This document shows, piece by piece, positions 1 through 64,000 of a stretch of DNA of 64,000 bases (positions within the stretch are counted from its first letter, which is position 1; the number at the start of each line of letters is the position of its first letter). The notes below the pieces were generated by a model that was not told the DNA's origin, did no database searches, and worked only from the letters and a program-made list of their open reading frames with translations. The DNA lies in contig JANYGP010000062.1 of assembly GCA_025362315.1 (NCBI GenBank), forward strand, positions 1 through 64,000, given 5' to 3'. The DNA comes from Polaromonas sp. Its GTDB lineage: Bacteria > Pseudomonadota > Gammaproteobacteria > Burkholderiales > Burkholderiaceae_C. The position numbers and the translations under genes are program-made.

Positions 1-180
1 TACTTTCGCTTTGAACCAGGCGTCGTATTCGACAATGCTCTTCAGCGAATCGCGTACCAGCTGCGACACCGTAGTCTGGTTGTGCAGCGCATAAGACTTA
101 AGTGCGAAGTATTGCGACTTCGGCAAGTCAACGTTCAGGCGTTGGGTGCCTTCGGATGCAGCTATGAATTCGTTCGGCAT
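1..180 (-). CDS. Ribbon-helix-helix (CopG/ParD-like) protein, N-terminal part
   Basis: The minus strand opens with ATG at 180 and stays open for 60 codons to the window edge, so the 3' part is missing. The visible protein has a beta-strand-like stretch (TQRLNVDLP) followed by two helices (YFALKSYALH, then TVSQLVRDSLKSIVEY), the layout of ribbon-helix-helix DNA-binding antitoxins. Such proteins usually autoregulate a toxin-antitoxin pair, but no toxin is visible because the gene runs off the window. The family assignment rests on pattern only; a stand-alone RHH regulator is equally possible. Confidence 0.6.
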   Translation of the reverse strand, partial: MPNEFIAASEGTQRLNVDLPKSQYFALKSYALHNQTTVSQLVRDSLKSIVEYDAWFKAKV

Positions 181-327
181 GATAGTTTGAGTAAATGCGT
201 AAAACATCATATTATCAAAAACGCCCAAACTGATCAAAAACAATGACCTTTGCAACTCCCCTTGCAACTTTACGCCCAGCCCCAATGTCTGAGCGAAATA
301 TCAAATAACTAACAAGAAAGAGACCGC

Positions 328-1638
328 ATGGTCCCGCACCTGATTACTGCCTTGACTGGCCCCATCCACGAGCTTGAGCAGCGCATTCTGGACTCTACAC
401 CGGCCATTGAACGCTGGTTTCGGCTGGAATGGATGGAGCACACGCCTCCTTTTTACTGCGCAGTGGATGTGCGCAATGCTGGCTTCAAGTTGGCGCCCGT
501 CGACACAAACCTGTTCCCGGATGGCTGGAACAATCTGACACCAGAAATGTTGCCGCTGGCCGTACAGGCCGCCATGGCAGCCATTGAAAAAATCTGCCCG
601 GAAGCGCGCAATTTGCTGGTGGTTCTTGAAAACGACACCCTGAGCAGTTTTTACCTCGCCAATATTCTTCAGCTCAAGCGTATTTTTCATCAAGCGGGGC
701 TCAATGTGCGTTTTGGCTCACTGGATGCAGCCATCAAGACGCCCACCCAGCTCAAGCTGAACACGGGTGAAGCCATCACTCTGGAGCCTTTGGTGCGCAC
801 CGATCGCCGCCTGGGCCTGAAAGATTTTGACCCCTGCACGATTTTGCTGAACAACGACCTGGCAGCGGGCATTCCCGGCATGCTGGAGGACGTGAACGAA
901 CAGTACCTGCTGCCCCCGCTGCATGCAAGTAGCTCTGTGCGCAGCAAGGCCACGCATCTGAAGGCTTATGAAGAAGTGGCCAAGCGCTTTGGCAAGCTGA
1001 TTGGTGTTGACTCGTGGCTGATCAATCCCATGTTTGTGCATTGCGGCAAGGTCAATATGGCCCTGACCAAGGATTTTGAAAATCTGAAAGTCCAAGCCGA
1101 CGGCTTGCTGGTAAAAATCAGGCGCAAATACAAGGAATATGGCATTCATGAAAAGCCTTTCGTGCTGCTCAAATGCGACAGCGGCAGTGGCGAAGGCACC
1201 GGCGGCATGGGCATTTTGACGGTGCGTGATGTGAAAGACCTGGATGTCTGGGCCGCAAACAACATCAATAACAAAGGCGACAAAAAGCAGACCAGTCACC
1301 GCGTGATGGACATCATCATCCAGGAAGGCGTGCAAACCAACGAGCGCGTCAATGCTGCTGTGGCCGAGCCCGTGGTGTACATGATGGACAGGTATGTGGT
1401 GGGCGGTTTTTACCGCATTCACGCTGACCGCGGCATGGATGAAAACCTCAATGCCCCAGGTGCCAGTTACGTTCCGCTGGCGCTTGCTGAAAGCGGGAAA
1501 CTGCCCCAACCCGGCGAGATACCAGGCGCCAGCAGCCCGAACCGCTTTTACATGTATGGTGTCATTGCCCGTCTGGCCATGCTGGCAGCCAGCTATGAGC
1601 TGGAGGCCACAGACCCGGATGCTGAAATTTACGATTAG
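328..1638 (+). CDS. gshA: Glutamate-cysteine ligase (gshA, Acidithiobacillus-type family)
   Basis: This 436-residue protein matches the proteobacterial glutamate-cysteine ligase family first defined in Acidithiobacillus, which is unrelated in sequence to E. coli GshA. It makes gamma-glutamylcysteine in the cytoplasm, the first step of glutathione synthesis. A glycine-rich, ATP-binding-like stretch (CDSGSGEGTGGMGIL) lies near residue 288. The start ATG follows a purine-rich stretch (AAGAAAGAGA) about 5 nt upstream. The second pathway enzyme, gshB, lies 3.4 kb downstream on the same strand with two transporter genes between them. The minus-strand frames over it are shadows. Confidence 0.9.
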   Translation: MVPHLITALTGPIHELEQRILDSTPAIERWFRLEWMEHTPPFYCAVDVRNAGFKLAPVDTNLFPDGWNNLTPEMLPLAVQAAMAAIEKICPEARNLLVVLENDTLSSFYLANILQLKRIFHQAGLNVRFGSLDAAIKTPTQLKLNTGEAITLEPLVRTDRRLGLKDFDPCTILLNNDLAAGIPGMLEDVNEQYLLPPLHASSSVRSKATHLKAYEEVAKRFGKLIGVDSWLINPMFVHCGKVNMALTKDFENLKVQADGLLVKIRRKYKEYGIHEKPFVLLKCDSGSGEGTGGMGILTVRDVKDLDVWAANNINNKGDKKQTSHRVMDIIIQEGVQTNERVNAAVAEPVVYMMDRYVVGGFYRIHADRGMDENLNAPGASYVPLALAESGKLPQPGEIPGASSPNRFYMYGVIARLAMLAASYELEATDPDAEIYD

Positions 1639-1885
1639 CCAGACCTGGCGTTGGATTCTCGGCTGATTTTTAAATGTTTGAGGCCTGAAACGCATTAAAG
1701 ACGAGCTCTGACAGCTACTGAATGTATAGCAGATAACCAGAGTTTCATGACAGTTGCTGCAGTGCAACAAAATACGAATTAGTTAACAACACCCGGTTTT
1801 GGGGCATTCAAACTATGCCAAGCGGGTGCAAAATAGTGGTCCTTCAGCAACTGATTCCCGTTTTGACTGTGAACGGGACGTTTTT

Positions 1886-3754
1886 GTGTCTACTTCAAAA
1901 TCATCACTCTCCGCGCTCGTTCTGGGTGCGATAGGCATTGTTTACGGCGACATTGGCACCAGCGTTCTGTACGCCGTCAAAACTGTTTTTGCAGATGGGC
2001 ATGTGCCACTCACGCCAAACAACATCTACAGCATTTCATCGATATTTTTCTGGACCCTGACGGTCATCGTTTCCATCAAGTATGTGATGCTGGTGCTGCG
2101 GGCTGACAACCATGGCGAAGGCGGCACTGCGGCGTTGCTGGCGTTGGCGTCGAACGCTGTCAAGGACAAACCTGCGCTGCGCCGGCGGCTGCTGATTGTG
2201 GGCATGTTCGGTGCTGCGCTCTTTTATGGCGACGGCGTGATCACGCCCGCCATCTCGGTGTTGTCGGCAGTTGAAGGTCTGGAAATCGTCTCGCCCAAAT
2301 TTACCAAGTATGTGGTGCCCATCACGCTGGTCATCTTGCTGGCGTTGTTCATGGTGCAAAAGCGCGGTACCGGCGGAATCGGCAAGTTTTTTGGCCCCAT
2401 CACGTTGGTCTGGTTTGCTGCCATCGGGGTGTTTGGTGCCATACAAATTGCCGGCAACCCGGAAATTTTAAAAGCCTTGAGTCCGCATTACGCGCTGATG
2501 TTCATGTGGACCAGTCCTGGCACGACATTTTTAATTTTGGGCGCCATTGTTTTGTGTGTCACGGGCGCTGAAGCGCTGTACGCTGACATGGGTCACTTTG
2601 GCAAGCGGCCGATTCGCCTGGCCTGGTTTGCCGTTGTCATGCCCTCGTTGACGCTGAACTATTTTGGTCAGGGGGCGCTGCTCCTGAGCAATCCTGCAGC
2701 TGTTAAAAATCCGTTTTATCTGATGATGCCTGAATGGGCACTGCTGCCTATGGTGGCGCTTGCAACTGCGGCGACCGTGATTGCGTCTCAAGCATTGATA
2801 TCTGGCGCATTCAGTGCCACCAAGCAGATCATTCAGCTGGGCTACCTGCCGCGCCTGCAAATGACGCACACCAGCATCAAGGAAACCGGGCAAATTTATA
2901 TTCCGTTCATCAATTGGGCGCTGTTCGGGGCCATTGTGCTGGCGGTCATTTTCTTCAAGTCATCCGAGGCGCTGGCCACGGCTTACGGCATTGCAGTGTG
3001 CGGCAACATGCTGATCACAACCATCCTGACGTTTTATGTGGTGCGCTATGGCTGGAAGTACCCGCTCAGCTTGTGCATTGCAGCGACAGGTGTTTTCTTT
3101 GTAATTGACTTCGCATTTTTGGCCTCAAACATGCTGAAGTTCATTGAAGGCGGCTGGTTTCCCATTCTGGTGGCGGGTGCGATTTTTACGCTGATGGTCA
3201 CGTGGAAAGAAGGCCGTTTTATCCTCAATCAAAAGCTGCGTGAGGACGCCATCGAGCTGCCCAGCTTTTTGGAAGCGGTTTTTGTCAGCCCGCCCGCACG
3301 GGTTGAGGGCACTGCTGTGTTTTTAACGGCTGCACCGGGCACTGTGCCCAATGCGCTGCTCCACAACCTCAAGCACAACAAGGTGCTGCATGAGAACAAT
3401 TTGTTTGTCACAGTGCGCAGCCATGAAGTACCCTGGATTGGCATGAACAAGCGGCTGGAAATTGAGTCATTGGGTCACCACTGCTGGCAGGTTGTGGTGA
3501 ACTATGGCTTCAAAAACAACCCTGATTTGCCCAAGGCACTGCAGCACATCAAAGGCCGCGGTTGTGATCTGGATGCCATGACGACCAGCTACTTTTTATC
3601 GCGCGACATCATTGTTCCCACTGTGGGCGGTGGTATGGCGCAGTGGCGTGAAAAGTTGTTTGCCCAGATGCACCGCAACGCAGGCTCTGCTGCTGACTTT
3701 TTAAGCCTGCCAAACAACGCCGTGGTAGAGCTGGGCAGCAAGATTGAAATCTGA
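1886..3754 (+). CDS. kup: Kup-family potassium uptake permease
   Basis: This is a low-affinity K+/H+ symporter of the Kup/TrkD family in the inner membrane. The N-terminal signature [20 protein letters not shown] and about twelve hydrophobic segments are visible, followed by a soluble C-terminal part of about 150 residues ending GSKIEI. The frame is open from a TTG at 1799, but I choose the GTG at 1886. It is preceded 5 nt upstream by CGGGACG and gives 622 residues, the same as E. coli Kup, with the conserved motif just after the start. The gap to gshA is 247 bp, so it may have its own promoter. Confidence 0.9.
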
Positions 3755-3767
3755 TCAACGTTGATGC

Positions 3768-3802
3768 GTTGACCTGTTGACCTTGACCTGTTGACCTGTT
3801 CA
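3768..3802. repeat. Short tandem repeat, TTGACCTG units
   Basis: Four imperfect units of about 8 bp (one shortened to 6 bp) lie between the kup stop and the GTG start of the BenE-type permease. The array ends about 10 nt before the GTG and occupies the place of its ribosome binding site, for which I see no good candidate. Confidence 0.7.
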
Positions 3803-3812
3803 CTTTACGGCT

Positions 3813-5018
3813 GTGCAATTTTTCAAAGACCTCACGCCTGGTGCCTTCACCGCAGGTTTTGTCGCGGTGCTGGTCGGCTTTACCTCATCGGTTGCCATTG
3901 TGTTTCAGGCGGCGCAGGCCTTTCAGGCCACACCCGCACAAATATCTTCGTGGATGTGGGCGCTGGGCATTGGCATGGGGCTGTGCACTGTGCTGCCTTC
4001 GCTGTACTACAAAAAGCCGATCATGGTGGCATGGTCAACACCGGGTGCCGCAGTGCTGGCCACCGCGGGCGTTGCAGGTGGCGTTTCAGGAGGTTTCAGC
4101 ATGGCCGAGGCGGTGGGCGCTTTTATGGTCAGCGCAGCGCTCATCACGCTGTGCGGTGTGACGGGCTGGTTTGAAAAGGTCATGATGCGCATTCCGGTGG
4201 CGATTGCTTCGGCCTTGCTGGCGGGGGTGCTGGCGCGCTTTGGCATGCAGGGTTTTACCGCTGCACAGACCGCCTTGCCGCTGGTGCTGCTGATGCTGCT
4301 TGTCTATCTGCTGGCTAGGCGCTTGATGCCGCGCTATGCAGTTGTGGCAACTTTGCTGGCTGGCATTGCGTATGCAGCACTCAGGGGCCAGCTGTCTGCC
4401 CAATCCATCCGTTTTACTTTCACGCTGCCGGTGTTGGTGGTGCCGCAATTCACATTCAGTGCGGTGGTGAGCCTGGCATTGCCCTTGTTCGTGGTCACGA
4501 TGGCTTCACAAAATTTGCCGGGTGTGGCAGCGATTCGGGCCACTGGGTATGGGGGGCAGATTCCGGTGTCCAAAGTGATCACACTGACAGGCCTCGCCAC
4601 CCTGGCGCTGGCGCCGTTCGGCGCATTTGCCTTGAACCTGAGTGCCATCACGGCTGCCATTGTGATGGGCAAAGAAGCCCATGCCGACGCTGACAAACGC
4701 TACACAGCCGCCGTCAGTTGCGGCCTGATCTATCTGGTGATTGGCACGTTTGGAGCGGCCGTCACCAGCCTGCTTGCAGCTTTTCCCAAAGAACTGGTGG
4801 CTGCCATTGCGGGGCTGGCATTGCTGGGAACCATTGGTGCTGGCCTGGCTGCAGCGGTCAGGGACGAGGCGCACCGTGAAGCCGCTCTCGTCACGTTTTT
4901 GGTAACTCTTTCTGGCGTGGTGATTGCCGGGATCGGATCGGCTTTCTGGGGCGTGGCAGCCGGCGCACTCGCCCTGTTTGTACAACAATACCGGCAAGCT
5001 GAAAATACCCAACCCTAA
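3813..5018 (+). CDS. BenE-family (benzoate/H+ symporter-like) permease
   Basis: This 401-residue integral membrane protein of the BenE family has about eleven to twelve hydrophobic segments and the family-typical opening FFKDLTPGAFTAGFVAVLVG. The start is GTG and begins QFFKDL directly. The family is named for benzoate uptake, but no aromatic catabolism genes are nearby, so the substrate is unknown. It sits 58 bp after kup and 17 bp before gshB and is probably co-transcribed with them. I therefore leave the gene symbol empty. Confidence 0.82.
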   Translation: MQFFKDLTPGAFTAGFVAVLVGFTSSVAIVFQAAQAFQATPAQISSWMWALGIGMGLCTVLPSLYYKKPIMVAWSTPGAAVLATAGVAGGVSGGFSMAEAVGAFMVSAALITLCGVTGWFEKVMMRIPVAIASALLAGVLARFGMQGFTAAQTALPLVLLMLLVYLLARRLMPRYAVVATLLAGIAYAALRGQLSAQSIRFTFTLPVLVVPQFTFSAVVSLALPLFVVTMASQNLPGVAAIRATGYGGQIPVSKVITLTGLATLALAPFGAFALNLSAITAAIVMGKEAHADADKRYTAAVSCGLIYLVIGTFGAAVTSLLAAFPKELVAAIAGLALLGTIGAGLAAAVRDEAHREAALVTFLVTLSGVVIAGIGSAFWGVAAGALALFVQQYRQAENTQP

Positions 5019-5035
5019 TGTGAACCCAGGCCATC

Positions 5036-6025
5036 ATGCAAATACTGTTTGTCGCTGACCCGCTCGAATCCTTCCAGATTTACAAAGACACCACGTTTGC
5101 GATGATGCGCGAGCTGCAAAATCGCGGCCATACCCTGGCCGCATGTGAGACCAAAGACATTCGCTGGCTGCAGGGCGAGTGCGTGACCGGGTTTGTTCGG
5201 GACATCACACTTACCAGCGTGCAAGCGAGTGATTCGGGTCATGTAGGGCATGCTATTGACTGGTTTACGGCCGAACAGTCGCACCCCAACGAGCGACCGC
5301 AGGCCCTGAAAGACTTTGACGCGGTTGTGATGCGCAAGGACCCGCCGTTTGACAGCGAGTTTTTTTACAGCACGCACCTGCTCGAGCAAGCCGAACGCGA
5401 AGGCGCCAGAGTCTTCAACAAGCCGCGCGCCCTGCGTGACCACCCTGAAAAGCTGGCCATCATGGAGTTCCCGCAGTTCATCGGCCCGACGCTGGTCACG
5501 CGTGACGCAAGTGACATCAAACGCTTTCATGCCGAGCACCAGGACATTATTTTGAAGCCGCTCGATGGCATGGGCGGCATGGGGATTTTTCGCGTCAAGG
5601 CCGACGGCCTGAACCTGGGCAGCGTGACAGAAACGCTGAACAAAAACGGCGCACAAAGCGTGATGGTGCAAAAGTTTTTGCCTGAAATTGTCAAGGGCGA
5701 CAAACGCATTTTGGTGATTGGCGGCAAGCCTGTGCCTTTCAGTCTGGCCCGCATTCCGCAAGGCACTGAAGTGCGTGGCAACCTGGCCGTGGGCGGCAAA
5801 GGTGTGGCTCAAAGCCTGTCAACACGTGACCTTGAAATTGCCAATTCAGTTGGCCCGGTATTGGCGGCACGTGGCCTGCTGCTGGCGGGCATCGACGTGA
5901 TTGGTGACTGCGTGACTGAAATCAACGTGACCAGCCCAACCTGCTTTCAGGAAATCACGGACCAGACGGGTTTTGATGTGGCAGCGATGTTTGTGGATGC
6001 GCTGGAGGCGGCGTTGACCGCCTGA
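5036..6025 (+). CDS. gshB: Glutathione synthetase
   Basis: ATP-dependent ligation of gamma-glutamylcysteine and glycine completes glutathione synthesis. The 329-residue protein (E. coli GshB has 316) starts MQILFVADPLESFQIYKDTT and has the ATP-grasp features ILKPLDGMGGMGIFRV and EINVTSPTCFQEI characteristic of prokaryotic GshB. Its stop codon abuts the stop of the convergent amidotransferase gene with no base between them, so no intrinsic terminator fits between the two genes. Confidence 0.95.
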   Translation: MQILFVADPLESFQIYKDTTFAMMRELQNRGHTLAACETKDIRWLQGECVTGFVRDITLTSVQASDSGHVGHAIDWFTAEQSHPNERPQALKDFDAVVMRKDPPFDSEFFYSTHLLEQAEREGARVFNKPRALRDHPEKLAIMEFPQFIGPTLVTRDASDIKRFHAEHQDIILKPLDGMGGMGIFRVKADGLNLGSVTETLNKNGAQSVMVQKFLPEIVKGDKRILVIGGKPVPFSLARIPQGTEVRGNLAVGGKGVAQSLSTRDLEIANSVGPVLAARGLLLAGIDVIGDCVTEINVTSPTCFQEITDQTGFDVAAMFVDALEAALTA

Positions 6026-6823
6026 TCATGCGGTAACCAGGGCGCCATCGGCAAACACCCGCAAGGCACCGGGCTCAAATGCCGTCCAGGTCTCGTTGGT
6101 GGTCAGCGGCGCACTGACCACCACAGCCACCCGGTCTGAGGCGGTGGTGTGATCGGCAAAATTGATGCTGACGTCTTCGTCGCACAGTGTGGCGTGGGCA
6201 AAGGGGTGCCTGCGCTCCACGTAGTACAGACGCTGCGAGTCTGCTTTGGTTGAGGCATGTGCCCACAGTGCCTGACCATTGCTGAGCAGGAAATTGAAGG
6301 TGCCAAAAGGCGCAATTCTTGCTGCCAGCTCCCGCAGCGTCAGCGTGAGTTCGGCGATGCTGGGCACGTCCGCATGCGACTTGGCCAGCTCCTGCATGAT
6401 CCAGCAAAACGCGCGTTCACTGTCGGTAGTGCCGACCGGCCTGAAGCTGCCGTGCAGGCGCGGCGCAAAATCTCTCAAGTCACCATTGTGTGCAAACACC
6501 CAATAGCGGCCCCACAACTCACGCACAAACGGATGGCAGTTTTCAAGCGCTACCCTGCCCTGCGTGGCCTTCCGGATGTGAGAGATAACGTTGCGGCTTT
6601 TGATCGGGTAACGGCTGATCAGTTCAGCGACAGGCGACGAGCAGGCACTTTGATGATCAACAAAATGGCGCAGGCCTTTGTCCCCGTTTTCTTCACCTTC
6701 AAAAAACGCGATGCCCCAGCCATCGGCGTGGTGGTCGGTGTTGCCGCCACGCTGGGCAAAACCGCGAAAACTGAAAGTCACATCAGTGGGCGCATTACAG
6801 TTCATGCCAAGCAGTTGGCACAT
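6026..6823 (-). CDS. Class-II glutamine amidotransferase (YafJ-like)
   Basis: The protein has 265 residues with Cys2 (MCQLLGMNCN), which becomes the N-terminal nucleophile of an Ntn-type glutaminase domain after Met removal. The family-typical segments GGNTDHHADGWGIAFFEG and WVFAHNGDL are present. It resembles E. coli YafJ, a stand-alone glutaminase domain whose acceptor substrate is unknown. It lies 15 bp after the tautomerase gene on the same strand, probably in one transcript. Confidence 0.85.
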   Translation of the reverse strand: MCQLLGMNCNAPTDVTFSFRGFAQRGGNTDHHADGWGIAFFEGEENGDKGLRHFVDHQSACSSPVAELISRYPIKSRNVISHIRKATQGRVALENCHPFVRELWGRYWVFAHNGDLRDFAPRLHGSFRPVGTTDSERAFCWIMQELAKSHADVPSIAELTLTLRELAARIAPFGTFNFLLSNGQALWAHASTKADSQRLYYVERRHPFAHATLCDEDVSINFADHTTASDRVAVVVSAPLTTNETWTAFEPGALRVFADGALVTA

Positions 6824-6838
6824 GGGCAGATTCCTGGC

Positions 6839-7030
6839 TCAGTCGCGCGGCTCTGACCAGAGCTTGCCGCCAGTTGCCCAGTTCTCGCGCTTGATGTCGG
6901 TGATGATGATGTCCACCGATTCAGGCACACCACCGAGGATTTCTACACTGACACGCGTGATTTCGGCCACCAGTTTTTTCTTCTGGTCCACGGTGCGGCC
7001 TGCCATCATTTCGACGTGATAGGTGGGCAT
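6839..7030 (-). CDS. 4-oxalocrotonate tautomerase-family protein
   Basis: This is a 63-residue tautomerase. I choose the ATG at 7030 because it places Pro directly after Met (MPTYHVEMMAGRTVDQKK), as the family needs for its catalytic N-terminal proline, and because AAGGATG lies just upstream. A longer reading frame to 7081 would bury that proline. The mid-protein segment VSVEILGGVPESVDIIITDI and the ending ENWATGGKLW fit the family. Substrate and pathway are unknown. Confidence 0.85.
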   Translation of the reverse strand: MPTYHVEMMAGRTVDQKKKLVAEITRVSVEILGGVPESVDIIITDIKRENWATGGKLWSEPRD

Positions 7031-7081
7031 CAAACATCCTTTGAAATCATTGTTGAACTGAAAAGTTTGGGGCAATTGCAA

Positions 7082-9673
7082 CTACCAGGCTGCATGTGGC
7101 TCAGCCTGCCTTGCAGCACTTGCCGTCATGCGTGGCATGTTTGCCTGACTTTGTGCCGTGGCTGCATCAACAACCCCGTCAAGGGCCTTCGCCACCACGC
7201 CATGGGACTTGATGGGACGCAGCAGGCGCTGGGCAATCAGCTTTTCGCAGCTGCGCTGCGTCATGGAATGGGGCCGCCCGCCGTGGCTGATAAACATGAA
7301 CAGCGTTGCCTTGGTAGACGCCCAAACCAGCTGCGCGCGCAGCCATTGGTGCTTTGAATACAGGTCCACCCAGCTGCCAGCCTTGAGGCTTCGCAGCACT
7401 GCAGCTGCGTGCTCCCTGACCTGTTCGCTGGATGCCAGTACCGCCAGTGCAGGCTCCGGCACTGCCTGGGCAGGCTCGCCTTCAGCGCCATTGCCAAGCT
7501 GAATTGCGGGCAACTTATCGGCTGATTCTGCTGAAATGATCTCTGTCAGTTCAGCAGGCTGTGTGGGTTGGGTGTCCTCAAAACCTGCAGCATCCAGATC
7601 ATTGCGACCCAGCCACAGGGGCGCATCAGACTGGGCACGCAAATTTTCCAGCCGCTCGGCGGGCGACACTTCAATGTCTTGCGCTTCCAGCAATGCTGCT
7701 GAAGATTCCTCGGCATCGCGCTGGCTTTTCAGGCGGCGCAACTTGAGCACCGGGCGATGCAGCTTCATCAAAGAATCGAAAAACTCTTCGTTTTCATTGG
7801 CAGACTGGCCCAGCAGCGCCAACCCGCTGTGCAGCTTGTCCAGCAGGCCCGGAATCATTTCAATCAACTTGGCAGGCTGCTTGAGTGTCACATCGTGCTT
7901 GACGCTCCACACCAGGTCAGGCACAACCAGGCCGTAGCTGCCAGGGTCAATCTGGTTGCGGTCATCTGCCAGACGGGCATGCGCCATCACCAGGGCCCAG
8001 GGGCCAAATAAAAAGTCCAGCACATTGCCAGGCACCTGCTGCAAATCAGAACGACTGGACAACTCAAACGCAATGTGGTCAGCACTGGTTTGTCGCTCCT
8101 CTGCAAAGTGCAGTGCTTGCAGTACTTTCTGGCGCTTGTCAAAGTCCTGTTGGTCCAGCGCATTCCATTTGCTTTCCAGCTGTCCCAGGGCCACTGCAAA
8201 TGGCTGCGCATCTGCAACCGGGCCGGCATTGAGCTGGTTAAAGCGCTGCGTAATGTCATTGAAAAAACCGGCAAACTCATCGCTGAATTCATCGTTGTAC
8301 TTGAAGCTGCGCTGCGCAACGCGTTCCATCAGCAGGCGAGCTGGATGACGCTCGTCGCTGAAAAATCGCGGGTCAACCAGCGTCAGCCGCAGCAGTGATG
8401 GCTCCAGCGCCACAATGGATTCACGCACCGGGCTCAAGAGCCGCGGGTCTTGCGCCACCTGGTTGACCAGCTCCCGCACCACTTCCAGCCCCAAGACCTG
8501 ACTGACTTTGGTGGCCTCTTTTTTAAGCTCGGTGCGCACCAGAGCCCTGGCCCGGGACGTGCCGTACGGACCCCAAACCTGCTCGCTCAAAGCTGCCGTG
8601 CTGTTGACCATGCGCTGGGGCCTGTCAACAACTGGCATGCGTGCAAGGCGTGACTGTTCAACAGCGTCAATCGCGTCAACCGGTGCTGGTGCGCTGTGCG
8701 GTGCTGCCTTCAGGGCTGCCAGTTCTTGCTCAATGTCGTCGTAATAAGGCGCGGCCAGGAACTGGTCAGTGTCTGCAACATAGCCTGCCAAAAAGTCCCG
8801 CATCAAGCCGTTTTTGACATTCAGGTCTGACAGGTCAGCCACATTCAAAACGTCGGTGTCATTCCCGTCTGGCATGCCACTTTGCGATTGCTTTCCTGGG
8901 CCTCGATGAGATGGGGTGTTCAAACTGCCGAAAGTAGATGCAGCGGCCTGCGTTTTCCCCGACGACGCCGCTGAACTTGCGCCCGGGACTGCCCCTTGAA
9001 CGGGTGTGGATGGCTGCAGGCGATATTGGTAGCCTGCAGCCGGGATTCTGGCCTGCTTGAGGGTTTTGACCGTACCCGCGTAGATGCGAGCCAGCTCCAG
9101 GCCCAACGGTTTGGTCAACACTTTGAAAAATGGGACAGCCGCCGCGCTGCCGTCGAGCGTGCTGGACGCCATGCCTTGCAGAACCCGGGTAAAGACTTCG
9201 GGCTTCATCGGGTTGCGCTCTGGCATGACACTTCCCAATCCCAAAGCAGAGCTGATCAGCGCATTTAATTCGCCCAACGCCAGTTCAACGCCGGGAAGCA
9301 AATTTTGCAGCAGCCGCTGGCCATCAATGGCCTGGGTCAGGGCTGCATCGTCAACCAGGCCAAAAGCCATGGGACCAGACCGCTGAAAATTGAAAATTGC
9401 TGGTGTGGCTGCCGGTTTGTGCTCTGCGGTTTTGACAAACTCTGCCATCAGGTCAGTTGTGTAGCGTTGACTCCAGAGCTTTTTGTGGGCCAGCAGGTAT
9501 CGCCAACTGGCAGCTATTTCGTCACGCTCGGCTATTTTCAGGCTCTTTGTTTCAAGCAACTGCAACTCGCCAGCGGCTTGATCCATGCAGCGTTCAAGAG
9601 CGGGTCCTGCAGCATTGGAAGCTTCTTGAAAACACTGAAAAAGAATGTCAGGTTGTGCAGCCATCAGGGTCAA
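7082..9673 (-). CDS. DUF1631 family protein of unknown function
   Basis: This 863-residue soluble protein matches the DUF1631 family found mainly in beta- and gammaproteobacteria (N-terminus DILFQCFQEASNAAGPALER, segment SWRYLLAHKKLWSQRY). I see no membrane segment and no catalytic motif. A low-complexity, Pro/Ala/Ser-rich stretch around residues 220-265 separates N- and C-terminal parts. ATG at 9664 is an alternative start. The upstream gap to the MocR gene is 136 bp. Its function is unknown. Confidence 0.8.
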   Translation of the reverse strand: MTLMAAQPDILFQCFQEASNAAGPALERCMDQAAGELQLLETKSLKIAERDEIAASWRYLLAHKKLWSQRYTTDLMAEFVKTAEHKPAATPAIFNFQRSGPMAFGLVDDAALTQAIDGQRLLQNLLPGVELALGELNALISSALGLGSVMPERNPMKPEVFTRVLQGMASSTLDGSAAAVPFFKVLTKPLGLELARIYAGTVKTLKQARIPAAGYQYRLQPSTPVQGAVPGASSAASSGKTQAAASTFGSLNTPSHRGPGKQSQSGMPDGNDTDVLNVADLSDLNVKNGLMRDFLAGYVADTDQFLAAPYYDDIEQELAALKAAPHSAPAPVDAIDAVEQSRLARMPVVDRPQRMVNSTAALSEQVWGPYGTSRARALVRTELKKEATKVSQVLGLEVVRELVNQVAQDPRLLSPVRESIVALEPSLLRLTLVDPRFFSDERHPARLLMERVAQRSFKYNDEFSDEFAGFFNDITQRFNQLNAGPVADAQPFAVALGQLESKWNALDQQDFDKRQKVLQALHFAEERQTSADHIAFELSSRSDLQQVPGNVLDFLFGPWALVMAHARLADDRNQIDPGSYGLVVPDLVWSVKHDVTLKQPAKLIEMIPGLLDKLHSGLALLGQSANENEEFFDSLMKLHRPVLKLRRLKSQRDAEESSAALLEAQDIEVSPAERLENLRAQSDAPLWLGRNDLDAAGFEDTQPTQPAELTEIISAESADKLPAIQLGNGAEGEPAQAVPEPALAVLASSEQVREHAAAVLRSLKAGSWVDLYSKHQWLRAQLVWASTKATLFMFISHGGRPHSMTQRSCEKLIAQRLLRPIKSHGVVAKALDGVVDAATAQSQANMPRMTASAARQAEPHAAW

Positions 9674-9809
9674 AATACCAGAAAAATAGCCAGCTGGATG
9701 GCCGGATTGCCTTGAGATTATCGATTAAACACATACAAAATAGCTGGAATGCAAATTCTTTCACCGGTTGCAATTACACACAATTACTGAATGGCTGGTG
9801 TTTTGATGG

Positions 9810-11243
9810 TTATTGGGTTCCGTGCCGCAAGCGCGCAAATACTTTCCAGAAAGCTGCGTCTTGGGTGGTCGCAAAATTGATTCGCATCAGGCTCGATGGC
9901 TGACGCGCTGCATGAAACAGTGCGCCGGGTGCCAGCAGATAACCCTCGTCCAGCATTTGCTGGGCAAGTATTTCCGTGTCGGTGCCGGTGTCCACCCAGC
10001 CAAAAAGTCCAGCAGGTTCGGCGGCAAAAGTGCAGCCGTGGGCCAAAGCCAGGCGGGCGCTGCGCGCTCTGGCCACTGCCAGCTGCCCGCGTATGCGCTC
10101 GGCATGGCGGCGCAGCTGCCCCTGGTCAATGCACCAGGCCATGGCTTTTTCAAGCAAGGCGGGCGTGGTCAGTGAGGCCAGAAGTTTGGTGTCCAGCAGG
10201 CGTTCAAACAAATCGGGGGGCGCAGCCAGATAGCCAACGCGCCAGCCGGGCGCCAGTATTTTGGCAAAACCACTGACGTAAATGGTGCGCTGAAGGCCGT
10301 CAAGCGCTGACAGGCGGGTGGCATGCTCCGGCGCGAGGTGGCTGTACGTGTCGTCTTCAACAATGTGAAAGTCATGCCGGTTGGCCAGCTGCAACACGCG
10401 GTGGGCGCTGCCGGGGCTTAAGGTGTAACCGGTGGGGTTGTGCAGCACACTGACGCTGACAAACAACTTGGGCGCGTGCAGTTCGCAATACGCCGCCATC
10501 ACATCCAGGTCGGGCCCGGCGGCTGTGCGGGGTACCGGCAAGATGCGCATGCCCAGCGCATTCAAACGCGCAAATTCAATGGCCCAGCCGGGCTCTTCCA
10601 CCATCACGCAGTCACCGGCGCGCAGAAGCGTGCGGCTGACGATGTCCAGCGCATGGGTGGCACCCACGGTGGTGATGATCTGGCTGGGGGCGGCCTGCAC
10701 ACTGATGCTGGCCAGCTTTTGCGACAGCGCGCGGCGCAGGTCACTGTCGCCTGCAGGTTCTCCGTAATGCAGTGACAGGCCGTGCAATGCCTTGGCACTT
10801 GTGAAGCGCCTGACGGCAGCAGGCAAAAAAGTTGTCTCCAGCCAATCCGGTGGAAACACACCCATCCCGGGCTGCGGGTTGCTGCTAATGCCGTGGAACA
10901 TGCCGCGAATCAGTGCGGTGGCATTGACCGGGTTGTGCTGCGGCGTATTTGTGAGCTGTGTACCGGGTGCTATTGATTCAAGAGCTGCTTGCGCCCGAAT
11001 TTGCTGGTCTGAAGTCGTTTCGCGTACATAAAAACCGCGGTTTTTACGGGCTTCAATCAGTCCCAGCGCCAGCAACCTGTCGTAAGCTGCCACCACAGTT
11101 GAAGCGCTGACACCCTGCTGCACGGCACACTGGCGTACCGACGGCAGGCGCGCGCCGCCCGCCAGCAAACGGGTGCGGATGCGCTCGGCAAAGCGGTTGG
11201 CAAGCTGCTCTGTCAGCGACTGGGACGCGGTTTTCATCAACAT
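9810..11243 (-). CDS. MocR-type GntR regulator with aminotransferase domain
   Basis: The 477-residue protein has an N-terminal GntR winged helix (residues about 5-75, with RLPSVRQCAVQQGVSASTVV) joined to a class-I aminotransferase-like domain that binds PLP (SGFAKILAPGWRVGYLAAP contains the lysine). MocR proteins act as PLP- or amine-sensing regulators of a neighbouring gene. Here it is transcribed divergently from the eight-gene unit that starts at 11355, which is its likely target. A copy of the dispersed repeat lies inside the gene at 10969-11008, in the linker between the two domains. ATG at 11237 is an alternative start. Confidence 0.88.
   Translation of the reverse strand: MLMKTASQSLTEQLANRFAERIRTRLLAGGARLPSVRQCAVQQGVSASTVVAAYDRLLALGLIEARKNRGFYVRETTSDQQIRAQAALESIAPGTQLTNTPQHNPVNATALIRGMFHGISSNPQPGMGVFPPDWLETTFLPAAVRRFTSAKALHGLSLHYGEPAGDSDLRRALSQKLASISVQAAPSQIITTVGATHALDIVSRTLLRAGDCVMVEEPGWAIEFARLNALGMRILPVPRTAAGPDLDVMAAYCELHAPKLFVSVSVLHNPTGYTLSPGSAHRVLQLANRHDFHIVEDDTYSHLAPEHATRLSALDGLQRTIYVSGFAKILAPGWRVGYLAAPPDLFERLLDTKLLASLTTPALLEKAMAWCIDQGQLRRHAERIRGQLAVARARSARLALAHGCTFAAEPAGLFGWVDTGTDTEILAQQMLDEGYLLAPGALFHAARQPSSLMRINFATTQDAAFWKVFARLRHGTQ
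10969..11008 (+). repeat. Dispersed GCTGCTTGCGCCC repeat, copy A
   Basis: The stretch has the element order GCTAT, spacer, GAGCTGCTTGCGCCCG on the plus strand and lies antisense inside the MocR gene, in the interdomain linker. Confidence 0.7.
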
Positions 11244-11283
11244 AAAAAATCCGTGGAGGTTGACGCTGTGCTGTTGACACCAG

Positions 11284-11320
11284 CAATACAGTTTTTAAAT
11301 ATGTGTGCTCAAGTGTATTG
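11284..11320. promoter_or_regulatory. Candidate operator between MocR and lysE-type genes
   Basis: A perfect 7-bp inverted pair, CAATACA (11284-11290) and TGTATTG (11314-11320), lies in the 111-bp divergent gap. Its half-sites are 30 bp centre to centre, about three helical turns. It is a plausible MocR binding site, but this is inference from position only. Confidence 0.3.
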
Positions 11321-11354
11321 GTAGTGTGCTTGCCCTGACTTTAAAGTCAAGTCC

Positions 11355-11999
11355 ATGAATTGGCAAGAATTTACGGCACTCCTGGTACTGGCAACAGCCA
11401 TGAGCTTTTCCCCCGGCCCCAACACGACTGTGTCTGCTGCCCTGGCAGCCAACCACGGCATGAAGCGCGCGCTGTTGTTTGTCTGCGCTGTGCCTGTTGG
11501 CTGGGGTTTGCTTCTCACCGTGTGTGTGTTTGGTTTGGGCGCGCTGCTGCTGGCCGTGCCGCTGCTGGCCACCACGGTCAAAGCCATTGGCGTTGGCTAC
11601 CTGCTGTTTCTTGCCTTCAGACTTGCCAAATTAAAAAGCCTCTTTCATCGGAGTCATATGCCAATTGAGAGCGCGTCGCCAGACAGGCCAGCACGGCTGG
11701 ACATCAGCTTCATGGAGGGCGTGGCCATGCAGTTTGTCAACATCAAGGCCTGGATGCTGGCGCTGAGCATTGTCAGCGGCTGGATTGCCGGGCGCGCCAA
11801 TCCGGGCGAACGTTTCGCCATTGTGCTGCCCTTGATGCTGGCGTTTGCATTTTTCAGCAACCTGACTTACGCCTGGATGGGCGCACTGCTCAAAGACTGG
11901 CTGGCTGGGCCGGCAGGGTCAGGCCGGCGCTTGAGATGGTTTAACCGCGGCATGGCCGTGGTGCTGGTGTTGACGGCATTCTGGATGGCAACGATATGA
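11355..11999 (+). CDS. LysE/RhtB-family amino-acid exporter
   Basis: This is a 214-residue inner-membrane protein with about six hydrophobic segments and the family signature MSFSPGPNTTVSAALAANHG near the N-terminus. LysE/RhtB proteins export amino acids or related amines. It is the first gene of the plus-strand unit divergent from the MocR regulator and overlaps the next gene by 4 bp (ATGA), which suggests translational coupling. The substrate is unknown. Confidence 0.88.
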   Translation: MNWQEFTALLVLATAMSFSPGPNTTVSAALAANHGMKRALLFVCAVPVGWGLLLTVCVFGLGALLLAVPLLATTVKAIGVGYLLFLAFRLAKLKSLFHRSHMPIESASPDRPARLDISFMEGVAMQFVNIKAWMLALSIVSGWIAGRANPGERFAIVLPLMLAFAFFSNLTYAWMGALLKDWLAGPAGSGRRLRWFNRGMAVVLVLTAFWMATI

Positions 12000-12904
12000 G
12001 CCCTGTCTCAAAAGAATCAATGACCAAAGGCTTGTGGCTGGGCTTGCTGGGCATCCTGATATTTTCAGTCACGCTGCCGATGACGCGGCTGGCTGTGGGC
12101 ACACCTGACGCGCCGCAAATGTCTGGCCTGTTCATTGCCATGGGGAGGGCCGTGGTAGCGGCTGGTTTGTCTGCTTTGTTTTTGATAGCTACTCGCGCCC
12201 GTTTACCGGCGCGCCAGGACTGGTTGCCTTTGGCAATTACTGCGGGCGGCATTGTGTTCGGGTTTCCATTGTTCACATCCATTGCTATGCGCCATGTAGA
12301 AGCCATGCACGCCAGCGTCATCGTGGGTGTGCTGCCGCTGGCCACTGCTGCTGTGGGCGCCATGCTGCATCGGCAGCGGCCATCAACTGGGTTCTGGTTG
12401 TGTGCAGGTGTAGGCAGTGCGCTGGTGGTGGTGTTTGCGGTGCTGCGCTCGGGTGGTACCGGGTTGGGCGTCAGTGTTGCCGACTTGCTGCTGCTGGCTG
12501 CCATGCTGTGCGCCGCAGTTGGCTATGGCTATGGCGGCCGCCTGTCGCAGCACATGCGGGCAGAGCATGTGATTTGCTGGGCATTGGTTATATCGTTGCC
12601 CTTCACACTGCCACTCAGTGTTTATTCATGGCCTGCGCAAGCACTTAAACCGGTGTCCTGGCTGGCGTTTGCATACGTGGCGGTGTTCTCCATGTGGCTG
12701 GGGTTTTTTGCCTGGTACCGCGGGCTGGCACTCGGCGGTACGGTACGGGTCAGTCAGGTGCAACTGGTGCAGCCGTTTTTATCAATGCTGTTTGCCATAC
12801 CGCTGCTGGGTGAAAAGCTCGATGCTGTGACGGTGGGATTTGGACTGGCTGTGATTGCGACTGTTTTTATTGGCAAGAAGATGCCTGTGGGTATGGCGAA
12901 GTAA
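11996..12904 (+). CDS. EamA/DMT-family transporter
   Basis: The 302-residue protein has about ten hydrophobic segments in two repeated halves, typical of drug/metabolite transporters that often export amino acids or metabolites. The motif FSMWLGFFAWYRGLALGG fits the second EamA repeat. Its start overlaps the lysE-type gene by 4 bp. A degenerate repeat copy (12183-12207) is read in frame and encodes the loop after the second membrane segment (LIATRARLPA). Confidence 0.85.
   Translation: MSPVSKESMTKGLWLGLLGILIFSVTLPMTRLAVGTPDAPQMSGLFIAMGRAVVAAGLSALFLIATRARLPARQDWLPLAITAGGIVFGFPLFTSIAMRHVEAMHASVIVGVLPLATAAVGAMLHRQRPSTGFWLCAGVGSALVVVFAVLRSGGTGLGVSVADLLLLAAMLCAAVGYGYGGRLSQHMRAEHVICWALVISLPFTLPLSVYSWPAQALKPVSWLAFAYVAVFSMWLGFFAWYRGLALGGTVRVSQVQLVQPFLSMLFAIPLLGEKLDAVTVGFGLAVIATVFIGKKMPVGMAK
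12183..12207 (+). repeat. Dispersed repeat, copy B (degenerate)
   Basis: The core GATAGCTACTCGCGCCCGTTTA resembles the repeat with one substitution in the GCTGCT half. It lies in frame inside the EamA transporter gene, in the same reading frame as the other intragenic sense copies. Confidence 0.45.
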
Positions 12905-12919
12905 AAAAAGGCTCTGAAA

Positions 12920-14080
12920 ATGATCTGGACCCAGGCGCAACGCGCTGAAAAAATGAACCCTTCAGTCATTCGCGAAATACTGAAGGTCACTGAAAAGCCG
13001 GGCATCATCAGTTTCGCCGGTGGCCTGCCGTCACCCAAGACTTTTCCGATTGACGCGTTTGCAGCGGCCTGCGCCACTGCGCTCAAAACCGATGGCGAAG
13101 GTGCGTTGCAGTACGCAGCGAGTGAAGGCTACGCACCGCTGCGTGAGTGGGTGGCGAATTCGCTGCCGTGGACCGTTGATCCGGCGCAGGTGCTGATTAC
13201 CACCGGCAGCCAGCAGGCGCTGGACCTGGTTGGCAAAGTGCTCATCGACAAAGACTCAAAAGTGTTGGTAGAAACGCCAACCTACCTGGGCGCGTTGCAA
13301 GCCTTCACGCCAATGGAGCCCGCGTTTGTGAGTGTGGCCAGCAATGCAGACGGCATTGACATGGCTGAATTGCAGACAAAAGCCAGGGAAGCGCGGTTTA
13401 TGTATGTCGTGCCGAATTTTCAAAACCCGACGGGCCGCTTGATGGGCGAAGCACGGCGTGCCGAGCTGATCGCCACTGCAGCGCAAATTGGTCTGCCAAT
13501 TGTGGAAGACAACCCTTACGGTGAGTTGTGGTTTGATGCGCCGCCGCCCCTGCCCTTGACCGCCCGCAATCCTGAGGGTTGCATTTACATGGGCAGCTTC
13601 AGCAAGACCCTCGCACCCGGTTTGCGCCTGGGCTTTCTGGTCGCGCCCAAAGCGCTGTACCCAAAACTTTTGCAAGCCAAGCAAGCCGCTGATTTGCACA
13701 CGCCGAGCTTTAACCAGCGCATGGTGGCTGAAGTACTCAAAGGCGATTTTCTGGATCGCCATGTGCCCACCATTCGCGCCCTGTACAAATCCCAGCGCGA
13801 TGCCATGCTTGCCGCGCTCGATACACATTTGGCAGGCAGCGGCGTAAGCTGGAACCAACCAGAAGGCGGCATGTTCTTGTGGCTCAATCTGCCGCGCGGC
13901 ATGAATGCAACTGAATTGCTGCCCAAAGCGGTTGAACGCAACGTGGCCTTTGTGCCGGGCTCGGCTTTTTACGCAGATGCGCCGCAACTGAACACGCTGC
14001 GGTTATCGTTTGTAACGGCATCTGTCGACCAGATCAATATTGGCATTGCTGCCTTGGCAAATGTTGTTAAAACACATTGA
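12920..14080 (+). CDS. PLP-dependent class-I aminotransferase
   Basis: The 386-residue fold-type I aminotransferase opens FAGGLPSPKTFP and has GSFSKTLAPGLRLGFLVAP around the PLP lysine, with NFQNPTGRLMG upstream of it. It resembles 2-aminoadipate/aromatic-type transaminases, and the substrate cannot be read from the sequence. It follows the EamA gene by 15 bp. Together with the two exporters and the divergent MocR regulator it points to handling of an amino acid or amine. Confidence 0.88.
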   Translation: MIWTQAQRAEKMNPSVIREILKVTEKPGIISFAGGLPSPKTFPIDAFAAACATALKTDGEGALQYAASEGYAPLREWVANSLPWTVDPAQVLITTGSQQALDLVGKVLIDKDSKVLVETPTYLGALQAFTPMEPAFVSVASNADGIDMAELQTKAREARFMYVVPNFQNPTGRLMGEARRAELIATAAQIGLPIVEDNPYGELWFDAPPPLPLTARNPEGCIYMGSFSKTLAPGLRLGFLVAPKALYPKLLQAKQAADLHTPSFNQRMVAEVLKGDFLDRHVPTIRALYKSQRDAMLAALDTHLAGSGVSWNQPEGGMFLWLNLPRGMNATELLPKAVERNVAFVPGSAFYADAPQLNTLRLSFVTASVDQINIGIAALANVVKTH

Positions 14081-14113
14081 GCAATTCGTCGACTTTTTAA
14101 CCGAGGAGTTTTA

Positions 14114-14581
14114 ATGGAGCAACGCCCCCCACTACCGCCTTTCACGCGGGAAACCGCGATCCAGAAAGTACGCGCCGCTGAAGACGGCTGGAACACACGT
14201 GACCCGCAACGCGTTTCGATGGCCTACACCGAGCAAAGCCGCTGGCGCAACCGCGCCGAGTTCGTCACGGGCCGGGCCGAGATCGTTGGTTTGCTGTCGC
14301 GAAAGTGGGCACGCGAACTTGACTACCGGCTCATCAAGGAACTGTGGGCGTTTTCTGACCACCGCATTGCGGTGCGCTTTGCCTATGAATGGCACGATGA
14401 TGCCGGCAACTGGTTTCGGTCGTATGGAAATGAAAACTGGGAATTCGATGACAACGGCCTGATGGCCGTGCGTCACGCCAGCATCAACGATTTGCCCATA
14501 TTAGCCTCCGCCCGCAAGTTTCACTGGCCGCTCGGCCGCCGCCCGGACGACCATCTGGGCCTGAGCGATCTGGGTTTGTGA
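14114..14581 (+). CDS. DUF1348 (NTF2-like fold) protein
   Basis: The 155-residue protein is rich in Trp and Arg and has the family-typical segments [20 protein letters not shown] and [13 protein letters not shown]1348 proteins belong to the SnoaL/NTF2-like superfamily of small alpha+beta barrels, and their function is not established. An upstream CGAGGAG is a good ribosome binding site. Its stop is followed one base later by the GST start, so the two are probably coupled. Confidence 0.82.
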
Positions 14582-14582
14582 A

Positions 14583-15209
14583 ATGGGCACTCTTCAAATC
14601 TGGGGCCGCATGAGCTCCATCAATGTCAAAAAAGTTGTCTGGGCCGCGCAAGAGCTGGGCCTGGACTTTGAACGGCTGGAAGCAGGTGGCGTGCATGGTG
14701 TGGTTAAGACGCCTGCGTATGTGGCGCTCAATCCGAACTCGCAGATTCCTGTGATGCAAGACCGCGATTATGTTTTGTGGGAATCAAACGTCATCACGCG
14801 GTATCTCTGTGCAAAGCATTCAACAGGCAATCTGTACCCCACAGACCTGCAGGAACGATTCGACGCCGAGCGCTGGATGGAATGGCAGCAAACCACCGTC
14901 AACCCGGCCAGCCGCAATGGTTTTTGGCATTTGATTCGCCTGCCAGCAGACCAGCGCGACGTGGCGTTGGTCGAGCAGTCGAATGCGCTGGTTGAACCAC
15001 TGATGGCGATGCTGGATGCGCATCTGGCAACCCGCAGCTTCATGGTGGGTGAGCGTTTCACGATGGCGGATATTCCAATTGGCTGTGAAGTGCAGCGCTG
15101 GTTTGGCTTGCCGCAAGAACGCCAGCCGCGTCCTCACATCGAGCGCTGGTTTGCATCGCTCTTGGCCCGCCCTGCGGCCATGGGCGTGCTGGATTTACCC
15201 TTGGCGTGA
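14583..15209 (+). CDS. Glutathione S-transferase family protein
   Basis: The 208-residue protein has an N-terminal thioredoxin-like GST domain (IWGRMSSINVKKVVWAAQEL, then NPNSQIPVMQD and WESNVITRYL) and an all-helical C-terminal domain ending in the conserved FTMADIPIG helix. The catalytic position is probably the Ser of RMSSINV. It is the fifth gene of the unit divergent from MocR. Its presence suggests a glutathione-dependent step in the pathway. Confidence 0.88.
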   Translation: MGTLQIWGRMSSINVKKVVWAAQELGLDFERLEAGGVHGVVKTPAYVALNPNSQIPVMQDRDYVLWESNVITRYLCAKHSTGNLYPTDLQERFDAERWMEWQQTTVNPASRNGFWHLIRLPADQRDVALVEQSNALVEPLMAMLDAHLATRSFMVGERFTMADIPIGCEVQRWFGLPQERQPRPHIERWFASLLARPAAMGVLDLPLA

Positions 15210-15229
15210 TTCAGACCTGAAAGTCACAC

Positions 15230-16159
15230 ATGCAACAACGCCCCTTCAAACAAGTCGACGTTTTTACTGCCACGCCTTACTTTGGCAATCCGCTGGCTGT
15301 GGTCCTTGGCGGCGGCGGGCTGGACGACACCGCGATGCAGCGCTTTGCCCGCTGGACGAACCTGTCAGAGACTACTTTTATATTGCCGCCCACGCAGGCC
15401 GAAGCTGACTACCGCGTTCGCATCTTCACACCCGGCGGTGAGTTGCCGTTTGCGGGCCACCCCACGCTGGGCAGTTGCCATGCCTGGCTTGAGGCGGGTG
15501 GCATTCCAAAAAGCAAAGTATTCATCGTGCAGGAATGCGCCAAGGGGTTGATCCATATTCGCCGCGACAAGGCAAACGCACGACTTGCATTTGCCGCGCC
15601 TGCGTTGTTACGTGCCGCACCTGATCCCGCCATGTTGAAGCAAGTCGCCAGCGCGCTCGGTATCACCGCTGCACACATTGCAGCGGCACAGTTGCTCGAC
15701 AACGGCCCGGTGTGGCTAGGCCTGCTGCTGGACAGTCCCGATGCGGTTTTGCAGCTGACACCAAACCATCAAGAGCTGTCCAGGCTGGGCGTCAAGGTGG
15801 GCGTGGCAGGTGTTTATGCACCAACATCCGCGCCACTGATTGCCAGAGCCAACCGCGAAGCCAAAGCCTTCACCCAAAACGCTTGCGGCCCAGCACCCGA
15901 TCTGGAAGTCCGCGCCTTTGCAGCCTGCATTGGCATCCATGAAGACCCGGTAACTGGCAGCCTGAATGCCAGCCTGGCCCAATGGCTCATGGCCGATGGC
16001 GTGATGCCCACACACTACACCGCATCTCAAGGGGCTTGCATGGGCCGCGTGGGTCTGGTTGACTTGTACCAGGACGACCAGGACGACCAGGACGTAAAGG
16101 GCCAGGTATGGGTAGGCGGGCAATCAGTGACCTGTGTTGACGGAAGCGTGGTGCTGTGA
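15230..16159 (+). CDS. PhzF-family protein
   Basis: The 309-residue protein matches the PhzF/diaminopimelate-epimerase fold family: DVFTATPYFGNPLAVVLGG at the N-terminus, NLSETTFIL with the likely catalytic Glu, FAGHPTLGSCHAWL, and EDPVTGSLNASLAQWL near the C-terminus. Most members are isomerases of unknown substrate. Near the C-terminus three 9-bp repeats encode QDDQDDQD, an acidic loop that looks like a recent replication-slippage expansion. It overlaps the next gene by 4 bp. Confidence 0.87.
   Translation: MQQRPFKQVDVFTATPYFGNPLAVVLGGGGLDDTAMQRFARWTNLSETTFILPPTQAEADYRVRIFTPGGELPFAGHPTLGSCHAWLEAGGIPKSKVFIVQECAKGLIHIRRDKANARLAFAAPALLRAAPDPAMLKQVASALGITAAHIAAAQLLDNGPVWLGLLLDSPDAVLQLTPNHQELSRLGVKVGVAGVYAPTSAPLIARANREAKAFTQNACGPAPDLEVRAFAACIGIHEDPVTGSLNASLAQWLMADGVMPTHYTASQGACMGRVGLVDLYQDDQDDQDVKGQVWVGGQSVTCVDGSVVL
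16069..16095 (+). repeat. In-frame 9-bp tandem repeat
   Basis: Three units of CCAGGACGA (the last base of the third differs) lie inside the PhzF-family gene and add acidic residues near its C-terminus. Confidence 0.8.
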
Positions 16160-16842
16160 TGACTCGAATCGACCACCTGGTTATCGCGGCCAGCACACTC
16201 GAAGAAGGCGTGGACTGGTGCGAACGCACGCTGGGCATCACGCCTGGCCCGGGAGGCGAGCACCCGCTGATGGGTACGCACAACCGGCTGTTTTCAATGG
16301 CATCGCCCGAATATCCAAATGCCTATTTCGAAATTATTGCTATTAATACAGGAGCTGCTTGCGCCCGTGATATATGCGCCAAGCGCTGGTTTGACCTTGA
16401 CAGTCAGGCCCTGCAGCGTCAACTTCAGCAAACGGGCCCGCAACTGATTCACTTCGTCGCGAGTACGCCGCACGCTGCGCCTGCTGTGCAGGCTTTGGCA
16501 GATTTGGGCATGGATCGCGGCGAGTTGCGCAGCGCTTCCCGGAGCGCGCCACAGGGGTTGCTGTCGTGGCTAATCACCTTGCGCCATGATGGCCAGCGCC
16601 TGATGCATGGCACGCTGCCCACGCTGATCGAGTGGGGCGATGTGCATCCTACGCAGCACATGGCAGCTTCCAGCGTGACGCTGCAATCTTTATCTGCAAG
16701 CTGGCCTGATGCGGACCAACTCGGCAACGCTTATGCGGCCATTGATTTGCAATGTGTGGATGTGGTGCATGGTGAACCCAACCTGACAGCCACCCTGCGA
16801 ACACCGCGCGGCCTCGTCACCCTCCAATCCTCAGGAATTTAA
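16156..16842 (+). CDS. Glyoxalase-like (VOC superfamily) protein
   Basis: The 228-residue protein opens TRIDHLVIAASTLEEGVDWC, typical of glyoxalase-like domain (Glyoxalase_3) proteins of the VOC superfamily. His5 and the Glu of YFEIIAI are candidate metal ligands. A repeat copy encodes NTGAACARDICAK directly after the conserved EIIAI strand and before RWFDLD, where relatives carry a short variable loop. It overlaps the PhzF gene by 4 bp and abuts the dehydratase gene. Confidence 0.8.
   Translation: MMTRIDHLVIAASTLEEGVDWCERTLGITPGPGGEHPLMGTHNRLFSMASPEYPNAYFEIIAINTGAACARDICAKRWFDLDSQALQRQLQQTGPQLIHFVASTPHAAPAVQALADLGMDRGELRSASRSAPQGLLSWLITLRHDGQRLMHGTLPTLIEWGDVHPTQHMAASSVTLQSLSASWPDADQLGNAYAAIDLQCVDVVHGEPNLTATLRTPRGLVTLQSSGI
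16339..16384 (+). repeat. Dispersed repeat, copy C (in frame in the glyoxalase-like gene)
   Basis: GCTAT, spacer, GAGCTGCTTGCGCCCGTGATATATGCGCC. It is read in the sense frame and encodes AACARDICA, replacing a loop of the host protein. Confidence 0.8.
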
Positions 16843-17799
16843 ATGCTGACCTTGCAAGAAATTGAAGCTGCTGCTCGCGTGGTGTACCAGCAATTTCAGG
16901 CCACGCCCCAATACTGCTGGGCTTTGTCGTCAAAGCGCCTGGACACAGACTGCTGGATCAAGCACGAGAACCACACACCCGTCGGCGCTTTCAAAATTCG
17001 CGGTGGGCTGACGTATTTTGAAGCGCTCAAATCGCGCAGTGAATTGCCCAAGGAAATCATCAGCGCCACACGTGGCAACCACGGCCAGTCAATGGGCTGG
17101 GCAGCGCGTGCCCACGGCGTGGCCTGCACCATCGTTGTGCCACTGGGCAATTCGGTTGAGAAAAACGCCGCCATGCGCGCACTTGGCGTGACATTGATTG
17201 AGCATGGCGATGACTTTCAGGCAGCCCGGGAATTTGCGATCAACCTTGCCAGGCAGCGCAATGCGCACATGGTGCCCAGCTTTCACCCGGACCTGATTCG
17301 CGGCGTGGCAACCTACTGGTGGGAATTTTTCAAAGCCGTGCCCAACATGGATGTGGCCTATGTGCCGATTGGCATGGGCTCGGGTGCTGCATCAGCCATT
17401 GCTGCAAAGCTGGCACTGGGCAGCAAAGTCAAAATTGTCGGCGTGGTCAGCAGCCATGCCACAGCTTATGCCGATTCAATTGCTGCAGGCCGGGTGATAC
17501 AAGCGCCTGCCACGACTGTACTGGCCGACGGCATGGCCTGCCGCGTGCCTGACCAGGCGGCACTTGATGTGTTGACACCGCACATAAATCACATTGTGAA
17601 AGTCACCGACGCAGAAGTAGCCCAAGCCATGCGCGATATTTACACCGACACACACAACGTGGCAGAAGGTGCAGGCGCCGCCAGTTTTGCGGCTGCCATG
17701 CAGGAGCGGGCGACCTTGAAGGGCAAAGTAGTGGGCACCACGCTGTGCGGCGGCAATGTGGATGCCGCTGTGTTTGCGCAGGTTTTGGCGGGTAACTAA
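16843..17799 (+). CDS. Threonine/serine dehydratase-like PLP enzyme
   Basis: This is a 318-residue fold-type II PLP enzyme. Lys51 in the motif TPVGAFKIRGG is the PLP lysine, ATRGNHGQSMG is the substrate loop and GMGSGAAS the phosphate-binding loop. The length matches catabolic threonine dehydratases and hydroxyaspartate ammonia-lyases, which release ammonia from hydroxy-amino acids; the exact substrate is open. It starts right after the glyoxalase-like stop and is the last gene before a strong terminator. Confidence 0.85.
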   Translation: MLTLQEIEAAARVVYQQFQATPQYCWALSSKRLDTDCWIKHENHTPVGAFKIRGGLTYFEALKSRSELPKEIISATRGNHGQSMGWAARAHGVACTIVVPLGNSVEKNAAMRALGVTLIEHGDDFQAAREFAINLARQRNAHMVPSFHPDLIRGVATYWWEFFKAVPNMDVAYVPIGMGSGAASAIAAKLALGSKVKIVGVVSSHATAYADSIAAGRVIQAPATTVLADGMACRVPDQAALDVLTPHINHIVKVTDAEVAQAMRDIYTDTHNVAEGAGAASFAAAMQERATLKGKVVGTTLCGGNVDAAVFAQVLAGN

Positions 17800-17822
17800 C
17801 ACGCATGCCTGAAACCGCATTT

Positions 17823-17864
17823 CCTGCAAATTGAAGATCATTTCTTCAATTTGCAGGTTTTTGT
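17823..17864 (+). terminator. Rho-independent terminator after the dehydratase gene
   Basis: A perfect 15-bp stem (CCTGCAAATTGAAGA at 17823-17837 and its complement at 17843-17857) with a 5-nt loop is followed by a T-rich run. It closes the unit that starts at 11355 and separates it from the ATPase gene 20 bp downstream. Confidence 0.9.
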
Positions 17865-17876
17865 TAAGATGCGTCG

Positions 17877-19043
17877 ATGATTTCACGCAACATCACAGCC
17901 CTGCTGCTGAAGCTGGCCGGCCAATATCCGGTGATGACCTTGACAGGCCCAAGGCAAAGCGGCAAAACCACCCTTGCCAAGGCGCTGTTCCCAGACAAGC
18001 CTTATGTCACACTGGAAGACCCGGATGTTCGCCGCTTTGCAACAGGTGACCCGCGCGGGTTCTTGGCGCAGTATTCAGGCGGTGCGATTTTTGATGAAAT
18101 TCAGCGTGCGCCCGAGCTGACGTCATACCTGCAGGGCATGGTGGACGCTAACCGCAAGCCAGGGCAATTTATCCTAACGGGCAGCCAACAGTTTGAGTTG
18201 ATGACACAAGTTACGCAGTCATTGGCCGGGCGAACAGGCCTGCTACGGCTGTTACCACTCACGCTGGCTGAGGTGCAGCGCTTCAACAAAAAGGCCGTTA
18301 CGCCCGATTTGGCGGGCACTTTGCTCAAGGGTTTTTACCCGCGTATCCACGACCAAAAACTAGACCCATCTCAAGCATTGGCTGACTACTTTTCAACCTA
18401 TGTCGAACGCGACCTGCGCCAGCTCGCCGCGGTGCAGGACCTGCAGCGGTTTGAACGCTTTGTGCGCCTGTGTGCAGGGCGCTCCGGACAATTACTCAAT
18501 CTCGGCAGCTTGGGCAACGACGCTGGTGTGTCGCAACCGACCGCCCGGGCCTGGATAAACCTGCTGCAAACCAGCTTCATCGTGTACCTGTTGCCGCCCT
18601 GGCACACCAACACAGGCAAGCGGCTTGTCAAATCTCCCAAGCTGTATTTTTACGATGTCGGACTGGCCTGCTGGTTGCTGGGTTTGCGCACGGCCGCGCA
18701 AGTTTCTCGTGACCCGCTGTGGGGTAGCCTGTTTGAAAACTTCATCGTCCTGGAGGCGATGAAAGACCGGCTAAACGCTGGCGAAAGTGCAGAGTTGTAT
18801 TTTTACCGCGACTCGGAAGGCAATGAAGTTGACTTGCTGCTGCCTGTTGGTGGCAAGCTATACGCCATAGAGATCAAGGCGGGCGCCACCGTCAATCCCG
18901 ATTACTTCAAAGGGCTGAAAACCTTTGCAACGCATCATCCGCAAGCCATCGCCGACGGAAATGTGGTTTACGGCGGTACGCAAAACCAGGCCAGAAGCGA
19001 CTGGCCGGTCTATTCCTGGCAACAATTGCTATTGAAACCGTAG
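17877..19043 (+). CDS. AAA-type ATPase with DUF4143 C-terminal domain
   Basis: The 388-residue protein has an N-terminal AAA_14-type ATPase domain (Walker A GPRQSGKTT near residue 25, Walker B-like GAIFDEIQRAPE, sensor-like ILTGSQQF) and a C-terminal DUF4143 domain with a nuclease-like segment (EVDLLLPVGGKLYAIEIKAG). Proteins of this family are common, patchily distributed accessory ATPases of unknown role. It directly follows a strong terminator. The last codons and the TAG stop lie in a copy of the dispersed repeat (19028-19078). Confidence 0.88.
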   Translation: MISRNITALLLKLAGQYPVMTLTGPRQSGKTTLAKALFPDKPYVTLEDPDVRRFATGDPRGFLAQYSGGAIFDEIQRAPELTSYLQGMVDANRKPGQFILTGSQQFELMTQVTQSLAGRTGLLRLLPLTLAEVQRFNKKAVTPDLAGTLLKGFYPRIHDQKLDPSQALADYFSTYVERDLRQLAAVQDLQRFERFVRLCAGRSGQLLNLGSLGNDAGVSQPTARAWINLLQTSFIVYLLPPWHTNTGKRLVKSPKLYFYDVGLACWLLGLRTAAQVSRDPLWGSLFENFIVLEAMKDRLNAGESAELYFYRDSEGNEVDLLLPVGGKLYAIEIKAGATVNPDYFKGLKTFATHHPQAIADGNVVYGGTQNQARSDWPVYSWQQLLLKP

Positions 19044-19078
19044 CTGCTAGCGCTGGTATTACTTGTGTTTTGGCCTGA
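19028..19078 (+). repeat. Dispersed repeat, copy D (supplies the ATPase stop codon)
   Basis: GCTATTGAAACCGTAGCTGCTAGCGC and a diverged right half ending TTTTGGCCTG. The TAG of GTAGCTGCT is the stop codon of the DUF4143 ATPase. Confidence 0.7.
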
Positions 19079-19150
19079 AAGTACTCTTTGAATAAATGGT
19101 CTGACGCGCTGGAGACCAGCGTCCACCTTCACCCGCCGCACAATTACCTT

Positions 19151-19819
19151 ATGGGAACCCTCTATTTAGTCCGCCATGGCCAGGCTACATTTGGTGCTGA
19201 CGATTACGATGTGCTGAGCCCGCTGGGCATCCAGCAGGCTGTGCGTTTGGGTGAATACTTTCACGGCAAAAGCATCAGCTTTGACGCTGCGTTTACGGGC
19301 ACTTTGCAGCGGCAGATCAGCACGCACCAGGGCATTTGCCAAGGCATGGGCACTGCGCCGCATGCGCAGCAGTGGCCCGGTCTGAATGAATACGACAGCC
19401 ATGCCGTGATTGCCACCGTGCATATGGGCCAGCCTGAAAAGCCCAGCACGCCTGAGCAGTACCGCCACCACTTCCGCCTGCTCAAAGGCGGTTTGCAAAA
19501 ATGGATGGATGGCACAGCCAGCCCGCTGGGCATGCCGACGTATCCGGAATTTTTGCGCGGCGTAACCAGTGCGCTCGACCATGTGCGCACTCACTGCACG
19601 GGCAACGTGCTGCTGGTGTCAAGCGGTGGGCCGATTGCCACTGCGGTTGGGTATGTGTTGGGCTGTCCGGCTGAAACAACGATTGAACTGAATCTGCGCA
19701 TTCGCAATTCGTCAGTGACCGAGTTTGCATTTACGCCCAAGCGCCACATGCTGGTGACTTACAACACCCTGCCCCACCTGGACGCGCCCAAATACGCCGA
19801 CTGGCTGACTTATGCCTGA
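19151..19819 (+). CDS. Histidine phosphatase-family protein
   Basis: I choose ATG 19151 (MGTLYLVRHGQATFGADDYD) over an in-frame upstream start at 19088 because it places the catalytic RHGQ motif at residues 8-11, as is typical. The 222-residue protein belongs to the histidine phosphatase (phosphoglycerate mutase-like) superfamily. A second His is present in LLVSSGGPIATAVG only as the surrounding motif, so the substrate and even activity are uncertain. Its stop codon lies inside a 14-bp tandem repeat. Confidence 0.8.
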   Translation: MGTLYLVRHGQATFGADDYDVLSPLGIQQAVRLGEYFHGKSISFDAAFTGTLQRQISTHQGICQGMGTAPHAQQWPGLNEYDSHAVIATVHMGQPEKPSTPEQYRHHFRLLKGGLQKWMDGTASPLGMPTYPEFLRGVTSALDHVRTHCTGNVLLVSSGGPIATAVGYVLGCPAETTIELNLRIRNSSVTEFAFTPKRHMLVTYNTLPHLDAPKYADWLTYA

Positions 19820-19874
19820 TTTGTTATGCCTGATTTGTTAGGCCTGATTTGTCAGGCCTGATTTGATATGCCTG
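19811..19874. repeat. 14-bp tandem repeat, about 4.5 units
   Basis: Units of TATGCCTGATTTGT begin at 19811, 19825, 19839 and 19853, with a partial fifth at 19867. The array spans the TGA stop of the phosphatase gene (19817-19819) and ends about 30 bp before the photolyase start. The period is not a multiple of three. Units 3 and 4 carry single-base changes. Confidence 0.9.
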
Positions 19875-19905
19875 GACCCGGCAAGGTTGGGTAGCCCGCT
19901 TTAAA

Positions 19906-21540
19906 ATGAAGGTGATGAATGCCCCGCTCTTTGTCGTTTGGTTTAAAAAAGACCTGCGCTGGCACGACCATGCAGCACTTAGCAATGCGGCTGTGTGGGC
20001 CGAGCAGTCAGCTGGCCGTGTCTTGCCGCTGTGGGTGTACGAGCCAGCCATGTGGCAACAAAGCGATATGTCTGCGCAACATGCAGGCTTTGCCAATGAA
20101 TGCCTGGCCGGGCTGGACAGCTGGATCAAGCAAGACAGCATACAAACAGCACAGCTGGTGCGAATGCACGGCGGGATGACAGAAGTGCTAACTGCGCTGC
20201 ATGCCAGGCTTGGTAATTTCACATTGGTCAGCACCGAAGAAACCGGCAACATGTGGAGCTACCAGCGCGACCTCGCCATAGTGGACTGGTGCGCCACAAA
20301 TAAAGTTGAATGGCGCGAATTCCCAAGCAATGGCGTGGTGCGCCGCTTGCTGTCCCATGGCGGCGGGCGCAACCGCTGGACGCAGCACCGTCTGAAACGC
20401 CTGCAGGGTGCAATGCTGCCAGCGCCTGCAAACGTCCGGTGGATGGGTATTGCAGCGCTTTCGGGACTGAACATCTGCGGTGAAAAAACGGCTACAGATC
20501 TGCACATTGCCGGCCATGACAAACCAGACCGCAAGCGCGGCGGACGCACGTTGGCATTGCATGAACTGCACACATTTTTGCAGCAGCGCGGCCGTACGTA
20601 CCGATTTGACATGTCCAGTCCCGTGACTGCGCCAGAGAGCTGTTCGCGCATTTCTGCACAGCTGGCTTGGGGTACGTTGAGTATTCGCGAATGTGTGCAG
20701 GCAACAGCCGAGCGGCGCGCGGAGCTCCAAGCCATGCACCCAGGCGAGCGACCAGAAGGATTTTTGGCGTCGCTGAAAAGTTTTGAAAGCCGTTTGCACT
20801 GGCATTGTCACTTCATTCAAAAGCTGGAATCCGAGCCTGCAATCGAGCTGCGCAATGTCAACCGCGGCTTTGACAATTTGCGCAATGAAGGTGAATTGAC
20901 CATCGATGAAAAGCGGCGCTTGCAAGCGTGGTGTGAAGGCAAAACCGGCTTCCCGTTCATTGATGCCTGCATGCGCAGCCTGAACGCCACCGGCTGGATC
21001 AACTTCAGGATGCGGGCCATGCTGGTCAGCTTTGGTGCATACCAGTTGTGGCTGCACTGGCGGCACTTGGGCAATCACCTGGCGCAGCAGTTCACTGACT
21101 ATGAACCAGGCATTCACTGGAGCCAGTGCCAGATGCAGTCTGGCGTGACAGGCATCAACACCATCCGCATTTACAGCCCCATCAAACAAAGCCGTGACCA
21201 GGACCCGACGGGGGTGTTCATTCGCCAGTGGGTGCCTGAGCTGGCAAACATCGCGGTAGTTGAGCCTGAATTTATTCATGAGCCCTGGTTGATGCCCACG
21301 CCGCCTGCGAACTACCCCGTGCCGATTGTTGATTTAAAGGCGGCAACGCTAGCGGCCAAGGAAAAGATTTACGGCAAGAAAGCGGAAAAAGCCGTGAAAG
21401 TTGAAGCTGCCCGGGTGTTTGAAAAGCACGGTTCGCGCAGCCTAAACCGTGAAATGGTACGGCCACGCAAAGCGGCCATCAAAGCGCGCAAATCAATGGA
21501 CCCGGCGCTGGAGCCGCCGCAACTGGGTTTTGAGTTCTAG
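19906..21540 (+). CDS. Cryptochrome/photolyase-family flavoprotein
   Basis: The 544-residue protein has an N-terminal alpha/beta domain opening [17 protein letters not shown] and a C-terminal FAD-binding domain ([20 protein letters not shown], then NFRMRAML and a Trp-rich helix [12 protein letters not shown]). Members repair UV dimers with light or act as light sensors; the sequence alone does not separate the two. A basic tail (KKAEKAVKV to [12 protein letters not shown]) follows the FAD domain. ATG at 19915 is an alternative start. Confidence 0.88.
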
Positions 21541-21570
21541 GCTTTGAGTTCCAGCTTCTTGCCTGCCGCG

Positions 21571-23142
21571 TCAGTCGCCGCTTGTGTTGGTTACCGCCTG
21601 TGTATGCCGGGCCTGGCGCTGCACCAGATGTCGGGATGATTTTGCGGCACTGGTTTGTTGCACAGCCAGCATGGCCGCCAGGCACCGCGGCCTGCCCCGT
21701 GCGCCACTGGCGGTGTAATCCACCAGCAATGCGACTTGCACGTTGGCACTGCTCAGCTGACGCACATTCGTCAGGTAGTCGTGCATCAAATCCATCAACT
21801 TTTCATGCGCAAACTCATGCGTTTTGCCAGTGGTTTGCCACAGCCAGTCGCTGAAATTCAAAAAATTTTCAAAGGCTGAAGCGGGTTGCAACAACATTTG
21901 TAGCGAGCAGGCAAAGCGCCCCGAATTAGCCACCAGATCCCAATACCGGGCAAAGCGTTTGATGCGCTGCATCTGCGCAAAATCAACGGTGGAGTTTTGC
22001 AAAATGGTGTACGGTGTTTGCGGCTCGTAGACCATCGCGTAGCTTGCAGTGTGACGGGTAATCGGCGTGCCGCGCAGTCGTTTCAAAATGCCGAATTGAA
22101 TCTCGTGCGGGGCCAGCCCATGCAGTTTGTCAAAGCCGATTGCAAAACTTTCCAGCGTTTCACCCGGTAGACCAAAAATCAAATCTGCATGGACATGCGC
22201 CTTGCTTTGCGTGACCAGCCAGCGCAAGTTGTCAGCCGTCTTGATGTTGTCTTGCCGACGTGAAATACGTTGCTGCACATCGGGGTTGAAGCTCTGAATG
22301 CCAACTTCGAATTGCAGCGAGCCGGCAGGAAATTGCGCGATGAGTTCTTTCAGGCGGTCATGCAGGCTGTCGGGAACGACTTCAAAGTGGATGAACAGAT
22401 CAGGCGTGAGTTTTTCAAGAAAAAACTGTAAAATCCGCTCCGAAAAATCCACCTTCAAATTAAACGTGCGATCGACAAATTTGAAGTTGCGCGCACCGCG
22501 CTGGTACAAAGCATCAAGCTCCGCCATGAACATATCCAGATCAAACGCCCAAGCCGTTTTGTCCAGCGAACTCAAACAAAATTCACACTTGAACGGGCAG
22601 CCACGCGACGCCTCGACGTACAGCAGGCGGTTGGCCAAATCATTGGCTGTGTATTCGTCGTAAGGCAGCGCAATCGCGTCCAGCAGAGGCTGCTCACCGG
22701 CCATCACTTTCATCAAAGGCTGCGGGCCATCCAGCAACGCCCGGCACAATTTTGGAAAGCTGACATCGCCCCAGCCGGTGATGACATGGTCGGCCAGTCG
22801 GCAAATCTCCTGGGCGTCGGTTTCAAAGCTGACTTCAGGCCCGCCAAGAACAATTTTGATGTCTGGCCGCAGCGCTTTCAGCAGCTGCACCACCTGCGTT
22901 GTTTCCACCACATTCCAGATGTACACGCCCAGGCCAATCACGCGGGGCTCCGGTGCCAGCAGCTCTTCCACAATCTGCAGTGGCCGCTGCGCAATCACAA
23001 ACTCACGCAGCCGAGTTTGCGCTTTCAGACCCGCGCCGCCATGCACGTCCATATTCGCCAGCAGATAGCGCAGGCCCAGCGAAGCGTGAATGTATTTGGC
23101 ATTCAGGGTGGCAAGGACAATCGAACAGGGGGAACTGGACAT
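21571..23142 (-). CDS. B12-binding domain radical SAM protein (DUF4080)
   Basis: An N-terminal cobalamin-binding-like domain (LATLNAKYIHASLGLRYLLA, then VIGLGVYIWNV and VLGGPEVSFE) precedes a radical SAM core with the cluster motif CPFKCEFC and a C-terminal DUF4080 region. I start it at ATG 23142 (MSSSPCSIVLATLN), which gives 523 residues and begins at the domain; an extension to 23226 would overlap the divergent dsbD start. The reaction is unknown. The start is 89 bp from the dsbD start. Confidence 0.85.
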   Translation of the reverse strand: MSSSPCSIVLATLNAKYIHASLGLRYLLANMDVHGGAGLKAQTRLREFVIAQRPLQIVEELLAPEPRVIGLGVYIWNVVETTQVVQLLKALRPDIKIVLGGPEVSFETDAQEICRLADHVITGWGDVSFPKLCRALLDGPQPLMKVMAGEQPLLDAIALPYDEYTANDLANRLLYVEASRGCPFKCEFCLSSLDKTAWAFDLDMFMAELDALYQRGARNFKFVDRTFNLKVDFSERILQFFLEKLTPDLFIHFEVVPDSLHDRLKELIAQFPAGSLQFEVGIQSFNPDVQQRISRRQDNIKTADNLRWLVTQSKAHVHADLIFGLPGETLESFAIGFDKLHGLAPHEIQFGILKRLRGTPITRHTASYAMVYEPQTPYTILQNSTVDFAQMQRIKRFARYWDLVANSGRFACSLQMLLQPASAFENFLNFSDWLWQTTGKTHEFAHEKLMDLMHDYLTNVRQLSSANVQVALLVDYTASGARGRPRCLAAMLAVQQTSAAKSSRHLVQRQARHTQAVTNTSGD

Positions 23143-23231
23143 CGCTTTATTATCCGGGGATCCCTGCTTGTCAGGCAACGCGGGGCTGGCCCGCTGGAAC
23201 TTAAACTTTGCCATTGGCTCTGACATTGACC

Positions 23232-25415
23232 ATGAATTTCCGCCTGATTCGCAACGCTACTTTATTCATAGCTGCTTGCGCACATATTCATTGGGCTACC
23301 GCCCAATTTAACCCGTTAAATCCGTCAACTTCTGCTGCCAAGGCTGCCAGCAGCGTAGTGGTGACTGACCAGGTGCGCGCCGAGCTGATGGCTTTTGCAC
23401 CGGATGGCGTGGCCCCTGGCAAGCAGGTCTGGGTGGGTTTGCAGATTGCCCATCAACCCGAGTGGCATACCTACTGGAAAAACTCGGGCGACTCTGGCTT
23501 GCCGACCGTGCTCGACTTCAAGCTGCCTGCTGGCATTGACCCGGGCGAGATTGCCTGGCCTGCTCCCAAAAAAATCGCCATCGGTACGCTGGCAAACTAT
23601 GGTTATGAAGGCACGGTTTTGCTGCCAGTGCCGCTGCAAGTGGCCCAGACTTTCAACGCCAGCCAGCTGGACATCAGGCTCAAGGCATCGTGGCTGGTTT
23701 GCAAAAAAGAATGCATCCCGCAGGAAGGCGACTTTGCGTTGAGCCTGCCTGTTAAAAGCTCAACTGCGCTCCAGGGTGCAGCATTTCAGACTGCTTTTGA
23801 CGCAGCGCCCAAACCGCTCAGAGCAGATGGAAGTTTGATCAAGGTCTCTGGCAATGCCATTGAGGTGTCTCTCAGCGGTTTGCCAGCTGCATTTGCAGGC
23901 AAAACGCTGGCGTTTTTCCCCGAAACTGGCAGCGTGATTGAGCCTGCCGCCAAGTGGACACAGGCCTGGCAGGGCAACATGTGGACAGCGCAGATCCCGC
24001 TGTCTGGCCAGCGAACTGAAAGCCCCATGTCCATGCCGGTGGTGGTGGCGCTGGGCAACACGGCAGTGCGGGTTGACGCACCGGTCAAAGGCAATTGGCC
24101 ACAAGTGGCTGCTGCGGTGCAAATCCCGCCTGCCCTGGATGCCGCACTGAAGGCCAATGCCAGCAGCGGCGCTGCGCCAACGGACAGCCAAACCGCCATG
24201 ACGTATTGGCTTGCGTTGCTGGGCGCGCTTGTGGGCGGTCTGATCTTGAATTTGATGCCGTGCGTTTTTCCGGTTCTGGCCATCAAGGTGGTGGGTTTTG
24301 TCAATGTCACAGACTCGCGCACGCGCCTGGTGACCGGGCTGGCTTACACCGCGGGCGTGGTGCTGTCGTTTCTGGCGCTGGGGGCGCTGCTGCTGGGCTT
24401 GCGTGCGGCGGGCGAGCAGCTGGGTTGGGGCTTTCAGTTGCAAAGCCCGGCCGTGGTGGCTGGCCTGGCGGTGCTCTTCACCGTGCTGGGCCTGAATCTG
24501 GCGGGGCTGTTTGAATTTGGCAATTTTTTGCCTGGCCGGGTGGCCAGTCTGCAGCTTAAAAACCCGACACTCAATTCATTTTTATCGGGTGTGCTGGCCA
24601 CAGCAATCGCATCGCCCTGTACCGCACCGTTCATGGGGGCGTCGCTGGGCTACGCACTGGGTTTGCCCACTGCCCAGGCGCTGCTGGTGTTTGCAGCCAT
24701 TGGCACTGGCATGGCATTGCCTTACCTGGCGGCCAGCGCCGTGCCCGCCGTGGCCCGCGCACTGCCCCGCCCCGGCGCGTGGATGGTGACCTTCAGGCAA
24801 TTGATGGCGTTTCCGATGTTTGCCACCACGGCCTGGCTGGTGTGGGTGCTGGGTCAACAAAGCGGCATTGATGGCGCGGGTGCATTGCTGGGCGTGCTGG
24901 TGTTGCTGGCGCTCAGCCTGTGGGCACTGACACTCAAAGGCGGTACGCGTGCTGTCATTGCTACATTTTCAGTAGCTGCTTGCGCCCTATTTATATGGGC
25001 TACAGGCCAAAACATTACCAAAATACAGGAAACCACGGCTTCTGCCGGCAGCCCAAGCACCTTAAACACCTCGAGCGGCGCATGGCAAGCCTGGGAGCCG
25101 GGCCGGGTTGACCAGTTGACTGCTGCCGGCCAAAACGTGTTTGTGGACTTCACGGCGGCCTGGTGCGTGACCTGCCAGTACAACAAAAAAACCACGCTGG
25201 CCAATGCCGATGTCATGGCCGATGTGGCCGCTAAAAAGGTGACGCTGCTGCGTGCTGACTGGACGCGGCGTGACCCGGCCATCACGGCAGCGCTGAGCCA
25301 GCTGGGCCGCAATGGCGTGCCGGTGTATGTGATTTACAAACCTGGCCGCGCGCCGGTGGTGCTTAGCGAGATACTGTCGGTCAGTGATGTCCGGGCCGAG
25401 TTGGCCAAGCTTTGA
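23232..25415 (+). CDS. dsbD: DsbD/ScsB-type thiol:disulfide interchange protein
   Basis: The protein carries electrons from cytoplasmic thioredoxin to the periplasm. Of 727 residues, about 1-25 form a signal peptide (LFIAACAHIHWATAQ), followed by a periplasmic N-terminal domain with LVCKKECIPQEGDF. An eight-helix membrane domain has the redox cysteines of NLMPCVFPVL (about residue 342) and ASPCTAPFMG (about 463). A C-terminal thioredoxin domain has WCVTC (about 645). I choose ATG 23232, since the upstream frame to 23208 only adds eight residues ahead of a complete signal peptide. Two repeat copies lie in frame: one encodes the signal peptide core, the other the last membrane helix. The redoxin gene follows. 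Confidence 0.88.
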   Translation: MNFRLIRNATLFIAACAHIHWATAQFNPLNPSTSAAKAASSVVVTDQVRAELMAFAPDGVAPGKQVWVGLQIAHQPEWHTYWKNSGDSGLPTVLDFKLPAGIDPGEIAWPAPKKIAIGTLANYGYEGTVLLPVPLQVAQTFNASQLDIRLKASWLVCKKECIPQEGDFALSLPVKSSTALQGAAFQTAFDAAPKPLRADGSLIKVSGNAIEVSLSGLPAAFAGKTLAFFPETGSVIEPAAKWTQAWQGNMWTAQIPLSGQRTESPMSMPVVVALGNTAVRVDAPVKGNWPQVAAAVQIPPALDAALKANASSGAAPTDSQTAMTYWLALLGALVGGLILNLMPCVFPVLAIKVVGFVNVTDSRTRLVTGLAYTAGVVLSFLALGALLLGLRAAGEQLGWGFQLQSPAVVAGLAVLFTVLGLNLAGLFEFGNFLPGRVASLQLKNPTLNSFLSGVLATAIASPCTAPFMGASLGYALGLPTAQALLVFAAIGTGMALPYLAASAVPAVARALPRPGAWMVTFRQLMAFPMFATTAWLVWVLGQQSGIDGAGALLGVLVLLALSLWALTLKGGTRAVIATFSVAACALFIWATGQNITKIQETTASAGSPSTLNTSSGAWQAWEPGRVDQLTAAGQNVFVDFTAAWCVTCQYNKKTTLANADVMADVAAKKVTLLRADWTRRDPAITAALSQLGRNGVPVYVIYKPGRAPVVLSEILSVSDVRAELAKL
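23256..23308 (+). repeat. Dispersed repeat, copy E (encodes the DsbD signal peptide core)
   Basis: GCTACTTTATTCATAGCTGC, then TTGCGCACATATTCATTGGG, then CTACCGCCC. It is read in frame as ATLFIAACAHIHWATA, ending at the predicted signal peptidase site ATA-Q. Confidence 0.9.
24960..25008 (+). repeat. Dispersed repeat, copy F (encodes the last DsbD membrane helix)
   Basis: GCTACATTTTCAGTAGCTGC, then TTGCGCCCTATTTATATGGG, then CTACAGGCC. It is read in frame as ATFSVAACALFIWATGQ, a hydrophobic segment just before the C-terminal thioredoxin domain. Confidence 0.88.
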
Positions 25416-25446
25416 TTTTCTGTTTAATTTTCAAGGAGTTTGAACC

Positions 25447-26064
25447 ATGCTCAATCGCCGAATCTTCTCTGCGTCCGTGGCCTTGTCGGGCCTTGCGGCA
25501 GGCGCGGCCCAGGCTGCAACCGCCACCGTTGGGCAAGCAGCACCAGACTTTACTGCGCTGGATACGCTTGGCAAAAGCCACAAGCTCAGCGACTTCAAAG
25601 GCAAGCATGTGGTGCTCGAATGGACCAACCCGGGCTGCCCGTTTGTGGTCAAACATTACGGCGGCAACATGCAGGCGCTGCAATCAGAATTCACGGGCAA
25701 GGGCGTGGTGTGGCTGAGTGTCAATTCCACCGCCCAGGGCGCAGCCGACTACCTGGCGCCCGCCAAACTGATGGCCTGGAAAGCCGAGAAAAAAGGCGCT
25801 GCCACCGCGGTGCTGATGGACGAGTCCGGCAAGATTGGCCAGCTGTACAGCGCCAAGACCACGCCGCACATGTTTATCATCAACCCGCAAGGTGTGCTGG
25901 TGTATGCAGGCGCGATTGACAGCGTTCCGTCCGCGCGTGTGGATGACATCAGGACGGCGACCAATTACGTTCGCCAGGGCCTGAACGAAGCCCTTGGCGG
26001 CAAGGCAGTCAGCATGTCAGCAACCCGCGCTTACGGCTGCTCGGTCAAATACAAGGATGCATAA
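25447..26064 (+). CDS. Periplasmic redoxin/thioredoxin-like protein
   Basis: The 205-residue protein has a signal peptide (MLNRRIFSASVALSG, cleavage near AQA-AT) and a redoxin domain (GQAAPDFTALDTLGKS, LEWTNPGCPFVVKHY with a single active-site Cys). The C-terminal TRAYGCSVKY contains a second Cys. It lies 31 bp after dsbD with AAGGAGTTTGAACC as ribosome binding site, and is likely a periplasmic partner or peroxidase-like target of DsbD. It overlaps the next gene by 8 bp. Confidence 0.85.
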   Translation: MLNRRIFSASVALSGLAAGAAQAATATVGQAAPDFTALDTLGKSHKLSDFKGKHVVLEWTNPGCPFVVKHYGGNMQALQSEFTGKGVVWLSVNSTAQGAADYLAPAKLMAWKAEKKGAATAVLMDESGKIGQLYSAKTTPHMFIINPQGVLVYAGAIDSVPSARVDDIRTATNYVRQGLNEALGGKAVSMSATRAYGCSVKYKDA

Positions 26065-26512
26065 GGATAAGGCAGACTTGCCTGAGCAGGGTGTGACCAC
26101 GCCACCGGACATCGCTCACATTTTGGCAAATTGCCGGACCATTGCAGTGGTGGGTCTGTCAGCCAACCCAGCGCGGCCCAGCCATGGCGTGGCGCAGTAC
26201 ATGCAGGCCCATGGCTACCGGATTGTGCCGGTCAATCCGAGTGAAACCAGCGTTTTGGGTGAGCGGTGTTACCCAAGCCTGAGCGAAGCGGCCCGCCATG
26301 AAAAGTTTGACCTGGTGAACTGTTTCAGGAACAGCGCCGACATGGCCCCCATCATTGACGAAACCATCGCTCTGGCAGGCGTTGCAGGCATCCAGGCCAT
26401 CTGGATGCAGCAGAGCGTGAGCTGCCCGCAAGGCGCTGCGATAGCCCAGGCCGCAGGGCTGCGGGTGGTACAAGACCGTTGCCTTAAAATCGAACACCGG
26501 CGGTTGCACTGA
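26057..26512 (+). CDS. CoA-binding domain protein (YccU-like)
   Basis: This 151-residue Rossmann-fold protein has the CoA-binding signature [20 protein letters not shown] and the ending EHRRL typical of YccU/YneT-type proteins. I start it at ATG 26057, preceded by CAAGG and overlapping the redoxin stop by 8 bp; the frame is open further upstream, but only inside the redoxin gene. The function of the family is not established. Confidence 0.85.
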
Positions 26513-26586
26513 TCCAGTGTCGGCGCAGCCCCGGCCAATGTGACCCACCCGGGTCTGCCCCACCCATCAATGCAAGAGCTCCTGCC

Positions 26587-27696
26587 ATGTACGCACCGCT
26601 TCAAAACGATACCTTCATCCGCGCGTGCATGCGCCAAGCCACAGAGCACACTCCCGTGTGGCTGATGCGCCAGGCCGGTCGCTACCTGCCTGAATACAAA
26701 GCCACCCGCGCCAAAGCTGGCAGCTTCATGGGCCTGGCCACCAACACCGATTACGCGACTGAAGTCACGCTGCAGCCCCTGGAGCGTTACAAGCTGGACG
26801 CGGCCATTTTGTTCAGCGACATATTGACCATCCCCGATGCCATGGGCCTGGGCCTGAGCTTTGCATTGGGCGAAGGCCCCAAGTTTGCCCACAACGTGCG
26901 CGACGAAGCCGCAGTGGCCAAACTGGCTGTGCCGGACATGGCCAAGCTGCGCTATGTGTTTGATGCGGTCACGTCGATTCGCAAGGCTTTGAACGGCCGC
27001 GTTCCGCTGATCGGCTTTTCAGGCAGCCCTTGGACATTGGCTTGTTACATGGTGGAAGGCGGTGGGTCTGACGACTACCGCGCGGTCAAAACCATGCTGT
27101 ACCAGCGCCCTGACCTGATGCACCGGATGCTGGCCATCAATGCCGATTCAGTGGCCGAATATTTGAACGCGCAAATTGAAGCCGGCGCGCAGGCCGTGAT
27201 GATTTTTGACAGCTGGGGCGGCGTATTGTCGGATTCCGCCTTTCCGGAATTCAGCCTGGCGTACACGGCGCGGGTGCTGTCCAAGCTCAAGCGCAGCCAC
27301 GACGGTGTGGTGATTCCGCGCCTGGTGTTCACCAAAGGCGGCGGGCTGTGGCTGGACGCCATGGGCCAACTGGACTGTGAGGTGTTGGGCCTGGACTGGA
27401 ATGTCAATCTGGGCAAGGCACGCGCCCAGGTTGGCACACATGGCAAATCTGGAAGCAACGCAAAAGCGTTGCAAGGCAACCTGGACCCGAATGTGCTGTT
27501 TGCCAACGCAAGCCAGGTTGAAACCGAGGCCATCAAGGTGCTGGACAGCTTTGGCAAGCCGCACACGAACGCCAATACAACCGGCCCAACACATATTTTT
27601 AATCTGGGCCACGGCATCAGCCAGTTCACACCGCCTGAAAATGTGGAAGTGCTGGTCAACGCAGTACATGCTCACTCTCGGACGATGCGTTTATAG
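26587..27696 (+). CDS. hemE: Uroporphyrinogen decarboxylase
   Basis: The enzyme converts uroporphyrinogen III to coproporphyrinogen III in the cytoplasm, a step shared by haem and bacteriochlorophyll synthesis. The 369-residue protein carries the hallmark [17 protein letters not shown] near residue 22, [16 protein letters not shown] and [19 protein letters not shown]. The ATG follows GAGCTCCTGCC. It lies 11 kb from the photosynthesis cluster and downstream of the CoA-binding gene with a 74-bp gap. Confidence 0.95.
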
Positions 27697-27789
27697 GCCG
27701 CGTGCTTCGGGTTGCGATTGTGACAAACAGCTGCCAAAACGCACGCACCACAGCTTTCTTAACATAAAAACAGGGGTGTGCTTTGCGAC

Positions 27790-27798
27790 TTATGCACA
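27790..27798 (+). promoter_or_regulatory. DnaA-box match TTATGCACA
   Basis: It matches the TTATNCACA consensus exactly and lies upstream of priA on the same strand as the perfect box at 27977. Confidence 0.45.
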
Positions 27799-27976
27799 AA
27801 TTTCGCTTGGCGCCGTAGGTTCCCAACCCATGTTCAGCATCCCTCGCTATCAAAGCCATAGCTATGCTAAGTTGTTGATTTATATAGGAATCTTAATCTG
27901 CTTTTTAAATGGGCATTCTAGCCAAAGCCTTGAATTTAAAGGCCTTCAGCGCTTCAGGGGTAAGCTATCAACAAAG

Positions 27977-27985
27977 TTATCCACA
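27977..27985 (+). promoter_or_regulatory. DnaA box TTATCCACA
   Basis: This is an exact copy of the high-affinity DnaA box, 107 bp before the priA start. Confidence 0.6.
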
Positions 27986-28091
27986 GAAAAAGTGGGCTTG
28001 TGCAAAGCACATGTAAATCAAGCACTTAGCGCGTTGTCTGCATGTATCAGGCAAGCAGTGCCTACAACTTTATACAGGTTTGAGCCAAAAA

Positions 28092-30335
28092 ATGACTGAG
28101 TGGCTGCAAGTGGTGGTGGCCGCGCCCGCCCACAGTGCCATTGCCGGGCCGCTGACCTACCGAAATGAGTCGGTACTTGCGGCTGGCTCACTGGTGCGCG
28201 TGCCACTGGGCAAGCGCGAGGTGCTGGGGGTGGTGTGGCAAAACGCCAACGACAGCGGTAATTTGCCCCCTGATCAGGCCAAAAGCATTGTTGGCGCGCT
28301 GCATGGCCTGGACCCATTGAATGCCCAATGGCGCGCCTTGATTGACTTCACGGCTGGGTACTACCAGCGCTCGCTGGGGGAAGTAGCCCTGGCGGCGCTG
28401 CCGCCACAGTTGCGCGAGCTGACAGCCCTGCAGTTGAGCAGACGCCTCAAACGCACCACAGCAGACACCAGCAATCCGCACATTACTACTGATTTAATAG
28501 CGCTTAGCGCCCAACAACAGGGCGCTATCGGCAGTTTTAATGCTGAAACCAGCTTGAAAAGCCGCCCTGCCCTGCTGTTTGGTGCCACCGGCAGCGGCAA
28601 AACCGAGGTTTATCTGCGGCTGGCGGCTCAAGTGTTGGCGCAGGACCCTGCGGCTCAGGTGTTGGTCATGGTGCCTGAAATCAACCTCACGCCCCAGCTG
28701 CAGGCGCGGTTTGAAGCCCGCTTTGCCCATCTGGGTCTGGAGCGTGTGGTCGCGCTGCACAGCGGCCTGACGCCTGCCCAGCGCCTGAAAAGCTGGCTGG
28801 CCGCCCATTCAGGCAACGCCCGGCTCATTTTGGGTACCCGCATGGCCGTGCTGGCGTCCATGCCCCACCTCAAGCTGATTGTGGTCGACGAAGAGCACGA
28901 CCCCAGCTACAAGCAACAGGAAGGCGCGCGTTATTCGGCCCGTGACCTGGCGGTGTACCGGGCCAGCATTCAGCCCGGTTGCCGTGTGCTGCTCGGGTCA
29001 GCCACGCCGTCGCTGGAGAGCTGGCAGGCGACGATTAGCGGGAAGTACCAGTTGCTGACCATGTCAGATCGCATTGGCGCATCTCTTTCCCCGGATTTAC
29101 TCCCTCGCCCTCTCGGAGAGGGCGGGGGCTTCACGCTGCGGCTCCAGGGGCGCTTGAGCGCTTCTGGACAGCGTGAAGAAGACCCGGCTCTGACGGGTCA
29201 GCGGTCTGCAAGACAGGGCTCTGCGACCCCCAATGTGGGCCAGCTACCCACCGTCCGCCGCCTGGACATGGCTCAACAGCCCAAAAACTGCATCATCGCC
29301 CCGCCGCTGCTCAAAGCCATTGAAGAGCGCATCGCACGCGGCGAGCAGTCATTGATCTTTCTCAACAGGCGCGGCTACGCCCCAGTCCTCGCATGCCACG
29401 ACTGCGGCTGGAAAAGCGAATGCCCGCACTGCAGCGCATACCGGGTTTTTCACAAAATTGACCGCAGCCTGCGCTGTCACCATTGCGGGTATGCAGAGCG
29501 GGTTCCCAGAGCCTGCCCGACCTGCGGCAACATCGACATTGCCCCCATCGGGCGCGGCACCGAGCGGCTTGAAGAACACCTGGCTGAGCTGCTTGCCAAC
29601 AGCCAACGGCCTGACGGCAGCCCCGTGCGCATTGCCCGCATTGACGCCGACAGCACACGGCTCAAAGGCGCACTTGAGCAGCAACTCGCCAGCGTGCATG
29701 CCGGTGATGTGGATGTGCTGGTCGGCACGCAAATGATTGCCAAGGGCCACGACTTCAGACACATCACTTTAGTTGCCGCCATCAACCCCGACGGCGCGCT
29801 GTTTTCAAGCGACTTTCGCGCGCCCGAGCGCTTGTTCAGCCTGCTCATGCAAGCCGGTGGCCGCGCCGGGCGTGATGCGGCTCGCAGCAGCACGAGTGAA
29901 ATGTGGGTGCAAACCTTTCACCCGCAGCACCCACTGTTTGCTGCTTTAAATACGCACGACTACCACAAATTCGCAGCCCGGCAGCTTGAAGAGCGCCAAG
30001 CCGCAGGCCTGTCACCGTTCGGCTTTTCTGCATTGATCCGAGCCGAAGCCAAATCGCAAGAGGTAGCTCAAGGGTTTTTAAACGCGGCCATTGCAGCGGC
30101 ATTGGCAGCCGAACTGCAAGGCTGTGACCACATTACCGCCTACCCAGCAGTGCCCATGACCATTCAGCGCGTCGCCAACATCGAGCGTGCGCAAATGCTG
30201 GTTGAAAGCGCGTCCCGCACGGCGCTACAGCGCTTTTTGGCGGCCTGGCAACCTGTGCTGTTCAGCACCCGCAGGCAAACTGAATTTAAAAGCCTGATTC
30301 GCTGGGCGATTGATGTGGATCCGCTGGTGATCTAA
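28092..30335 (+). CDS. priA: Primosomal replication helicase PriA
   Basis: This 3'-5' helicase restarts stalled forks. The protein has 747 residues from ATG 28092 (MTEWLQVVVAAP); a TTG at 28080 is an alternative. Walker A GATGSGKTE and the DEEH box (VVDEEHDPSYKQQEGARYSA) are followed by the paired zinc-binding cysteines (CHDCGW, CPHC, CHHCG, CPTCG). Two insertions are visible in frame: a dispersed repeat copy (28486-28530) before the helicase domain, and about 45 extra residues encoded by a palindromic element (29096-29235) between LLTMSDRIGAS and LPTVRRLDM. The reading frame is intact. Confidence 0.95.
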   Translation: MTEWLQVVVAAPAHSAIAGPLTYRNESVLAAGSLVRVPLGKREVLGVVWQNANDSGNLPPDQAKSIVGALHGLDPLNAQWRALIDFTAGYYQRSLGEVALAALPPQLRELTALQLSRRLKRTTADTSNPHITTDLIALSAQQQGAIGSFNAETSLKSRPALLFGATGSGKTEVYLRLAAQVLAQDPAAQVLVMVPEINLTPQLQARFEARFAHLGLERVVALHSGLTPAQRLKSWLAAHSGNARLILGTRMAVLASMPHLKLIVVDEEHDPSYKQQEGARYSARDLAVYRASIQPGCRVLLGSATPSLESWQATISGKYQLLTMSDRIGASLSPDLLPRPLGEGGGFTLRLQGRLSASGQREEDPALTGQRSARQGSATPNVGQLPTVRRLDMAQQPKNCIIAPPLLKAIEERIARGEQSLIFLNRRGYAPVLACHDCGWKSECPHCSAYRVFHKIDRSLRCHHCGYAERVPRACPTCGNIDIAPIGRGTERLEEHLAELLANSQRPDGSPVRIARIDADSTRLKGALEQQLASVHAGDVDVLVGTQMIAKGHDFRHITLVAAINPDGALFSSDFRAPERLFSLLMQAGGRAGRDAARSSTSEMWVQTFHPQHPLFAALNTHDYHKFAARQLEERQAAGLSPFGFSALIRAEAKSQEVAQGFLNAAIAAALAAELQGCDHITAYPAVPMTIQRVANIERAQMLVESASRTALQRFLAAWQPVLFSTRRQTEFKSLIRWAIDVDPLVI
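28486..28530 (+). repeat. Dispersed repeat, copy G (degenerate, in priA)
   Basis: CTACTGATTTAATAGCGCTT, then AGCGCCCAACAACAGGGC, then GCTAT. It lies in frame in priA and encodes LIALSAQQQGAI. Its core is in the same frame as copies B, C, E, F and I. Confidence 0.6.
29096..29190. repeat. REP-like palindromic insertion in priA
   Basis: The stretch has a compact hairpin, GCCCTCT-CGG-AGAGGGC at 29107-29123. A perfect 10-bp inverted pair follows, CTTCACGCTG at 29129-29138 and CAGCGTGAAG at 29169-29178. It lies where PriA proteins normally have a short linker, so it looks like an in-frame insertion of an intergenic-type element. Confidence 0.7.
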
Positions 30336-30402
30336 GTTATTTTGCGCTAATGCAGCCATCTAAAAGCATTATCCAAATACTTCGACGAAAAACTAAACCG
30401 CG

Positions 30403-31083
30403 ATGGAAATTCAATTTAACCCCTCTCGTTCTTTTTGCTATCAATTCGGGCGTTATACGGTTTTGGCCGAAGTGCTGCAAATGCTTGAGGTCACAAGCGG
30501 CCACGAGTTCAGACTGACAGAACTCGCCCAACGGGTCATTGATAAATACCTTTCTCCTGAACAACAACAAATCAAGGTCAAGAAAGCGCAATCTGACCGT
30601 TTGGAGCCAATTCATTCCATCGTGAAATTTTTCGTTTCTTTCATCGCTAAAGAACAAGAAACGTTTATCAGAATCGGAGAAGGCGTTTATAGATCACGAA
30701 CTGCTGACGACATTTCAGATGTTGAACTTGAAGACGCGGCGCTCGCGGATGGAGATGAAGACACGGCTGAATTTGAAGGTTGGATTTACGCATTCAGTTT
30801 TCCCGCTTTGGTGAGATCAAACGAAGCCTTCCCCATAAAAATTGGCAAAACAATTGGCAGCGTTGAGGAGCGTGTTCAACGACAATGCAAAGGGTCAGCA
30901 GCGTTTGACAACCCCATAATTCTTGGAAAATGGCAGGTAAAGCGTGTTGGCCCAACCGAGCTAGCTGCCCATAACGTCTTGAAAGCAAGAGGCAAGTGGC
31001 GTGAGAACGTACCCGGAGTCGAATGGTTCAACACGACTGCTCTAGAAGTCAAAACGATTTTGGATTTTGTTGCTTCTTCCTAA
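30403..31083 (+). CDS. GIY-YIG/T5orf172-like nuclease-superfamily protein
   Basis: The 226-residue protein has a C-terminal domain with GWIYAFSFP, FPIKIGKTIGSVEERV and ARGKWRENVPGVEWFNTT, which resembles the GIY-YIG-related T5orf172 domain. The N-terminal half (residues 1-95) has a winged-helix-like look with acidic stretches (DISDVELEDAALADGDEDTA) after it. Composition is more AT-rich than neighbours, suggesting acquisition. It lies between priA and hipBA, and its function is unknown. Confidence 0.7.
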   Translation: MEIQFNPSRSFCYQFGRYTVLAEVLQMLEVTSGHEFRLTELAQRVIDKYLSPEQQQIKVKKAQSDRLEPIHSIVKFFVSFIAKEQETFIRIGEGVYRSRTADDISDVELEDAALADGDEDTAEFEGWIYAFSFPALVRSNEAFPIKIGKTIGSVEERVQRQCKGSAAFDNPIILGKWQVKRVGPTELAAHNVLKARGKWRENVPGVEWFNTTALEVKTILDFVASS

Positions 31084-31102
31084 ACGCAAGAGAGTTACAG
31101 AG

Positions 31103-31204
31103 ATGCCCAAACCCGTCAACTGGATAAATTCCAATGCGGCTCAATCAAATGCACTCCTGAAAATTATGAGGCGAGGTAACCATCAATTGCGCTGGGAAAA
31201 GTAA
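31103..31204 (+). CDS. Possible 33-residue ORF
   Basis: An ATG-started frame (MPKPVNWINSNAAQ to LRWEKstop) follows the GIY-YIG gene by 19 bp, with a weak purine-rich stretch (AAGAGAGTTACAGAG) upstream. It has no recognisable family and may be chance. Without it the stretch 31084-31237 would be an empty gap. Confidence 0.2.
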   Translation: MPKPVNWINSNAAQSNALLKIMRRGNHQLRWEK

Positions 31205-31237
31205 TTTCTTTAGCTGATGCAATTCGGGGCATTCGTT

Positions 31238-32473
31238 CTAACCAGCACGCGCCGCCTCTTTCGCCAACCCCAGCCCAGACTCCCAAGCCACACGCATCTG
31301 CTCATACAGCGGCGCAGCAATCCGCCGATCTGCCCGGCACTTGGCCAAAGCCTGCGTCATGCCCTGAGCGATGCGCTGGATAACTGCTGCGGGATCAGAC
31401 ACCCCGCAAACGCGCCGCCCAAAATCCAGCAATTCTTTGGCGTACGGATAAATTTTTGAGCCTTTGGGGCCTGCAAACAGTTTGAGCGCCATGGTGTGGT
31501 CTTCCAGCTCGGGGCCGCCGTCAAAGCGTTGGTATTTGTAGATCGATGTGGTGACGACATCAAACATGGGGGCAAGGCGAATGTCATCTACACCGGTGTA
31601 CAGCACACCAAAGTTTTTGAGGTGACCATCGCCGTTGTGCACCATGGCACTGAAAGCGACTTGCTCAAAAAAGCGCGCCAGCTCGGTTGCAGAAAGATTG
31701 ATCAACTTCAGGGCAGTAGCAATGCGCTCGTAGCTGCCGTGGTACTTGCGGTCTGACAAGGTGTCACGCACATGCTGACCCATCAGCGATGCAGCATCTT
31801 CAAACCCCAGGCGTGTGCCATCTGCAGCAATGTCAAAACGCTCTATCACCAGCAAAGATCCATCTTCAGACAAATCAACTGGCGCAACCTGGATGCCTGC
31901 CTCCCGTGCGGCATACAGGCACATAAACTCGTTGGCAGACAAGCCGGGATAACGGTCAGCCGCCATTTTGATGATGAGTGTTGGCACTGGAATGGTTGCC
32001 TTGTCAGGCACCATGATTTTGGGTTGAACGCCTGAAATGCCTGCACCCGTAGAAAGGAAGGCACGCATCAGTTCCTGAAACAGCGCCGGGCCGTTGCCGC
32101 TGGCCAACAATTCGGCTTTGTTCACCACCGCGCCGGCCTTTATTGCTGGCGCATCCGCCAGCCGATACCCCAACCTCCCGATGCCGTTGTCACCCATCAG
32201 CGCCAGCAGGTGCATCGGCGTGATCGTCTGCTTTGGAAAGAACTGGCGGATTTGCATGAACAGGTAGCCTTCAGGCAGGTTCATGTCCATAGCCGGGAAC
32301 AAGGCACCGCCGCCATCAAAATGCAAAGTGCCTGGCGGCATCAGCAACGACACGGATGGCTGAGCCGGGTCATCACGGCGATAGTCAAACGTATAGGTTG
32401 ATGCCTGTACCAACTGTCCACTGTGCAGGCCGTTGATATCGACATCCAGCAAGCGGATGCGTTCAGGCAGCAT
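31238..32473 (-). CDS. HipA-family serine/threonine kinase toxin
   Basis: The 411-residue protein has the HipA N-terminal barrel (RIRLLDVDINGLHSGQLVQA) and kinase-like C-terminal domain: GISGVQPKIMV resembles the nucleotide loop and HNGDGHLKNFGVLY the catalytic loop, with PMFDVV as the metal site. E. coli HipA phosphorylates glutamyl-tRNA synthetase. I start it at ATG 32473, overlapping the antitoxin stop by 11 bp; ATG 32491 is an alternative. A frame to 32608 runs inside the antitoxin gene and is a poor start. Confidence 0.88.
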   Translation of the reverse strand: MLPERIRLLDVDINGLHSGQLVQASTYTFDYRRDDPAQPSVSLLMPPGTLHFDGGGALFPAMDMNLPEGYLFMQIRQFFPKQTITPMHLLALMGDNGIGRLGYRLADAPAIKAGAVVNKAELLASGNGPALFQELMRAFLSTGAGISGVQPKIMVPDKATIPVPTLIIKMAADRYPGLSANEFMCLYAAREAGIQVAPVDLSEDGSLLVIERFDIAADGTRLGFEDAASLMGQHVRDTLSDRKYHGSYERIATALKLINLSATELARFFEQVAFSAMVHNGDGHLKNFGVLYTGVDDIRLAPMFDVVTTSIYKYQRFDGGPELEDHTMALKLFAGPKGSKIYPYAKELLDFGRRVCGVSDPAAVIQRIAQGMTQALAKCRADRRIAAPLYEQMRVAWESGLGLAKEAARAG

Positions 32474-32768
32474 GGGTGTTGACCTTTTCATCAACTTCGT
32501 CGTCTTCGTCTGCAAACCGGCGCTGCATTTCGTCAAGTGTCGGCATGCCAGACCTTTGCAAGCTGATGCACAAGCCCATGGCGCGCAAGATGTCAAACAG
32601 AGACGCAACCGTTACATCGCCGCCGCGCTCCAGGTTGTGAAGCACCGTACGGCTTCGCCCAGCCTTCCGAGCAATTGCAACGGCAGACAGTTTGTTGTCT
32701 GCCCGATATTCGGCAATGGCCCTGCTAAGGTCTGTAGAAAACTTTAATTTGTCCATAATAGTGGACAT
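32463..32768 (-). CDS. HipB-like XRE-family antitoxin
   Basis: The 101-residue protein has an N-terminal helix-turn-helix (LSAVAIARKAGRSRTVLHNL, then ERGGDVTVASLFDIL) followed by an acidic C-terminal tail (DEDDEVDEKV). It precedes hipA on the same strand with an 11-bp overlap. ATG at 32756 is an alternative start. Two matching palindromic sites cover and precede the start and are the likely operators for autoregulation. Confidence 0.87.
   Translation of the reverse strand: MSTIMDKLKFSTDLSRAIAEYRADNKLSAVAIARKAGRSRTVLHNLERGGDVTVASLFDILRAMGLCISLQRSGMPTLDEMQRRFADEDDEVDEKVNTHAA
32750..32767. promoter_or_regulatory. Candidate HipB operator 1
   Basis: TGTCCATAATAGTGGACA, a perfect 6-bp palindrome with a 6-bp spacer, overlaps the hipB start. 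Confidence 0.55.
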
Positions 32769-32789
32769 TAAATCTTGAAATCTGCAATT

Positions 32790-32807
32790 TGTCCACTATC
32801 GTAAACA
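32790..32807. promoter_or_regulatory. Candidate HipB operator 2
   Basis: TGTCCACTATCGTAAACA shares its first ten bases with the complement of operator 1 (TGTCCACTAT) and lies 40 bp from it, centre to centre. Confidence 0.45.
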
Positions 32808-32846
32808 ACAGACTATGCAAAATTATAAAAAATTGGCTCAATGTAA

Positions 32847-33800
32847 TCAAACCAGCAAAGCCACAGCCCCAGAAAACGTAAAAAACGCCAACACCGTCGA
32901 CAGCAAAATAATCCGCGCAATACGCCCGTTGTCGGCGTCAAAGCGCTCGGCTAACAACGCCACGTTGCTGGCACTTGGCAGGGCTGCAACCAGCACCACA
33001 ACTGTTAACGCAAAACGATCCAGTGGCAATCCCAGCCGGATGGCGGTCAGCCCCAGCAGCAGCAATAAAACCGGGTGCAGCACCAGCTTGATCAACACGA
33101 CCGGCATGTAATCGCCCAGCGGCGTTGGTGCAGCCGCATTGGCCTGCGACCGGGCCAGAACTGCGCCGATGGTGAACAGCGCCACGGGCGATGCCGCATC
33201 GGCCAGCAAGCCGATTGTCTGCATGACAGGGATGGGCAGCGTGAACTGATACGCCGAGGCCAACGTTCCACCCAAAATGGCCCATGGCATTGGGTTTAAC
33301 GCTGCGCCTTTCAAGGCATTTTGTGCCGCCACACCGGCGCCGTGGCTGCCTGCAGCATCAAGCCGGGACAGCGCAATGCACAACGAACTGGTCACCACCA
33401 GGTCAATCACGATTGTGACGATGGCGGGGCCCGCTGCCTGGGCACCCAGCAGCGCAACCAGCAGCGGCACACCCATAAAACCGGTGTTCGGAAACGCGCC
33501 TACCAGCGCACCAAACGACGCATCGTTCCAGCCAATGCGGCCCCGATGTGTGACAGCCACAGTAAACCCCACCATGACCAGCGCACACAACAAATACACC
33601 GCAACCAGCCCACCATCAAGCAACTGTGCAATCGGTGTGGATGAGCCAAACCGATACAGCATGCACGGCAATGCAAAGTACAAAACAAAGGTGTTCAGGC
33701 CGGGAATGGCCACTTGCGGCAGCCAGCCACGCCGCGCTGCGATGTAACCGCACAGTACAAGTGCGAAGAACGGAAAGGTGACCAGAAGAATGGCGAGCAT
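32847..33800 (-). CDS. AEC (auxin efflux carrier)-family transporter
   Basis: This 317-residue integral membrane protein opens LAILLVTFPFFALVLCGYIA and has about ten hydrophobic segments, with GAFPNTGFMGVPLLVALLG typical of the AEC family. Bacterial members transport dicarboxylates such as malate or malonate, but the substrate here is unknown. It lies downstream of the hipBA promoter region and is transcribed away from rep. Confidence 0.85.
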   Translation of the reverse strand: MLAILLVTFPFFALVLCGYIAARRGWLPQVAIPGLNTFVLYFALPCMLYRFGSSTPIAQLLDGGLVAVYLLCALVMVGFTVAVTHRGRIGWNDASFGALVGAFPNTGFMGVPLLVALLGAQAAGPAIVTIVIDLVVTSSLCIALSRLDAAGSHGAGVAAQNALKGAALNPMPWAILGGTLASAYQFTLPIPVMQTIGLLADAASPVALFTIGAVLARSQANAAAPTPLGDYMPVVLIKLVLHPVLLLLLGLTAIRLGLPLDRFALTVVVLVAALPSASNVALLAERFDADNGRIARIILLSTVLAFFTFSGAVALLV

Positions 33801-34117
33801 GGTGGGCGTGAAAGTCTGTCGCGTATGTCGTAGCTGGTGAAATGCTATGAAATAAATAGCTGCTTGCGCAGTATTTATATGGGCTATAGGCTTAAATACA
33901 TGTGAAAAGCAAGGTTTTATCAGGGTGTGATGGGTTGCAGGCCCACAACGGCGTTACGGCCATTTTGACACCTGTAAAAGCTGGTTGATGGTGCACATTG
34001 CCTGCTGCAACATGAAATATGCACAACTTCCGCCCGTTATGATTCTGGATCCGTCTCACACGATTGCTATCGCTGCCGTCCTGGCAAAACCGACACTTCT
34101 GAATTGATTCCCCCCGC
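33801..34117. other. 317-bp gap between the AEC transporter and rep
   Basis: This is a divergent intergenic region. It holds one well-preserved copy of the dispersed repeat (33844-33891). I see no other structured feature. Confidence 0.7.
33844..33891 (+). repeat. Dispersed repeat, copy H (intergenic)
   Basis: GCTATGAAATAAATAGCTGC, then TTGCGCAGTATTTATATGGG, then CTATAGGC. It lies in a divergent gap. Confidence 0.85.
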
Positions 34118-36250
34118 ATGTCCGACCCTTTGGCTGATGGCCTGAACCTGGCCCAACTTGAAGCCGTGAACTATGTTGAAGGACCTTGCCTGGTGCTGGC
34201 CGGAGCCGGTTCGGGCAAGACGCGGGTGATCACACACAAGATTGGGCGGCTGATTCAGTCGGGCCTGAAAGCCGAGCAGATTGCAGCGATTACCTTTACC
34301 AACAAAGCCGCTGCCGAGATGCGGGAGCGGGCCAAAAAACTGATGGGCCGCGCTGTCAAGGGCGTGCTGATTTGCACTTTTCACTCGCTCGGCATGCGCA
34401 TGCTCAGGCAAGACGGCGAGGTGCTGGGGCTGAAGAAGCAGTTTTCGATACTGGACACCGACGATGTCACCAGCATCATCAAGGACTGTGGCGGCGGTAC
34501 CGATGCGCCCACCGCACGGCAGTGGCAGTGGACGATCAGCCGATGGAAAAACATGGGGCTGAATGCTGCACAAGCCTCGGGCATTGCCAGCGGTGAGGAA
34601 GAGGCGCTGACGGCCCGCATCATGGCGCGATATGAAGAGCGTTTGACGGCTTACCAAAGCGTGGATTTTGATGATCTGATTGGCTTGCCGCTCAAGCTGT
34701 TGCAGCAGCACGATGCGGTGCGAACCAAATGGCAAGAAGCATTTAGCCACGTGCTGGTCGACGAATACCAGGACACCAATGCCACGCAGTACGAAGTGCT
34801 GAAGTGTCTGGTCGGCGATTCATCGACTGGTGGAGGCCGCTTCACCGCCGTAGGCGACGATGACCAGTCCATCTACGGCTGGCGCGGCGCAACGCTCGAC
34901 AACCTGAAAAAGCTGCCGGTTGACTACCCAAACTTGAAGGTCGTCAAACTGGAGCAAAACTACCGCTCGACCAGCGCCATCCTGCGGGCAGCCAACAACG
35001 TGATTGCACCCAACCCCAAACTGTTCCCCAAAACTCTTTTCAGCGAGCTGGGTGAAGGCGAACCGGTGCGGGTGGTGGACTGCGACAGCGAAGAACACGA
35101 GGCGTCTAGGGTGGTGGCGCGCATCCAGAGCCTGCGGGCCGAGGGTACCCTGCAAGCAGCAGGCGGGCAGTACCGGGAGTGGAAAGACTTTTGCGTGCTG
35201 TACCGCGCCAACCACATGGCCAAGCCATTTGAAAAAGCGTTTCGCAAAGCCAACATTCCGTACAAGGTGTCGGGCGGGCAAAGCTTTTTTGACCGGGCCG
35301 AAATCAAGGATTTGTGCTGCTGGCTGCGCCTGCTGGCCAACAACGACGACGACCCGGCCTTCATGCGCGCCGTGACCACGCCCAAACGCGGCATTGGCCA
35401 CACCACGCTGGGCACGTTGGGTACGTTCGCCAGCCAGTACAAATTAAGTTTGTTTGAAGCGCTGTTCAGCAACTCGCTGAACTCGGTACTGCCTGCCAAA
35501 GCCGTGGCCAGTCTGCATGAATTTGGCCGGTATCTGAATGACTTGGAGTACCGCGCCAAACGCACGGTGGGCTCTGTTGACGCGCTGGTGTTTTTAAAAG
35601 ACTGGCTCAAAGAAGTCGACTACGAGAAAAATCTGTACGACAACGAAGACAGCGAAAAGACAGCCGCTGCCAAGTGGACCAACGTGATGGATTTTTGTGA
35701 GTGGATGGCGCAGCGTTGTGGTGGGCAGGATGATGAAGAGGCCGTTGGCAATGTCATCACCGCGCCAACCAAAACCATGCTCGAAGTGGTGCAAAGCATT
35801 GCCCTGCTGTCAACACTGAGCGAGCGCGAGGGCGACCAGAATGTCGTCACACTTTCAACGCTCCATGCCGCCAAGGGGCTGGAGTGGCCGCATGTGGTGC
35901 TGGCGGGCGTGAACGAGGGGCTGCTGCCTTTCAAAATGGACGATGACGACACGGTGGAAAACATCGCCCTGCGCCTGCAGGAAGAACGCCGCCTGATGTA
36001 CGTGGGCATCACACGTGCGCAGCGCACCCTCAGCGTGAACTGGCTGCGCCGCCGCAAGAAAGGGCGCGATACGATTGCCGGGTTGCCGAGTCGGTTTATT
36101 GCAGAGATGGCTTTGAACAAAGAAACCACGCGGGAAGATCCACGGGAAAAGGTCAAAGCGTTGCGGGCTGAATTTGCGCAGCGCGCGCTGGACACTGCCG
36201 CAGCAAAAGCGGTTGCCCTTGAAAGCGTCACAACACCGGCCTGGGATTGA
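34118..36250 (+). CDS. rep: Rep/UvrD-family ATP-dependent DNA helicase
   Basis: This superfamily-1 helicase of 710 residues has the Q motif LNLAQLEAVNYVEGP, Walker A AGAGSGKTR, motif Ia ITFTNKAAAEM, VDEYQDTNATQYEVL, GDDDQSIYGWRGA and LEQNYRST, and the C-terminal HAAKGLEWPHVVL and MYVGITRAQ. Overall it is closer to Rep than UvrD in the opening and length. The next gene starts two bases after its stop. Confidence 0.9.
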   Translation: MSDPLADGLNLAQLEAVNYVEGPCLVLAGAGSGKTRVITHKIGRLIQSGLKAEQIAAITFTNKAAAEMRERAKKLMGRAVKGVLICTFHSLGMRMLRQDGEVLGLKKQFSILDTDDVTSIIKDCGGGTDAPTARQWQWTISRWKNMGLNAAQASGIASGEEEALTARIMARYEERLTAYQSVDFDDLIGLPLKLLQQHDAVRTKWQEAFSHVLVDEYQDTNATQYEVLKCLVGDSSTGGGRFTAVGDDDQSIYGWRGATLDNLKKLPVDYPNLKVVKLEQNYRSTSAILRAANNVIAPNPKLFPKTLFSELGEGEPVRVVDCDSEEHEASRVVARIQSLRAEGTLQAAGGQYREWKDFCVLYRANHMAKPFEKAFRKANIPYKVSGGQSFFDRAEIKDLCCWLRLLANNDDDPAFMRAVTTPKRGIGHTTLGTLGTFASQYKLSLFEALFSNSLNSVLPAKAVASLHEFGRYLNDLEYRAKRTVGSVDALVFLKDWLKEVDYEKNLYDNEDSEKTAAAKWTNVMDFCEWMAQRCGGQDDEEAVGNVITAPTKTMLEVVQSIALLSTLSEREGDQNVVTLSTLHAAKGLEWPHVVLAGVNEGLLPFKMDDDDTVENIALRLQEERRLMYVGITRAQRTLSVNWLRRRKKGRDTIAGLPSRFIAEMALNKETTREDPREKVKALRAEFAQRALDTAAAKAVALESVTTPAWD

Positions 36251-36252
36251 GC

Positions 36253-36783
36253 ATGAATCAGGGCATCATTCGAAATTTTGCTATATTGTTTATAGCTGCT
36301 TGCGCCCATATTAATTGGGCTACAGCACAAAACAATACCAAAAACAGCCCTAAAAAGGCACCTGGAACCGTTTGTCCCGCAGCCGAAGACATCAAGGCGG
36401 CGCAGCTTTACGGCATGTGGCAGGTGGTCTTTACCAACCCACCATCGGGCTTGCCGCCCAAAGCGACGATGCTGCTGGAAAAACACGAGGAATTTTCAGA
36501 CAGCCTGCAGGGTGTGGTGATGCGCCCGATGCCCGCTGGCCGCGGCGCAAGCCTGAAAAAGGGCCACGCGGTCAAAGCTGCACTGGCCGGTGACGTGGAA
36601 GACGGCTTTGTGATTCTGGACGAGTCCAGCGACAACGTCAGTATTTCAGGGACATGGAACGGCCAGCTGCTTGAAAGCAGTTGCGGCCGTGAAGTCACCG
36701 GGCAATGGAAGGACACCAGTGCCAGTGCAGCCGCCGATGCACCAGACATTGCATTTGTGATGAAAAAACTCTCGGGCTGGTGA
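36253..36783 (+). CDS. Secreted hypothetical protein with repeat-derived signal peptide
   Basis: The 176-residue protein has a signal peptide whose core (AILFIAACAHINWATAQ) is encoded by a repeat copy and closely matches the start of DsbD, although the mature parts are unrelated. The mature protein is soluble and has one conserved-looking segment (AAQLYGMWQVVF, then GTWNGQLLESSCGREVTGQW), which suggests a small beta-rich periplasmic domain. I know no function. ATG 36253 is chosen over an upstream TTG at 36247. It lies two bases after the rep stop. Confidence 0.7.
   Translation: MNQGIIRNFAILFIAACAHINWATAQNNTKNSPKKAPGTVCPAAEDIKAAQLYGMWQVVFTNPPSGLPPKATMLLEKHEEFSDSLQGVVMRPMPAGRGASLKKGHAVKAALAGDVEDGFVILDESSDNVSISGTWNGQLLESSCGREVTGQWKDTSASAAADAPDIAFVMKKLSGW
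36280..36326 (+). repeat. Dispersed repeat, copy I (encodes a signal peptide core)
   Basis: GCTATATTGTTTATAGCTGC, then TTGCGCCCATATTAATTGGG, then CTACAGC. It is read in the same frame as copy E and gives AILFIAACAHINWATA. Confidence 0.92.
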
Positions 36784-36845
36784 CCTACAGCCAGCGGTGC
36801 AGGGGCTGCACAGCACCGCTTGACTTTTGACTTTAACCTCATCTG

Positions 36846-38183
36846 ATGAATGTCAACGACGCTTTCATCTGGGGCTGCATTGTGTTTGGCTTGCTGCTGA
36901 TTGCCAAAACGCTGGGCGGCTCGTTCATTGCCCGTCTGCCAATGAGCACCGCCATGCTGTACCTGGCGGCCGGCATTGCCATTGGCCCCATGGGCTGGGA
37001 GCTGGTTGAGCTGGACGCGTTTGAAGACACCCTGCTGCTGGAGCGCCTGGCCGAGCTGGCATTGCTGATCTCGCTGTTCACGGTGGGCATGAAGTTTGAG
37101 CTGAAGAAAAAAGACATTCGCTGGCGCATTCCGGTTCAGCTGGCAACTTACTCAATGGTGATCACGGTGGGTTTGATCACCGCTTGCAGCATGTGGCTGC
37201 TGGATCTGCCTCTGGGTGCAGCTCTGCTGCTGGGCGGCATTTTGGCACCGACTGATCCTGTGCTGGCTTCAGATGTGCAAATGGCGGACACCACAGACCG
37301 CGACCGGCTGCGCCTGGGCTTGACAGGTGAAGGCGGCTTGAACGACGGCACGGCTTTTCCGTTTGTCATGCTGGGGCTTGGCTTGCTGGGCTTGCATGAC
37401 CTGGGCACAAACGGATGGCGCTGGTGGGCGGTGGATGTGCTGTGGTCAGTGGCCGGCGGGCTGGCTTTGGGCTACGCGCTGGGCCATGTCGTGGGCCGGG
37501 CCATCGTGTACCTGCGCACGCAACACCGCGAGGCGCTGGGCTCTGATGAATTCATTGCGCTGGGCTTGATTGCGCTGGCTTACGGGAGTGCATTGCTGTG
37601 CTACACATCAGGATTTTTGGCAGTTTTTGCAGCGGGTGTGGCTCTGCGGCGGATAGACAACCCAGCAACACCGGCAGTGATTGCAAACGTAGCCGAGCCA
37701 GCGGATAAGCCCGCCGATAAGTTAGCTGCGGAATTGAGTCCTGAAGACACCCGCGCAACGGGCAGTCAGGCGCCAGCTCACATGATGCAGCAGGTTGAAC
37801 GCTTCAACAGCCAACTGGACAGCTTTGCTGAAGTAGGGATGGTACTGATCATTGGCGTTTTGCTGGCCAGTGTGCAACTCGACATGCGATTTTGGTGGTT
37901 TGTACCGCTGCTTTTTTTGGTGATTCGGCCGGTATCTGTTGCCATCGGGCTGCGCGGCACAGACGCCAAACCATCCCAGCGCCGTTTGATGGCGTGGTTT
38001 GGCATCCGGGGAATTGGTTCGCTGTATTACCTGCTTTATGCCATTAGCCACGGACTTGAAGCTAATGTGGCCCAGCAATTGCTGTCTGTCACACTGGTTG
38101 TTGTGGTGTGTTCTGTCGTGTTGCACGGCGTGTCAGTCACGCCACTGATGCAGCAGTATGAAGCACGCAAACGACGGAAATGA
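36846..38183 (+). CDS. CPA1-type cation:proton antiporter
   Basis: This 445-residue membrane protein of the monovalent cation:proton antiporter family has about twelve hydrophobic segments and ILAPTDPVLASDVQMAD with the ion-binding Asp. An insert rich in Ala/Asp/Pro (residues about 278-310, EPADKPADKLAAELSPEDTR) lies between membrane segments. It lies 62 bp after the secreted hypothetical gene. The transported ion (Na+ or K+) is not clear. Confidence 0.88.
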   Translation: MNVNDAFIWGCIVFGLLLIAKTLGGSFIARLPMSTAMLYLAAGIAIGPMGWELVELDAFEDTLLLERLAELALLISLFTVGMKFELKKKDIRWRIPVQLATYSMVITVGLITACSMWLLDLPLGAALLLGGILAPTDPVLASDVQMADTTDRDRLRLGLTGEGGLNDGTAFPFVMLGLGLLGLHDLGTNGWRWWAVDVLWSVAGGLALGYALGHVVGRAIVYLRTQHREALGSDEFIALGLIALAYGSALLCYTSGFLAVFAAGVALRRIDNPATPAVIANVAEPADKPADKLAAELSPEDTRATGSQAPAHMMQQVERFNSQLDSFAEVGMVLIIGVLLASVQLDMRFWWFVPLLFLVIRPVSVAIGLRGTDAKPSQRRLMAWFGIRGIGSLYYLLYAISHGLEANVAQQLLSVTLVVVVCSVVLHGVSVTPLMQQYEARKRRK

Positions 38184-38216
38184 TGCACGGCGACTTCATT
38201 GACCAGCCACCTCTTT

Positions 38217-38263
38217 GCTATTGTTTAAGTAGCTGCTAGCGCCCGTTTTAATTGGCTTTAAGG
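38217..38263 (+). repeat. Dispersed repeat, copy J (intergenic)
   Basis: GCTATTGTTTAAGTAGCTGC, then TAGCGCCCGTTTTAATTGG, then CTTTAAGGC. It lies between the antiporter and HiPIP genes. Confidence 0.8.
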
Positions 38264-38396
38264 CATTCTTTAATGCAAATTGACACTGTACGTAGCCTGC
38301 ATAGTTGATATTGGCACTGTGACTATGGGGTTTTAATATGAACCTTACGGTCGTTTATGGCATAGTCATGGCTTCAGCAACTTCACAATTGATATC

Positions 38397-38714
38397 ATGA
38401 CCACCAGCAATCGCCGCATTTTCATGCAGCTAGTAGCCATTTCTGCAACAACCGGCGCCACTGCCACCGCATTGGCGCAAACCCCGGTAATGGTCAATGA
38501 AAAAGACCCAGCTGCCGTCGGCCTTGGCTACGCTGCCGACACGACCAAAGTCGATGCCAAGAAATACCCCAAGTACGCCGCTGCGCAAATGTGCAGCAAC
38601 TGCCAGTTATACGCTGGCAAAGCCAAAGAAGCAGCTGGCCCGTGCCCCTTGTTTGCTGGCAAACAAGTGTCAGCCAAGGGCTGGTGCAGCGCTTACGTTG
38701 CAAAAGCTGCTTGA
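38397..38714 (+). CDS. hip: High-potential iron-sulfur protein (HiPIP)
   Basis: The 105-residue precursor has a twin-arginine-like signal (SNRRIFMQLVAIS, cleavage near ALA-Q) and a mature domain with the four HiPIP cysteines at 66, 69, 83 and 97 (CSNC, GPCPLFAG, GWCSAY). HiPIP is a periplasmic 4Fe-4S carrier and the known donor to the reaction centre in Rhodoferax fermentans and related phototrophs. Its place beside the photosynthesis genes supports that role here. No good ribosome binding site precedes the ATG, and a 20-codon frame ends inside it. Confidence 0.9.
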   Translation: MTTSNRRIFMQLVAISATTGATATALAQTPVMVNEKDPAAVGLGYAADTTKVDAKKYPKYAAAQMCSNCQLYAGKAKEAAGPCPLFAGKQVSAKGWCSAYVAKAA

Positions 38715-38752
38715 TTTGTCAGCTTGACCAGCTGCACAAATTGCTTAATTGA

Positions 38753-39037
38753 CTAGCCACGCCGCTGGTGGAGCCGCAGGGCGACATCGGCAGTGTGTGC
38801 AACGCCAGCAAGGGTTAACCACACCGCAATGACGTACCACGGTCCTGACGTTAGAGCATCGCGGAGGGCCACCATGAGGCAAAGCCCAGACAAGGCATTC
38901 AGTAAAAAATCACGCGGCTTCAAGCCGCGTTTTGTTTGCTGATAAAACACCAGCAGTCCGGTTATTTCGAATAAGGTGATGACAATGACGGTGTCTACGA
39001 GGCCACCACTGGTCACCCAATTTTGCAACCAGCCCAC
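38753..39037 (-). CDS. Small three-helix membrane protein after bchP
   Basis: The 94-residue protein has three predicted membrane segments (about residues 13-31, 43-60 and 67-85) and a basic tail (LHQRRG). It begins with GTG that shares one base with the bchP stop (TAGTG), so it is translationally coupled to bchP and probably serves bacteriochlorophyll or photosystem assembly. I do not recognise a named family. Confidence 0.65.
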   Translation of the reverse strand: MGWLQNWVTSGGLVDTVIVITLFEITGLLVFYQQTKRGLKPRDFLLNALSGLCLMVALRDALTSGPWYVIAVWLTLAGVAHTADVALRLHQRRG

Positions 39038-40275
39038 TAAACTTTGGCCAGTCCCAGCAAGTGACCCATGTCCTTGAAGAAGATCCGGACATGCGCCATC
39101 GGTTTTTTGCGGACCAGTTTTTTGTTCATGTATGACTCAAAAGTCAGCTGCTGAACGTCGCGGTCTTCACACATTTTGACAAAGCGTTCGCGGCGCTTTT
39201 CACTGCCGTACCAAAACCACTGCATGATGCCCAGTACGCCAAAGACCAGGCCATGCTCTTTCATGAAGCGTTTTCGGGCCAGCTTCAGGCAAGAAGCGTC
39301 GCCTGTTTGCAGCAGTTCAAGCACCGACTGGGCTGCCAGCTCACCGCCGTACATGGCGTAGTAAATGCCTTCGCCTGACGCCGGCGCCACCACGCCTGCA
39401 GCATCACCGGCCAGCACGACGTCGCGGCCGTTGTCCCAGCGTTTGAGGGGTTTCATCGGCAGCGGCGCACCCTCGCGGCGCAGGACTTCCGCGTTTTCCA
39501 GGCCCGCAATCTGCCGCAGCTGACCGACCGCACCGCGAAGGGAAAATCCTTTGTCTGCGCTGCCCGTGCCAATGCTCAGTGTGTCGCCATGCGGGAACAC
39601 CCAGCCATAAAAATCAGGTGAAAGTTTGCCCTGGTAGTACACATCGCAGCGGGCGTCGTTGTAGCCTGCAGGTTTGACAGCCGGCGCACGCACGATCTCG
39701 TGGTAGGCGAACACACATTTTGGATGGTCAGCGCCCGGTACGGTCTGGCGGGCAACTTCAGAGCGTGCACCATCTGCGCCAATGATGCTGCGGGCACGCA
39801 CCCTGGCTGCAAAGCCGCCGGACTTTTGCGCTTGCGTGCGCCCTTCAAAATGCACCACTGCCACGCCGTCCGGGTCGCGTTCAATACGCTCAAAAGTGCC
39901 GATACGGCGCACTGCGCCACTGGCTGCGGCACGCTCACGCAACCACTCGTCAAATTGCTCACGGTTCACCATGCCAACAAAGCCGTTGTCAATTGGAATG
40001 TCGACCTGGTTGTTTTTGGGCGAGATCATGCGTGCTGATGTGGCACGTGCGACCAGCAGGTTGTCAGGAATGGCAAAGTCTTTGATCAGCCGTGGCGGTA
40101 TCGCGCCGCCGCACGGTTTGACACGGCCTGCACGGTCAAGCAGCAGCACCGAGCAGCCCTGACGCGCCAGCTTGTGGGCTGCCGTCGCACCTGCCGGGCC
40201 ACCGCCGACGACCACCACATCAAACGTTTCGGTAGAAGTTCCAGTAGAAGTTTCGGTTTGCGTCATGTTGTTCAC
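39037..40275 (-). CDS. bchP: Geranylgeranyl (bacterio)chlorophyll reductase
   Basis: The 412-residue FAD enzyme opens with the dinucleotide-binding motif VVVGGGPAGATAAHKLARQG and has DGARSEVARQTVPGADHPKC and GDAAGVVAPASGEGIYYAM. BchP reduces the geranylgeranyl tail of bacteriochlorophyll to phytyl. It lies 31 bp after bchG on the same strand and is probably co-transcribed from the bchG promoter. A few low-complexity residues (TQTETSTGTSTETFD) precede the FAD motif. Confidence 0.92.
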   Translation of the reverse strand: MNNMTQTETSTGTSTETFDVVVVGGGPAGATAAHKLARQGCSVLLLDRAGRVKPCGGAIPPRLIKDFAIPDNLLVARATSARMISPKNNQVDIPIDNGFVGMVNREQFDEWLRERAAASGAVRRIGTFERIERDPDGVAVVHFEGRTQAQKSGGFAARVRARSIIGADGARSEVARQTVPGADHPKCVFAYHEIVRAPAVKPAGYNDARCDVYYQGKLSPDFYGWVFPHGDTLSIGTGSADKGFSLRGAVGQLRQIAGLENAEVLRREGAPLPMKPLKRWDNGRDVVLAGDAAGVVAPASGEGIYYAMYGGELAAQSVLELLQTGDASCLKLARKRFMKEHGLVFGVLGIMQWFWYGSEKRRERFVKMCEDRDVQQLTFESYMNKKLVRKKPMAHVRIFFKDMGHLLGLAKV

Positions 40276-40306
40276 CTTTAAAAACTTGTAATTGTTGAAG
40301 CTGCAA

Positions 40307-41206
40307 TCAATTGCCTGCCTGAATCAGGCCGCGCAAGGCAAATGCACTGACCATCATTCCGGCAACAAAAAATGGCACGCCAAAGCCGCTGTACCACAGC
40401 GCGCGCTGACTGACGCTTGCCAAAAAATGACGCATCAGCCCCAGTTGGACGAGCAGCAAGGCAGCAATGCCCATTGCATGAAAAGGCGCGCCCCACACCA
40501 GCAACAGCGCAATTACAGCCAATTGTGACGCGGCCATGACCCAACAGGCCACCTGCGCTGCCTTGTTGATCCCCAGTTGAACGGGCAGGGAGCGCACGCC
40601 CATCTGGCGGTCGCCTTCAATGGCTTTGAAGTCATTCAGCGTCATGATGCCGTGGGTCCCAACGCTGTAAAGAACAGCCAGCACCAGGGAACGGCCGTCT
40701 GGCATCAGGCCGCCCGCCATCACAGCTGCACCCGTGATCCAGGCGATCCCTTCATAACTGAAACCACAGGCTGCGTTGCCCCACCAGCCGTTTTCTTTCA
40801 AACGCAAAGGAGGCGCGCTGTAAGCCCAGGCCAGCAACAGCCCTGTCATGGCCGCTCCAAAGCCCCACGGGCCTAAAACGGTACCCACCAGCAGGGAAAT
40901 TGCTGTCCACAACACGGCCAGGTTAAATCCCCAGCGACCTGGCATGCGGCCCGATGGAATGGGCCGCTGCGGCTCGTTGATGGCATCCACATGGCGGTCA
41001 TACCAGTCATTGACCGCTTGACTGGTGGCACATACAAAAGGGCCCGCCAGTGCCACGCCCGTGATGATCAAGGGCCACTTGCCATCCAGCGACGTGCCGG
41101 AAGCCAGCACACCGCAAACAAAGGCCCACATGGGCGGAAACCATGTGATGGGCTTGAACAACTCGGCCACTGTCGACAATGTTGGGCGAGGGGTAGTTAA
41201 AAACAT
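40307..41206 (-). CDS. bchG: Bacteriochlorophyll a synthase (prenyltransferase)
   Basis: This 299-residue UbiA-family membrane prenyltransferase attaches geranylgeranyl to bacteriochlorophyllide a. The first Asp motif (NDWYDRHVDAINEPQRPIPS) and the second region (NDFKAIEGDRQMG) are present, with about eight membrane segments. The ATG at 41206 lies 7 nt after the -10 hexamer of a strong predicted promoter with tandem PpsR sites, so the mRNA may be leaderless. Confidence 0.92.
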   Translation of the reverse strand: MFLTTPRPTLSTVAELFKPITWFPPMWAFVCGVLASGTSLDGKWPLIITGVALAGPFVCATSQAVNDWYDRHVDAINEPQRPIPSGRMPGRWGFNLAVLWTAISLLVGTVLGPWGFGAAMTGLLLAWAYSAPPLRLKENGWWGNAACGFSYEGIAWITGAAVMAGGLMPDGRSLVLAVLYSVGTHGIMTLNDFKAIEGDRQMGVRSLPVQLGINKAAQVACWVMAASQLAVIALLLVWGAPFHAMGIAALLLVQLGLMRHFLASVSQRALWYSGFGVPFFVAGMMVSAFALRGLIQAGN

Positions 41207-41209
41207 AGT

Positions 41210-41253
41210 TGTATTATTTAGTTGACAGTGTATAGTGTCAACTATTATTTACA
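41210..41253 (-). promoter_or_regulatory. bchG promoter with tandem PpsR/CrtJ sites
   Basis: Two exact TGT-N12-ACA palindromes occur, at 41210-41227 and 41236-41253, separated by 8 bp, as described for the CrtJ-controlled bchC promoter. On the minus strand TTGACA (41241-41236), a 17-bp spacer and AATAAT (41218-41213) form a near-consensus sigma70 promoter covered by both sites. This predicts aerobic and dark repression of bchG-bchP. Confidence 0.75.
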
Positions 41254-41308
41254 CTTAATTGAAATTGAACGTTAAAAAGCGATTTCATTGAATGAAGCAG
41301 ATTTACCA

Positions 41309-41337
41309 CAGCAGGGCCAGCCATCCACACCCTGCTG
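41309..41337 (+). other. Hairpin in the leader of the PpsR paralogue
   Basis: A perfect 8-bp inverted pair, CAGCAGGG (41309-41316) and CCCTGCTG (41330-41337), has a 13-nt loop and lies 53 bp before the start at 41391. It could be an mRNA hairpin or a binding site. Confidence 0.4.
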
Positions 41338-41390
41338 CGGGCCAGAATCTATCTTGATTTGTTGGCCAACCATGGATGAAGGGGGATGTG

Positions 41391-42797
41391 ATGACGACAT
41401 CAAACAATGCCATGACTTTTTCACAGTCGCTGTCAGAGTGGGCGCCTGAGCTGGCGCAGACCATGGTCAGCCTGGGGGGCGACATTGCACTGGTTCTGGA
41501 CGAGCACGGCATTGTGCGGCGGGTTGATCAGCGCGCATCAACGCCTCTGGCCAGTGACGCACATCAGTGGATCGGGCGTCGCTGGACAGACACCGTCACC
41601 CCGGAAAGCAAACCCAAGCTGGAGCGACTGATTGCCGATGCCACACCTGATTGCGCAACGCGTAAACGGGAAGTCAATCACCTCAGTGAAAATGGCACAA
41701 CGGTTGCTGTGGCGTACACAGCCATGCGGCTGGGAACAGACGGGCCCATTTTGGCGGTGGGCCGCGACCTGGGTATCAGTGCCGCCTTGCAGCAGCGCTT
41801 TTTGGGGGCCCAGCAGGAAATGGAGCGCAACTATGGCCGGGCGCGCCAGTCCGAAGCGCGGTATCGCCTGCTTTTTCAGGTTGCTACAGACGCTGTGATT
41901 GTTGTGGACGGTGCAACGCTTTGCATTGTTGAGGCAAACCAGAGCGCAACTGACCTGTTTGATTTGACCGCTGCGCAAGTGGTGGGCCAAAGTGCCGACT
42001 TTGCTTTTGAGCGCGATTCACGGCTGGTCATCACCACAGGCTTGCGGGCAGCGCTGGATACAAACCAGTCGACTGAAACACGCGGAATGCTCAGAGGCAA
42101 AGCCAAAAGCGCCAGTGTCTCAGCCACGCCTTTCAAGGTCATGGATTCTCTGCAACTTCTTGTGCGTATTCGCACCACAGAGCAACTGGCCACCTCAACT
42201 GACTTGGGCGCAACACTGGCCCGCCTGGTCGACAGCGCCACAGAAGGCGTTGCCGTCACCGATGTGGACGGATGTGTGCTGGTTGCAAACCCTGCGTTTT
42301 TGAAATTGGTGCAAGCCAGTACCGAAGCCTCGGTCCGGGGTCGGCCCTTGTCAGACTGGATCAGTTTGCCAGATGCTCCCTTCAGTGCATTGCTTTATCA
42401 GGTTCGCAGGGAAGGCATGACTGAATACGCGCAATCTCACCTGTTGTTGGGCAACGCTTTGCTTAAACCAATTGAAGTTGCTGCAACGCTGCTCAGCGAG
42501 ATTGATCCGCCGTGCATTGGATTCAGCGTGCGGCTGGCCGCAAATGAAAGTGGTGAGCTGGCGGCAACTGTGGAACCCGTGCAGGCAGCCATGAAAGTAT
42601 TGTGCGATCAGGTTGGCAGCCACGCCTTGCCAGAATTGATGCGCCGTGCGGCAGACCTGTTGCAACGCAATTTCATTCGTATGGCGATGGAGCGTGCCGG
42701 CGCTGATCTGAACAAGGCAGCAACCATTTTGGGCATCAATCGCCAACAGCTTGAAATGTTGTACCAGCCGGCAGCAGGCACTCAAGGCAGCCACTGA
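41391..42797 (+). CDS. PpsR/CrtJ-family paralogue with degenerate HTH
   Basis: The 468-residue protein from ATG 41391 (GAAGGGGG upstream) has the N-terminal PAS-like region (VSLGGDIALVLDEHGIVRRV), two further PAS regions (RYRLLFQVATDAVIVVDGAT and ATEGVAVTDVDGCVLVANPA) and a C-terminal Fis-type HTH remnant. Compared with the PpsR encoded at 42918, the HTH lacks the cysteine (LQRNFIRMAMERA) and the final KLRRFG is replaced by LYQPAAG. It may be a co-regulator or weak DNA binder. It is convergent with that gene and divergent from bchG. Confidence 0.8.
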   Translation: MTTSNNAMTFSQSLSEWAPELAQTMVSLGGDIALVLDEHGIVRRVDQRASTPLASDAHQWIGRRWTDTVTPESKPKLERLIADATPDCATRKREVNHLSENGTTVAVAYTAMRLGTDGPILAVGRDLGISAALQQRFLGAQQEMERNYGRARQSEARYRLLFQVATDAVIVVDGATLCIVEANQSATDLFDLTAAQVVGQSADFAFERDSRLVITTGLRAALDTNQSTETRGMLRGKAKSASVSATPFKVMDSLQLLVRIRTTEQLATSTDLGATLARLVDSATEGVAVTDVDGCVLVANPAFLKLVQASTEASVRGRPLSDWISLPDAPFSALLYQVRREGMTEYAQSHLLLGNALLKPIEVAATLLSEIDPPCIGFSVRLAANESGELAATVEPVQAAMKVLCDQVGSHALPELMRRAADLLQRNFIRMAMERAGADLNKAATILGINRQQLEMLYQPAAGTQGSH

Positions 42798-42851
42798 CTA
42801 AAGCAATTGCCCGACTGCAGGCATTGTTCTGGATCTGAAAGGTGAGCTTCA

Positions 42852-42870
42852 AAGAATCAAGATGATTCTT
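42852..42870. terminator. Candidate bidirectional hairpin between the two PpsR genes
   Basis: AAGAATCA-AGA-TGATTCTT is a perfect 8-bp stem in the convergent gap between the two regulator genes. There is no clear T-run, so terminator activity is uncertain. Confidence 0.35.
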
Positions 42871-42917
42871 GAACTGGACATGTCAAACTGCCACGTCAAA
42901 CTGTACTAATCAACCCA

Positions 42918-44378
42918 TCAGGCAGATGGGTCAGACAACACATCGCCCACACCAAATCGCCTGAGCTTGACATAAAGACTTTGACGCGACAGCCCCAGCA
43001 TTTCAGCAGCAGCAGCCCGGTTGTCACCTGTCAATTCCAGTGCCGCCTGAATGCACAACTCTTCAATCAGGTCGGTTGTTTCCCGCACGATATCGCGCAG
43101 TGGCACACGGCCGACCAGTTCGGTCATTTGTCCTGGCGAGCGTGACATGTCTTTGCTGACGGCCTGTGTGTCACTGGACAAACGTCGGCCAACGTCACGA
43201 ATGGTGAAAGCCAGACCAGGCTGGTCACCGCTGGCAATTGCTACGGCTGAAATTTCCACATCGGACTTGGCGCCATATTCGCCCTGCAAAGTGGTGGCAT
43301 ACAAGCGAACGGTACCGCGCTGCTTGAGGTTGGAGACCAGCACATTCAAATCAACACCGCTGCGTCCCAGCCATTTTTGCAGCGACTCACCGCGAACCAG
43401 CGCCTCGCTGGCCAGCTGGGTCAATTCCAGAAATGCACGGTTCACTGATTGAACCCTGCCGTCCAGGTCGGTGATGACGAAAGCATCAGGTGCATTTTCA
43501 AGTGCGGCCAGCAGCATTCGGTTGGCGCTGCTTTCGCCAGAGCCTCCGGCAGCACTGACCGGCGTGATGCGCACCAGCAAGTGGGTTGAGTTTTCTTGTC
43601 TGAACAATGATCCGGACAAGAAAAACGCTTGTGGTGAGCTGTCCAGACAAACCGTAATGGGCTCTGCCCTGCCATTGTTCTTGAGTGATGCAAACAGTTG
43701 CTGCACACCCGGAACACTCAAAGAATCCAGACTGTCGGCAAATGTCCAACCGGCTGCTCTGGCTTTGTCACCCAGCAAATTAAACGCGGCCGGGTTGGCT
43801 TCTTCAAGTTTTCCACTGCTTGCATCCAGAATCAACACCGCTTCAGACGCAACCTGAAACAGCAGGCGGTAACGCGTTTCTACATGGCGCAGGCGCCAAT
43901 AATCACGCTCCATGGACAACTGCGCACTGACAAGGCGCTGCTGCAAAGCCACCTGCGAACGCAAGTCACGGCCAAAAGCCACTGCGTGCTGGCGGCCCTC
44001 TTCACGTACCACCGGAACAATCGTGTATGACAGTGCCAAATCAACTTTGTTCACCGAGGGGTGGTTGATGTGTCGCCACTTGGTGCTCCCGCCTGTTGCC
44101 ACTTCAAGGAGCATTTCCTGAACTTTAGGCCGGCTTTCTATCGTCACCGTTTGCAGCCAAGGCTTGCCAAGCCAATCAAGGTCGCCGTGCTCTTTCAGCT
44201 CATCGCTGGCAAAAGCCATGTCTTGAATCACGCCCTGCTCATCGAGTATCAGGGCCACGTCGGCCGCCGCTGAAATCAGTGAGGCAGCTGTTTGTGCATC
44301 CAATCCTGCAAGAAACTGCTCGGGTTGGTCAAAATGCCGCAGGAGATTGTCGTGGTTCAACTGTGCGCTGGAGTTCAT
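42918..44378 (-). CDS. ppsR: PpsR/CrtJ repressor of photosynthesis genes
   Basis: The 486-residue protein has the PpsR layout: N-terminal PAS-like domain (LISAAADVALILDEQGVIQD), Q-linker, two PAS domains (RYRLLFQVASEAVLILDASS and ENAPDAFVITDLDGRVQSV) and a C-terminal Fis-type HTH (GDNRAAAAEMLGLSRQSLYV). A Cys is present at residue 442 in the HTH, where redox control of CrtJ/PpsR has been placed. It represses bch, crt and puc promoters in oxygen. It follows aerR by 29 bp on the same strand. Confidence 0.92.
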   Translation of the reverse strand: MNSSAQLNHDNLLRHFDQPEQFLAGLDAQTAASLISAAADVALILDEQGVIQDMAFASDELKEHGDLDWLGKPWLQTVTIESRPKVQEMLLEVATGGSTKWRHINHPSVNKVDLALSYTIVPVVREEGRQHAVAFGRDLRSQVALQQRLVSAQLSMERDYWRLRHVETRYRLLFQVASEAVLILDASSGKLEEANPAAFNLLGDKARAAGWTFADSLDSLSVPGVQQLFASLKNNGRAEPITVCLDSSPQAFFLSGSLFRQENSTHLLVRITPVSAAGGSGESSANRMLLAALENAPDAFVITDLDGRVQSVNRAFLELTQLASEALVRGESLQKWLGRSGVDLNVLVSNLKQRGTVRLYATTLQGEYGAKSDVEISAVAIASGDQPGLAFTIRDVGRRLSSDTQAVSKDMSRSPGQMTELVGRVPLRDIVRETTDLIEELCIQAALELTGDNRAAAAEMLGLSRQSLYVKLRRFGVGDVLSDPSA

Positions 44379-44407
44379 TGAGGAGGCATAGTTGACAGGA
44401 TTGACAG

Positions 44408-45343
44408 TTAGTCAGCTGGGGATGATCGTTTCGCGGTCAACAGACGGGTTGCCAGCGAAGGTGCCTGCGCACCGTCAGTCGATGCAGCGTCTGCATCAAC
44501 ATATGAAACATACTCCGGGTGCGCTAAAAACAGCGGACCACCAACAATGATACAAACTGATTTGTTGAGCGAAGTTTTTCGTATCACTTTAATGCTGGAG
44601 GCCAGCGCATCAAGCTGCGTGATGTTACCGAGTGAAAAACCGACCACATCAAACCATTCCCGCTGCACCATCAATTCCGGGTCTGCACCTGCTTCAGATG
44701 GCCCACCACCCACATCCCAGCCTGCACGCCTGAAAAATTCCGACACCATGACCAGGCCAAACGTGTGTTGTTCGCCAGGTGCAGGTAGCAGCAGCACCCT
44801 GCGTCCATTGGTAACGTTGTTTGCCTGACTGAACGCCGGGCTCAATTCCCGCAGTACCTGGTGCAGCCTGCCAAGTCCCAAGGTTACTTCTGTAAAGTCG
44901 CACAAGTCTTCCTCCCACAGCTTGCCCAAATATCTCGCCACCGGCGCAAGCAGGTCTGTGTAGATCGTTTCGACCGATATGCCGCTGTTTCGCATCGTGT
45001 CTATGCAGGCATGTGCAACGTTTTCATCGGGCGACAAAACCAGTTTGGCAAATGCCTCCACATCCTGCGTGCTGACCTGTGGGCTGGCAGGCTGAGCTGC
45101 AGAAAAGCACTCCTGCGCCGTAGGATGTGCCAACATCAGACGCGGGATGATTTCATGCTCAATGGCCCGGGACAACACTGCAAGTCGCAACTCGACTGCT
45201 TCCCGGTTTGCGTCACTGGCAAGCCGGGCAAGCGCCTGACTACCCTCTGTGTAGGCTTGACTGGCAGCCTCGGAATGAATTGACTTGTTGGTGGTTAACA
45301 CGTCGCTGGCATCGATTGGCTGGTTATTTAAATAGGCGTTCAC
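44408..45343 (-). CDS. aerR: Cobalamin-binding antirepressor (AerR/PpaA-type)
   Basis: The 311-residue protein has a helical N-terminal region (residues about 90-180) and a C-terminal B12-binding domain with the E-Q-H193-T-F-G motif that matches ExHxxG, as in AerR and CarH. Trp143 lies near the expected helix. AerR binds adenosylcobalamin and, when light-exposed, inactivates PpsR/CrtJ. The start is GTG preceded by GAGGAG, and ppsR follows by 29 bp, so this is an aerR-ppsR operon divergent from bchF. Confidence 0.9.
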   Translation of the reverse strand: MNAYLNNQPIDASDVLTTNKSIHSEAASQAYTEGSQALARLASDANREAVELRLAVLSRAIEHEIIPRLMLAHPTAQECFSAAQPASPQVSTQDVEAFAKLVLSPDENVAHACIDTMRNSGISVETIYTDLLAPVARYLGKLWEEDLCDFTEVTLGLGRLHQVLRELSPAFSQANNVTNGRRVLLLPAPGEQHTFGLVMVSEFFRRAGWDVGGGPSEAGADPELMVQREWFDVVGFSLGNITQLDALASSIKVIRKTSLNKSVCIIVGGPLFLAHPEYVSYVDADAASTDGAQAPSLATRLLTAKRSSPAD

Positions 45344-45707
45344 TGGTTTGTCTCCTCACGTCTGACTTCAGACTCCACTCAGGGGTTGGGCCTGGACACT
45401 GAACAATATCAGTCCCTTTTTGCGCTGCAATCAATCTCTAAGCGTTTCGCATACGCCCCAGGCTATTCAAAATATAACAAAATCGAATTTGGACTAAATT
45501 ATCGTAGTCGAAAACCGCATTTATGGGTAATTTCTACGAGTTTGTACACGGCTCAGAGAAATCAGTCAACCAAGTTTTTACCTAATTGAGATTATTTTGT
45601 GTCTGGGTTCATACTGTGCCGCGTTTGTTTCCGGGCTCAAAAAGTGTCACTTTAAATTTACGTCAATATAAGTTGACACATTGATGAAGCACGGTTAAAT
45701 TGGAGGT
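45344..45707. other. 364-bp divergent control region, aerR / bchF
   Basis: This gap separates the aerR-ppsR operon (minus) from the bchF superoperon (plus). The bchF side holds PpsR-like sequences and a promoter (45645-45701). The aerR side is AT-rich (about 45460-45550) with no site I can name. No gene is seen. Confidence 0.7.
45645..45701 (+). promoter_or_regulatory. bchF superoperon promoter with imperfect PpsR-like sites
   Basis: TTGACA (45673-45678), a 17-bp spacer and TAAATT (45696-45701) place the predicted start at about 45708, the bchF ATG. Imperfect PpsR-like sites lie at 45645-45662 (TGT-N12-ACG) and 45661-45678 (CGT-N12-ACA, a palindrome GTCAA-N6-TTGAC) and overlap the -35. Confidence 0.55.
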
Positions 45708-47503
<1,796 letters not shown>

Positions 47504-47507
47504 GACC

Positions 47508-49056
47508 ATGCAATTAACCCTCTGGACATACGAAGGCCCACCCCATGTGGGTGCCATGCGCGTCGCAACAGCGATGGAAGACGTGCATTACGTGTTGCAT
47601 GCACCGCAGGGCGATACGTACGCTGACTTGCTGTTCACCATGATCGAACGCTTGCCCAAGCGCCCGCCGGTGACGTACACCACTTTTCAAGCGCGTGACT
47701 TGGGTGGCGACACCGCAGAGCTGTTCAAAAACGCAGCCCGCGAAGCTTTCGAACGCTTCAAGCCCAAAGCCATGCTGGTGGGTGCGTCATGCACTGCTGA
47801 GCTGATTCAGGACGACCCAGGTGGATTGGCAAAAGCGCTCGATTTGCCCATTCCCGTTGTCGCACTTGAATTGCCCAGCTACCAGCGCAAAGAAAACTGG
47901 GGCGCATCCGAGACTTTTTACCAATTGACGCGCTCACTGGCCAAACCCAAAACTGAACGCGCTGCCAATGGGCGCAAATCCTGCAACATTCTTGGGCCCA
48001 CGGCACTGGGCTTCAGGCATCGCGATGACCTGCGTGAAATCACAGGCTTGCTTGGGCAACTTGGCATCGACATCAATGTGGTGGCGCCTTTGGGTTCAAC
48101 ACCCGCTGACATGGCGCGCCTGAGTGATGCTGACTTCAACGTGGTGCTTTATCCTGAAATAGCCTCAGTCGCAGCCCAATGGTTGACACGCACATTCGGT
48201 CAGCCCGCCACCAAAATTGTCCCGATTGGATCTGGCGCAACCCGTGACTTCATTCATGAAGTGGCGCAACTCGCTGGCGTTGATGCAAGCACCGTGTTGC
48301 AAAGCGCTGATGCCAGAGCCCTGTGGTATGCCAAGTCAGTCGACTCAACGTATTTGACCAATAAACGCGTTTTTATCTTTGGTGACGCCACACATGCAGT
48401 TGCAGCCGCCCGTATTGCCAGCCGGGAGCTGGGTTTCACGGTTGTGGGCTTGGGTACCTACAGCCGCGAACACGCTCGTGAAGTTCGCGAAGCTGCCAGG
48501 CTGTACGGCATAGAGCCATTGATCACCGACGATTACCTGGAAGTTGAAGCCAAGGTGGCTGAGCTGCAACCCGAACTGGTGCTGGGCTCACAAATGGAGC
48601 GTCACATTGCCAAGCGTTTGGGCATACCTTGTGCCGTGATTTCAGCCCCAGTGCATGTGCAGGACTTCCCGGCGCGCTATTCACCTCAAATGGGTTTTGA
48701 AGGCGCCAATGTGATGTTTGACACGTGGGTGCACCCACTGATGATGGGGCTGGAAGAGCACCTGATTGGCATGTTCCGGGGCGATGCAGAATTTCACGAA
48801 GACGCCAGCCCTTCGCACCTCGGAAAATCAGCGGTTGTTAATAAAGCGACTGCTGAAGTTCAAGCCAGTGAAGCGATTTCAAGCGCTGCCAAAACATCAG
48901 CCGAAGCAATTGAACATGCTGTTGCAGTTTGGGGCCCAGACGCTGAAAAAGAGCTCAAAAAAATTCCGTTTTTTGTGCGCGGCAAAGCCAAGCGCAACAC
49001 TGAACAATACGCCAAAGACATGGGTCTGCAGACCATCACGCTAGAGACACTTTACG

Positions 49057-49082
<26 letters not shown>
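47508..49082 (+). CDS. bchB: Dark protochlorophyllide reductase, subunit B
   Basis: The 524-residue protein starts at ATG 47508 ([20 protein letters not shown]); the frame upstream lies inside bchN and is not used. Asp36 (QGDTYAD) is the unusual fourth ligand of the NB cluster. It carries a C-terminal extension with the conserved PCP_red-like segment ([16 protein letters not shown]). Its end overlaps the bchH start by 26 bp. Confidence 0.94.
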
Positions 49083-53867
<4,785 letters not shown>

Positions 53868-53885
53868 CAGAAAGTTAACGCCAGC

Positions 53886-54593
53886 ATGACTGTCAACACC
53901 ACCGCTTACACGAGCCGCCGCGCTCAAATTGAGGACTACTTCGACCGCACGGCGGTGCAAGCCTGGGAGCAACTCACGTCTGATGCGCCAGTGGGCCGCA
54001 TTCGCACAACAGTGCGTGCAGGCCGTGACAAAATGCGTGCCAGGTTGCTGTCCTGGTTGCCTGAAGATTTGACCGGCCGCAGGGTGCTGGATGCCGGTTG
54101 TGGTACGGGCGCGCTAGCCATCGAAGCCGCTCGGCGCGGTGCCAATGTGGTGGCCATTGATTTGTCACCCAAATTGGTGGAATTGGCACGCCAGCGCATT
54201 CCTGCGTCGTTGACGAAAGGCTCGCTGGACTTTCGCAGTGGCGACATGCTGGACGCCAGTTTGGGTCAGTTTGATCATGTCGTGGCCATGGACTCTGTCA
54301 TTCACTACGAAACCAGAGACGCAGTGTCGGCCTTGTCGCAGCTGGCTGAACGCACTACGACATCAATTGCCTTCACCTTCGCGCCGCGTACTCCTTTGCT
54401 GGCCGCCATGATTTCCGTCGGCCGCTTGTTGCCGCGAAGCAACCGCGCGCCCTGGCTGGAACCCATGGCCAAAGAAAAATTGCTGGCACTGATGGCGCAA
54501 GACAGCGCACTTATGGGCTGGCAGCACAACAGAGATGAGCGTGTGTCCAGCGGCTTTTACAAATCGCAAGCCATGGAGTGGACACGGCTGTGA
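53886..54593 (+). CDS. bchM: Mg-protoporphyrin IX methyltransferase
   Basis: This 235-residue SAM-dependent methyltransferase has motif I VLDAGCGTGALAIEAARRGA and motif post-I VVAIDLSPKLVELA. It methylates the C13 propionate of Mg-protoporphyrin IX before the AcsF cyclase step. It lies 18 bp after bchL and 10 bp before lhaA. Confidence 0.94.
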   Translation: MTVNTTAYTSRRAQIEDYFDRTAVQAWEQLTSDAPVGRIRTTVRAGRDKMRARLLSWLPEDLTGRRVLDAGCGTGALAIEAARRGANVVAIDLSPKLVELARQRIPASLTKGSLDFRSGDMLDASLGQFDHVVAMDSVIHYETRDAVSALSQLAERTTTSIAFTFAPRTPLLAAMISVGRLLPRSNRAPWLEPMAKEKLLALMAQDSALMGWQHNRDERVSSGFYKSQAMEWTRL

Positions 54594-54603
54594 GAACCAA
54601 AGT

Positions 54604-56052
54604 ATGAAAATCCCGAGTTTCAAAAACGGCATTCGCAATTTGCCCTTGAAGTATCTGCCGTTTGCGGACGCAGCCAGTGCTGGCTTGCCGATGGGCCGAT
54701 TGCTCAGGCTTTCTCTGTTTCAGGTTACGGTGGGCATGTCGATCGCACTGATGGTCGGTACGCTGAATCGGGTGATGATCGTAGAGCTTGGCGTTGCAGC
54801 ATGGCTGGTAGCCCTGATGGTGGCCATTCCATTGCTGGTGGCGCCTTTTCGGGCAGTGACGGGTTTTCGATCGGACACACACCGCTCTGCTTTTGGCTGG
54901 CGACGCGTGCCGTTCATCTGGACGGGCACGATGCTTCAGTTTGTTGGCCTGACCTTCATGCCGTTTGCATTGCTGGTTCTTTCAGGACAAGGTGAAATAC
55001 GAACGCCTGAATGGTTGAACCAGGCCATTGCGGGTTTGTCCTTTTTGCTGGTGGGTATCGGCTTGCAGACATCGCAAACCGCCGGTTTGGCCCTGGCCAC
55101 AGATTTGGCCGATGAGCCAACCCGTCCACGCGTCGTGGCATTGATGTACGTGATGCTGCTGTTGGGAATGGTTGGCAGCAGCTTTGCATTTAGCCTGATG
55201 CTGCAGGACTTCACGCCACAAAAAATGATTCAGGTCGTGCAAGGCCATGCCGTCTTGACATTGGTGTTGAATGCAATTGCACTGTGGAAACAGGAAGCTC
55301 GTGACCCAGCACGCGCAGCAGCCCTGAAGTCTGTACCCACACCGCTTTTCAAGGACGCATGGCGCGGTTTTATCAGCAACAACAAGGCGCGCAGATTCTT
55401 GACGATGCTTGCAATCGGCACTGCGGCATTCAACATGCAAGACATTGTTTTAGAGCCGTATGGCGGTGAAATTTTAAAATTGTCAGTCAGTGCCACCACA
55501 ATGTTGACAGCGCTTTTGGCCAGCGGATCGCTGGTAGCGTTTGTGGTTGCATCCCGTAAATTGTCTGCTGGCGTTGACCCGTGCAGGCTGGCCGCATATG
55601 GCGTGGTGTGCGGGCTGCCGGGGTTTTCTGCGGTTATTTTTGCAGCGCCACTTGACGCGACCTGGTTGTTTTATACGGGTGTGTTTTGCATTGGTTTTGG
55701 CGCTGGTCTGTTTTCTGTCAGCACGCTGGCGGCCGCGATGGGAATGGAGCGCAAGGAATTTGTAGGCTTGGCTTTGGGTGCCTGGGGCGCCGTTCAGGCA
55801 ACCGCAGCAGGACTGTCGATTGCTTTTGGCGGTGGTGCAAGAGATGTGGTTTCCGGTCTGGCGCTGCAGGGCTCACTTGGCCCAGCATTGGCAGTTCCAG
55901 TCACAGGCTACAGTTTTGTGTACTACCTTGAAATTTGTCTGCTGTTTGTCACGCTGATTGCCATTGGGCCATTGGTCAGGCGATCGGGCATTCCAGCAGC
56001 CCATCAGACACCGAAACCCGAGCGCTTTGGCCTGGCAGATTTGCCAGGCTGA
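54604..56052 (+). CDS. lhaA: Light-harvesting complex assembly protein LhaA (PucC family)
   Basis: The 482-residue membrane protein with about twelve hydrophobic segments belongs to the PucC/LhaA branch of the MFS. It starts at ATG 54604 (MKIPSFKNGIRNLPLKYLPF); the frame upstream lies inside bchM. Typical segments are RSAFGWRRVPFIWTGTMLQF and GIGLQTSQTAGLALATDLAD. It is needed for LH1 assembly or bacteriochlorophyll delivery. puhA follows after 73 bp. Confidence 0.92.
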   Translation: MKIPSFKNGIRNLPLKYLPFADAASAGLPMGRLLRLSLFQVTVGMSIALMVGTLNRVMIVELGVAAWLVALMVAIPLLVAPFRAVTGFRSDTHRSAFGWRRVPFIWTGTMLQFVGLTFMPFALLVLSGQGEIRTPEWLNQAIAGLSFLLVGIGLQTSQTAGLALATDLADEPTRPRVVALMYVMLLLGMVGSSFAFSLMLQDFTPQKMIQVVQGHAVLTLVLNAIALWKQEARDPARAAALKSVPTPLFKDAWRGFISNNKARRFLTMLAIGTAAFNMQDIVLEPYGGEILKLSVSATTMLTALLASGSLVAFVVASRKLSAGVDPCRLAAYGVVCGLPGFSAVIFAAPLDATWLFYTGVFCIGFGAGLFSVSTLAAAMGMERKEFVGLALGAWGAVQATAAGLSIAFGGGARDVVSGLALQGSLGPALAVPVTGYSFVYYLEICLLFVTLIAIGPLVRRSGIPAAHQTPKPERFGLADLPG

Positions 56053-56125
56053 AGCAAACTCTTCGAGCATTTATTAGCCACCCTTTTTTACTGTCACTGC
56101 AACCGCTACCCCAAGGAGAACCACC

Positions 56126-56890
56126 ATGCAAATAGGCGCTTTTACAGGCTATCTTGACTTACCCCAGATTATTTTGTACATGTTCTGGTTGTTTTTTGCA
56201 GGGATTATTTACTATCTGGTGCTGGAGGGCCACCGGGAAGGCTACCCGATGGAATCTGAGGAGCGGCCCGGCTCTGCGCCAATCACGGGCTGGCCCATTC
56301 CATCGCCGAAGACTTACCTTCTGGCAAACGGCAAAACTGTGACGGTTCCAGAGTTAAACCGACCCGAGCCGCCACAAAATACCCGCCGTGATGGCGCTTC
56401 ATTTGGCAACCCTTACATCCCAACGGGCGACTTGATGACTTCTGGCGTTGGCGCAGGTGCCTATGCCATGCGCGCTGACGTTCCTGACATGGACTTGCAC
56501 GGCTTCCCGATCATTCGCCCTTTGCGTGTGCTGGACGGTTTCGATGTGTCCAAGAACGATACCGATCCGCGCGGCTTGCCGGTATTGGGAACTGACAACA
56601 AAGTGGCTGGCACGGTGGTAGACATGTGGGTAGACACCTGCGAGATGATGTTCCGCTTTGTTGAAGTCGAACTGACAGATGGTGCACGCCGCGTGCTGCT
56701 TCCAGTGCCATTTGCACGCATCAAGCGTGACAGCGTGAAAGCGCACAGCATTTACGCAGCACAATTTAGCCAAGTGCCGGGGACTAAAAATGCCGACCAG
56801 GTGACGTTGCTGGAAGAAGAAAAAATCAGCGCTTACTACGGCGGCGGCACTATGTACGCTGACCCAACCCGGGCGGAGCCTTTGCTGTGA
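56126..56890 (+). CDS. puhA: Photosynthetic reaction centre subunit H
   Basis: The 254-residue protein has one N-terminal membrane helix (QIILYMFWLFFAGIIYYLVL) followed by a large cytoplasmic PRC-barrel-type domain. AAGGAG lies 7 nt before the ATG. It caps the reaction centre on the cytoplasmic side; the L and M genes (puf) are not in the window. It overlaps puhB by 4 bp. Confidence 0.95.
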   Translation: MQIGAFTGYLDLPQIILYMFWLFFAGIIYYLVLEGHREGYPMESEERPGSAPITGWPIPSPKTYLLANGKTVTVPELNRPEPPQNTRRDGASFGNPYIPTGDLMTSGVGAGAYAMRADVPDMDLHGFPIIRPLRVLDGFDVSKNDTDPRGLPVLGTDNKVAGTVVDMWVDTCEMMFRFVEVELTDGARRVLLPVPFARIKRDSVKAHSIYAAQFSQVPGTKNADQVTLLEEEKISAYYGGGTMYADPTRAEPLL

Positions 56891-57591
56891 ACATTCAGGG
56901 TACTGTTCAGCGCAATGTTCAAAGCAATGGACACGAACACGAGTTTGAAGCCGCCTACGGGCTGCCAGAACCTTTGCCCAAAGGCGAGAATATTTTGTGG
57001 CAGGGCGCACCAGAATTTGCCAATGTTGCAACGCGTATTTTTCACCTGAAAAAAGTAGCTGTTTATTTTGTTGTGCTGATGGGCGTGCGCGGCTCGTACC
57101 TGTATTCGGCTGGCGCGCCTGACTTGACGGTGCTTGCCGGCGTTCTGCTGGTTGCAGGTCTTGGTTTGACGGCCATGGTTGCCCTGGGTGTACTGGCGTG
57201 GCTGACAGCGCGCACCACGGCCTACACACTGACCGACCAGCGCATGGTGATGCGCATTGGTATCGTGCTGACATTGACTTTCAACCTGCCTCTGAAAAAA
57301 ATTGAATCAGCCGGCCTGATGTTGACAGGCAAAGGTTTCGGTGACATACCTTTGGCCTTGGGTGGCGGGGACCGCATTGGCTACTTCAACTTGTGGCCAC
57401 ATGCACGGCCCTGGAGACTTGCAAAGCCTGAGCCGATGCTGCGCTGCATTGCAGATGCACAGAATTTTGCAAATTTGCTGCAGACTTCGTGGGCACATGC
57501 CACGGGGAAAACAAGCACAGTCATGCACGCAAGCAATGACGCAGGGTTTGTCAATGCGCAAACCAGCACCATGAACCAGAAAACCGTTTGA
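56887..57591 (+). CDS. puhB: Photosynthetic complex assembly protein PuhB
   Basis: The 234-residue membrane protein has a bacterial PH-like region (ARTTAYTLTDQRMVMRIGIV) between and after about two hydrophobic segments. PuhB acts in reaction centre assembly in Rhodobacter. It overlaps puhA by 4 bp and is followed by puhC after 4 bp. Confidence 0.9.
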   Translation: MNIQGTVQRNVQSNGHEHEFEAAYGLPEPLPKGENILWQGAPEFANVATRIFHLKKVAVYFVVLMGVRGSYLYSAGAPDLTVLAGVLLVAGLGLTAMVALGVLAWLTARTTAYTLTDQRMVMRIGIVLTLTFNLPLKKIESAGLMLTGKGFGDIPLALGGGDRIGYFNLWPHARPWRLAKPEPMLRCIADAQNFANLLQTSWAHATGKTSTVMHASNDAGFVNAQTSTMNQKTV

Positions 57592-57595
57592 AAAT

Positions 57596-58111
57596 ATGAC
57601 CAGCAGTGCCCTTTCAGATGACAAGCCCGACAAATCTGAAAATCCTGAAAATCCTGAAAAAACCAGCAAGATGGTTGACACGTTTCCCCGTTGGGTTCTT
57701 TGGGCGACAGCGGCTTTGCTGGCTTTTACTCTTGTTGCAGTCGCCCTGGTGCGCGTGACAGGCAATGGCCCGGACCAGCTGGCTGAAGCAACCAAGGCCG
57801 AGAGACTTTTGCGCTTTGAAGACAGCCCCAATGGCGGTGTTGCAGTCATTGATGGCGTGACGGGTCAACTGCTGACGACGGTCATGGGCGAACAGGGGTT
57901 TTTTCGTGGTGCGATACGGGCACTGACACGGGATCGCATTTCCCGGAAAATTGGTTCCGAGCAGCCGTTTAAATTGATGTCCCGCAGCGATGGAAGGTTG
58001 ACGCTGTTTGATCCTGTCTCGGGCCAGAGCATCGACCTAGAATCGTTTGGCAGCGAAAACGCCGCCATATTTGCGCCCTTTTTAACGCTACAGCCTCAGA
58101 CCAAGCCATGA
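57596..58111 (+). CDS. puhC: Photosynthetic complex assembly protein PuhC
   Basis: The 171-residue protein has a short cytoplasmic, Lys/Glu-rich N-terminus (DKSENPENPEKTSK, from two 9-bp repeats), one membrane helix (WATAALLAFTLVAVALVRV) and a periplasmic domain beginning LRFEDSPNGGVAVIDGVTG. The last is typical of PuhC, which affects LH1/reaction-centre amounts. It lies 4 bp after puhB and 40 bp before acsF. Confidence 0.9.
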   Translation: MTSSALSDDKPDKSENPENPEKTSKMVDTFPRWVLWATAALLAFTLVAVALVRVTGNGPDQLAEATKAERLLRFEDSPNGGVAVIDGVTGQLLTTVMGEQGFFRGAIRALTRDRISRKIGSEQPFKLMSRSDGRLTLFDPVSGQSIDLESFGSENAAIFAPFLTLQPQTKP

Positions 58112-58151
58112 CGTCTGCCTAATTTTTATTTGAGCTTTTCAGGACAGCACT

Positions 58152-59228
58152 ATGCAAGCGACCGCCTCTGCCACCACATCTGCATCAGCCGCGCTGCAGG
58201 CCAAGCAAGACACACTCTTGAGCCCGCGCTTTTACACGACTGATTTTGCTGCAATGAACCGCATTGATGTTTCAGCCCTGCGCACAGAGTGGGACACCAT
58301 GCTGGCTGAATACGAAGGTGACAACAACCACGACCACTTTCAGCGCACACCTGAATTTGCTGTGGAAGTTGCAGAGCATTTTTCAAAGGTTAGTCCAGAG
58401 CTGCGGCAAGAATTTATTGAGTTTTTGATCAGCTCCCTGACGTCAGAATTTTCAGGTTGTATTCTGTACAACGAGATCCAAAAAAACGTGACCAACCCGG
58501 ACATCAAGGCGCTGATGCGGTACATGGCACGTGATGAGTCACGACACGCGGGTTTTATCAACCAGTCGCTCAAAGACTTTGGTCTGGGTCTTGATCTGGG
58601 TGATTTGAAGCGCACCAAGGCCTACACCTATTTCAAACCCAAATACATTTTTTACGCAACTTACCTGAGCGAGAAAATTGGATACGCGCGCTACATCACC
58701 ATCTTCAGGCAGCTGGAGCGCAACCCTGACAAACGCTTTCACCCGATTTTCAGGTGGTTTGAGCGCTGGTGCAATGACGAGTTTCGCCATGGTGAATCGT
58801 TTGCCCTCATCATGCGGGCCCAGCCACATTTGCTCAAAGGTTTGAATGTGCTGTGGATACGCTTCTTTTTGCTGGCAGTTTACGGCACGATGTATGTGCG
58901 CGACCACACACGCCCGCAATTAAAGGCCGCGATGGGGCTCGACCCTACTGCCTACGACTACGAAGTGTTCCGCATCACCAACGACATCACTAAACAGGTG
59001 TTTCCCGTCTCGCTTGACATTGACCACCCCGCTTTTCGTGCAGGCATGACACGTCTGTTTGCAGCACAAACTGGCATCAATGCTGCAAAAGCCCGGGGTG
59101 GCCTTGCGGGGCTGGTCAAGCAGGCTTATTGGGCAACTGTGGGGGCGCTGACATTTGCCCGGTTATTTGTGTTGCCGATGAAGCGCCACGAACTGCCCGC
59201 CGAAATCCGCATGCAGCCTGTCTGGTAG
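58152..59228 (+). CDS. acsF: Mg-protoporphyrin IX monomethyl ester oxidative cyclase
   Basis: This 358-residue diiron enzyme makes ring E with O2. The ligand motifs [14 protein letters not shown] (Glu108) and DESRHAGF (Glu129, His132) and the second pair [10 protein letters not shown] are present. Its presence and the absence here of the oxygen-independent bchE suggest aerobic anoxygenic growth, although bchE could lie elsewhere. It lies between puhC and puhE. Confidence 0.95.
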
Positions 59229-59268
59229 CAGACCGCAACCGATACGCGTCCAAAAGCATTTATTCGCC

Positions 59269-60081
59269 ATGCTCGAGTCAACACTGTTCAAGCTGCTGGT
59301 GCCTGTGGTGTTTGCCATTTTTGTGTGGTGGTTTTCAACCGGCGTGGTGCTGCTGCTCAACGGCATGCCGCGCACCACCTTTCGCTGGAGCGTGCTGATA
59401 TCGTCCGTGCTGGCACTGACAGCGATGTATGGGCTGTCGCACACAGCCGCCACCTTGAGCGTTGTCAACGCGTACTGCGCATTTACTTGCGCGTTGCTGG
59501 TGTGGGGCTGGCATGAACTGACATTTTTAACGGGTTGGCTGACAGGCCCGCGCCGGCAGGCTTGCACAGCCGCCGGCGGCTGGCCACGTTTCAATCAAGC
59601 TGTCGCCGCTATTTTGTGGCACGAGCTCGCTATTTTGGCCAGCGGCGTTTTGATTGCGGTCATCACTTTCAATGCAGCCAACAAGATTGGCTTGTGGACG
59701 TTTGTGGTGCTGTGGGTCATGCGCACCAGCGCCAAATTAAATTTGTTTTTCGGCGTGCGCAATTTGTCTGAGGAATTTTTGCCGGCTCACCTGACCTACA
59801 TGGGCAGTTATTTCAAACGTCGGCCGATGAATGTATTTTTGCCATTTTCGATTGTTTTATCGACGCTGGCGCTCGTATATATTGCGCGACATGCTATGAA
59901 TATTGATACGCCCCCGGCTGAAACCGTGGGCTTGATTCTGGTCGGCAGCATGCTGGCCATGGCAATTTTGGAGCATTTTCTCCTGGTACTGCCCTTGCCT
60001 TCAACGGCATTGTGGCGCTGGGCCATGCGCAATCGCACGCCACTCGTTACGACCCGGGCAGCTGATTCGATGGGACATTGA
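59269..60081 (+). CDS. puhE: Photosynthetic complex assembly protein 2 (PuhE)
   Basis: The 270-residue membrane protein has about seven hydrophobic segments and the segment SAKLNLFFGVRNLSEEFLPA, matching the PuhE/DUF3623 family that modulates photosystem assembly. Its stop shares one base with the crtI start (TGATG), suggesting translational coupling. It lies 40 bp after acsF. Confidence 0.9.
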   Translation: MLESTLFKLLVPVVFAIFVWWFSTGVVLLLNGMPRTTFRWSVLISSVLALTAMYGLSHTAATLSVVNAYCAFTCALLVWGWHELTFLTGWLTGPRRQACTAAGGWPRFNQAVAAILWHELAILASGVLIAVITFNAANKIGLWTFVVLWVMRTSAKLNLFFGVRNLSEEFLPAHLTYMGSYFKRRPMNVFLPFSIVLSTLALVYIARHAMNIDTPPAETVGLILVGSMLAMAILEHFLLVLPLPSTALWRWAMRNRTPLVTTRAADSMGH

Positions 60082-61727
60082 TGTCAACTGGTTTAACTTT
60101 TTCGCCGCTCAATCTGGCAACCGCCTTGTCGGCGCCAGGCTTTGTAGCGCAGGGCACAGGCTGTGGTCCCAAAGGGGCGCACACAGCCATCGTGGTTGGC
60201 TCTGGTTTTGGCGGACTGGCAGCTGCCATCCGCTTGAGCGTGATGGGCTACCAGGTCACGGTGCTTGAAAAACTGGACGGCCCTGGCGGACGCGGTTATG
60301 TGCGCAAGCAGGATGGCTTTACCTTCGACGGTGGCCCCACGATCGTGACTGTGCCATTTTTGTTTGAAGAGCTGTGGGGACTGTGCGGCAAAAAATTTGC
60401 CGACGATGTCGAGCTCCGCTTGATGGATCCCTTCTACCGCGTTCGTTTTGACGACGGCACGCACTTTGACTACAGCGGTGACCCTGAGCGCATGCGGGCT
60501 GAGGTCATTCGCATCAGCCCTGACGATGCCGCGGGTTTCGACCGTTTTGTTCTGGAGGCTGACAAGTGCTACCGCCTGGGTTTTGAAACCCTGGGTTGCA
60601 AGGCTTTTGACAGCATTGGCGACCTGGTTGCTGCCCTGCCTGCCATGATGAAAATGAAGGCCTGGCGCACCATGTTCAGCCTGGTCTCTGGCTACCTGAA
60701 GCATCCCAAGCTGCGCATGGCGATGAGCTTGCAGACGCTGTTGATTGGCGGCAATCCATTTTCAGTCACGGGCGTGTACAGCCTGATCAATGCGCTGGAA
60801 CGGCGCTTTGGTGTGTATTCCGCCATCGGCGGTACCGGCAGCATCATCAATGGCATGGTCAAGCTGCTCAATGAGCGCAATGTACCGGTACGCTACAACG
60901 CTGAGGTCAAACAGATTGTGGTGGAGGGTGGGCGCGCAACAGGTGTAGAAGTTGTTGGAAAAGACGGCAAAGTCGAGCGCCTGGCTGCCGACATTGTGGT
61001 GTGCAACTCGGACACGTCATGGACCTACAAAAACCTGGTTGCGCCGGAACACCGCCGCCACTGGACCGATAAAAAAATAGAAAACGGCAAGCATTCGATG
61101 AGCCTGTTTGTCTGGTACTTCGGCACCAACAAGCAGTATGCCGATGTACCGCACCACACCATGGTGCTGGGCCCGCGCTACGAAGGCTTGTTAACGGACA
61201 TCTTTAAAAACCACAAGTTGACAGAAGACTTCAGCTTGTATTTACACCGGCCGACTGCCACAGACCCATCCGTGGCACCGGCGGGTTGCGACAACTTTTA
61301 CGTCCTGGCGCCGGTGCCGCATCTGGACAGCGGGACCGATTGGGCCAGGCAAGCAGAGCCGTATCGGCAGGCGGTGTGCAAGCGGCTTGAAGAAACGCTG
61401 CTGCCGGGCTTAGGTCAGCACATTGTGACGTCCCATGTGATGACACCGCAGCATTTTCATGACGATTTGCTGTCGTACAAAGGCGCGGCTTTTGGGCTGG
61501 AGCCAGTGCTGCTGCAAAGCGCGTGGTTTCGCCCACACAACCGCAGCGAAGACATTGAAAACCTGTTCATGGTGGGGGCCAGCACGCACCCCGGTGCAGG
61601 CATGCCGGGCGTGCTGATGTCGGCCAAGGCATTACAAACTGTTGTGCCTGAGATTCGCGACAATCTCTCGGCTGACATTTCCAGTGTCAACAGACCCAGC
61701 AACGCCAGCAACACCAGCAATTCCTGA
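60081..61727 (+). CDS. crtI: Phytoene desaturase
   Basis: The 548-residue protein has the FAD/NAD-binding motif VVGSGFGGLAAAIRLSVMGY near residue 38, FTFDGGPTIVTVP, and the C-terminal bacterial phytoene dehydrogenase signature VGASTHPGAGMPGVLMSAKA. It desaturates phytoene, the first carotenoid steps after CrtB. ATG 60081 is used; a TTG directly before it is an alternative. The C-terminus has an Asn/Ser-rich tail (NRPSNASNTSNS). Confidence 0.93.
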   Translation: MSTGLTFSPLNLATALSAPGFVAQGTGCGPKGAHTAIVVGSGFGGLAAAIRLSVMGYQVTVLEKLDGPGGRGYVRKQDGFTFDGGPTIVTVPFLFEELWGLCGKKFADDVELRLMDPFYRVRFDDGTHFDYSGDPERMRAEVIRISPDDAAGFDRFVLEADKCYRLGFETLGCKAFDSIGDLVAALPAMMKMKAWRTMFSLVSGYLKHPKLRMAMSLQTLLIGGNPFSVTGVYSLINALERRFGVYSAIGGTGSIINGMVKLLNERNVPVRYNAEVKQIVVEGGRATGVEVVGKDGKVERLAADIVVCNSDTSWTYKNLVAPEHRRHWTDKKIENGKHSMSLFVWYFGTNKQYADVPHHTMVLGPRYEGLLTDIFKNHKLTEDFSLYLHRPTATDPSVAPAGCDNFYVLAPVPHLDSGTDWARQAEPYRQAVCKRLEETLLPGLGQHIVTSHVMTPQHFHDDLLSYKGAAFGLEPVLLQSAWFRPHNRSEDIENLFMVGASTHPGAGMPGVLMSAKALQTVVPEIRDNLSADISSVNRPSNASNTSNS

Positions 61728-61732
61728 CGCCT

Positions 61733-62929
61733 ATGCATCCACCGCAGCCGTCCGTTGTCACTGCGTCAGCGTCAGCTGCTGCAGCCCAGGGCAATGCCAG
61801 ACATGGCTTTGACTATGAAGCCTGCCAGGAGCTGATGCGGGGCGGATCCAAAACGTTTTTTGCAGCATCGCGCCTCTTGCCCAGCCGGGTGCGCGGGCCG
61901 GCGATTGCGCTTTACGCGTTTTGCCGCGTTGCTGACGATGCCATTGACTTCAGTGACGACCGCGTGACGGCTTTGGCCCAACTCAACGAGCGCCTTCGCC
62001 GGGTGTACGCCAATGACCCCATGGCGTACGAGCCCGACAGGGCACTGGCTGCCGTGGTGCGTGACTTTGATTTGCCTTTGGCGCTGGTGGCGGCCATGCT
62101 GGAGGGTTTTGAGTGGGATGCAGAAGGTCGCCGTTACGAAACCATCGAGGACCTGCAGGCCTACGGCGCACGCGTGGCGGGCAGCGTAGGCGCCATGATG
62201 GCTGTTGTGATGCGTACGCGGAGCGAGCAGGCCCTGGCACGCGCCTGCGACCTTGGCGTGGCCATGCAGTTCACCAACATCGCCCGCGATGTGGGCGAAG
62301 ACGCACGGTTTGGCCGCCTTTACCTGCCGCTGGCATGGATGCGGGAGTCTGGTCTGGACCCTGACACATGGCTGCAAAATCCGGTGTTTGACGGCCGCAT
62401 TGCCAGCGTGATTGACCGCCTGATCAAGGCGGCCGATGTGCTTTACCAGCGGTCTGAACACGGCATTGGCCAGCTGCCCCGCGACTGCCGGCCCGCCATT
62501 CGCGCGGCACGGCTGGTGTACGCTGAAATTGGCCGGGAGCTGGAAAAAGCGGGACATGACAGCATCAACCACCGCGCTGTGGTGTCTGCCAAACGCAAGC
62601 TGGCCCTGTTGGTACGGGCCAGCGGCGCTGCCGTATTGGCACCGGCTGACCCCAAACAGCATTTCGCAGCGTTGCCAGCCAATCAATTTTTGGTACAGGC
62701 AGCCAAGTTGCCACTGGGAGACGCCCTCGTTGAGCTCACCCAGCCACCCAGCCGCACATTTGAAGAGCGTGCACGCTGGACGGCAGAACTTTTTGAGCGG
62801 CTTGCACGCTCCGATGCGACGCGCCAGCCGTCCAGCCAGGCACATGCCGCAGCGTATGCCTTGTCGCACGGGCACCGCTTGCCGGGCAAGGCGACGCCTG
62901 AATTTGCAGCCGGGGAAACAAAGGTTTAA
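61733..62929 (+). CDS. crtB: Phytoene synthase
   Basis: The 398-residue protein has the two Asp-rich motifs of head-to-head prenyl synthases, DDAID at 68-72 and DVGED further on. It condenses two geranylgeranyl diphosphates to phytoene. The N-terminus is Ala/Ser-rich before GGSKTFFAASRLLP. It lies 5 bp after crtI. Relative to typical phytoene synthases it carries an extended C-terminus (residues about 340-398), rich in Ala, His and Arg. Confidence 0.93.
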   Translation: MHPPQPSVVTASASAAAAQGNARHGFDYEACQELMRGGSKTFFAASRLLPSRVRGPAIALYAFCRVADDAIDFSDDRVTALAQLNERLRRVYANDPMAYEPDRALAAVVRDFDLPLALVAAMLEGFEWDAEGRRYETIEDLQAYGARVAGSVGAMMAVVMRTRSEQALARACDLGVAMQFTNIARDVGEDARFGRLYLPLAWMRESGLDPDTWLQNPVFDGRIASVIDRLIKAADVLYQRSEHGIGQLPRDCRPAIRAARLVYAEIGRELEKAGHDSINHRAVVSAKRKLALLVRASGAAVLAPADPKQHFAALPANQFLVQAAKLPLGDALVELTQPPSRTFEERARWTAELFERLARSDATRQPSSQAHAAAYALSHGHRLPGKATPEFAAGETKV

Positions 62930-62934
62930 CCACA

Positions 62935-63075
62935 ATGTCGACGCTTATGGCCGTTAAAGTTCTGGGAATCATTGGCTTGGTGGGTGGTTTCGTGTGGTGG
63001 CAACTGCATGACCTGGCGCAAGAAAAAAAACGCAGCAAACAGCGCCACACCAAAGTTGATGATAATCTATCCTGA
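62935..63075 (+). CDS. Unannotated 46-residue single-helix membrane protein
   Basis: The ATG at 62935 lies 5 bp after the crtB stop, with GGGGAAACAAAGG upstream inside crtB. The protein has one predicted membrane helix (VLGIIGLVGGFVWWQL, residues 9-24) and a strongly basic cytoplasmic-looking tail (QEKKRSKQRHTK). ATG 62947 is an alternative. The position and topology suggest a small photosystem or carotenoid-assembly factor, but I know no family. It is short enough to be missed by standard gene callers. Confidence 0.5.
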   Translation: MSTLMAVKVLGIIGLVGGFVWWQLHDLAQEKKRSKQRHTKVDDNLS

Positions 63076-63105
63076 CGAGGACCGACAAAATACAGTTTTA
63101 TGATT

Positions 63106-63153
63106 GCTATGTATTCAGGAGCTGCTAGCGCACGATTTATATGCGCTACAGCC
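63106..63153 (+). repeat. Dispersed repeat, copy K (intergenic)
   Basis: GCTATGTATTCAGGAGCTGC, then TAGCGCACGATTTATATGCG, then CTACAGCC. It lies between the small ORF and the BLUF gene and is followed by a run of seven T. Confidence 0.85.
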
Positions 63154-63197
63154 TTTTTTTATATTAAATACAAGCTTTTTAAGCTTCAGGAGCAGCC

Positions 63198-63629
63198 ATG
63201 ACCCTAAACCGGATGCTTTACATCAGTACTGCTGTGGGCCCCATTACTACAGCAGTGACAGGCACTATCTTGCGCAGCGCCCAGGCGTACAACGCAGCCC
63301 ATGGCATTACTGGTGTGCTGTGCCAGGGGCGTGGGGTGTACCTGCAGGTGCTGGAAGGCGAGAAAAGTCGGATCGAGTCCTTGTACGACCGCATTGTTCT
63401 GGACAAACGCCATCACAACATGGCGCTGCGCCAGCAGCATGACATTGATCGTCGCCGCTACGGCAACTGGGCCATGGCCCATGTTGACATGAGTCACCTG
63501 GAAGAGGCGCAAGCTGGCGGTGGCCAGCAAATCACGTTTGATCCTTATCTGGCAACAGCAGACGACGTGATGGCCAGGATTGATGCCTTGATTGCCGCGG
63601 GCAAAGTGATGGATGCGCCTGTGGTTTGA
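63198..63629 (+). CDS. BLUF-domain blue-light sensor
   Basis: The 143-residue protein is a short BLUF flavoprotein. Tyr8 (MLYIS), Asn32, Gln50 (YLQVLEGE) and Trp91 match the FAD-binding and signalling residues of AppA- and BlrB-type domains. The C-terminal tail of about 35 residues has no known output domain, so it probably acts through protein contact. AppA in Rhodobacter is a BLUF antirepressor of PpsR, so a link to the PpsR system 20 kb away is plausible but not shown. Confidence 0.9.
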   Translation: MTLNRMLYISTAVGPITTAVTGTILRSAQAYNAAHGITGVLCQGRGVYLQVLEGEKSRIESLYDRIVLDKRHHNMALRQQHDIDRRRYGNWAMAHVDMSHLEEAQAGGGQQITFDPYLATADDVMARIDALIAAGKVMDAPVV

Positions 63630-63637
63630 AGGTAAAT

Positions 63638-63687
63638 GACTATCAAATAGTGAGCTGCTTGCGCCCGTATTACTGGGGCTACCGCCC
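63638..63687 (+). repeat. Dispersed repeat, copy L (intergenic)
   Basis: GACTATCAAATAGTGAGCTG, then CTTGCGCCCGTATTACTGGG, then GCTACCGCCC. It starts just after the BLUF stop. Confidence 0.85.
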
Positions 63688-63854
63688 TTTATTAAACAGA
63701 AAACTGCTGCAGACATCAAGTTTCTTGATTTGGCCCAATGCAGGCTGGGGGCAGCAGCGAGGTGTCTGTCAGCCGGGAATAGCTGAAGCAAACTGGGCTT
63801 GACAGCAAATTTTTAGTGAATTTACAGTAAATACTGCCTTCAGACCAATCAATA

Positions 63855-63885
63855 CGGGCGCTAGCAGCTATTTATTCAGGAGCAT
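63855..63885 (-). repeat. Dispersed repeat, copy M (reverse orientation, overlaps a gene end)
   Basis: On the minus strand CCTGAATAAATAGCTGCT and AGCGCCCGT. It contains the stop codon (TAA at 63874-63872) of the partial minus-strand gene at the window edge. Confidence 0.75.
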
Positions 63886-64000
63886 TTGAACTCGTGAATT
63901 GCTTGCGTGCCAGCTGACGCGGGGCTGTTGACGAAGCTTTCACCCCGCTGCTGGCCACCGTTTGCCCAAACAGTTTTTCCATTTCAGGCGCAGCTTGCAG
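63872..64000 (-). CDS. C-terminal end of an unidentified protein
   Basis: The last 42 codons of a minus-strand gene run in from the right edge, ending TSSNAPE and a TAA that lies in a repeat copy. The visible part (APEMEKLFGQTVASSGV, then KASSTAPRQLARKQF) is not recognisable to me. The frame is open to the edge, with codon use like its neighbours. Confidence 0.5.
   Translation of the reverse strand: MQAAPEMEKLFGQTVASSGVKASSTAPRQLARKQFTSSNAPE

Follow-up and report, generated by a model that had tools for sequence, protein, structure and literature searches.

The window, by which we mean the whole stretch of 64,000 nucleotides of Polaromonas sp. DNA that was analysed, contains two genes with copies of one repeated motif in frame within their signal peptides, and the first of these genes, dsbD, carries a second copy further downstream. 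The features concerned were as follows, with scores derived from a position-weight matrix.

23232..25415, + strand: dsbD, gene for a thiol:disulfide interchange protein of 727 aa counted from ATG (PF11412, PF02683, PF13899)
23255..23321, + strand: motif copy E, in frame in the dsbD signal peptide, MNFRLIRNATLFIAACAHIHWATAQ, position-weight score 69.4
24959..25025, + strand: second dsbD copy, in frame, IATFSVAACALFIWATGQNITKI, score 73.5
36253..36783, + strand: gene for a 176-aa protein that looks exported and has no known function (the 36253 gene)
36279..36345, + strand: motif copy I, read in frame as part of the 36253 signal peptide, MNQGIIRNFAILFIAACAHINWATAQ, score 69.2

Copies E and I are identical at 27 of 29 core bases and at 49 of 67 bases in total and are translated in frame as LFIAACAHIHWATAQ and LFIAACAHINWATAQ, respectively, which bore out the proposal of an earlier note on this DNA that one repeat is found in both N-termini. 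The same note rightly considered the mature proteins to be unrelated, with DsbD having the three Pfam domains given above and the 36253 protein lacking any match in either Pfam or NCBIfam. A search within the genus matched the 36253 gene in 46 of 61 genomes, its own genome being among them. The earlier note used one dsbD copy; the other, at 24959–25025, lies within a hydrophobic segment (putative TM8) before the thioredoxin-like domain, in a region of equal length in 20 of the 24 family rows covering the site.

Extent and abundance of the motif

Alignment of 103 copies gave a motif of approximately 67 nt, having sharp edges near −17 and +50 and holding about 56 bits. Its consensus is roughly tGCTATtaATTtAGTAGCTGCTtGCGCCCgTATTaatTGGGCTA-AGgC--ATTT-At--t-aAAA, including GTAG as well as GCCC/GGGC arms, with A/T blocks near −6, +16, +37 and +48 separated by G/C blocks. 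The core, AGCTGCTTGCGC...GGGCTA with a spacer of 5–15, was found 5 times in the window compared to 0 times in 100 shuffles. The whole genome held 48 exact fixed-spacer copies (49 core-pattern hits including one with a longer spacer), and the weight matrix was built from 44 of these 48, with both dsbD copies, the 36253 copy and that in PBP1C excluded. When up to three mismatches were allowed, 476 copies were found genome-wide (230 forward, 246 reverse) against 2 for a reversed-pattern control.

In a 464-kb sample, 103 copies scored above 20 (about 220 per Mb), with none in the reversed control (maximum −4.4; reversed sequence of the window, maximum −9.4), and only 4 hits, above a clean gap, had scores of 5–20. 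Both strands were similarly used, with 58 versus 49 of the 107 hits above score 5, and the motif was also present in several Comamonadaceae genera. A Watson–Crick pattern was not found among the leading co-varying positions of the 103 copies and no Rfam covariance model matched at its gathering score in the window, and a hairpin RNA was rejected on these two grounds. Besides the three copies already described, the window contained the following, classified as intergenic using our own gene caller.

1665..1731, − strand: weak intergenic copy, score 26.7
10968..11034, + strand: copy in a called gene, favoured antisense frame, score 51.3
16338..16404, + strand: copy in a called gene, favoured sense frame, score 47.5
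19027..19093, + strand: copy over the end of a called gene, score 35.3
28484..28550, + strand: weaker copy in priA, over LSAQQ residues shared with relatives (alignment, PriA domains), score 28.5
33843..33909, + strand: intergenic copy, score 70.7
38216..38282, + strand: intergenic copy, score 49.2
63105..63171, + strand: intergenic copy, score 69.9
63638..63704, + strand: intergenic copy, score 63.1
63818..63884, − strand: intergenic copy, score 51.6

Genic location and signal peptides

The repeat family had been taken as non-coding, which did not hold, as 49 of the 103 sampled copies were located wholly, and 4 partly, within called genes. The 50 intergenic copies represent an excess, as they lie in 10.6% of the DNA. 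Among the 49 intragenic copies the signal-like sense frame was used by 18, one antisense frame by 21 and the remaining four frames together by 10. Translation in the frame A GCT GCT TGC GCN gives approximately [IV]-A-A-C-A-x-x-x-W-A-x-[AG]-Q, preceded by a hydrophobic stretch.

Signal peptides, judged by eye and a crude rule, contained 8 of 50 intragenic copies in the 464-kb sample, against an expectation of 1.0 based on a liberal count of N-termini resembling signals; here the PBP1C copy, missed as genic by the gene caller, was added by hand (hence 50 instead of 49), and a SCO1 copy with the motif ahead of the hydrophobic core was left out. An enrichment in signal peptides, which the earlier note had suggested as a check, was also seen with the window excluded (6 of 44 intragenic copies, against an expected 0.9) and in other Comamonadaceae records (4 of 29, two of these four looking orthologous), for which 3 of 81 copies were dropped as being too close to a record end and the expected share derived from the present genome was applied to the other species too. 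That one DNA motif recurrently shapes the signal peptides of unrelated genes is a supported conclusion.

Comparison with motif-free orthologues

For 26 coding copies outside signal peptides (25 plus the second dsbD copy), lengths were compared at the orthologous site, with a motif-free orthologue found for 21, and 5 of the 25 loci having none. In 11 of the 21 the length was within 2 residues of at least one motif-free orthologue, 2 were intermediate, and 8 were longer by 7 to 35 residues than every motif-free orthologue seen, these being PurL, GluQRS, XdhA, DapF, Tex, a metallo-beta-lactamase-fold protein, MoeA and a urate-oxidase-family protein. With the stricter rule that all motif-free orthologues should be within 2 residues, 5 of 20 loci were in place. 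Differences spanned 0–35 residues over 20 loci with no single unit length, and a unit-length in-frame insertion, as in a Rickettsia palindromic element or MITE, was thus not seen over these loci. Since copies in conserved proteins often show zero length change versus motif-free relatives, the motif seems to have been written onto existing sequence. The length at the IcmF copy was unchanged in 9 of 10 genus relatives, three of which were motif-free at the site, and the motif region aligned to PDB 4xc6 without a gap; of the 23 residues under the motif in an RlmI-type methyltransferase, 12 are shared with one motif-free orthologue and 11 with another.

Insertion as the sole process was rejected, being contradicted by the copies in IcmF, the RlmI-type and a SpoU-type methyltransferase, an AddA-like helicase, an ABC transporter, L-2-hydroxyglutarate-oxidase-like and enoyl-CoA-hydratase-family proteins, C90_29948, PriA and GlmU as well as by the second dsbD copy. 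The protein C90_29948 is BioC-like in appearance, with no match in Pfam.

Turning to the signal peptides, motif-free orthologues have signals of their own, both for the 36253 gene (L086, L094, L100) and for dsbD, within the genus (L056) as well as in other genera (L318, L333, L336, L342). In view of this and of the often unchanged lengths, the idea that the repeat had landed at gene starts and there become, or replaced, a signal was not supported. The dsbD signal region of several other genera does, however, match the motif (for example L322, score 41.9), and the motif at the dsbD signal may therefore be of ancient origin. Distant orthologues with the same residues in the absence of the DNA element, which according to the earlier note would count against its reading, were in part seen, with L319 dsbD reading FLMAACALFTNAHAQ without a motif match on that strand, although several other genera were matched there also at the DNA level. 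Within the genus, dsbD commonly has a signal of the type LFLIAACALSTGAxAQ, which also occurs in other genera.

Conservation of the motif in related genomes

At loci shared between genomes, the conservation of motif positions was highest where the genome was rich in the motif. The mean site score correlated better with genome-wide motif density (Spearman 0.85) than with dsbD identity (0.63), as based on up to 8 loci in 10 related genomes with no phylogenetic correction and with density taken from the same core pattern, and the trend was not monotone (G026, density 382, mean 20; G046, density 141, mean 26). At 5 and 6 loci in G012 and G014, respectively, 0.91 and 0.85 of the 32 high-information positions were identical to the present genome, compared to 0.60 and 0.51 of the 16 low-information positions; the same order was found in motif-poor genomes, and best-score placement favours high-information positions. 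Simple decay over time was rejected, as G014 keeps better copies with a dsbD no closer than those of G024, G043 and G046. As a competence gene that might track the motif, ComEC was uninformative, being found in 17 of 17 genomes tested, motif-free ones included.

Probable maintenance of the motif at the DNA level

We consider it fairly probable, at roughly 0.6, that motif-rich members of the family maintain the 67-nt motif across the genome as a DNA sequence, which evolves like DNA-uptake sequences; its retention appears to serve the DNA and not the protein. Copies would then arise and persist through substitution, small indels and recombination under a recognition bias, by analogy with uptake sequences, and collect at presumably peptide-tolerant sites such as linkers, loops, termini, signal peptides and hydrophobic helices. 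For dsbD and the 36253 gene, we propose that an existing signal peptide was rewritten into motif sequence with export retained, which should be feasible since the signal-like frame encodes the residues given above after a hydrophobic stretch. That the recognition event would be DNA uptake in transformation is a guess by analogy, which we hold with less than even confidence. Just as tentative is the wider suggestion that Comamonadaceae may own an unrecognised, unusually long self-recognition motif of the uptake type with lineage dialects, the upkeep of which would rewrite proteins, preferably at signal peptides because one motif frame encodes an export-compatible peptide.

The copies found with length gains fit insertion and count against such a maintained motif, and intermediates (the 4 hits scoring 5–20) are fewer than a continuously evolving motif might leave. 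Its length, far above the 10–12 nt of uptake sequences, and the occurrence of ComEC also in genomes lacking the motif likewise count against this reading. Together with the intergenic excess, the GTAG in the consensus, the GCCC/GGGC arms, the listed G070 copies that read as an inverted repeat and one Y1 transposase (PF01797, C70:38448-38774) in an assembly rated 88.5% complete, the eight gains would agree with a mobile palindromic element (REP-, RPE- or MITE-like) that was inserted long ago, became or replaced signals at gene starts and later decayed in some lineages. We nevertheless find this rather unlikely, as 11 of 21 coding copies have the length, within 2 residues, of a motif-free orthologue, the gains vary widely, the RlmI-type and IcmF copies retain native residues beneath the motif, no covariation was seen across 103 copies, and motif-free G058 has a GlmU loop of equal length and a CCA loop only 4 residues shorter.

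Alternatively, the motif could be a site for another putative chromosome-wide protein (a nucleoid, segregation or recombination factor) without relation to uptake and likewise imposed in place. The alternating A/T and G/C blocks of the motif profile suggest contact over several helical turns, and the similar use of both orientations would agree with this, but that such sites tolerate a protein-changing cost is an assumption, and we regard this explanation as improbable. Two alike signal peptides arising by chance or common descent, with no repeat involved, could appeal to the common LFLIAACALSTGAxAQ form, but this is contradicted already by the genome-wide family (476 copies versus 2 in the control) and by the core matches in the window versus none in shuffles, and can be practically dismissed.

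A motif maintained at the DNA level would, if true, mean that pressure on the DNA shapes both export signals and conserved enzymes in several genera, and would provide Comamonadaceae with a concrete candidate self-DNA signal that can be tested. Should it have no role in uptake, the motif still explains the look-alike signals of unrelated proteins seen here, cautions against inferring homology from similar N-termini, and supplies numerous natural pairs of motif-bearing and motif-free signal peptides.

Comparison with known systems

Among the papers listed by our literature searches, no uptake sequence for Comamonadaceae was seen. The uptake sequences of Neisseria (DUS) and Pasteurellaceae (USS), as described in the parts of PMC2397512 and PMC2346458 consulted, resemble the present motif in having hundreds of copies on both strands, genic as well as intergenic, with one orientation favoured in reading frames and with lineage variants, and apparently also in their location in permissive regions. 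They are 10–12 nt, compared to about 67 nt and 56 bits for the motif studied here, for which an uptake role is a candidate function, and a table in PMC2397512 lists fewer DUS than expected in a class including signal-peptide genes, in contrast to the excess found here.

Enterobacterial RU-2 is, according to the portions seen of Delihas 2007 (PMC2759123) and a review (PMC2229807), a 168-bp MITE-like unit, and the present motif differs from it in occurring in several unrelated genes, in having in-place copies and in its conserved motif positions. The GTAG/CGTC-tagged REPs and Rickettsia palindromic elements, from the sections consulted of PMC3733652 and PMC2229807, are also short, numerous and sometimes genic, and the GTAG of our consensus recalls the former; unlike them, the motif in this genome has no covariation-backed stem, about half of its copies are intragenic and some are in place. 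With 49 of 103 copies wholly and 4 partly in called genes, it does not qualify as extragenic in the way of REPs.

The accessible text of a survey of spaced motifs (PMC5217627), in which we found no signal-peptide or in-place analysis, presents its motifs as potential novel ones, mostly intergenic and with no known function, and reports Rhodoferax ferrireducens T118 as the genome richest in motif pairs (140). Two of the motifs given there, ATAGCT(N)22CAAAAG of Polaromonas naphthalenivorans and GCTTAT(N)5AAGCG of Acidovorax ebreus, look from their sequences like dialects of the motif described here.

A dispersed 67-base motif shared by two gene starts

The coding features of the window concerned here, together with a cluster of copies near its end, were as follows.

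23232..25415 (+), dsbD
23255-23321, motif copy E, in dsbD
24959-25025, second motif copy in dsbD
36253..36783 (+), gene for an exported-looking protein of 176 aa (the 36253 gene)
36279-36345, motif copy I, in the 36253 gene
63105-63884, three motif copies inside 800 bases, a pair on one strand and the third on the opposite

Between copies E and I, 27 of the 29 core bases were identical, as were 49 of all 67 bases, and in translation the same reading frame gave LFIAACAHI-H/N-WATAQ for both. The core, AGCTGCTTGCGC...GGGCTA, was matched five times in the window and never in 100 shuffles; genome-wide it occurred exactly, with an 11-base spacer, at 48 sites and with up to three mismatches at 476, compared with two for a reversed-pattern control, in agreement with the earlier note, which had assigned both copies to one repeat. 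Exact cores were present in 26 of 61 genomes of the genus, own genome counted, and, among the matches listed, in records whose titles name Rhodoferax, Polaromonas, Curvibacter, Simplicispira, Variovorax, Acidovorax, Paenacidovorax and others. The motif does not extend to all of the family Comamonadaceae, because five of 18 other genomes searched with three mismatches (G013, G040, G058, G061 and G080) were at or near control level.

A 464-kb sample, made up of the window plus four stretches of 100 kb from the genome, yielded 103 copies. Their alignment placed the motif borders near -17 and +50 around the core, with fixed spacing and about 56 bits, and the copies scored far over a reversed-sequence control (best, -4.4). 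Watson-Crick pairing was not seen among the most strongly co-varying position pairs of these copies. Although our own simple gene caller assigned about 89% of the sample to coding sequence, 50 copies were intergenic, 49 wholly and 4 partly within called genes, so that intergenic DNA is favoured about 4.6-fold. Intragenic copies were read in the sense frame (AAC...WA) in 18 cases, in one antisense frame (...AQAA...) in 21 and elsewhere in 10. Three copies lay within about 520 bases at G000:C34:39692-40208, and the variable spacer was identical in two of these and in the copy at G000:C84:49791, which may reflect recent duplication.

Motif copies in signal peptides

Copies in putative signal peptides were found, within the sample, in dsbD, the 36253 gene, PBP1C, LolB (Pfam match above, NCBIfam match below cut-off), a DUF1223 protein, a TctC-type receptor, a polysaccharide deacetylase and a TupA-like protein, where the reading frame is antisense (NCBIfam TupA model matched below cut-off); in an SCO1 protein, a copy immediately preceded the hydrophobic core. 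In LolB (L184:15728-16243) the motif yields a lipobox-like VLIAGC, and the IAAC of the dsbD, PBP1C and 36253-gene signals is also lipobox-like, making their processing site uncertain. Over the whole sample, 8 of 50 intragenic copies fell in signal peptides against 1.0 expected, a liberal estimate with 111 of 441 called genes taken as signal-like. As the window itself had prompted the idea, the fair figure is that obtained outside it, 6 of 44 against 0.9 expected (p ~0.0002). From other records, 78 of 81 copies were usable and 29 judged intragenic, four of these being in signal peptides (loci L216, L225, L234 and L262; p 0.003, or 0.02 with two that look orthologous counted once). The check proposed by the earlier note, on copies at exported N-termini, thus gave an excess in both sets.

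That note had read the repeat as having landed at the two gene starts and become, or replaced, a signal peptide. This was not supported, since motif-free orthologues have signals of their own, namely L086, L094 and L100 for the 36253 gene, with top locus-wide scores below -15, and L056 (genus) and L318, L333, L336 and L342 (other genera) for dsbD. The refuting case it had named, distant orthologues sharing the N-terminal residues but lacking the DNA element, was borne out in part: orthologue L319 has the peptide FLMAACALFTNAHAQ and no motif match on that strand, whereas in L322, L320 and L323, from other genera, the signal region is itself motif-like (scores 41.9, 29.9 and 28.3). Signal peptides formed by repeats are already known, as Delihas 2007 (PMC2759123) describes.

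Occurrence in place, or by possible insertion, within coding sequences

The second dsbD copy encodes a hydrophobic segment ahead of the thioredoxin-like domain. Its length was equal in 20 of 24 covering family rows, two being 3 residues shorter and two 1 longer. For the copy in IcmF (NF045497 match below cut-off; the locus covers only part of the gene), length was unchanged in nine of ten genus relatives, G012 having 4 extra residues, and the motif stretch aligned ungapped with PDB entry 4xc6, the Cupriavidus enzyme.

Among 25 further coding loci compared, 20 had an orthologue scoring below -15 at the site. Ten of the 20 were within 2 residues of at least one motif-free orthologue (GlmU, PriA, IcmF, L016, L030, L005, C95_11458, C90_36108, C90_29948 and C95_85956), two were intermediate (CCA, 4 residues; acetoacetate-CoA ligase, 5), and eight were longer by 7 to 35. 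Inclusion of the second dsbD copy gave 11 of 21 in place, and a stricter rule, with all motif-free orthologues agreeing, 5 of 20 (IcmF, L016, L030, C90_36108 and C95_85956). Extra length can also occur without the motif, as in GlmU and CCA the motif-free G058 has loops of equal or almost equal length, unlike G013 and G040. Orthologue residues persisted under the motif at 12 of 23 positions in C90_36108, 14 of 26 in the dsbD segment (against L337) and 8 of 23 in IcmF; at five other loci just 2 to 6 persisted, so the argument from surviving residues is strong at few loci only.

Possible maintenance, and the possibility of mobile origin

Mean site scores at up to eight orthologous loci in ten related genus genomes, kinship ignored, tracked motif density (Spearman 0.85) more closely than dsbD identity (0.63). 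The trend was non-monotone: the mean was 44 in G014 (dsbD 69% identical), 0.9 in G043 (75%), and 20, 26, 25 and 9 in G026, G046, G038 and G024. Identity to our genome at 32 high-information and 16 low-information positions, the other 19 being left out, was 0.91 and 0.60 in G012 (five loci), 0.85 and 0.51 in G014 (six loci) and 0.64 and 0.47 in G043, with high-information values for G024, G046, G038 and G026 between those of G043 and G012/G014. The tie between score and density and the better keeping of high-information positions suggest that the motif may be maintained; this is suggestive evidence rather than proof because the ten genomes are related and uncorrected for phylogeny.

The data agree with a DNA motif that would be kept for its own sake, like uptake sequences, and overlaid on protein sites tolerant of the encoded peptide. 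DNA uptake itself would be a guess at its role, and ComEC gave no discrimination between motif-rich and motif-free genomes among 17 genomes. Insertion by a mobile element would instead place part of the copies, and such an origin is possible for some: the genome holds one Y1 transposase (L347, G000:C70:38448-38774, the sole Y1-type match), and in G070, of another genus, copies among the matches listed form an inverted repeat, AGCTGCTAGCGCTTG...ATAAGCGCTA, resembling GCTTAT(N)5AAGCG, which PMC5217627 gives for Acidovorax ebreus. Among the open-licence papers listed in literature searches we noticed no account of the in-place occurrence of the motif or of its signal-peptide excess. The same 2017 survey (PMC5217627) includes, under potential novel motifs, some that look like dialects of the present one.
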